A stretch of DNA of 21,245 bases from the IMG/VR virus record IMGVR_UViG_3300031787_000976, positions 1 through 21,245 of that record, one strand, 5' to 3'. The DNA is from a virus. Positions 1 to 21,245 of this stretch are shown here, in pieces (the first letter of the stretch is position 1; each line of letters starts with the position of its first letter). The notes beneath the pieces were generated by a model. That model did no database searches. It saw only the letters and a list, made by a program, of their open reading frames with translations, and was not told where the DNA came from. The position numbers were made by a program, and so were the translations under genes.

Positions 1-77
1 TAAGCATGAACAAACTCCATAACCTTAGAGCGGTCAGTGTGGGAAATAGTCAACTTATTAGCACACCAATTTGGCAT
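1..77 (-). CDS. Api92-like (DUF1281-type) small phage protein, N-terminus only
   Basis: The gene runs off the left edge, so only about 25 residues are visible. The start reads MPNWCANKLTISHTD. An MPNWCxNxL opening is characteristic of a family of small phage proteins often labelled Api92-like or DUF1281, of unknown function. The ATG follows a good AAGGAG ribosome-binding site, and a TTGACA-17-TAGAAT promoter lies just upstream at 97-125. The family call rests on the first residues only. Confidence 0.6.
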   Translation of the reverse strand, partial: MPNWCANKLTISHTDRSKVMEFVHA

Positions 78-96
78 CGTTTTCTCCTTTAGAGCG

Positions 97-125
97 ATTC
101 TATACTATAGATTATCGGTTGTCAA
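97..125 (-). promoter_or_regulatory. Sigma70-type promoter for the MPNWC gene
   Basis: On the minus strand this is TTGACA (120-125), a 17-bp spacer containing CCGATAA, then TAGAAT (97-102). The TGA stop codon of the upstream gene (122-124) is inside the -35 hexamer. Confidence 0.75.
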
Positions 126-601
126 GCGGCTAAACTTTGCTTTTTTCTAGAATAAATTGTGGTCACAATATCTTGGTTTTCGGCATAGAATTTGCGTGTC
201 TTGATAGAAGATTTGATTTGGTCTTTTGGATACTTTTTAATATACTCATAAGCATCCCTAACATGATCTTTAGACCAAAATCGCTCAATTAGATCATGCG
301 TACTCACAGAAAATACCAAATCTACCAAACCACTTTTATCTACAACAATAAACAAAAAACGAATCTCTTTCTCCTCCCTGCTTAAATTATGATATTTGCT
401 AGGATCAAGCCATTGAAGATTAGCCTGTTTCTTACACTCTACTAAACATCCTAGCATATCATTTCTATAATCGTATAGTCTATGACTAGTTCTTTCCCAT
501 CCATCAACACTAGAAAGGATAGAAGATAAGATTCCCTCTTTACCACCATAGCCTTTGAGATTGGCTTGAGAGAGTTTACGAATTTGTGTCGCAGTGAGCA
601 T
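122..601 (-). CDS. Hypothetical protein, possible PD-(D/E)XK nuclease
   Basis: A 159-residue soluble protein read from ATG at 601. A TTG six bases upstream (607) would add two residues but has no support. Residues about 45-60 read RNDMLGCLVECKKQANLQW, an Asp followed by ECK on a predicted strand, which resembles the D...(D/E)xK core of restriction-like nucleases. A second hydrophobic strand, RFLFIVVDKSG, follows. No ribosome-binding site is visible: the -10 of the promoter at 608-635 ends exactly six bases before the ATG, so the mRNA may be leaderless. Its TGA stop is part of the next promoter. I do not recognise a named family; the nuclease reading is only a motif-level guess. Confidence 0.65.
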   Translation of the reverse strand: MLTATQIRKLSQANLKGYGGKEGILSSILSSVDGWERTSHRLYDYRNDMLGCLVECKKQANLQWLDPSKYHNLSREEKEIRFLFIVVDKSGLVDLVFSVSTHDLIERFWSKDHVRDAYEYIKKYPKDQIKSSIKTRKFYAENQDIVTTIYSRKKQSLAA

Positions 602-607
602 AGCCAA

Positions 608-635
608 AGTCTATACAAGCAAGAAATTTTGTCAA
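608..635 (-). promoter_or_regulatory. Sigma70-type promoter, leaderless geometry
   Basis: TTGACA at 630-635, 16-bp spacer, TAGACT at 608-613. Six bases separate the -10 from the ATG at 601, which places the expected transcription start on the A of the ATG. Confidence 0.55.
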
Positions 636-691
636 TCACTTTTCGCTGACTACACCCACGCCACCCAAATCCGAAGGATTAGCCGAGACAA

Positions 692-764
692 TGACCCCAC
701 GGGGATTCGAACCCCGGTAAACGGAACGAAAATCCGTTGTCCTAGGCCACTAGACGATGGGGCC
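692..764 (-). tRNA. tRNA-Glu (anticodon UUC)
   Basis: The minus strand folds into a full 73-nt cloverleaf. The acceptor stem pairs GGCCCCA with TGGGGTC (one G-U). The D-arm includes GTCTAGTGGCCTAGGAC. The anticodon stem ACGGA/TCCGT encloses loop TTTTCGT with anticodon TTC, and the T-arm is CGGGG-TTCGAAT-CCCCG. The discriminator is A, and no CCA is encoded. It begins four bases after the stop of the 51-residue ORF at 769-924 and is probably transcribed with it from the promoter at 931-958. Phage tRNAs commonly supplement codon usage of the phage genes. Confidence 0.93.
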
Positions 765-768
765 AAAT

Positions 769-924
769 TTATCTAACTCTCTCCACCCACACAAAATCTC
801 CATATTTTTCTTTGGCAAGAATCTGTGCTTGGTACTGAGAACTAGCCATAACATAACCAACAAGCGTATGGCTAAACCGAAAAACTTTCCAAGAATAGCC
901 AGAGTAGCAGAATGCAGTATTCAT
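769..924 (-). CDS. Small hypothetical protein (51 aa), leaderless
   Basis: A 51-codon reading frame starting MNTAFCYSGYSWKVFRF and ending FVWVERVR. It is too short for a default ORF screen but sits exactly between a very good promoter and the tRNA. The -10 TATAAT ends six bases before the ATG, so the predicted transcript begins on the start codon and has no Shine-Dalgarno sequence. The aromatic-rich, mixed composition looks like a small folded domain. I do not recognise the family. Confidence 0.6.
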   Translation of the reverse strand: MNTAFCYSGYSWKVFRFSHTLVGYVMASSQYQAQILAKEKYGDFVWVERVR

Positions 925-930
925 AAAATG

Positions 931-958
931 ATTATACTGTCTATTATCGGTGTGTCAA
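931..958 (-). promoter_or_regulatory. Strong sigma70-type promoter for small ORF and tRNA-Glu
   Basis: TTGACA at 953-958, 16-bp spacer with CACCGATAA, consensus TATAAT at 931-936. It lies immediately downstream (minus sense) of repeat copy E1. Confidence 0.8.
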
Positions 959-980
959 GAGACACTCTTTAAAATAGTTC

Positions 981-1041
981 TGGCACGATTTTTGCGGGCG
1001 CGGCCCTCGCCCTAAGTGCTGCCGTAGCAACAACTTAGGAT
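981..1041. repeat. Intergenic palindromic element, copy E1
   Basis: The 33-nt stem-loop is at 1009-1041: left arm GCCCTAAGT, 15-nt loop, right arm ACTTAGGAT. It is preceded on the plus strand by TGGCACGATTTTTGC (981-995) and a GC-rich GCGGGCGCGG run. It sits after the stop of the gene at 1077-1481 and before the next minus promoter. Confidence 0.8.
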
Positions 1042-1076
1042 TGAGGGTTTTGCGAAACTGCAACCTTTACTTTCTT

Positions 1077-1481
1077 TTAGAAAAGGTGTGCTACACCAGC
1101 CTTGAAGAGCGTAGTACCAAGCAGTGGACGACGACAGTTAGTAACACGTTCAGCATAAAAGTTACGCACAGTACCATCGGGACTCTCACCAGTGATAAGG
1201 TGGCGAGTACGCTTGAAGTTATCATCGTAACGTCGATAGTTGCTGGTTGCGTTGAGTTTACGAATCTGTTCGTCACTAAGAGTGTGAACATCAACAATCT
1301 TGACAAGGAAACGCTCTGGCTCACCCTTGTTAGGCTGGAGATAGTCAAAGTTGAAAACATCTCCAACATTAGCACACGACAGATTAGCATTCACTCCACG
1401 ATAAACGTGATACATAGCAAATGCGAGAAGACAACCCATAACAGCCACAGCAATCGAACCAAAAACAATCAAGTCGTTCAT
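1077..1481 (-). CDS. Membrane-anchored hypothetical protein (134 aa)
   Basis: Residues about 3-27 form one hydrophobic helix (FGSIAVAVMGCLLAFAMYHV), followed by a soluble domain of about 105 residues beginning VGDVFNFDYLQP and ending in an Arg-rich CRRPLLGTTLFKAGVAHLF tail. The soluble part is strand-rich and could be a small beta-barrel, but I do not recognise a family. The ATG follows AAAGG at good spacing, and promoter 1520-1548 drives it. Repeat E1 follows its stop. It is likely an inner-membrane protein with a cytoplasmic or periplasmic domain; orientation is unclear. Confidence 0.75.
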   Translation of the reverse strand: MNDLIVFGSIAVAVMGCLLAFAMYHVYRGVNANLSCANVGDVFNFDYLQPNKGEPERFLVKIVDVHTLSDEQIRKLNATSNYRRYDDNFKRTRHLITGESPDGTVRNFYAERVTNCRRPLLGTTLFKAGVAHLF

Positions 1482-1519
1482 AAGAACCTTTCTGTTAGTT
1501 AGAAACCCTCAATGTCACA

Positions 1520-1548
1520 AGTCTACACTACTTATCGTCAGTTGTCAA
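1520..1548 (-). promoter_or_regulatory. Sigma70-type promoter for the membrane-anchored gene
   Basis: TTGACA at 1543-1548, 17-bp spacer with GACGATAAG, TAGACT at 1520-1525. The TGA stop of the upstream gene (1545-1547) lies inside the -35. Confidence 0.7.
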
Positions 1549-1808
1549 GCGGCCACTTTAGAAAAGTTTTCTTGCCAATATTCTTGCATTTCTGCAAGGT
1601 TTACGCCGCTATCATTCCATGCCACCCCGTCCGGCGTTTCATATGCAATATGCATGTCCTCACAACCAGCACGAAGAGTAGACTTAAAACCTTCGTAATC
1701 TTTGCAACACGATGCAAGATCATTTAGACTCTCATCGTTGCTAATCCACAAACATACATTCCAAGTCTGATAGTTAGCGTATCCGTTATAGGTTCCGTCA
1801 GGACTCAT
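1545..1808 (-). CDS. DUF7249-like small phage protein (87 aa)
   Basis: The N-terminal part, YNGYANYQTWNVCLWISNDE, matches the well-known phage pattern YNGx(S/T)NxxTWxVxLWxxND of a widespread small protein family of unknown function (I believe DUF7249). The rest is acidic and helical. The ATG at 1808 follows GAAGAAGAGG. Promoter 1839-1866 precedes it. Its last codons GCC GCT TGA merge into the next promoter, as they also do in the gene at 122-601. Confidence 0.8.
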   Translation of the reverse strand: MSPDGTYNGYANYQTWNVCLWISNDESLNDLASCCKDYEGFKSTLRAGCEDMHIAYETPDGVAWNDSGVNLAEMQEYWQENFSKVAA

Positions 1809-1838
1809 CTTAGCACCTCTTCTTCTTGTGATACCCTA

Positions 1839-1866
1839 ATCATAGCATACTTATCGGCCAATGCAA
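1839..1866 (-). promoter_or_regulatory. Sigma70-type promoter for the DUF7249-like gene
   Basis: TTGCAT at 1861-1866, 16-bp spacer with GGCCGATAAG, TATGAT at 1839-1844. The -35 and spacer are nearly identical to those of the promoter at 3164-3191. Confidence 0.65.
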
Positions 1867-1888
1867 GAGGCGTTCTTGAAAAATAATT

Positions 1889-1971
1889 GCATGCCAAAAA
1901 AGAAAAAACTTTGGCACGATTTTTGCGGCCGCGGCCTCGTCGTAAGTCCTTATCCACCAACAACTTGCGAC
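1889..1971. repeat. Intergenic palindromic element, copy E2
   Basis: Stem-loop at 1939-1971 (GTCGTAAGT, 15-nt loop, ACTTGCGAC). Upstream on the plus strand are ATGCCAAA and TTTGGCAC arms facing each other, then TGGCACGATTTTTGC (1912-1926) and GCGGCCGCGG. The stop codon of the gene at 1950-2105 lies inside the loop. Confidence 0.82.
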
Positions 1972-2105
1972 AACTTTTTTTTGCTCTTTTTAGATTCGGT
2001 ATACAGTTTTTTTAAAAACTCCACATGTGCTACCGCACGATTGGTTTCCCTTTCCATGCGATCTAAAGCTTTTTGATATGGCGTTATACTTTTTTTCGTT
2101 TTCAT
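1950..2105 (-). CDS. Small basic hypothetical protein (51 aa)
   Basis: The frame opens MKTKKSITPYQKALDRMERE and ends KKSKKKLSQVVGG. It is Lys-rich and predicted almost wholly helical, so it could bind nucleic acid or a partner. It starts three bases after the stop of the gene at 2109-2402, consistent with translational coupling, and has no separate strong ribosome-binding site. The last nine residues are encoded by the right arm and loop of repeat E2, and the TAA is within the loop. Family not recognised. Confidence 0.55.
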   Translation of the reverse strand: MKTKKSITPYQKALDRMERETNRAVAHVEFLKKLYTESKKSKKKLSQVVGG

Positions 2106-2108
2106 AAA

Positions 2109-2402
2109 TCACTCAAAATCTACAAAGATCACTTGATTATATCCGCGAGGCTTGATGGTAAGCCCCGTATCGTAATCGTATGTATCGGCCTTTACTCCGG
2201 TCATACCCGCGAGAGCCTTGGCCTTTCGCACGATATTACGTTGAGACGCTTCGGAATGAATAGCAAACTCATAACGATTAGCCCAACTATAATTAGCCTC
2301 ACCACCGAAAGTATCAGTCTGTGTAACAACAACCTTCATCATCTTTTCCTTTTCTTGTGGAATATAAGCCCTAATCCAATCCTGCAAAGTCATTCCCGCC
2401 AT
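2109..2402 (-). CDS. Conserved small phage protein (97 aa)
   Basis: The core KVVVTQTDTFGGEANYSWANR, then ASQRNIVRKAKALAG and a C-terminal GYNQVIFVDFE, matches a recurrent phage protein pattern (DTFGGEANYxW) of unknown function. I place the start at the ATG at 2402, which overlaps the upstream TGA and lies six bases after a perfect GGAGG. A GTG one codon earlier is possible. It is the fourth gene of the unit that starts at the promoter 3164-3191. Confidence 0.75.
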   Translation of the reverse strand: MAGMTLQDWIRAYIPQEKEKMMKVVVTQTDTFGGEANYSWANRYEFAIHSEASQRNIVRKAKALAGMTGVKADTYDYDTGLTIKPRGYNQVIFVDFE

Positions 2403-2707
2403 CACTCACCTCCATAATAATCATCGTACATAGGGGTATCATCCCCATAGTATCCGTAGTCCTCATCAGTTCCCCACCCGCAAGATTCCATAGCCGAATC
2501 GTGGTCGCCATCCATGCTATCATCATAAAAATCATCCCAATCGTCCTCCAGTTCCTCATCATCCTTATCAAACTGAGACGCAATCTCATGATCCGCATCT
2601 GGGTGATAGTTGGAACTATCCTCATCGAAAAAAGCATTGTAATCGTCGTAGTTCATATCATCCTCGTAAGAGTTATCTGGATCGAACAGGGGATCGGGGT
2701 GACTCAT
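2402..2707 (-). CDS. Very acidic small protein (101 aa)
   Basis: The protein is dominated by Asp, Glu, Tyr, Ser and Gly with almost no basic residues, for example QFDKDDEELEDDWDDFYDD. It opens MSHPDPLFDPD, nearly the same as MSCPDPLYDYED of the gene at 5879-6046. Such composition suggests a disordered, DNA-mimic or metal-binding protein, but no family is recognised. The ATG follows AAAGGAATAAATAAT, and the 3' end carries the GGAGG site of the next gene. Confidence 0.7.
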   Translation of the reverse strand: MSHPDPLFDPDNSYEDDMNYDDYNAFFDEDSSNYHPDADHEIASQFDKDDEELEDDWDDFYDDSMDGDHDSAMESCGWGTDEDYGYYGDDTPMYDDYYGGE

Positions 2708-2712
2708 ATTAT

Positions 2713-2913
2713 TTATTCCTTTACTTTTTCGATGATAGGAGCCAGAAGTTGAGCGGTATGCTCTCCAATAACTTTAGGATTGAACAATACAAAAATGAAA
2801 AAAGTGATTACTCCAACAAACATCACACACCACAACGGAATGAAAATATATCGAAAGACCTTCCAAAAAGTATTTTCAAAACCAAAAGTATCATAATTAT
2901 GCTTACGTTTCAT
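2713..2913 (-). CDS. Single-pass membrane protein (66 aa)
   Basis: A basic N-terminus (MKRKHNYDTFGFENTFWKVFR) is followed by a strongly hydrophobic stretch at about residues 22-50 (YIFIPLWCVMFVGVITFFIF), then a short C-terminal tail ending KVKE. The positive-inside pattern puts the N-terminus in the cytoplasm. The ATG follows AAAAGGAGAATAG. Possible roles such as a holin or exclusion protein cannot be separated from sequence alone. Confidence 0.72.
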   Translation of the reverse strand: MKRKHNYDTFGFENTFWKVFRYIFIPLWCVMFVGVITFFIFVLFNPKVIGEHTAQLLAPIIEKVKE

Positions 2914-2925
2914 CTATTCTCCTTT

Positions 2926-3138
2926 TCAAGAAATATACCAAGAATTGCCTTCGTTGTCAACCATCAATTCCGCATGAGGATACATCTCATCGAAAACCTC
3001 ATCTGCAATGCCGACAACCTCTGCCCAATCCATCGGATGGCAGTCGCTCGCGTCAATCGGCTCGGCCATCGGTTCAATCGTACCCTCGTCGGCCAGTTGA
3101 GCAAGGATCATGTTCACCGTGTCGAGATCGTTCATCAT
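2926..3138 (-). CDS. Hypothetical acidic protein (70 aa)
   Basis: First gene of a five-gene unit. The longest frame extends to 3186, but that part overlaps the promoter. The ATG at 3138 has AAGGAG eight bases upstream and is the better start. The protein reads MMNDLDTVNMILAQLADEG and ends ELMVDNEGNSWYIS; it is acidic and mixed alpha/beta. The closing DNEGNxWY resembles the DENGNEW of the protein at 8384-8557, perhaps a small shared strand-turn motif. Function unknown. Confidence 0.68.
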   Translation of the reverse strand: MMNDLDTVNMILAQLADEGTIEPMAEPIDASDCHPMDWAEVVGIADEVFDEMYPHAELMVDNEGNSWYIS

Positions 3139-3163
3139 TGTCGTTTCTCCTTGTGATGCGTTC

Positions 3164-3191
3164 ATTCTACACTTATTATCGGCCAATGCAA
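3164..3191 (-). promoter_or_regulatory. Sigma70-type promoter for the five-gene unit 3138 to 1950
   Basis: TTGCAT at 3186-3191, 16-bp spacer with GGCCGATAAT, TAGAAT at 3164-3169. Confidence 0.7.
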
Positions 3192-3221
3192 GCGAAATCT
3201 TTTTAAAAAATAAAAAAATAA

Positions 3222-3320
3222 TCGCGTGCCAAACGAAGAAAAATTTTTGTATCAGACTTTGGCACCAAAAATGCGCCCGCCCGATTTGCTCTAAGTCCTT
3301 GTGGAGTAAGAACTTACAAC
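3222..3320. repeat. Intergenic palindromic element, copy E3
   Basis: Imperfect stem-loop at 3288-3320 (GCTCTAAGT, 15-nt loop, ACTTACAAC). It is preceded on the plus strand by GTGCCAAA, then TTTGGCACCAAAAATGC and GCGCCCGCCCG. It follows the stop of the lipoprotein gene at 3335. Confidence 0.75.
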
Positions 3321-3334
3321 AAATCCTTAGATTT

Positions 3335-3607
3335 TTATTCTAAGCATTTAGGGCAAACAAAATGACAACCTTTACAAGAAGCCATTTTAACAGGTTCATT
3401 ATTTTCATTGAGTGAAGTATATACCATTATTTTTTCAGGTAATTTATTTTCTTCCGTAGATACTGGTAGCGTGTCTAAATACTGTCCAAGAGGATATTCA
3501 ATATTGGTATGATTATTAACTGGCTTTGAACATCCCGAAACAAAAAATGTTACAACGCACCCAGCGATAAAACAAAAGGTCAGCAAAATCTTATCATTCC
3601 TGGTCAT
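3335..3607 (-). CDS. Lipoprotein with C-terminal cysteine cluster (90 aa)
   Basis: The N-terminus MTRNDKILLTFCFIAGCVV leads into a lipobox, VSGC, with Cys about residue 26, so signal peptidase II processing and lipid anchoring are expected. The mature part is polar and ends in CKGCHFVCPKCLE. This holds a CxxCH plus a second CxxC, which could be a small zinc ribbon or, since the protein is exported, a haem c attachment site. Its ATG overlaps the end of the small membrane ORF upstream by 14 nt. It is the last gene of a four-gene unit with two tiny membrane proteins. Function unknown; a lysis (outer spanin) or superinfection role is only a guess. Confidence 0.75.
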   Translation of the reverse strand: MTRNDKILLTFCFIAGCVVTFFVSGCSKPVNNHTNIEYPLGQYLDTLPVSTEENKLPEKIMVYTSLNENNEPVKMASCKGCHFVCPKCLE

Positions 3608-3710
3608 TTAAATCTTCCTTTACTGGAAAAACAAGATCACAAACAAACCAACTACACACAACACCAACAATAAATCCCACGCCTATACTTACCCAGTTAA
3701 TATCGACCAT
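3594..3710 (-). CDS. Tiny membrane protein (38 aa)
   Basis: Reads MVDINWVSIGVGFIVGVV then CSWFVCDLVFPVKEDLNDQE: one transmembrane helix and a short acidic tail. The ATG follows AAAGGGGCCAAGG, a clear ribosome-binding site, and the 3' end overlaps the lipoprotein start by 14 nt. Size and placement next to a lipoprotein gene resemble small lysis or regulatory membrane peptides, but there is no diagnostic motif. Confidence 0.6.
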   Translation of the reverse strand: MVDINWVSIGVGFIVGVVCSWFVCDLVFPVKEDLNDQE

Positions 3711-3731
3711 CCTTGGCCCCTTTCTTTAATT

Positions 3732-3884
3732 TTATTCCCTAATAAACTTTCCCAACTTTTTAAGATCCTCGGCCCTTACTTGTTTCTGCCAAGTTTCATT
3801 AGCCTCATGAGCAATATCCAAAATGGCCATGATAAAACCACCAAGAATAATAGTAAAAAATCCGACCATAATCACTACCATCAT
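3732..3884 (-). CDS. Small membrane protein (50 aa)
   Basis: Reads MMVVIMVGFFTIILGGFIMA followed by a charged amphipathic tail ending KKLGKFIRE. There is one N-terminal transmembrane helix and a roughly 28-residue helical tail. The first ATG overlaps the upstream TGA as ATGA, so translation is probably coupled to the gene at 3881-4192. It has a holin-like size but no family match that I recognise. Confidence 0.6.
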   Translation of the reverse strand: MMVVIMVGFFTIILGGFIMAILDIAHEANETWQKQVRAEDLKKLGKFIRE

Positions 3885-4192
3885 GCTTGCACCACCATAC
3901 CTTCCATAAAGGGATATTCCTTACCATTCAATTTTACAAACCATTCATATTTACGCTGATACACGCGAACGGGGCTATACTGGTTAATTCTATCCTTCGT
4001 GGTACTGGTTTGCCAACCCCCCGTTTGAAGGGTTACAGTATCATCGGGGTGAATCTGTACAACATAGGTGCTATGAAGCAAAATCCCTACGCTACCATCG
4101 TGAAGGATTTCCGCATAGGTATTATTACCAATCTTTCGGCTATCCTTATTACGCTTGCCCCTAACCATTGTAACCGCTTCGGCGTGATTCAT
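3881..4192 (-). CDS. Conserved phage hypothetical protein (103 aa)
   Basis: The pattern RKIGNNTYAEILHDGSVGI, LHSTYVVQI, DTVTLQTGGWQTSTTKDRIN and a C-terminal WFVKLNGKEYPF is a recurrent architecture in small phage proteins: a beta-rich domain with a GGWxTxTTKxRIN signature. No biochemical function is known to me. It is the first gene of the unit that includes two tiny membrane proteins and the lipoprotein. Start ATG at 4192, after a long purine-rich leader. Confidence 0.78.
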   Translation of the reverse strand: MNHAEAVTMVRGKRNKDSRKIGNNTYAEILHDGSVGILLHSTYVVQIHPDDTVTLQTGGWQTSTTKDRINQYSPVRVYQRKYEWFVKLNGKEYPFMEGMVVQA

Positions 4193-4226
4193 TTTCTTTC
4201 TCTCTTGTGATACCCTTTATATCGTA

Positions 4227-4254
4227 ATTCTACGCTCTAAACTTTACTTGTCAA
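4227..4254 (-). promoter_or_regulatory. Sigma70-type promoter for the membrane/lipoprotein unit
   Basis: TTGACA at 4249-4254, 16-bp spacer AGTAAAGTTTAGAGCG, TAGAAT at 4227-4232, followed by TACGATATAA. The TGA stop of the 49-residue ORF upstream (4251-4253) lies inside the -35. Confidence 0.72.
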
Positions 4255-4400
4255 TCCCAAAACTTCGGATGGTATGTTTTTAGTAGGTTTTGGTCGATTC
4301 CTGTTTTTTTTGACGCTAGAATCTTAGCCTGTTGCCGATTCAATCCAGAAAAAGAGCCAACAAACCGACCATCCACTGTCCAAAAGTTAAAACTTCTCAT
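4251..4400 (-). CDS. Small hypothetical protein (49 aa)
   Basis: Reads MRSFNFWTVDGRFVGSFSGL, then NRQQAKILASKKTGIDQNLL and ends KTYHPKFWD. The short strand-turn-strand followed by a helix could be a small compact fold. The ATG follows AAGGGAAAAAG, and the gene is 12 bases downstream of the stop of 4413-4622. Its TGA stop is within the next promoter's -35. Not recognised. Confidence 0.6.
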   Translation of the reverse strand: MRSFNFWTVDGRFVGSFSGLNRQQAKILASKKTGIDQNLLKTYHPKFWD

Positions 4401-4412
4401 TTTCTTTTTCCC

Positions 4413-4622
4413 TTAGTAATACAAACCCTTATGAATATTTCCGTGCCAGTTTACTTTGTTTGAAATATAGAACATAGTATCATTCGCATACAATTCTAAA
4501 GCGTATCCCTTTTCTGTGTAGAAAGATCGTGCATCCTCGAAGTTATCAAAGATATAGCAACGCTCCATGTTAACTGGAGGAAATGAATCATCCTCTATTA
4601 CGAATACATACTTGGTTTTCAC
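4413..4622 (-). CDS. Hypothetical protein (69 aa), GTG start
   Basis: Reads from GTG at 4622, after AAGGAAA at good spacing. It begins with a strand KYVFVIEDD, then RCYIFDNFEDARSFYTEKGY, an alpha/beta pattern. The wording resembles the FDNxEDAxxF segments found in small phage proteins, and the neighbour at 4956-5147 has a comparable FFDNLKEVEVFVKSEEY segment, so these may be distant relatives. Function unknown. Confidence 0.68.
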   Translation of the reverse strand: MKTKYVFVIEDDSFPPVNMERCYIFDNFEDARSFYTEKGYALELYANDTMFYISNKVNWHGNIHKGLYY

Positions 4623-4642
4623 GATATGGTTTCCTTAGTGGG

Positions 4643-4897
4643 TTAGTTAAGCAAGTTAATGCAAAGTTCTTTGTATTCTCGGTATAGATGCTCTTCATTG
4701 TCGCAAGAACATATAATCTCACGACACGCAACATCATCACTGCGAAGCACAACCCTAATATAGTATTCGTATCTTTCGTCAGGGATTTTATCGTCGCCAA
4801 TCTTGTAGGTGGATAGATCGCAAACGTGTTCTATCTTTTTGGTAATGTATAAGATATGATTCTTGTTGAAGATTTTGCCACAAATACTCACAAACAT
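4643..4897 (-). CDS. Hypothetical protein (84 aa)
   Basis: First gene of a three-gene unit (4897 to 4251). Reads MFVSICGKIFNKNHILYITK, with a central YEYYIRVVLRSDDVACREII and a C-terminal helix HLYREYKELCINLLN. The start resembles small beta-sandwich proteins that open with a strand, a turn and Ixxxxxxxxh...V. It contains five cysteines without a clear zinc pattern. The ATG follows AAGGGAGAAAG. Not recognised. Confidence 0.7.
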   Translation of the reverse strand: MFVSICGKIFNKNHILYITKKIEHVCDLSTYKIGDDKIPDERYEYYIRVVLRSDDVACREIICSCDNEEHLYREYKELCINLLN

Positions 4898-4930
4898 TTT
4901 CTTTCTCCCTTGGATACTATTCTTATCGGT

Positions 4931-4959
4931 ATTCTACACTCTAAACTTTAGTTTGTCAA
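4931..4959 (-). promoter_or_regulatory. Sigma70-type promoter for the 4897 to 4251 unit
   Basis: TTGACA at 4954-4959, 17-bp spacer AACTAAAGTTTAGAGTG, TAGAAT at 4931-4936, then ACCGATAAG. The TGA stop of the upstream gene (4956-4958) is inside the -35. Confidence 0.75.
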
Positions 4960-5147
4960 CCTTGCATTGCAGCGATTATGTATTCCTCGCTTTTTACGAA
5001 AACCTCAACCTCTTTCAGATTGTCAAAAAATCGAATGAAAATTGGATATTCGGGACCAACAATCACTTTCCATTGTGACCACGAATAGAACTTCGGAAGA
5101 AGTTTGTAGCCAAGTTTGTTCAGTCTCTTTTCAAGGTTCTTTTTCAT
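4956..5147 (-). CDS. Hypothetical protein (63 aa)
   Basis: I use the ATG at 5147. A TTG at 5153 would add two residues. The leader GAGAGTTGATAATG is shared with the gene at 8630-8764. The protein begins MKKNLEKRLNKLGYKLLPKF and continues IFIRFFDNLKEVEVFVKSEE, an alpha/beta fold with a basic N-terminal helix. Its stop is buried in the next promoter. Function unknown. Confidence 0.68.
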   Translation of the reverse strand: MKKNLEKRLNKLGYKLLPKFYSWSQWKVIVGPEYPIFIRFFDNLKEVEVFVKSEEYIIAAMQG

Positions 5148-5175
5148 TATCAACTCTCTTTTCTCTTATATCGAC

Positions 5176-5204
5176 ATTCTACCGTGCAAACTTTAGTTCG
5201 TCAA
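5176..5204 (-). promoter_or_regulatory. Sigma70-type promoter for 4956-5147
   Basis: TTGACG at 5199-5204, 17-bp spacer starting AACTAAAG, TAGAAT at 5176-5181, followed by GTCGATATAAG. Confidence 0.7.
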
Positions 5205-5223
5205 GAAAAAAATAGAAAAATAA

Positions 5224-5311
5224 TCGCGTACCAAATAAGAAATATTTTTTTGGCACGATTTTCGCGCCCGCCGCCCGCGTCGTAAGTCCTTGTCCCATCA
5301 CAACTTAGGAC
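5224..5311. repeat. Intergenic palindromic element, copy E4
   Basis: Stem-loop at 5279-5311 (GTCGTAAGT, 15-nt loop, ACTTAGGAC). It is preceded by GTACCAAA and TTTGGCAC arms, TGGCACGATTTTCGC (5251-5265) and GCGCCCGCCGCCCGC. The TGA of the gene at 5298-5474 falls inside the loop. Confidence 0.8.
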
Positions 5312-5474
5312 AAGTTTCGGCTACTGTATTAGTGTACAGTGAATAAAAATCGTCAAGAGGTATATCTTCGTACACTAGCACACCCTGAACATATAAACAG
5401 TATAGTGTACTGTTATTCAGTGATACTGTCCACACCACCTTGCGGTTATCGTTCGTCCAATTTTTCGGATTCAT
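5298..5474 (-). CDS. Small hypothetical protein (58 aa) ending in repeat E4
   Basis: Reads MNPKNWTNDNRKVVWTVSLN, then LYCLYVQGVLVYEDIPLDDF and ends VAETCPKL. It starts two bases after the stop of 5477-5809, with GAGGAC as the likely ribosome-binding site, so it is coupled to that gene. The last codons, including CCT AAG TTG TGA, are the right arm and loop of repeat E4. This is the same arrangement as the gene at 1950-2105. Family not recognised. Confidence 0.55.
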   Translation of the reverse strand: MNPKNWTNDNRKVVWTVSLNNSTLYCLYVQGVLVYEDIPLDDFYSLYTNTVAETCPKL

Positions 5475-5476
5475 TT

Positions 5477-5809
5477 TCAGTCCTCAAAAGCAAACGGGGA
5501 AACTTCTTCACCACAAGCGAGAATCGCACCATATTGCGACATCAGAGCCTCAACACGCTCGCTACTTCCGGGCTTGCCCACTTTCACGATCATAGTATCA
5601 TCACCACCATTATAGCGAGGATCAACTTTTTCGATCTTACGCTTGCCGATATTACGGAGAGCCTTACGATTGAACTTCAAAATCTTTTCGCTACGAATAG
5701 GTCCGTATTCACCATTAGCCAGGCTAGGTTGACAAGGAATCGCAATTCCAAGAAAGCACATACGAGCCTGACGCTTTGCATCTTCGATGATCTTGAACTT
5801 AGTAGCCAT
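5477..5809 (-). CDS. Hypothetical protein (110 aa)
   Basis: Reads MATKFKIIEDAKRQARMCFL and includes a basic helix NRKALRNIGKRKIEKVDPRY and a C-terminal GKPGSSERVEALMSQYGAIL. The balance of basic helices and short strands would suit a nucleic-acid or partner-binding protein, but I do not recognise it. The ATG follows AGGAGAAATAG at nine bases. Promoter 5835-5863 precedes it. Confidence 0.72.
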   Translation of the reverse strand: MATKFKIIEDAKRQARMCFLGIAIPCQPSLANGEYGPIRSEKILKFNRKALRNIGKRKIEKVDPRYNGGDDTMIVKVGKPGSSERVEALMSQYGAILACGEEVSPFAFED

Positions 5810-5834
5810 TTTCTATTTCTCCTGTGTTGCTTGG

Positions 5835-5863
5835 ATTCTAGGAAAGTTTTTTTGGATCGTCAA
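5835..5863 (-). promoter_or_regulatory. Sigma70-type promoter for 5477-5809
   Basis: TTGACG at 5858-5863, 17-bp spacer, TAGAAT at 5835-5840. It has no CGATA box. A small ACCCC/GGGGT hairpin lies between it and the stop of 5879-6046. Confidence 0.68.
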
Positions 5864-5878
5864 CCCCTCTTATGGGGG

Positions 5879-6046
5879 TCACCATCCATTTCTACGATAT
5901 TCTTCACGCAAGGCTTCTTCTTCCTCACGTTGGCTAAGGGTAACGGCTGGGCCATACCCCATCAGATAAGCATCCTTAGCAGCATCATAGCCATCATCGG
6001 AATCCTCAAAATCTTCGTAGTCATAAAGGGGGTCAGGGCAACTCAT
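5879..6046 (-). CDS. Small acidic protein (55 aa) with MSxPDPL opening
   Basis: Reads MSCPDPLYDYEDFEDSDDGY, then DAAKDAYLMGYGPAVTLSQR and a charged helix EEEEALREEYRRNGW. It is too short for default screens, but it has a clear AAAAGGAGAAAG ribosome-binding site and its own promoter (6085-6112). The opening is shared with the 101-residue acidic protein at 2402-2707 (MSHPDPLFD), suggesting a common origin or a shared N-terminal recognition tag. Function unknown. Confidence 0.65.
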   Translation of the reverse strand: MSCPDPLYDYEDFEDSDDGYDAAKDAYLMGYGPAVTLSQREEEEALREEYRRNGW

Positions 6047-6084
6047 TTTCTTTCTCCTTTTCTCTTTCTTTCTCTTATATCGAC

Positions 6085-6112
6085 ATTATACAGACCGTTC
6101 TTTAGGTTGCAA
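6085..6112 (-). promoter_or_regulatory. Sigma70-type promoter for 5879-6046
   Basis: TTGCAA at 6107-6112, 16-bp spacer starting CCTAAAG, TATAAT at 6085-6090, then GTCGATATAAG. Confidence 0.7.
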
Positions 6113-6206
6113 GCAAAAAATCCAGATTTTTATGTCAAGAGATTTTGACAAAACTTTAGGCTTTTTTGATGCTTTTCGGCACTCCGTATGCTATAAAGCA
6201 AATATT

Positions 6207-6255
6207 GTGCCAAAACTGATTAGTCGTAACCTCTTGTTTCTCAATGGTTTACGTC
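6207..6255. repeat. Intergenic palindromic element, copy E5a
   Basis: GTGCCAAA then a degenerate 33-nt stem-loop at 6223-6255 (GTCGTAACC, 15-nt loop, GTTTACGTC). It is followed by AAAAAATGCGCCCGC, and is the left member of a tandem pair with E5b. Confidence 0.72.
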
Positions 6256-6276
6256 AAAAAATGCGCCCGCAAATTT

Positions 6277-6309
6277 GTCCTAAGTCCTTATCTCACAAAG
6301 GTTTACGAC
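6277..6309. repeat. Intergenic palindromic element, copy E5b
   Basis: Stem-loop GTCCTAAGT, 15-nt loop, GTTTACGAC. It begins 21 bases after E5a ends, the only tandem pair seen. The TGA stop of the HAD-like gene (6310-6312) abuts its right edge. Confidence 0.75.
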
Positions 6310-6741
6310 TCAAACTTGGAACGCTTTTACCCAGTTTACCGATTTTGCATATTCTACGTTATTAGTATCATCATCGTAGAAGTGTACAGTTTGCTTATAT
6401 ACTCTAGTTATACTATCTAGGATAATCTGTTTCTTTTGAGCAGTAGGTATATTCTTACCAAAATCCCCAGCGGTAATAATCTGGCTATTTGGGATATACA
6501 ACCCATTCTGCATAAAATACTTCTTCAATGCTTTTCGCATTTCTCCATTCTTTCCACCAGCACGAGCAGTTAGAATATATACCTTCTTATACCTAGTTAG
6601 CCTATTCTTTGTAAGCGTTGTAGGTTTAGCAGAAAGAATATCAGGAACAGCAATCTCAGGATTGATAAACTGGCTAAGGCTAGCAGTTTCCTTACCTTGG
6701 GTTATTCCAGTTGTCATATCAAAATCAAAAATACCGATCAT
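6310..6741 (-). CDS. HAD-like phosphatase (143 aa)
   Basis: Motif I of the haloacid dehalogenase superfamily is visible near residues 4-10 as IFDFDMT (DxDxT-like, with the nucleophile at the first Asp and Met before Thr). Motif II is YILTARAGG at about 55-63. A late acidic motif HFYDDDTNNVEYAK at about 119-132 fits motif IV, which holds magnesium. The length fits a minimal cap-less HAD such as phage nucleotidases or the 3'-phosphatase domain of polynucleotide kinases. The substrate is not evident. It is transcribed with the 47-residue gene upstream. Confidence 0.82.
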   Translation of the reverse strand: MIGIFDFDMTTGITQGKETASLSQFINPEIAVPDILSAKPTTLTKNRLTRYKKVYILTARAGGKNGEMRKALKKYFMQNGLYIPNSQIITAGDFGKNIPTAQKKQIILDSITRVYKQTVHFYDDDTNNVEYAKSVNWVKAFQV

Positions 6742-6754
6742 TTTATCTTTCTCT

Positions 6755-6898
6755 CTAATTATACTTCATACGAACCATCATCTCAACCACAGTCGGACGA
6801 GTCATGATGCAATTCCACATATACCAGTTGGCAAAGTTCAGCCACCCCTCACGGGTGATCTGTCCGGTCTGAAACATCTTCCACATCATCTCGTACAT
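6755..6898 (-). CDS. Small hypothetical phage protein (47 aa)
   Basis: Reads MYEMMWKMFQTGQITREGWL, then NFANWYMWNCIMTRPTVVEM. The TGxITRExW pattern in a roughly 50-residue helical protein recurs in phages, with no known function. The ATG follows AAGGAGAGAACG, and promoter 6926-6953 precedes it. The HAD-like gene starts 13 bases after its stop. Confidence 0.65.
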   Translation of the reverse strand: MYEMMWKMFQTGQITREGWLNFANWYMWNCIMTRPTVVEMMVRMKYN

Positions 6899-6925
6899 CG
6901 TTCTCTCCTTGCTTCTTATATCGAT

Positions 6926-6953
6926 ATTCTACAGAGAAATCTTTAGAAAACAA
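6926..6953 (-). promoter_or_regulatory. Sigma70-type promoter for 6898 and the HAD-like gene
   Basis: TTGTTT at 6948-6953, 16-bp spacer TCTAAAGATTTCTCTG, TAGAAT at 6926-6931, then ATCGATATAAG. Upstream lies an A-tract block ending ACATTTGTTCAGTA, shared with promoters at 8582 and 8804 and possibly an UP element. Confidence 0.62.
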
Positions 6954-6998
6954 TACTGAACAAATGTTTTTTTGGATTTTTTTTGGATAGCAAATATC

Positions 6999-7090
6999 GT
7001 GCCAAAGGCTTCTATCTAGCTGGATTAGCTGTAACTCCTTACGTCGCAACAACTTACGACAAAAAAGCGCCCGCGATTTTCGTGCCAAAT
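6999..7090. repeat. Intergenic palindromic element, copy E6 (both outer arms)
   Basis: GTGCCAAA (6999-7006), stem-loop at 7028-7060 (GCTGTAACT, 15-nt loop, ACTTACGAC), then AAAAAAGCGCCCGC and ATTTTCGTGCCAAAT. This copy shows the GC block and GTGCCAAA arm to the right of the stem. It abuts the TAA of the gene at 7093. Confidence 0.8.
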
Positions 7091-7092
7091 AT

Positions 7093-7275
7093 TTAGAGAG
7101 AACGAAAACGTCCGCCATTCCTCAATCCCTCAATCAACCTATCGTATTCATTCGTGGTGAAAATAGGATAGTATCCATCCCTTTCGCTCACGATCCATTT
7201 GCGAGAGTATCCATCCCACACGCTAGCGACAACAAGACCGAGAGCATTTGCAAGATTCACGATTTCTTGATTCAT
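7093..7275 (-). CDS. Hypothetical protein (60 aa)
   Basis: Reads MNQEIVNLANALGLVVASVW, then a strand-rich centre SRKWIVSERDGYYPIFTTNE and a C-terminal helix YDRLIEGLRNGGRFRSL. It looks like a compact alpha-beta-alpha domain. The ATG follows AAAAGGAAAAAG and promoter 7306-7333. Not recognised. Confidence 0.68.
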   Translation of the reverse strand: MNQEIVNLANALGLVVASVWDGYSRKWIVSERDGYYPIFTTNEYDRLIEGLRNGGRFRSL

Positions 7276-7305
7276 TTCTTTTTCCTTTTCTCTTGAGATA
7301 TTCTT

Positions 7306-7333
7306 ATTCTACAAATATCATCGATATATTCAA
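7306..7333 (-). promoter_or_regulatory. Sigma70-type promoter for 7093-7275
   Basis: TTGAAT at 7328-7333, 16-bp spacer with ATCGATGA, TAGAAT at 7306-7311. Confidence 0.6.
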
Positions 7334-7356
7334 GAGCATGCTTGAAATATAATTTC

Positions 7357-7426
7357 GTGCCAAACTAGATAAAATTTTTGCGCCCGCGAATTCGCCCTAA
7401 GTCATTGTGCCACAACAACTTAGAAC
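7357..7426. repeat. Intergenic palindromic element, copy E7
   Basis: GTGCCAAA, then TTTTTGCGCCCGC, then stem-loop 7394-7426 (GCCCTAAGT, 15-nt loop with TTGTGCCACAACA, ACTTAGAAC). Both GC block and outer arm are to the left. Confidence 0.78.
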
Positions 7427-7460
7427 GAATACGTCTTTTTCCAGTATGCACACCCCCCAT

Positions 7461-7673
7461 TTAGGTGGCGTGAATGAACACCTTTTCACTTACTGTACGA
7501 TTGGTCACCGTCACGATCCAATTCCTACCGCTACCATCCTCACGCATAATCGCGTTGATGATACCGATATGGGCGTTTCCCTTAGTATCAATAACCGTGC
7601 CATACTTACCCGTTCGCATAGCAGAAAAAATCTTGTCAAGGCTATTCACTACAGGCTTATTCATGGTAATCAT
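7461..7673 (-). CDS. Hypothetical protein (70 aa)
   Basis: Reads MITMNKPVVNSLDKIFSAMR, then TGKYGTVIDTKGNAHIGIIN and ends VTVTNRTVSEKVFIHAT. It is a beta-rich small domain. The proteins at 7741 and 7949 have comparable size and similar promoters, so the three may form a set of small early proteins. ATG at 7673, with a purine-rich leader and no strong Shine-Dalgarno; an in-frame ATG three codons later is possible. Confidence 0.66.
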   Translation of the reverse strand: MITMNKPVVNSLDKIFSAMRTGKYGTVIDTKGNAHIGIINAIMREDGSGRNWIVTVTNRTVSEKVFIHAT

Positions 7674-7709
7674 TTTCTTTTTCTCTTTTCTTCTTTCTTC
7701 TTTCTCTTG

Positions 7710-7738
7710 ATTCTATCAAATATTTTTTAGGTTGTCAA
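7710..7738 (-). promoter_or_regulatory. Sigma70-type promoter for 7461-7673
   Basis: TTGACA at 7733-7738, 17-bp spacer ACCTAAAAAATATTTGA, TAGAAT at 7710-7715. Confidence 0.75.
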
Positions 7739-7740
7739 TA

Positions 7741-7890
7741 CTAGAGAATCGTACCATCGCCACGGATGCGATACATGATGCCACCGATACTATACAGAAC
7801 AATACCTTCGCCAAGATGCTGCACAAATGTTGCCGAATAACCATGACGAGCAACTAGGCGACGAATGGTATTTTGAACTTGAATGGTCAT
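7741..7890 (-). CDS. Small hypothetical protein (49 aa)
   Basis: Reads MTIQVQNTIRRLVARHGYSA, then TFVQHLGEGIVLYSIGGIMY and ends RIRGDGTIL. A helix followed by a beta hairpin is likely. The ATG follows AAAAGGAAAACAA. It has its own promoter (7913-7940), and its TAG stop lies three bases before the next -35. Not recognised. Confidence 0.62.
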   Translation of the reverse strand: MTIQVQNTIRRLVARHGYSATFVQHLGEGIVLYSIGGIMYRIRGDGTIL

Positions 7891-7912
7891 TTGTTTTCCT
7901 TTTCTTTGCCTT

Positions 7913-7940
7913 ATTTTATCAATATTTTTTTGGTTGTCAA
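7913..7940 (-). promoter_or_regulatory. Sigma70-type promoter for 7741-7890
   Basis: TTGACA at 7935-7940, 16-bp spacer ACCAAAAAAATATTGA, TAAAAT at 7913-7918. It is nearly a copy of the promoter at 7710-7738. Confidence 0.72.
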
Positions 7941-7948
7941 CCCCCTTA

Positions 7949-8170
7949 TCAGCGGATCGTAATCAAACCCTTGAAGTGCGAAAATGTCAGGGTAAGCACT
8001 TTTCCAGGATACTTGTTGTTGATATACGTTTGAGCAGTGCTCTTGCGATTATCGGTAGCACTCACATACTGAACAACCGTACCATTCGCATCAGAAACTT
8101 TCCAAATCTTCTTTTGGACGATTCGCGGAAGACCAGCAAGGAAACCATTCACACTCACAACCTTTTGCAT
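7949..8170 (-). CDS. Hypothetical protein (73 aa)
   Basis: I use ATG 8170, after AGAGAGTGATAGAG. A GTG at 8179 would add three residues. The protein reads MQKVVSVNGFLAGLPRIVQK, then VSDANGTVVQYVSATDNRKS and ends TLTFSHFKGLITIR. It is basic and beta-rich. Promoter 8212-8239 precedes it. Not recognised. Confidence 0.66.
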   Translation of the reverse strand: MQKVVSVNGFLAGLPRIVQKKIWKVSDANGTVVQYVSATDNRKSTAQTYINNKYPGKVLTLTFSHFKGLITIR

Positions 8171-8211
8171 CTCTATCACTCTCTTTCTTTCTTCTCTCTT
8201 ACTCTGCCATC

Positions 8212-8239
8212 ATTATACAGTATTTATCGGCCATATCAA
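8212..8239 (-). promoter_or_regulatory. Sigma70-type promoter for 7949-8170
   Basis: TTGATA at 8234-8239, 16-bp spacer with GGCCGATAAA, TATAAT at 8212-8217. Confidence 0.7.
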
Positions 8240-8273
8240 TAGGCTTTCTTGAAAAAATCAGAAAAATAATTCT

Positions 8274-8383
8274 GTGCCAAATGAGAAGAAAAATAAAATC
8301 GTCGTAAGTCTATATGCCACAACAACTTACAGCAAAAAAGCGGCCGCAAAATCTGTGCCAATTATTTTTGGCACAACAATTGC
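8274..8383. repeat. Intergenic palindromic element, copy E8, with divergent -24/-12-like motifs
   Basis: GTGCCAA (8274-8280), stem-loop at 8301-8333 (GTCGTAAGT, 15-nt loop, ACTTACAGC), AAAAAAGCGGCCGC, then TGTGCCAATTATTTTTGGCACA, an inverted repeat. A minus-strand TGGCACAGATTTTGC (8346-8360) and a plus-strand TGGCACAACAATTGC (8369-8383) point away from each other. It abuts the TAA of the gene at 8384. Confidence 0.8.
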
Positions 8384-8557
8384 TTAGGCAAAATCTTCCT
8401 CGCCTTGGAAATCATCGAGCCACTCATCATCCGTTTCCGGATAATCGTCAGCATCACCCATGATCGGATCCCATTCCCCATCATCGTATCCGGGGATATA
8501 GTCGGCCTCATCCCCCACCATCCACTCATTGCCATTTTCGTCGATCATCTTTTCCAT
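8384..8557 (-). CDS. Small acidic protein (57 aa)
   Basis: The longest frame extends to 8620, but that part is promoter sequence. ATG 8557 has AAGAGGAGAAAAAAG upstream. It reads MEKMIDENGNEWMVGDEADY, followed by a very acidic tail ending DDEWLDDFQGEEDFA. The composition is like the acidic proteins at 2402-2707 and 5879-6046. DENGNEW resembles DNEGNSW in the protein at 2926-3138. A DNA-mimic or regulator role is possible but unproven. Confidence 0.68.
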   Translation of the reverse strand: MEKMIDENGNEWMVGDEADYIPGYDDGEWDPIMGDADDYPETDDEWLDDFQGEEDFA

Positions 8558-8581
8558 CTTTTTTCTCCTCTTGATTATCCT

Positions 8582-8610
8582 AGTATATATATCGGTTTTT
8601 ATTCTGTCAA
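8582..8610 (-). promoter_or_regulatory. Sigma70-type promoter for 8384-8557
   Basis: TTGACA at 8605-8610, 17-bp spacer with AACCGATATA, TATACT at 8582-8587. It is preceded by the A-tract block with ACATTTGTTCAGTA. Confidence 0.65.
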
Positions 8611-8629
8611 TACTGAACAAATGTTTTTT

Positions 8630-8764
8630 TCAGATCATTCTCTGAAAGTGTCTAACCTTCAGAGGATCTTGGGTAATCTTCCCTTTCTGGATAAGGTAGA
8701 TAACCTTGCCATTCTTAACCATAGCAGTGGTATTCTTGGTAATCTGAATCATCGTAAACATCAT
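8630..8764 (-). CDS. Small basic hypothetical protein (44 aa)
   Basis: Reads MMFTMIQITKNTTAMVKNGK, then VIYLIQKGKITQDPLKVRHF and ends QRMI. A beta hairpin plus a basic tail is likely. The leader GAGAGTTGATGATG matches that of 4956-5147. Its TGA is followed by the A-tract that leads into promoter 8582-8610. Not recognised. Confidence 0.58.
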   Translation of the reverse strand: MMFTMIQITKNTTAMVKNGKVIYLIQKGKITQDPLKVRHFQRMI

Positions 8765-8803
8765 CAACTCTCTCTTTCTTTCTCTCTTACTTCTTATATC
8801 GAC

Positions 8804-8831
8804 ATTATACAGGAAAATCTTTAGGCGTCAA
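8804..8831 (-). promoter_or_regulatory. Sigma70-type promoter for 8630-8764
   Basis: TTGACG at 8826-8831, 16-bp spacer CCTAAAGATTTTCCTG, TATAAT at 8804-8809, then GTCGATATAAG. Confidence 0.7.
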
Positions 8832-8877
8832 TAGTGTACAAATGTTTTTTTTAAGATTTTTTTAGAGAGCAAATATC

Positions 8878-8966
8878 ATGCCAATATTCAACAACATTCT
8901 TCTTGTCGATTCTACGATTCGTCGCAACTCCTTACGTCACAACAGTTTACGTCAAAAAAGCGGGGG
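8878..8966. repeat. Intergenic palindromic element, copy E9 (rightmost)
   Basis: CATGCCAA, then stem-loop at 8921-8953 (GTCGCAACT, 15-nt loop, GTTTACGTC) and AAAAAAGCGGGGGC. It is the last copy; none is seen in the remaining 12 kb. It lies in the gene-free interval 8765-9098. Confidence 0.75.
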
Positions 8967-9057
8967 CAATCTAGCGTCTAGTATAAAAGGGGGGGTTTTT
9001 TCATTTTGCTTATGATACCATTAGAAATACTGAAAAGCCGCGGGTGGTATAAACACA
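8967..9057. other. Gene-free stretch with G7T6 tract
   Basis: Together with promoter 8804-8831 and repeat E9 this forms the 334-base gap 8765-9098. It contains CTAGCGTCTAG and a run of seven G followed by six T (8989-9001). I see no gene, and no convincing origin or attachment site. Confidence 0.4.
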
Positions 9058-9072
9058 ATAGGGACGCCCTAT
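9058..9072 (-). terminator. Possible weak terminator after the subtilisin gene
   Basis: Perfect 6-bp hairpin ATAGGG-(3 nt)-CCCTAT about 27 bases after the stop. On the minus strand it is followed by a short T-rich TGTGTTTAT, not a true U-run. Confidence 0.35.
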
Positions 9073-9098
9073 AATAAATTAGCCAGTTTAATAGCCAC

Positions 9099-10301
9099 TT
9101 ATACCCATCTTCTAATACTACTAGAACCTAGTAGTTTCATGCTGCCAGTTTCTGTATTTATAGCATAGACTCTCATAATATTCCAGCCCCTCTGAAACAT
9201 ATATCTATTCAATCTAATATCAAACCCATGATTTCCACTACCCAAAGAAGCTACTAGATCCTGCCTATATACATTTGCCCATCTCAACGCTACTACCCGA
9301 TTATTTACAACCACCCGTATTAGCATTGGTTTATTCATCAACGTAGAGCTATATGCCCACCCATACACTCTATTGATATTCATAATCCCCGCACGACCAC
9401 TTATCACTTCTTGAGTCACAGGAGGATTAACAACAGGGGGAGTAGCAGACCAGCTTTCTTTTAAATATCCGCCGGTTGATACTTTATTAGTTAGAGACTC
9501 TGTTCTTATAACCTCAGACAAAAGAGCAAACTTACGCTCCACAACACTACCAGATAATGTACTTATTTTTCCAGCAACCATAGGAGCCGCCATACTAGTA
9601 CCACTCAATGTAGCATATCGACCCCCAGGCCACGTTGAATATATGAGAGTACCTCTAGCAGCTATTTGTACAGTATTAATCCCATAATTAGATGACCCCG
9701 CTAATATATATTCTGGGGTAACAGAAGCCACATTAATCATATTATCTAACTTGAAGCTGGCAGGATAGTTAGGATTAATATCCAAATCGGCTCCATTATT
9801 TCCGGCCGCACATACAATCACAATCCCAATATCATTCATTGTAACAAACTTATCCCTAACTACTGATGATCCATATGACCCCAAACTCCAGCTACAATTT
9901 ATAGTATCAATATCTTCTCCTCTATTCCTTAGTTGAATAATATAATCAAGACCCCGAAGCATAGCACTAGTACTTCCAGCCCCACCATCACTAATCATTT
10001 TTACGGCCACAATTCTCACACCAGGATTAATCCCCTGCACAATCCCAGCTATATGTGTTCCATGGCCATAAACATCCATGACATTATTATTATTACTAAT
10101 AAAATTCCATCCATGTATATCGTCTATATAACCATTGTTATCATCATCAATATTATTATTTTTAATTTCCCTAGAGTTAACCCACAAATTATCTATTAAA
10201 TCAGGATGATTAATATCAATCCCTGAATCTAATATAGCTACTGATAATACGTGTCTACTCTCTAATCTTTCTACGTTTAAGAATCCATTCTTTTTTTTCA
10301 T
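9099..10301 (-). CDS. Subtilisin-family (S8) serine protease with LEPR-XLL-like N-terminus
   Basis: A 400-residue peptidase S8. The catalytic triad is clear: Asp in VAILDSGIDINHPDL (about residue 24), His in YGHGTHIAG (about 82) and Ser in LSGTSMAAPMVAG (about 235), with the oxyanion Asn in CAAGNNGAD. Residues 1-20 read MKKKNGFLNVERLESRHVLS, like the LExRxLLS segment at the start of many planctomycete exported proteins. Here it runs straight into the catalytic domain, with no propeptide and no obvious signal peptide. After a Pro-rich linker (PPVVNPPVTQ) comes a C-terminal beta domain of about 100 residues with GWAYSS, YRQDLVASLGSGNHGFDI and MRVYAINTETG, a pattern I associate with bacterial carbohydrate-active or surface proteins. 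It has its own promoter and lies outside the early array, so it is probably an accessory (moron) gene. Confidence 0.9.
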   Translation of the reverse strand: MKKKNGFLNVERLESRHVLSVAILDSGIDINHPDLIDNLWVNSREIKNNNIDDDNNGYIDDIHGWNFISNNNNVMDVYGHGTHIAGIVQGINPGVRIVAVKMISDGGAGSTSAMLRGLDYIIQLRNRGEDIDTINCSWSLGSYGSSVVRDKFVTMNDIGIVIVCAAGNNGADLDINPNYPASFKLDNMINVASVTPEYILAGSSNYGINTVQIAARGTLIYSTWPGGRYATLSGTSMAAPMVAGKISTLSGSVVERKFALLSEVIRTESLTNKVSTGGYLKESWSATPPVVNPPVTQEVISGRAGIMNINRVYGWAYSSTLMNKPMLIRVVVNNRVVALRWANVYRQDLVASLGSGNHGFDIRLNRYMFQRGWNIMRVYAINTETGSMKLLGSSSIRRWV

Positions 10302-10338
10302 ATTTCTAGTCCTTTAGGCGAATGACTAATTTTGTTAT

Positions 10339-10366
10339 TTTCTACCATAAAATTTCCAGATGTCAA
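10339..10366 (-). promoter_or_regulatory. Probable sigma70-type promoter for the subtilisin gene
   Basis: TTGACA at 10361-10366, 16-bp spacer, TAGAAA at 10339-10344. The ATG at 10301 follows AAAGGAC. It begins directly after the terminator at 10372-10399. Confidence 0.55.
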
Positions 10367-10371
10367 GACAC

Positions 10372-10399
10372 AAAAAAAGGCAAGCATTTCTGCCTGCCT
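10372..10399 (-). terminator. Rho-independent terminator
   Basis: On the minus strand AGGCAGGCA-GAAA-TGCTTGCCT forms a 9-bp stem (one G-U) followed by a run of seven T. It ends the transcript of 10424-10708 and separates it from the subtilisin promoter. Confidence 0.85.
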
Positions 10400-10423
10400 C
10401 TTTTCGATTTTAATATATAAAAT

Positions 10424-10708
10424 TTAATACCTATACGGATTCCCCCACCATCTACACCTATGCCAAACCGGATATGGCTGAACCATCATCGGCTGAACAT
10501 AATAGTACTGGGGTTGCTGCTGATAAAAAATAGGATAATAATATACCCTATTCTCAACAACGGGCACACTCCTTACTTCCTGTACAACAACAGGCTGATA
10601 AGCCACAACAGGTTGTTGCAACACAGGAGCCACAGATACTATTTGTTGAGCCCAACAATTATCCGAAGCTACGAGTGTTAGAAAAAATAAAGCTATTAGC
10701 GTTTTCAT
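10424..10708 (-). CDS. Secreted Pro/Tyr/Gln-rich protein (94 aa)
   Basis: From ATG 10708 it reads MKTLIALFFLTLVASDNCWA, a classical signal peptide with cleavage likely after CWA. The mature part is low-complexity: repeated PVV units (QQPVVAYQPVVVQEV), then YYYPIFYQQQPQYYYVQPMM, ending WHRCRWWGNPYRY. A longer frame to 10726 overlaps the upstream gene and is not needed. The ATG follows GGGGAAATTGGCTAAT. Such Tyr/Pro/Gln-rich exported proteins are common in planctomycetes as possible envelope proteins; that is memory-based. It is co-transcribed with the AT-hook-like gene. Confidence 0.75.
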   Translation of the reverse strand: MKTLIALFFLTLVASDNCWAQQIVSVAPVLQQPVVAYQPVVVQEVRSVPVVENRVYYYPIFYQQQPQYYYVQPMMVQPYPVWHRCRWWGNPYRY

Positions 10709-10709
10709 A

Positions 10710-10940
10710 TTAGCCAATTTCCCCAAGGGTTTCTACTGTTGGTAACTTTGGATTCTTGCTTGGACGACCCCTTGGTTTCTTTAGTGCTAGCTTGCGTCGT
10801 TGGCGACGAACCATAGCGGTGCTAATAGTTTGACCAGTCATTTGACTTAACTTGACCGCTAATACCTCGTCGGGCATAGAATTGTGGTTATTCTTAATAA
10901 AATCCACTTCCGAATCATTCCACTTTTTATAGGTTGCCAT
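10710..10940 (-). CDS. Small HTH-like DNA-binding protein with AT-hook motif (76 aa)
   Basis: I choose ATG 10940, with AAGGA eight bases upstream. The longer frame to 11003 begins in the control region. Residues about 5-50 (KKWNDSEVDFIKNN through DEVLAVKLSQMTG and TAMVRRQRRKLAL) look like a Myb/SANT or homeodomain-like HTH with a basic recognition helix. This is followed by KKPRGRPSKNPK, which carries the RGRP core of an AT-hook. It sits divergently next to the structural operon, so it may regulate the 10941-11023 region. The family assignment is by pattern only. Confidence 0.72.
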   Translation of the reverse strand: MATYKKWNDSEVDFIKNNHNSMPDEVLAVKLSQMTGQTISTAMVRRQRRKLALKKPRGRPSKNPKLPTVETLGEIG

Positions 10941-11023
10941 AATTAATCCTTCTGTAAAGTTGACTAAAAGTGTAACTAACAGTATTATAGTATTAGTTGA
11001 CAAGTTTTGCGCAAGGAGAAAAA
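10941..11023. promoter_or_regulatory. Divergent control region with plus-strand promoter
   Basis: On the plus strand TTGACT (10960-10965), 17-bp spacer, TATTAT (10983-10988), then GCAAGGAG as the ribosome-binding site of the gene at 11024. A minus-strand TATAAT (10984-10989) overlaps the plus -10, but no matching -35 is clear. AAGTTGACTAA and TAGTTGACAAG are related sites that could bind a regulator. Confidence 0.6.
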
Positions 11024-11191
11024 ATGACTAATTCGCACTTTAATCTAGTCGATTCAGTTTTGGTCGTAAAAGCATCGGGTAGTCTCGATGTTAGCAAGGA
11101 TTTACAACTACCAGAAGGAAAAAGTATAGCACAATTAATATATGACCAAGAAAAAGAAACCACAAAAACCGACCAAAAAGCTCAAAAATAA
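11024..11191 (+). CDS. Small hypothetical protein (55 aa), first gene of the plus operon
   Basis: Starts at ATG 11024 after a perfect AAGGAG. The frame extends upstream to 10997, but that part is leader. It reads MTNSHFNLVDSVLVVKASGS, then LDVSKDLQLPEGKSIAQLIY and a charged tail ending TKTDQKAQK. The short beta segment plus acidic/basic tail suggests a partner-binding peptide. It overlaps the sigma factor gene by 50 nt in another frame. Not recognised. Confidence 0.65.
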   Translation: MTNSHFNLVDSVLVVKASGSLDVSKDLQLPEGKSIAQLIYDQEKETTKTDQKAQK

Positions 11192-11804
11192 AAGTTCTCT
11201 GCCTCATGGAGTTAGTGAAGAAGAATTTTTAAATGTATTAGATAATATTAGCAAAAGATTAGGCCACAAATTTAAATTTGGCTATCATAGCTATGATGAT
11301 ATGAAACAGCAGGCCGCCATATTTGCTCTAGAAGGCTTAGAGAAATACGATAAAAAACGCCCACTAGAAAACTTTCTTTGGACCCACGTTAGAAATAGGC
11401 TATTTAATTACAAGCGAGATAATTATCAAAGGCCCGATAAACCCTGTCTTACTTGTCCCCTATACGATGCCCACTGTAAAAAAAGCACCAATCAATGTTT
11501 AGAGTTTACAAATAAAAGTGACTGTGAATTATATAGTGCCTGGGAAACTCGTAACAATAGTAAAAAAAATATTATGAAACCCGTGGGTATAGAAGATATA
11601 GAAGATTATGGGTCCAAACACCATACCAAAGGAGATGTTTCTGAATTAGTATTTAATCAAGAAATTATCGACCTATTAGACGAAAAAATCCCCTCATCCC
11701 ACAGAGAAACATATCTCAAACTCAAATATGGCGAAAAGATTTGCAAGAGTGATCTTAATAAATTACTTCAAATAATTCGAGAAATTATAGATGAACAATA
11801 CTAA
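11142..11804 (+). CDS. T4 gp55-like RNA polymerase sigma factor with zinc insert (220 aa)
   Basis: After a Lys-rich N-terminus, residues about 45-95 (FGYHSYDDMKQQAAIFALEG through NFLWTHVRNRLFNYKRDNYQRP) match sigma region 2, the core-binding and -10 recognition helices, in the form seen in phage late sigma factors. A cysteine group follows (C102, C105, C112, C119, C128), probably zinc-binding. Then comes a C-terminal helical stretch about 172-218 (SHRETYLKLKYGEKICKSDL) in the place of region 4, but short. In T4, gp55 directs late transcription from TATAAATA promoters. The ATG at 11142 lacks a close Shine-Dalgarno, so the exact start is uncertain. Confidence 0.82.
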   Translation: MTKKKKPQKPTKKLKNKSSLPHGVSEEEFLNVLDNISKRLGHKFKFGYHSYDDMKQQAAIFALEGLEKYDKKRPLENFLWTHVRNRLFNYKRDNYQRPDKPCLTCPLYDAHCKKSTNQCLEFTNKSDCELYSAWETRNNSKKNIMKPVGIEDIEDYGSKHHTKGDVSELVFNQEIIDLLDEKIPSSHRETYLKLKYGEKICKSDLNKLLQIIREIIDEQY

Positions 11805-12618
11805 TTCCCCCAAAGGCCCCAAGAAAAGAGGCCAGCTATCTCTAGATGAAGAAAAGTTTATAAGAGACCACATTTCATCTCTAACAATAGAGCAAATCGC
11901 CCAACAACTAAATCGATCTCCTGCACCAATAGAAAGATACTCTCTAGAAAATGACCTATTAATTAATCAAGACAGTTCCGATAATAAGTATCTTAAACAC
12001 AAATTGCATCAAAAAAGCTTTTGGACCGAAATAGAAAGACAGTTTGATAAAGATAGCGGCGAATTAGAATATTTTGAGAATGTGTGGATTAATTTAATGA
12101 AACAATTTCGTGAAGATGTTTTACCAGCAGAAGAACTTCAAATCAAACAATTTATTACTATAGATATTCTAATTAATAGAAGCATGAAAGAACGTAAGCG
12201 TCATATTGTGGAAACGGAAAAACTACAAAAGCAAGTGGATAAAGAATACGAAAAAGCAGAAGATCAAAGAGATATTCCTAAGTTGGCTAATATGGAAACT
12301 CAATTAAGTTTTGCTCGTAACAGTATTGCTAATTATACTAATGAATATACTAAACTATTAAATGAGCAGCAAAAAATAAGCAAAGATCTCAAAGCTACTA
12401 GAGAGCAGCGTATAAAAAGAATAGAAGATGGAAAAAGTAGCTGGACGGGACTTATACGAATGCTAGAAGATGAAGAGATAAGAGAAAAAGAGGGTCGAGA
12501 AATGGAGATTCTCGCAATGGCAACAGATAAGCATAAATCTAAACTAGAAGAATATCATACTTACGCGGATAATACCGTGGACAAACCTTTTTTAACACCA
12601 GATAGTGTGGAAGAGTAA
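11791..12618 (+). CDS. HTH and coiled-coil protein, candidate terminase small subunit (275 aa)
   Basis: Residues about 16-52 (LSLDEEKFIRDHISSLTIEQ, IAQQLNRSPAPIERY) form a helix-turn-helix of the resolvase/transposase or small-terminase type. The rest is long charged helices, with strong coiled-coil character about residues 130-215 (HIVETEKLQKQVDKEYEKA; NEYTKLLNEQQKISKDLKA). An N-terminal HTH plus coiled-coil oligomerisation is the typical plan of small terminases, and the large subunit is four genes on. A transcription factor is also possible. It overlaps the sigma gene by 14 nt. Confidence 0.65.
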   Translation: MNNTNSPKGPKKRGQLSLDEEKFIRDHISSLTIEQIAQQLNRSPAPIERYSLENDLLINQDSSDNKYLKHKLHQKSFWTEIERQFDKDSGELEYFENVWINLMKQFREDVLPAEELQIKQFITIDILINRSMKERKRHIVETEKLQKQVDKEYEKAEDQRDIPKLANMETQLSFARNSIANYTNEYTKLLNEQQKISKDLKATREQRIKRIEDGKSSWTGLIRMLEDEEIREKEGREMEILAMATDKHKSKLEEYHTYADNTVDKPFLTPDSVEE

Positions 12619-12619
12619 T

Positions 12620-13183
12620 ATGAAACAAACCCAGGAAATTGATGGATGGTTTAATTATCATCAAACATATAATGTTTTAGTAGAAAGCATATCTCCAAAT
12701 GGCATTTTTGTTGAATGCGGCGCATGGCTTGGTAAAAGCTCATCATACTTATCAGATATCATAAGTAAAAAAAGACCAGATATTACTCTGTATATTGTTG
12801 ATTCTTGGCTGGGTTCACCCGCAGAAATAGATACTGCCCATAAATTAGCAACCGAAACAGATATATATAAAATATTTTTAAAAAACATGGGCGATAGAAA
12901 ATTTATACCGATTAGAAAATTATCAACAGAGGCAGCTAAAGAATTTACCAATGAATCACTAGACGTTGTATTTATAGATATGTCTCATGAATATGAGGAT
13001 GTGAAAATAGACCTAGACACATGGTTGCCTAAAGTTAAAACAGGCGGATATATTGCCGGTCATGACAGATCATGGCCAGGAGTTAAAAAAGCTATATTAG
13101 AAAAATTTAATCATAATAAAAAACGATTATATAGTCTACCAGGAGATTGTTGGACATACTACAAAGAAGGAGATATTAAATGA
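12620..13183 (+). CDS. Class I SAM-dependent methyltransferase (187 aa)
   Basis: A Methyltransf_24-type Rossmann fold. Motif I is GIFVECGAWLGKSSSYLSD (acidic Glu, then GxxxGxS). The next strand is DITLYIVDSWLGS, which ends in the ribose-binding Asp. A later strand, LDVVFIDMSHEYEDVKIDLD, and GGYIAGHD complete the core. I start at ATG 12620 after GGAAGAG; a GTG at 12605 would overlap the upstream gene. This family methylates sugars or small molecules (for example in O-antigen or macrolide glycans), which fits the adjacent GDP-mannose 4,6-dehydratase. Confidence 0.82.
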   Translation: MKQTQEIDGWFNYHQTYNVLVESISPNGIFVECGAWLGKSSSYLSDIISKKRPDITLYIVDSWLGSPAEIDTAHKLATETDIYKIFLKNMGDRKFIPIRKLSTEAAKEFTNESLDVVFIDMSHEYEDVKIDLDTWLPKVKTGGYIAGHDRSWPGVKKAILEKFNHNKKRLYSLPGDCWTYYKEGDIK

Positions 13184-14175
13184 GTGAAAAAATAGCATTA
13201 GTAACTGGTGTTACGGGACAAGACGGTAGTTATATGGCCGATCTTTTATTAGAAAAACAATACAAAGTTATTGGTTTGCACAGAAGATCTAGCACTAATA
13301 ATTTTGGTAGAATATCTCATCTAGCGAATAATAAAAATTTTATTTTAGAAGAATTTGATCTCACTGATCCTAGCGGCACTAATCAAATAGTTAGAAACTA
13401 CCAACCCGACGAATTTTATAATCTGGGCGCTCAGAGTCATGTGGGTACTAGCTTTAAGCAGCCAACCACAACTTTCGAAATAGATGCTGTGGGAGTCATC
13501 AATATACTAGAAGCTATACGTCATTATTCACCAGACACCAAATTATATCAAGCAGGAACGAGCGAAATGTTTGGAAGAAATTATTCTGTGGATTCTAATG
13601 GCAAAAAATATCAAGATGAAAATACAGTTATGCTCCCCCAAAGTCCATACGGTGTTGCTAAACTAGCTTCATACCATATGGTACAGATTTATAGAGCAGC
13701 TTATAATTTATATTGTTGCTGTGGAATACTTTTTAATCATGAAAGTCCCAGAAGGGGTGAAAACTTTGTTACTCGTAAAATTACTAAATATCTAGGCAAA
13801 GTTATACGTGGAGAAAATGTATCTAAACTTGAATTGGGTAATTTAGATGCTCATAGGGACTGGGGCCACGCCAAAGACTATGTAAAGGGAATGTGGATGA
13901 TGCTACAACAGCCACAGCCACAAGATTATGTATTGGCAACTGGCGAAACTCATAGCGTTAAAGAATTTTTAACTTCTGCTTTTAAATTAGCTAATTTAGA
14001 TTATACAAAATATGTTAATATTAATGAGGATTTATTTAGACCAGCAGAAGTTGATTATTTGTGTGGCAGATCAGCCAAAGCAGAGTCGGAATTATCTTGG
14101 AAACCAACATATTCTTTTGATGCCTTAGTTCAAGATATGGTTTATAACGATAGCAAACCTAATGCGAAATTTTAA
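13180..14175 (+). CDS. gmd: GDP-mannose 4,6-dehydratase (331 aa)
   Basis: Converts GDP-D-mannose to GDP-4-keto-6-deoxy-D-mannose, the precursor of GDP-fucose, rhamnose and perosamine. The extended SDR fold is clear: GVTGQDGSYMADLLLEKQY holds the NAD(P)-binding glycine pattern (about 10-16), HRRSST follows, then the catalytic TSEMFG (about 127-132) and PQSPYGVAKLASYHMV with YxxxK at 157/161. NHESPRRGENFVTRKIT and LGNLDAHRDWGHAKDYV are signatures of this enzyme. At 331 residues it is close to full length. The ATG has AAGGAGATATTAA upstream and overlaps the methyltransferase stop by 4 nt. A fucose synthase partner is not visible here. Confidence 0.96.
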   Translation: MSEKIALVTGVTGQDGSYMADLLLEKQYKVIGLHRRSSTNNFGRISHLANNKNFILEEFDLTDPSGTNQIVRNYQPDEFYNLGAQSHVGTSFKQPTTTFEIDAVGVINILEAIRHYSPDTKLYQAGTSEMFGRNYSVDSNGKKYQDENTVMLPQSPYGVAKLASYHMVQIYRAAYNLYCCCGILFNHESPRRGENFVTRKITKYLGKVIRGENVSKLELGNLDAHRDWGHAKDYVKGMWMMLQQPQPQDYVLATGETHSVKEFLTSAFKLANLDYTKYVNINEDLFRPAEVDYLCGRSAKAESELSWKPTYSFDALVQDMVYNDSKPNAKF

Positions 14176-14431
14176 TGATCCATTATATAAGAAATGGCGT
14201 AAGGAGGTTTATACCAGAGATAAACATAAATGTCAGTGGCCAGGGTGTGAAAGCAAAAAGAAGCTTAATGCTCATCATATAAAAACATGGGCAGAATATC
14301 CTTCTTTGCGTTTTTGTGTAAGTAACGGTATTACTCTTTGTTATTTACATCATAAAATGATAAAGGGTTTAGAAGCAATATATGAAGCAGTATTTTTTAA
14401 AATAGTGGCTAGTAAAAATGATAAACAATAA
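14162..14431 (+). CDS. HNH endonuclease (89 aa)
   Basis: A compact HNH nuclease. Zinc-type cysteines are at C24 and C29 (HKCQWPGCESKKKL), the first His pair at NAHHIKTWAEYP (38-39), then N55 and C60 in VSNGITLCYLHHKM with His 63-64. Phage HNH proteins next to terminase genes are often needed for packaging; they can also be homing endonucleases. It overlaps gmd by 14 nt and the next gene by 14 nt. Confidence 0.88.
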   Translation: MRNFNDPLYKKWRKEVYTRDKHKCQWPGCESKKKLNAHHIKTWAEYPSLRFCVSNGITLCYLHHKMIKGLEAIYEAVFFKIVASKNDKQ

Positions 14432-14894
14432 TGATTTTACTATTATTATAGATACAAGAGAACAGCAACCCTGGTCTTTTGAACATTATGTTACAGCCAA
14501 TAAAAAACTAGATACTGGAGATTATAGTATAGAGGGTCTAGAAAATATCTTAGCAATAGAGCGAAAAAAAAGCGTTAGTGAATTTGCTAATAATATTACC
14601 GAAAGTCGATTTAAAGATGTAGTCAATAGATTAAGTAATATTAAGTATTCTTTTTTACTACTAGAGTTCGACTTAGATGATGTACTTATTTATCCAGTAG
14701 GGTCTAATGTTCCTAAAAGAATGTGGGATAAAATTAAAATATCCCCTTCGTTTATTATGAAGCATTTATTAGAACTACAATTATATCATAATATTAAAGT
14801 AGTTTTTTGTGGAGACTCTGATAACGCAGCCAAGATGGCGGAATTCATTTTTAAAAAGGTACATTACATTGAGCGAAATAAAAAAGAAGTTTGA
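14418..14894 (+). CDS. ERCC4/XPF-type nuclease (158 aa)
   Basis: The N-terminal strand FTIIIDTREQQPWSF opens an ERCC4 nuclease domain. LDTGDYSIEG (about 31-40) and the catalytic AIERKKSVSEFANNI (ERK at 48-50) fit the family's GDY...ERKxxxD core, here with Ser-Glu in place of Ser-Asp. Only the nuclease domain is present: no HhH or helicase parts. Members cut branched or flap DNA in recombination and repair, so a role in resolving DNA before packaging is plausible. It overlaps the terminase gene. Confidence 0.88.
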   Translation: MINNNDFTIIIDTREQQPWSFEHYVTANKKLDTGDYSIEGLENILAIERKKSVSEFANNITESRFKDVVNRLSNIKYSFLLLEFDLDDVLIYPVGSNVPKRMWDKIKISPSFIMKHLLELQLYHNIKVVFCGDSDNAAKMAEFIFKKVHYIERNKKEV

Positions 14895-16899
14895 TTTTGA
14901 AGATGCGTGGTTAGGACTAGGCGATCTTAACCAAATTATCATCCCAAAAAATCCTATGATTCATAGGACAGAAAAAGAAATAGAGAATCCAGACTTACAT
15001 CTATTAAGATTATTACGTAGTCCTAAATATATAGGAAGTATGGTAAAACTACTATTGAACATAGAACTTCATCCTATCCAAATTGCTATTATACAAGAGT
15101 TTTGGATTAGGGCTTTTCCAATGTACATAGCTAGTCGAGGTTGGGGTAAGTCATTCTTATTAGCTTTATATTGTGTATTAAGGTGCGCATTTTTTCCTGG
15201 TACTAAGATTGTAGTTGTTGGCGCTGCTTTTAGACAGAGTAAAATTATCTTTGAGTATATGGAAACTATTTGGAGAAATAGTCCTATTTTACGTAGTATT
15301 TTTAATGGTAATGATGATGGTCCTCGCAGAGATGTGGATAGATGCACCATGAGACTGGGAGATAGTTGGACTATAGCTATTCCTATGGGTGATGGAAGTA
15401 AAATTAGAGGTCTTAGAGCGCATATAATTATTGCTGACGAATTTGCGTCTATATCACCGGACATTTACGAAACAGTAGTTTCTGGTTTCGCTGCTGTATC
15501 CGCCAGTCCTATTCAAAACGTAAAAGAAGAAGCTAAGAAACAAGCAATGATAAACGCTGGCTTATGGAATGAAGAATTAGAAGCATTAGATTACAAGATG
15601 GGTAATCAGGCAATTATTAGTGGTACGGCAGACTACGAATTCAAGCATTTCGCACAATATTGGAAACGATATAAAGGAATCATTGAAAGTAGAGGAGATC
15701 AACGTAAATTAGAAGAAATATTTAAAGGAGAAATTCCTAATAATTTTAATTGGAGAGATTACAGTATAATACGTATTCCATACGAATTAATTCCGAAGGG
15801 CTTCATGGATGATAAACAAGTTAGTAGAGCCAAAGCAACTATTCATACCGGAATATATAATATGGAATATGCTGCATGTTTTGTTAGAGATAGTGAAGGA
15901 TTTTTTAGACGTAGTCTGATTGAATCTTGTGTTACTTCTGACCGTAATCCTATTGTCATAAATAACAGAACCATTACCTTTGATGCGGCTACTCAAGGAA
16001 ATTCTTCTTGTCAGTATATATATGGTATAGATCCTGCCTCGGAACAAGATAATTTTAGTATTATTATATTAGAAGTACATCCTGATCATAGAAGAGTAGT
16101 ATATGGATGGACTACTAATCGTAGTAACTTTAAAGAAAGACTAAAAACTGGTTTAGTGCAAGAACATGACTTTTATGGTTTTTGTGCTCGTAAAATTCGT
16201 AATTTAATGAAAATATTTCCATGCACACGCATGGGTATTGATGCTCAGGGTGGTGGTGTTGCTATCGAAGAAGCATTGCACGACCCAAGTAAACTAGAAG
16301 AGGGAGAGCATCTTATTTGGCCAATTATTGATTATGATAAGGCTAAAGATACTGACAATCAACCAGGATTACATATTATTGAATTGGTGCAATTTGCTAA
16401 GGCAGATTGGACGAGTCAGGCCAATCATGGATTAAGAAAAGATCTAGAAGATAAAATATTATTATTTCCAAGATTTGATAATTTAACTCTCGGTTTAGCT
16501 TTAGAAAAAGAAGGCAAAGACATATTAGACAGTGATCTTAATCCTATATATGATAGCTTGAGTGAGTGCATATTAGAAATCGAAGAACTAAAAAATGAAT
16601 TGGTAACTATAGTGATGACACAAACGAGTACTGGTTCTGGGGCTAGAGACAGATGGGATACTCCAGAAGTTAAGCTACAAAATGGTAAAAAAGGTAGACT
16701 TCGTAAAGACCGATATAGTTCATTAGTTATAGCGAATATGTTAGCTAGACAAATGAGTAGAAGCTTACAGCCCATAGAGTACGAAGTAGTTGGTGGCAAT
16801 AGATTAAATATGGTCAAACAAGACGGAAATATGTACAAAGGACCAGAATGGTTTACTTCAGCGGCTAACGATGCTGATTATCTAGGGATTTATAAATAA
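14869..16899 (+). CDS. terL: Terminase large subunit
   Basis: ATP-driven DNA packaging motor and nuclease. Counting from the TTG start, Walker A is ASRGWGKSFLLALY (about 88-101), Walker B is HIIIADEFAS (Asp/Glu about 190-191) and a coupling-type SGTADYEFKHF follows. The C-terminal RNase H-like nuclease shows YIYGIDPASEQDNFSIIILE (first Asp about 388) and RMGIDAQGGGVAIEE (Asp about 458). The longest frame begins at GTG 14809, but that lies deep in the ERCC4 gene. TTG 14869, after AAAAAGG, gives 676 residues and a 26-nt overlap. Upstream of a portal gene, as usual. Confidence 0.93.
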   Translation: MSEIKKKFDFEDAWLGLGDLNQIIIPKNPMIHRTEKEIENPDLHLLRLLRSPKYIGSMVKLLLNIELHPIQIAIIQEFWIRAFPMYIASRGWGKSFLLALYCVLRCAFFPGTKIVVVGAAFRQSKIIFEYMETIWRNSPILRSIFNGNDDGPRRDVDRCTMRLGDSWTIAIPMGDGSKIRGLRAHIIIADEFASISPDIYETVVSGFAAVSASPIQNVKEEAKKQAMINAGLWNEELEALDYKMGNQAIISGTADYEFKHFAQYWKRYKGIIESRGDQRKLEEIFKGEIPNNFNWRDYSIIRIPYELIPKGFMDDKQVSRAKATIHTGIYNMEYAACFVRDSEGFFRRSLIESCVTSDRNPIVINNRTITFDAATQGNSSCQYIYGIDPASEQDNFSIIILEVHPDHRRVVYGWTTNRSNFKERLKTGLVQEHDFYGFCARKIRNLMKIFPCTRMGIDAQGGGVAIEEALHDPSKLEEGEHLIWPIIDYDKAKDTDNQPGLHIIELVQFAKADWTSQANHGLRKDLEDKILLFPRFDNLTLGLALEKEGKDILDSDLNPIYDSLSECILEIEELKNELVTIVMTQTSTGSGARDRWDTPEVKLQNGKKGRLRKDRYSSLVIANMLARQMSRSLQPIEYEVVGGNRLNMVKQDGNMYKGPEWFTSAANDADYLGIYK

Positions 16900-16955
16900 A
16901 AAAGTGTATAATTGTATTGTAATGGCATTATAATTCTATTAATAAAATAATAAAT
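16892..16955 (+). promoter_or_regulatory. Possible T4-late-like promoter before portal
   Basis: TATAAATA at 16892-16899 overlaps the terL stop, in the only appreciable gap of the head operon. An AT-rich 56-nt leader follows that lacks any Shine-Dalgarno before ATG 16956. The octamer is expected by chance in DNA this AT-rich, so this is weak. Confidence 0.35.
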
Positions 16956-19145
16956 ATGGCTAAAAGATATCCTAAGAGCGAAGCTATACAAAACGCCAAT
17001 GCTAGAGATGAGCAGGCATACGTCACATGGGGTGATGATTTAGCCAGTAAACAAGAAGCCCTAAAGTCTTCTTCGTCTTTAGATGAATTTACCGGAGTGG
17101 AGCGTTCTTCTGCTATGAGAAGATATGGTCTCGACTATTCTAATCTAGATAAAAATACATCTGGTCGCCCTGGTTTAACCAGATCCGATTATGATTTCTT
17201 TAGACCCGACGAAGCTGTTCCTCGTGAATTTAAACTTATTCTCAAGAAAGCAGAAGATATCTATCAGAGAGTTGGATTAGTTAAAAATGTAATTGATCTT
17301 ATGGGAGACTTTGCTAGTCAAGGGATTAGACCAGTCCATAAAAACAAAAGAATAGAAAAATTTTATAGGACATGGTTTAAAAAAATTAGAGGTAAAGAAA
17401 GATCCGAAAGGTTTTTAAATAATATTTATAAAACAGGGAATGTTGTATTAAGTAGACAAACCGGAAAACTTAGTCTTAAAGCAACAGAAAAACTTTATAA
17501 AGCAGCTGCATCTCCAGATTTTCAGGTTCAGGATATTGATGATATCAAACTAGAAAGAAGAGAAATTCCTTGGAAATATACTTTTATTGATCCTGTATAT
17601 GTAGACGTTGCTGCCGGAGCATTATCATCATTTGTTCAGAATAAAACATATGAATTAATTCTTCCTCCAACTTTACGTAAATTAGTTAATAACCCCAAGA
17701 CAGAAGCCGAAAAAGGTGTTGTTGCTAATTTGCCACCAGCTATTTTAGAAGCGGCAAAAACTAAAAAACCATACCCTCTAGATCCAGATAAGACTCTTGT
17801 ATTTCACTATAAAAAAGATGATTGGCAAACATGGGCATATCCCATGATATATGCGATTATGGATGATATTACTATTATAGAAAAACTTAAACTAGCAGAT
17901 ATGGCAGCTCTTGATGGTGCCATAAGTAATATTAGAATTTTTAAATTAGGAAACTTAGAACATAAAATTGCTCCCACAAAAGCAGCTACGGCTAAGTTGG
18001 CTCAAATTTTAGGTAATAATGTTGGTGGCGGAACAATGGATCTTGTGTGGGGGCCAGATATCGAACTAATAGAGAGTAACACTAATGTTCATCAATTTTT
18101 AGGCGAGGCAAAATACGTTCCACATCTTAATAGTATTTATGCTGGTCTTGGTATCCCTCCAACTTTGACAGGTACTTTTGGAGCAGCGGGAACAACCAAT
18201 AATTTTATTAGTCTTAAAACTTTAACACAAAGACTTCAGTATGGCCGTGATATGCTGGTAGAGTTTTGGGAAAAAGAAATGATTCTCATACAAAAGGCGA
18301 TGGGCTTTAGATATCCAGCTAAAATTGAATTTGATAGAATGGATCTTAGTAATGAAGACGCTGAAAAGGCATTGTTAATTCAACTAGCAGATAGAAATCT
18401 TATTAGTGATGAATTGTTACAAACTCGTTTTGGTTTTGATCCGGATATGGAAAAGAGTAGACTAAATAGAGAAATCAGAGAAAGAGATAGTGAAAGAATG
18501 GTAAGAAAAGCTGGTCCTTGGCACGATCCGTCACCAGAAAGTTCTTTACGCAAAATAGCTTTACAAACTGGTGTAGTTGCGCCAAGTGAAGTTGGCTTAG
18601 AATTAGAAAAGAAGAAAAACGGAGAGAAACCAGCATTGGAAATGAAGGCTCCATCTCAGCCTTCTTCAACGAAGTTGGCAAAGGATTCGAAAGAATCCTT
18701 GCCAAAAGAAGCTGGTGAAGGGCGACCAAAAAATACTAAAGATTCTGAGCCACGTAAAAGTAAAACATTTAAACCCCAAACCGGCGCTACGATGATGTTT
18801 TGGGCAAACGACGCTCAAGAAAAAATAAGTAAAATTGTCAATCCAATACTACTAGATTTTTATCAAAAGAAAAACCTTAGAAGTTTATCTAATGAAGAAA
18901 GTTTAGAGCTAGATAATATTAAAACGAAGATCCTATTCTCCACACCACCCTTTTCAGATATTAGTGAAGAAAAAGTCGCATCTCAAATCCACAACTTATC
19001 TGCACAACAAACACAAACTAATATTAATGCTTACCATAATTGGATCAATCAATTAAGATCAGCATTAAATAAAGAATTAACTGTTGAAGAACAAAAACAG
19101 GCTAAGGCGTCTTTCTATTCTATGGTGTATTCTAGTCTAGAATAA
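16956..19145 (+). CDS. Portal protein (729 aa)
   Basis: The position directly after terL and before the protease, and its length, fit a portal, the dodecameric ring at the capsid vertex. Family-like features include QRVGLVKNVIDLMGDFASQG near the N-terminus, a long central beta/helical body with WAYPMIYAIMDDITIIEKLK, GEAKYVPHLNSIYAGLGIPP and TLTGTFGAAGTTNNFISLKT, a helix-rich clip/stem, and ELLQTRFGFDPDMEKSRL. Residues about 545-610 are a Lys/Ser/Pro-rich linker that also encodes a strong RNA hairpin. A helical C-terminal domain of about 115 residues follows. The start lacks a Shine-Dalgarno. Confidence 0.85.
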   Translation: MAKRYPKSEAIQNANARDEQAYVTWGDDLASKQEALKSSSSLDEFTGVERSSAMRRYGLDYSNLDKNTSGRPGLTRSDYDFFRPDEAVPREFKLILKKAEDIYQRVGLVKNVIDLMGDFASQGIRPVHKNKRIEKFYRTWFKKIRGKERSERFLNNIYKTGNVVLSRQTGKLSLKATEKLYKAAASPDFQVQDIDDIKLERREIPWKYTFIDPVYVDVAAGALSSFVQNKTYELILPPTLRKLVNNPKTEAEKGVVANLPPAILEAAKTKKPYPLDPDKTLVFHYKKDDWQTWAYPMIYAIMDDITIIEKLKLADMAALDGAISNIRIFKLGNLEHKIAPTKAATAKLAQILGNNVGGGTMDLVWGPDIELIESNTNVHQFLGEAKYVPHLNSIYAGLGIPPTLTGTFGAAGTTNNFISLKTLTQRLQYGRDMLVEFWEKEMILIQKAMGFRYPAKIEFDRMDLSNEDAEKALLIQLADRNLISDELLQTRFGFDPDMEKSRLNREIRERDSERMVRKAGPWHDPSPESSLRKIALQTGVVAPSEVGLELEKKKNGEKPALEMKAPSQPSSTKLAKDSKESLPKEAGEGRPKNTKDSEPRKSKTFKPQTGATMMFWANDAQEKISKIVNPILLDFYQKKNLRSLSNEESLELDNIKTKILFSTPPFSDISEEKVASQIHNLSAQQTQTNINAYHNWINQLRSALNKELTVEEQKQAKASFYSMVYSSLE
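18675..18705 (+). other. GNRA-capped RNA hairpin inside portal coding sequence
   Basis: TTGGCAAAGGATTC, GAAA tetraloop, GAATCCTTGCCAA: 13 base pairs with a single bulged A. It lies in the low-complexity linker of the portal (residues about 574-584). Confidence 0.7.
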
Positions 19146-19155
19146 GAGGTAAATA

Positions 19156-20685
19156 ATGCAAATATTTAATCAAGAAATTACTGATGGTCTAGAAGATAAG
19201 ATAAAAGCTTCTGCTTCTTTTTCTTATGCTTCCATAGTTGAGCCATGTGCTATTAATGATAGTAAAATTAAACATGTTAAAAGCTTAGCTTCTTATGATG
19301 ATTCTGATTTATATTATGTACAATCTATTTTAGTTAGTTCTTCATGGAATAAAAATGATGATATTTTTTCTCCAGCAGAAGTATGGGCTGCTAGAAATAC
19401 CCCCGAAGATAAACCAACCAATCTAGAGCACGACGAGAGTTTAATTATAGGTCATATCACAGCTAATTGGCCTATTACCGAGGAAGGTATTTTGATAGAT
19501 GAAAATACTCCTATAGAAAATTTACCAGAAAAATATCATATACTTACTGGTTCTGTAATTTACAAAGGATTTAGTAATCCTGATTTAAGAGAGAGAGCAC
19601 AAAAACTAATTGCTGAAATAGAAGATGGTACTAAGTTTGTTAGTATGGAGTGCTTTTTTAATGGTTTTGACTACGGACTTATTGATGAGTCAACCGGAGA
19701 CTTTAAAGTTTTAGCAAGAAATGATAATACTGCTTATCTTACAAAATATCTCAGATCATATGGTGGAACCGGAAAACACGAAAAGTATAAGATAGGTCGT
19801 GTATTAAGAAATATAACATTTTCTGGCAAGGGCTTTGTTGATAAGCCAGCAAATCCAGATAGTATTATTTTTACTAAAGAAACTTTTAATAAATTATTAA
19901 ACGAAAAAAAAGACGATTTATCAAAAGCAGGTGTATCTAACAATACGTTAACCCCTAACGCGGAGAATAATATTATGAGTTTAGATCTCGAATCATTTAT
20001 GAAAGAAGTAGCAGAAATCAAATCTAAGATCGAAGCTATGAACTGTGCAGAAACAGTTAAGGAAGCTTTTGCCTCCGCTGCTGCTCTCAAAGACAAAACA
20101 GTAGAACTAGAAAATGTTATTAAGGCTCATGAAGTCACAATAACAGAAACCAAGGCTGCTCTTGATGCTGTAGTTCTTGAAAAAGAAGAAGCTGCTAAGA
20201 AAGCTGATGAGGATATGGCTAAGAAGGAAGAAGAGATGAAGAAAGCCAAATCTGAATTAGAAGCAGCTAATGAAGTTATTGCTGCTTACAAGAGCAAAGA
20301 AGAAGAGATGGCCAAGAAAGAAAAGAAAATGAAAAGAATGGCATCTCTAGTTGAGGCTGGTATCGATTCTGAAACAGCTTCAGCCACAGTAGATAAATTT
20401 GAATCTCTTAACGACGAAGCTTTCGAAGCTATGACAAGTCTTTTTGCTGGCAAAATGCCTCCTTGGCTCAATAAAGACAAGAAGGATGAAGAAGAAAAGG
20501 GTCCAGAAAAGAAAAAGGCTTCTGAAGATGTTGTTGACGCTAGTACTCTAGAAGACGTAGAGACAGAAGAAAGTGTCAACCTAAGTGTCGGTGGCGAGAC
20601 AGCCTCACAAGAGGACTCAACTCGTGCTGAATTACTTGAATTCGTTTGTGCTAGACTAGGTAAAAAACTTAACAAGGGAGAATAA
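19156..20685 (+). CDS. Head maturation protease fused to scaffold (509 aa)
   Basis: Residues 1 to about 250 form a prohead protease of the herpesvirus-assemblin-like fold: candidate His 92 in PTNLEHDESLIIGHI, Ser 163 in TKFVSMECFFNG, and the typical RNITFSGKGFVDKPANPDS near the end. After a short linker, residues about 274-509 are a highly charged coiled coil (for example EEEMKKAKSELEAANEVIAA), with an acidic segment and a C-terminal LLEFVCARLGKKL, typical of a scaffold. The ATG follows AAGAGGTAAATA. An internal start at 19975 could make the scaffold alone. Confidence 0.85.
   Translation: MQIFNQEITDGLEDKIKASASFSYASIVEPCAINDSKIKHVKSLASYDDSDLYYVQSILVSSSWNKNDDIFSPAEVWAARNTPEDKPTNLEHDESLIIGHITANWPITEEGILIDENTPIENLPEKYHILTGSVIYKGFSNPDLRERAQKLIAEIEDGTKFVSMECFFNGFDYGLIDESTGDFKVLARNDNTAYLTKYLRSYGGTGKHEKYKIGRVLRNITFSGKGFVDKPANPDSIIFTKETFNKLLNEKKDDLSKAGVSNNTLTPNAENNIMSLDLESFMKEVAEIKSKIEAMNCAETVKEAFASAAALKDKTVELENVIKAHEVTITETKAALDAVVLEKEEAAKKADEDMAKKEEEMKKAKSELEAANEVIAAYKSKEEEMAKKEKKMKRMASLVEAGIDSETASATVDKFESLNDEAFEAMTSLFAGKMPPWLNKDKKDEEEKGPEKKKASEDVVDASTLEDVETEESVNLSVGGETASQEDSTRAELLEFVCARLGKKLNKGE
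19962..20685 (+). other. Probable internal translation start for free scaffold
   Basis: GGAGAATAATATTATG (19962-19977) is in frame at codon 274 of the protease/scaffold gene, exactly where the coiled coil begins (MSLDLESFMKEVAE). The same GGAGAATAA sequence precedes the starts at 20687 and 21176. The product from ATG 19975 would have 236 residues. Confidence 0.6.
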
Positions 20686-20686
20686 C

Positions 20687-21148
20687 ATGGCTCTTAAAGC
20701 AGATCGTATCGAACTATTAACAGATATCTCATTCTTCATGAACACAGTTGCCGAAAGAGGCGGTGTGGTCAGTGCAGTATCAGCCACAACTGGCGTTGGC
20801 GTATCTATGGATGACGCTAATGCTGTCGTTGAATATGCTGCTACAGTTAGTGGATCCAAGCCTCTCGGCGTTCTACTAACAGACGTAGTAAATCTTGACC
20901 TCACAAGACAGCACATCAACTGGCATAAAGACGAGGTACAATTAGGTGGCAAGGTTATTCTACTCCGTCAAGGTCAAGTAACAACCAACATGATTGTATC
21001 AAACGCTACACCCGTTGCTGGCTCAGATGCCTATGTTGGCGTTAGTGGTCTTATCGGTACAACTAGTACCAATAGTGTAAAGATCGGCCAGTTTTTGAGT
21101 GGCAAAGACGCCGACGGTTACGCAAAAGTCTCTGTAAACATTGCTTAA
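20687..21148 (+). CDS. Capsid decoration-like protein (153 aa)
   Basis: A beta-rich, Gly/Thr/Val-rich protein beginning MALKADRIELLTDISFFMNT, with VAERGGVVSAVSATTGVGVS and LRQGQVTTNMIVSNATPVAG. Position between scaffold and probable capsid gene, size and composition fit a head decoration/stabilising protein. The SVKIGQFLSGKDADGYAKVS ending also resembles such proteins, in which one domain contacts the capsid. The ATG follows GGGAGAATAAC. The family call is from context and composition. Confidence 0.65.
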   Translation: MALKADRIELLTDISFFMNTVAERGGVVSAVSATTGVGVSMDDANAVVEYAATVSGSKPLGVLLTDVVNLDLTRQHINWHKDEVQLGGKVILLRQGQVTTNMIVSNATPVAGSDAYVGVSGLIGTTSTNSVKIGQFLSGKDADGYAKVSVNIA

Positions 21149-21175
21149 GCTTAAACAACAATAAGGGAGAATAAA

Positions 21176-21245
21176 ATGTCAGTTAATACCAAAGCATTTC
21201 AACCAACACCAGAATTAACAGATCTTCTTGTTCGTTCTGGTTCAC
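21176..21245 (+). CDS. Probable major capsid protein, N-terminus only
   Basis: Starts MSVNTKAFQPTPELTDLLVR and runs off the right edge. The ATG follows a strong GGGAGAATAAA. Position right after the decoration-like gene makes the major capsid protein most likely, but 23 residues cannot prove it. Confidence 0.55.
   Translation, partial: MSVNTKAFQPTPELTDLLVRSGS

Follow-up and report, generated by a model that had tools for sequence, protein, structure and literature searches.

Candidate sigma28-type elements interleaved with sigma70 promoters in the early region of a phage family

The window considered here is a stretch of 21,245 nt (IMG/VR virus record IMGVR_UViG_3300031787_000976, positions 1 to 21,245) which carries an array of early promoters on the minus strand between positions 97 and 8831. 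Outside this array it encodes a small DNA-binding-like protein (10710-10961) and, on the plus strand, gpA (11142..11804), a phage sigma-like protein with sigma70 region 2 only. A second protein, gpB, is encoded elsewhere in the genome and matches sigma70 regions 2 and 4; gpA and gpB represent two divergent sigma-like proteins of these phages.

A sequence-only reading of the early region had described the hexamer CGATAW in 13 of 18 minus-strand sigma70-type promoters, within the spacer in a first class and shortly behind the -10 in a second, and interpreted it as one operator placed at two alternative positions in most early promoters. The hexamer is present at all 13 coordinates. Within 97-8831, its minus-strand density is 6.06 per kb in intergenic sequence compared to 0.78 per kb in coding sequence (approximately 8-fold), with a gene set chosen by hand for this split. 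The 14 intergenic copies on this strand compare with a mean of 1.4 and a maximum of 8 in 1000 shuffles. The box is thus not as frequent in shuffled or coding sequence, which was the comparison proposed at the outset as a possible refutation. A shared element at two alternative positions in most early promoters is a correct description, and holds family-wide as well. The sigma70-type promoters at 7913, 7710, 5835 and 608 lack the box.

At 12 of the 13 promoters, and in both classes, the box is preceded by a T(A/C)AAG-like partner at a distance of 22 or 23 nt, counted from the first base of the partner to the C of CGATAW. The motifs CTAAAG and GTAAAG, noticed earlier in the second class, are indeed found there, but they are not peculiar to it and belong to a partner element common to both classes. 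The full pair can be written as T(A/C)AAG...G(C/T)CGATAW or as TAAA-N16/17-GCCGATAW, and on sequence grounds it reads like the -35 and -10 elements of promoters of the flagellar sigma28 type (FliA/SigD/WhiG). When the sites of the window are aligned on the box, the partner is TAAAG in one arrangement, termed register 2, and TAAAG, CAAAG, AAAAG or TCAAG in the other, register 1. As for the -10 half (GCCGATAA/T), register 1 sites carry G at -2 in 70% and C at -1 in 48%, and both GCCGATA and GTCGATA are enriched 5' of early-strand genes.

In register 2, the order of elements is TTGACA-TAAAG-TATAAT-GTCGATAT, with TTGACA upstream and TATAAT abutting the box. Six candidate sigma28-type sites on the minus strand belong here, all with distance 22. 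These are 8796..8823 (TAAAGATT...GTCGATAT, sigma70 promoter 8804-8831), 6918..6945 (TAAAGATT...ATCGATAT, sigma70 promoter 6926-6953 with a weak -35), 6077..6104 (TAAAGAAC...GTCGATAT, 6085-6112), 5168..5195 (TAAAGTTT...GTCGATAT, 5176-5204), 4923..4950 (TAAAGTTT...ACCGATAA, 4931-4959) and 4219..4246 (TAAAGTTT...TACGATAT, 4227-4254).

In register 1, TTGACA lies between the two halves and the order is TAAAG-TTGACA-GCCGATAA-TATAAT. Candidate sites of this kind, again on the minus strand, are found at 8224..8252 (TCAAGAAA...GCCGATAA, distance 23, sigma70 promoter 8212-8239), 3176..3203 (AAAAGATT...GCCGATAA, distance 22, 3164-3191), 1851..1879 (TCAAGAAC...GCCGATAA, distance 23, 1839-1866), 1532..1560 (TAAAGTGG...GACGATAA, 1520-1548; this is site 1537, with its partner at distance 23), 944..971 (TAAAGAGT...ACCGATAA, distance 22, 931-958 with perfect hexamers) and 112..139 (CAAAGTTT...ACCGATAA, distance 22, 97-125). 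A weak register 1 site that had been overlooked was recognised by eye at 7318..7345, minus strand, next to a sigma70-like promoter at 7306-7333 (TCAAG...ATCGATGA, distance 22). It combines TCAAG at 7345 with a degenerate box, CGATGA, at 7323, and stays under the matrix threshold. At site 8582, the box CGATAT (8589..8594, minus strand) lies in the spacer of the sigma70 promoter 8582-8610 and has no T(A/C)AAG-like partner. One further high-scoring minus-strand match (3700..3728, TAAAGAAA...GTCGATAT, distance 23) lies across the start of a gene (ATGGTCGATATT = M V D I), so that its promoter function is doubtful and it may reflect coding constraint only.

In either register, the four elements are packed into approximately 40 bp. 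Counted from the box, the sigma70 -10 is mostly at -8 in register 2 and at +12 in register 1; the corresponding -35 positions are -31/-30 and -11 to -9. Judged by this geometry, the two positions of the sequence-only reading arise from one and the same bipartite element, with which a sigma70 promoter is interleaved in two alternative ways. The sigma70 promoters themselves exceed chance: at the strictest threshold, a scan for TTGACA-N16/18-TATAAT yields 22-48 promoters on the early strands of four larger genomes versus 3-8 in shuffles, and the late strands remain at shuffle level in the same scan. Across five genomes, 93 matches of the pair at 22 or 23 nt were distributed as 40 in register 1, 15 in register 2, three weak cases and 35 in neither register, 25 of the latter being intergenic. 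Since so many matches are found in neither register, the bipartite element can probably occur on its own, with no sigma70 promoter interleaved, and part of the 35 is expected by chance.

Relatives of the phage were collected by two IMG/VR scans, which gave 157 loci; a megablast search for relatives among named phages found none. In these loci, TAAAG precedes CGATAW at 22 and 23 nt in 78 and 68 unique contexts, versus 0-11 at other distances, and the dereplicated pairs (36 + 35 sites) are all located on the early strand. The partner also appears when it plays no role in the choice of boxes. Among 189 dereplicated boxes picked only for TTGACA at -12..-8, AAAG occurs at -23 in 31 and at -22 in 19, elsewhere in 0-5, and YCAAG at -23/-22 in 16+8. 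Likewise, 85 boxes picked only for TANNNT at -8 carry AAAG at -22/-23 in 27+9 cases. Dozens of relatives share the pair, the most distant of them with a TerL only 53% identical. Nearly all early promoters of the distant phage contigs, which were co-binned in a SAR202 MAG with the contig of the 53% identical TerL, are in register 1 with all four elements near consensus. When viral contigs were scanned for the pattern only, 22 of the 28 tested records held a TerL of this family, and the other six gave no match to that TerL. The composite architecture thus appears limited to one terminase family.

An external weight matrix was built from 25 E. coli FliA ChIP-seq sites only (PMC4183435). Its peaks lie at 22 and 23 nt in each of the two classes, and in five phage genomes it finds 52 and 46 matches on the early strands versus 1 and 1 on the late strands. 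With 50 kb of T4 as a control, this matrix gave no peak. A matrix trained without the window detects 13 sites of at least 14 bits on its minus strand (the match at 3705, over a gene start and possibly coding, is counted among them), 0 on its plus strand and a mean of 0.17 in shuffles. The -35 motif of a sigma28-type promoter (TAAAG or TCAAG) is therefore seen at the 12 promoters, in the unbiased enrichment among relatives and with the E. coli FliA matrix. The tolerated variants, TCAAG and TTAAG in the first half and GTCGATA, GACGATA and ACCGATA in the second, are those of E. coli FliA sites.

The E. coli FliA promoters of the ChIP-seq set share with the phage sites a -35 of TAAAG/TCAAG, a -10 of GCCGATAA, the same variants and the asymmetric bipartite layout (PMC4183435). 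They differ from the phage sites in that the latter have a distance of 22-23, lie in a phage early region and share their place at many genes with an interleaved sigma70 promoter. The E. coli distance is 21, i.e. TAAA-N15-GCCGATAA (PMC4183435), whereas the phage pairs show 22 and 23, with almost none at 21 and no peak there. SigD promoters of Firmicutes (B. subtilis/C. difficile) likewise exhibit TAAA...CCGATAW. In C. difficile, 15-18 nt separate TAAA from CG, which corresponds to distances of 19-22, and 22 is reached, e.g., at fliC (PMC3865298). Compared with this range, which may not be that of the phage host, a distance of 22 lies inside and 23 outside, and SigD promoters serve host genes rather than a phage. 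Two promoters for one gene group, one sigma70-dependent and one for FliA, are also known from the complex flagellar promoters of E. coli (fliA, fliL and fliD operons; PMC4183435). There, the sigma70 promoter is activated by FlhDC, whereas the phage promoters have near-consensus hexamers and are interleaved in two fixed registers.

Based on these similarities, we consider it fairly likely that each early gene with a box is served by two interleaved promoters, a near-consensus one for sigma70 and a second one of the sigma28 type whose -10 half is the box, with a flagellar-type sigma of the host as the probable reader of the latter. Sequence, geometry, restriction to the early strand and conservation across the phage family are observed directly, and from them we infer that a holoenzyme containing a flagellar-type sigma, most probably that of the host, would initiate transcription at the pair. 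The host sigma is the likeliest reader because early genes are read before phage proteins exist and because no phage protein reaches the cut-off of the FliA/WhiG model. The early genes would then be readable with either sigma, sigma70 or the flagellar one, on the polymerase, as for example in motile cells, and the two holoenzymes would be mutually exclusive on one DNA copy. The strongest objection to this dual reading is the spacing, which is 1-2 bp longer than that of E. coli FliA.

Alternatively, the pair could be read by a sigma factor of the phage itself, i.e. by gpB with its regions 2 and 4, by gpA with its region 2, or by both as a split sigma, which would give the early genes a second round of transcription at a later stage of infection. 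We regard this as unlikely, although several observations fit. Region 2 (gpA) was found in all 21 tested records and region 4 (gpB) in 19 of them, and gpB-like proteins also occur in those distant phages in which the motif is retained. The architecture seems family-specific, and a reader encoded by the phage would be just as compatible with its confinement to one terminase family. The FliA/WhiG model is matched by gpA at approximately 4-75 and by gpB at approximately 115-222. However, these matches are partial, and in none of 30 records did a phage protein score above the cut-off of FliA_WhiG (TIGR02479). Moreover, gpA is without a clear region 4 for reading a -35. The recognition helix of gpB (TREAVRQ) is presumably closer to that of the primary sigma70 than to that of FliA, and it is replaced (CGETIRI) in a distant phage whose motif is unchanged. 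A sigma70-like and non-conserved recognition helix speaks against gpB as the reader of TAAAG. Finally, a separate motif 5' of the structural-strand genes, AGGTGTAT, would suit a phage sigma better as a target. A search for FlgM in the phages found none.

The interpretation as an operator, in which a DNA-binding protein of phage or host contacts the two halves and acts, from either of two positions, as a repressor or activator of the sigma70 promoters, captures the shared element at two positions, but it fits the pair less well and appears improbable to us. It is in agreement with the near-constant company of near-consensus sigma70 promoters and with the offset between the registers of approximately 20 bp, or about two helical turns (-8 and +12 for the -10). 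A dimeric repressor would call for symmetric or repeated half-sites at a fixed spacing, whereas T(A/C)AAG and GCCGATAW are neither palindromic nor repeats and are dissimilar in either orientation, and their regular spacing of 22 or 23 varies by 1 bp, as it does in promoters. FliA promoter elements agree with both halves, variants included, and there are intergenic sites at which no sigma70 promoter is interleaved. The protein at 10710-10961, suggested earlier as the binder with the coordinates 10710-10940, is conserved in five closer genomes, but the incomplete sequence of the distant phages with the motif gave no match to it. A reading in which the elements have no second reader and only assist one sigma70 promoter, through upstream contacts, spacer contacts or DNA shape, is highly improbable: the elements nearly always accompany near-consensus sigma70 hexamers, but their placement relative to these differs between the registers, and they are sometimes found without them.

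The usual view is that the host's primary sigma reads the early genes of a phage. An extra, phage-wide element on the promoters of one gene class is familiar from the middle promoters of T4, where the MotA box takes the place of the -35 at one position. In contrast, the phage array described here keeps both sigma70 hexamers intact, and the added element is bipartite. If the dual sigma70/sigma28-type reading is true, a four-element early promoter would link infection to the motility state of the host throughout a phage family. More tentatively, it is possible that a family of large aquatic phages has an early region readable by both the sigma70 and the flagellar sigma holoenzymes of its host, through the interleaving of the two promoters at many early genes, by which infection would be tied to, or freed from, the motility state. 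The open-access literature searched contained no description of a phage early region with sigma28-type promoters; absence there is not proof of novelty.

The dual reading, if true, would also be a clue to the host, which should be flagellated and possess a flagellar sigma tolerant of 22-23 nt spacings. Assignment of the host by co-binned MAGs was tried and rejected, as the alphaproteobacterial, Flavobacteriales and SAR202 bins are mutually inconsistent. Three of the phages encode a subtilase with an N-terminus that we take to resemble a planctomycete sorting motif, and plasmid relatives did not settle the host. On the structural strand, AGGTGTAT is enriched 5' of the genes. The raw genome-wide counts of GGTGTAT are not above the reversed control, and it stands out only near gene starts.

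On the minus strand of the window, an intergenic element with the consensus GTCGTAAGTTGTTGTGACATAAGGACTTACGACGAA recurs ten times, at 8906-8952, 8289-8337, 7383-7427, 7022-7068, 6262-6308, 6216-6258, 5272-5318, 3278-3322, 1934-1982 and 1004-1048; the copies lie upstream of promoter clusters. The consensus fold of these 10 copies exhibits a short stem in which four pairs vary on both sides, although its covariation term is not favourable. After several copies come another hairpin (GTGCCAAA/TTTGGCAC) and T-rich sequence, which together perhaps represent a terminator.

The product of a minus-strand gene at 10710-10961, located where the early gene array starts and adjoining a divergent promoter region, is a small protein that matches the AT-hook weakly and is kept in four other genomes of the phage family at 39-65%. 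Inside the array, a tRNA-Glu(TTC) gene was found at 691-765 (minus strand). The phage-encoded S8 subtilase at 9099-10301, also on the minus strand, has counterparts in phages at the loci L080 and L136. The N-terminal motif of the subtilases (NVERLESRHVLS, IENLENRSLLT) resembles the planctomycete sorting signal; this hints at planctomycete hosts, without proving them.

Upstream of structural-strand genes of five phage genomes (G001, G002, G010, G014 and G018; loci L199-L243), the motif TTAGGTGTATATTA with the core AGGTGTAT is enriched. It is unlike the early-promoter pair and represents a candidate late promoter. The second phage sigma-like protein, gpB, comprises about 160-220 aa with regions 2 and 4 and was found in 19 of the 21 family records tested, within a conserved gene neighbourhood (loci L188, L190, L191, L272 and L419-L438).

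At least two contigs of one SAR202 MAG (152.7 and 64 kb) are full of phage-type composite promoters; they are probably phage sequence that ended up in the bin of a bacterium. The same MAG holds a terminase-bearing contig, separate from these two (loci L198, L256-L264 and L274-L276 for all of them).

Follow-up and report, generated by a model that had tools for sequence, protein, structure and literature searches.

What is a 33-nt repeat doing in ten copies between the early operons of a large phage, and is it read as DNA or as RNA? The window analyzed here is a 21,245-nt stretch of viral DNA (IMG/VR record IMGVR_UViG_3300031787_000976), and the original prediction for its positions 981 to 8966 was of a stem-loop family acting as a bound site or a structured RNA. 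Based on comparison with related phages, the repeat (X1) is very probably a double-stranded DNA operator of early genes.

The repeat and its flanks in the window

The ten copies lie where they were originally placed, and each is exactly 9+15+9 nt long. All are annotated on the minus strand, at positions 1009 to 1041 (copy 1), 1939 to 1971 (copy 2), 3288 to 3320 (copy 3), 5279 to 5311 (copy 4), 6223 to 6255 (copy 5), 6277 to 6309 (copy 6), 7028 to 7060 (copy 7), 7394 to 7426 (copy 8), 8301 to 8333 (copy 9), and 8921 to 8953 (copy 10). A covariance model built from the ten copies recovered the same ten, a position-weight matrix agreed, and at its threshold this matrix had no matches in shuffled sequence. 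The statement that no copy occurs after 9 kb also held: the seven X1 sites of this virus's 122-kb record all lie at 0.8 to 4.5 kb, which corresponds to 5.3 to 8.95 kb of the window. The supposed loop did not survive, since the 33-mer as a whole is roughly palindromic; it is made up of four half-sites (CGTAA, TT, AA, and TTACG) and a variable 7-nt center.

The window has a single X1-X1 pair (6223 to 6309), formed by copies 5 and 6 in a 54-bp register; in the direction of the genes, copy 5 is the downstream and copy 6 the upstream partner. The remaining copies are solitary and mostly adjoin TTTGGCAC blocks. The GC blocks and the GTGCCAAA/TTTGGCAC blocks described for the flanks of the ten copies were confirmed; GC-rich cores lie at 994 to 1006 (module 1), 1925 to 1936 (module 2), 3273 to 3283 (module 3), 5263 to 5279 (module 4, the final base being common to copy 4), 6263 to 6270 (amid paired copies 5 and 6), 7067 to 7075 (module 7), 7380 to 7388 (module 8), 8340 to 8347 (module 9), and 8960 to 8967 (module 10).

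Predicted minus-strand promoters of the sigma70 type lie behind copy 1 (931 to 958, TTGACA-16-TATAAT), copy 4 (5176 to 5204, TTGACG-17-TAGAAT), paired copies 5 and 6 (6085 to 6112, TTGCAA-16-TATAAT), copy 9 (8212 to 8239, TTGATA-16-TATAAT), and copy 10 (8804 to 8831, TTGACG-16-TATAAT). Sigma70-like predictions follow copy 2 (1839 to 1866, TTGCAT-16-TATGAT) and copy 3 (3164 to 3191, TTGCAT-16-TAGAAT), both with a weak -35 element, and copy 8 (7306 to 7333, TTGAAT-16-TAGAAT).

The TTTGGCAC blocks are part of a second element, Y (TTGGCAYRNNNTTTGC), which matches the sigma54 consensus TTGGCAYRN4TTGCW, with GG-N10-GC; the pattern TGGCAY-N5-TTGC was observed 196 times, against 2.7 expected. Y is present on the plus strand at 1911 to 1926 (TTGGCACGATTTTTGC, GG-N10-GC and sigma54 consensus-like) and 8368 to 8383 (TTGGCACAACAATTGC) and on the minus strand at 6198 to 6213 (TTGGCACAATATTTGC), 6990 to 7005 (TTGGCACGATATTTGC), 8346 to 8361 (TTGGCACAGATTTTGC), and 8869 to 8884 (TTGGCATGATATTTGC); a Y-like sequence on the plus strand at 981 to 995 (TGGCACGATTTTTGC) is preceded by C and hence falls outside the TTGGCAY form. 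Despite the striking fit, Y was rejected as a sigma54 promoter: it lacks the directionality of one, with 89 sense and 107 antisense sites, its sense sites tend toward phasing with the sigma70 -10 element, and no sigma54 gene was found in the 13 records searched. Weak matches to PF00158, of approximately 300 amino acids, are presumably clamp loader or other AAA+ proteins.

Paired sites and promoter phasing in related phages

When searched with a profile built from the ten copies, 65 relative loci yielded 1,039 X1 copies (694 of them distinct), and shuffled sequences yielded none. Among close pairs in these relatives, 461 of 481 are exactly 53 bp apart, which is about five helical turns and therefore places both members on the same face of the helix. 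The usual unit consists of two 33-mers flanking a GC-rich core, directly upstream of a predicted sigma70 promoter, and within each whole record the sites are restricted to a single early region of 15 to 21 kb (for example, 31 sites at 57.8 to 75.4 kb of a 200-kb record, G003; 30 at 89 to 106 kb, G009; and 34 at 117 to 138 kb, G013). The carriers are large freshwater phages that form a clade both widespread and uncultured; the best terminase match among cultured relatives had approximately 32% identity and spanned only a quarter of the protein, and no cultured relatives were found for the early gene.

X1 points at the predicted promoters of small early operons. A strong sigma70 promoter, as predicted from the consensus, lies in the sense direction within 150 nt downstream of 275 of the 343 distinct X1 units, compared with 25 in antisense and 5 upstream. 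Across many gene families, X1 centers peak near -60.5, -70.5, -81, and -93 relative to the promoter. These distances, measured from whichever half of the site is nearest, track the helical repeat, and the troughs are nearly empty (Rayleigh p ~5e-20). The phasing persisted when each gene family was counted once per distance, a procedure that lessens, but does not remove, shared descent as its source. In the window, where solitary copies dominate, the sites stand 50 to 110 bp from the -35 element, and only about six of eight fall close to the phase that the relatives show.

Class I activator sites of the CRP type share one face of the helix, with centers near -61.5, -71.5, -82.5, and -92.5. The X1 peaks resemble them in lying upstream at whole helical turns on the RNA polymerase face; however, each promoter of an X1 unit has two double-dyad sites and is itself close to consensus, and the regulator is putative. 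Furthermore, promoters with an X site are as consensus-like as those without, so they do not have the look of activator dependence.

Exchange of the operator and the putative regulator

In other relatives, the slot of X1 is occupied by an unrelated sequence, X2 (CTGCCAAAATGGCAG), in pairs 29 bp apart. X2 pairs precede the same genes and predicted promoters as X1 does elsewhere, and the same families of first genes follow either operator. A literature search gave no match to the X2 sequence. The two operators are nearly exclusive among phages; one type 2 phage (G006) retains two X1 sites at 20.5 to 21.8 kb, so the exclusivity is not absolute. Operator type does not follow phylogeny, since type 2 is not one clade and is scattered over the phage tree. 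Replacement of the whole X1 set in some relatives suggests, at the level of sequence, a rewired early-gene control circuit, and the presence of an unrelated operator at this position, with the same genes and promoters behind it, points to a regulator specificity that would be exchanged across the whole regulon.

We postulate that an oligomeric regulator would bind both X1 copies of a pair and contact RNA polymerase, as class I activators and phi29 p4 do, and that the early operons would thereby be controlled together. Contact with RNA polymerase is likely, and we favor a regulator encoded by the phage rather than by the host. For its net effect, activation or boosting has an even chance, and repression or shut-off is a credible, less favored outcome. 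The full reading, in which X1 operators serve a polymerase-contacting regulator at early promoters and specificity is switched regulon-wide, is held with good confidence. A bolder form of it is advanced tentatively: the complete early regulon, with about 15 to 30 operators per genome, may be written in mutually exclusive operator "languages" (X1 at 53 bp and CTGCCAAAATGGCAG at 29 bp) that are read by a new polymerase-contacting phage regulator and switched whole, so that the phages would fall into immunity-like compatibility groups in the absence of classical lysogeny.

Shut-off could also be the entire function. A phage repressor acting on the X sites late or on superinfection would silence strong early promoters, and X1 and X2 would be two immunity specificities, as in heteroimmune phages of the L5/Bxb1 type. 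The near-consensus promoters are what repressible promoters should be, and the sites are many, dispersed, and of switching type; however, they lie upstream of -50, clear of the -35 and -10 elements, many strong promoters in the same early region have no X site, and the general gene searches gave no repressor candidate. We regard this explanation as possible but somewhat doubtful.

The search for the regulator bears on whether the phage has borrowed the sites of a host transcription factor, with X1 and X2 reflecting different hosts. Comparison of whole type 1 and type 2 records, bit-score ratios, and early-locus gene association detected no gene that tracks operator type, and Pfam and PHROGs scans of 71 shared proteins detected no type-tracking DNA-binding protein. 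The conserved candidates, a sigma-like protein (11142 to 11804) and D5-like proteins (10710 to 11003 and 11791 to 12618), were rejected as type-specific regulators, being common to both operator types. A host factor would fit this result and also the scattered positions of type 2 in the phage tree, which host shifts could produce, but each shift would require about 15 to 30 sites in a phage to change jointly. Furthermore, a scan of 84,980 bacterial and archaeal genomes, which required the phage spacing rather than single host operators, found the X1-pair pattern in 8 stretches, which are probably binned phage contigs. A host origin is regarded as unlikely.

Less probable readings and known systems

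Recombination or mobile sites (integron-like attC, REP/MITE elements, or cassette borders of the T4 PeSL type) are a very improbable explanation. The modules do part small, variable gene cassettes that could be shuffled by recombination between homologous modules; however, promoter phasing and a fixed promoter-proximal side are unexpected of such sites, and an unsystematic look revealed no target-site duplication.

A terminator or processing stem-loop that ends the upstream operon, as in PeSL, is less credible still, although the arms can partly pair and X1 sits after one operon and ahead of the next promoter. The paired changes originally claimed for the arms were not borne out: the ten copies pair only partly, the arms average approximately 60% Watson-Crick pairs, and the 694 distinct relative copies were 67.1% paired, compared with 65.9% after shuffling. 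This is the level of independent columns, bar an excess of about 1%. A set selected by the covariance model had a modest excess (80.7 paired versus 77.7), which is attributed to a selecting model that rewards pairing. Only neighboring columns covary, with no symmetric covariation, a pattern that in these alignments resembles DNA read by a protein. No terminator-like site or U-tract was found at the X1 copies, an Rfam search matched only tRNA and no family for X1, and an RNA stem-loop would give the rigid 53-bp pairs and the promoter phasing no role. RNA structure was rejected because unselected copies have no compensatory change. Of the two functions first proposed, the bound site is therefore retained on the basis of the rigid 53-bp pairs, the neighbor-only covariation, and the helical phase that the sites keep with sigma70 promoters; the RNA, terminator, or processing function is dropped, given the lack of compensation and of a U-tract and the position of the site upstream of a promoter. 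A MITE-like host element is not supported, given the restriction of the sites to one early region per phage in a fixed architecture with the promoter.

The PeSL of T4-type phages, reportedly described by Arbiol et al. in 2010 (a study cited in PMC4177764), is said to combine an intergenic hairpin-like sequence with an early promoter amid small early genes, its stem-loop being taken as a terminator. X1 shares the adjacent early sigma70 promoter, as predicted; however, it has no conserved terminator stem-loop, and its palindrome, which is not kept as a stem, shows the promoter phasing of a DNA site. The sites of phi29 p4 consist of inverted repeats separated by a long spacer. Through contact with the alpha subunit of RNA polymerase, the p4 protein activates one promoter and represses another (PMC4461284). 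The likeness lies in a phage regulator, here a proposed one, upstream of host-type promoters; phi29, however, has few sites, whereas X1 phages have about 15 to 34 operators per genome, in pairs and with alternative specificities.

The cluster A mycobacteriophages L5 and Bxb1 have dispersed stoperators, and related phages differ in site sequence and specificity (PMC6550527, PMC9283540). X1 is reminiscent of these in its many scattered sites per genome and its alternative sequences between relatives. The strict stoperator role first suggested nevertheless fails. Stoperators are asymmetric 13-mers that are bound by monomers of a cognate immunity repressor, oriented with transcription, and mostly located away from promoters, where they block elongation; in contrast, X1 is a 33-bp near-palindrome of ambiguous orientation by matrix, occurs in 53-bp pairs, and is helically phased with predicted downstream promoters, a strong sigma70 promoter being assigned to 289 of the 343 distinct units.

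Work on the early "dark matter" genes of large phages usually proceeds one protein at a time. The DNA signature described here presents them as one coordinately controlled regulon, whose control code would be exchangeable wholesale between related phages while the genes and promoters remain. It makes testable how a regulator with dozens of targets alters its specificity without breaking the network and whether such a regulator defines phage compatibility or immunity groups. In addition, X1 provides a sequence signature for locating early regions in uncultured phages.

The X1 family and its early region

All ten copies of the 33-nt element (X1) named in the original prediction were found in the window where it had placed them, each with the 9+15+9 geometry. 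They occur only in the first 9 kb, where genes lie on the minus strand and, for almost all operons, a sigma70-type promoter stands to the left of a copy. The copies at 6223 and 6277 form the sole X1-X1 pair in the window; the remainder are single sites adjoining a GC core, mostly with TTTGGCAC/GTGCCAAA blocks. The window belongs to a virus record with at least 599 terminase relatives in IMG/VR, one of which is a 122-kb record of this virus. The terminase search found no closely related cultured virus, the match with the best coverage having 24% identity across two thirds of the protein, and Rfam matched one tRNA and no other family in the window.

Searching the window and 64 relative loci with a covariance model built from the ten copies gave 775 matches at E<=1. 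A position-weight matrix, refined on that set, identified 1,039 copies in 65 loci, of which 694 are distinct; with an identical threshold, shuffled sequence gave no match. Whole phage records restrict X1 to one early region each: 31 sites in G003 (57.8-75.4 kb of 200 kb), 30 in G009 (89-106 of 154 kb), 34 in G013 (117-138 of 223 kb) and 7 in G001.

A DNA site rather than a structured RNA

The possibility that X1 is a structured RNA was rejected: among the 694 distinct copies, the nine arm pairs were paired in 67.1% of cases, compared with 65.9% from independent columns, and across all sixteen symmetric pairs, pairing was slightly below that of shuffled copies. Copies preselected with the covariance model were 80.7% paired versus 77.7% in shuffles, a comparison to be read with the caveat that the model favours pairing during selection. 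The columns that co-varied most were adjacent (8-9, 19-20 and 25-26), as is expected where a protein reads base steps. From these column statistics, we conclude that X1 works as DNA, not as RNA. The conserved positions are CGTAA (3-7), TT (12-13), AA (21-22) and TTACG (27-31), around a variable centre (14-20). What the original prediction called a conserved loop corresponds to the inner half of a site that resembles a palindrome and comprises four half-sites.

Pairing, promoter phasing and a proposed regulator

Of 481 pairs of close X1 neighbours, 461 have a separation of exactly 53 bp; this distance is five helical turns, and the 20-nt spacer contains a GC-rich core. A strong sigma70 promoter lies within 250 nt downstream of 289 of the 343 distinct pair units, and promoters within 150 nt are mostly sense and downstream (275, compared with 25 antisense and 5 upstream). 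Relative to these promoters, the nearer dyad centre clusters at -60.5, -70.5, -81 and -93, with near-empty troughs; class I activators have their sites at these positions. The phasing persisted when each operon-first gene family was counted once per distance (n=158; resultant, 0.53 at 10.5 bp; Rayleigh p ~5e-20), a procedure that lowers but does not eliminate shared descent in the statistic. This evidence is drawn from relatives and not from the window phage, in which X1 lies farther from the promoters and keeps the phase only in part. Taken with the promoter direction and the helical phasing, such rigid pairing on one face of the helix suggests a regulator that would bind the X1 pair cooperatively and touch RNA polymerase.

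The sign of regulation cannot be read from sequence, because X-bearing promoters match the consensus as well as others do. We give activation an even chance and repression a slightly lower one. A protein of this kind, phi29 p4, can activate one promoter and repress another (PMC4461284).

No regulator gene was found by comparing type 1 (X1-bearing) with type 2 (X2-bearing; see below) whole records, by gene association in early loci or by Pfam and PHROGs scans of 71 shared proteins. It is possible that the regulator is a host factor, but all operators would then have to be replaced together each time the host changed. Bacterial genomes contain almost no instances of the paired-site pattern: a scan that would miss single host operators found eight stretches, probably binned phage contigs. 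Conserved in both types beside the early region are a sigma-factor-like protein (11142-11804, plus strand) and proteins weakly similar to a D5-like transcriptional regulator PHROG (10710-11003, minus strand; 11791-12618, plus strand); a subtilase-family (S8) protease gene (9099-10301, minus strand) lies at the region's border.

The TTTGGCAC/GTGCCAAA blocks are parts of a second element, Y (TTGGCAYRNNNTTTGCT), which is nearly confined to the early region in whole records. In early loci, TGGCAY-N5-TTGC occurs 196 times (2.7 expected), and 167 of these occurrences lie no more than 200 nt from an X1 copy. Y matches the sigma54 -24/-12 consensus, yet it is present on both strands, and sense copies tend toward phasing with the sigma70 -10; we therefore read it as another operator, although this is not certain. 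Several other motifs were observed. GCCGATAA often lies within sigma70 spacers on the window minus strand (e.g., 1839-1866, 3164-3191 and 8212-8239); in relatives, CGAT occurs in 66% of X-near versus 24% of X-less promoters, and other promoters carry CGATA directly downstream of the -10. It may be an additional protein-binding site or may belong to the promoter itself. A recurrent palindrome, CCTTACGATATTTTAAGG, directly upstream of some promoters in six loci of relatives (L118, L130, L133, L156, L102 and L129) is possibly a third operator, and one relative's early region (L129:9009-9359) has tandem arrays whose units of ~51 bp and ~27 bp contain runs of C and of G (ACCCCCCTAA...).

Probable exchange of operator sets and relation to known systems

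Relatives that lack X1 carry pairs of a different sequence, X2 (CTGCCAAAATGGCAG), 29 bp apart with a GC-rich core between them, in the slot of X1 and ahead of the same kind of promoter. X1 and X2 are nearly exclusive, both in early loci and in whole records; the exception is the type 2 record G006, with two X1 sites just beyond its X2 region (G006:C1:20526-21820), possibly leftovers of a switch from type 1. Operon-first gene families are shared between the types, lying behind X1 in some phages and behind X2 in others (20 and 11 members in one family, 35 and 5 in another), and the promoters of these shared families can be aligned. In an early-protein tree from a short alignment, type 2 is not one clade and six changes are required, at least two of them forced by well-supported branches; across 102 shared families, G006 is no closer to the type 2 record G016 than to type 1 records. 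Since the same genes are found behind either operator and type 2 is not one clade, we conclude from these comparisons that the operators have been exchanged together, as one set. In one type 2 locus (L110, near 14130-14300), a tRNA-gene-like sequence lies directly behind an X2-controlled promoter.

Cluster A stoperators also combine many sites with specificity groups (PMC6550527; PMC9283540), a logic that X1 and X2 share. Unlike X1, stoperators are asymmetric 13-mers located mostly away from promoters, and those of their defining features that were tested were not found in X1. The T4 PeSLs are promoter-plus-palindrome cassettes, an arrangement in which X1 likewise occurs; however, the stem is not conserved in X1. 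We class X1 as a variant of the dispersed phage operators that falls outside both the cluster A stoperator and T4 PeSL families.
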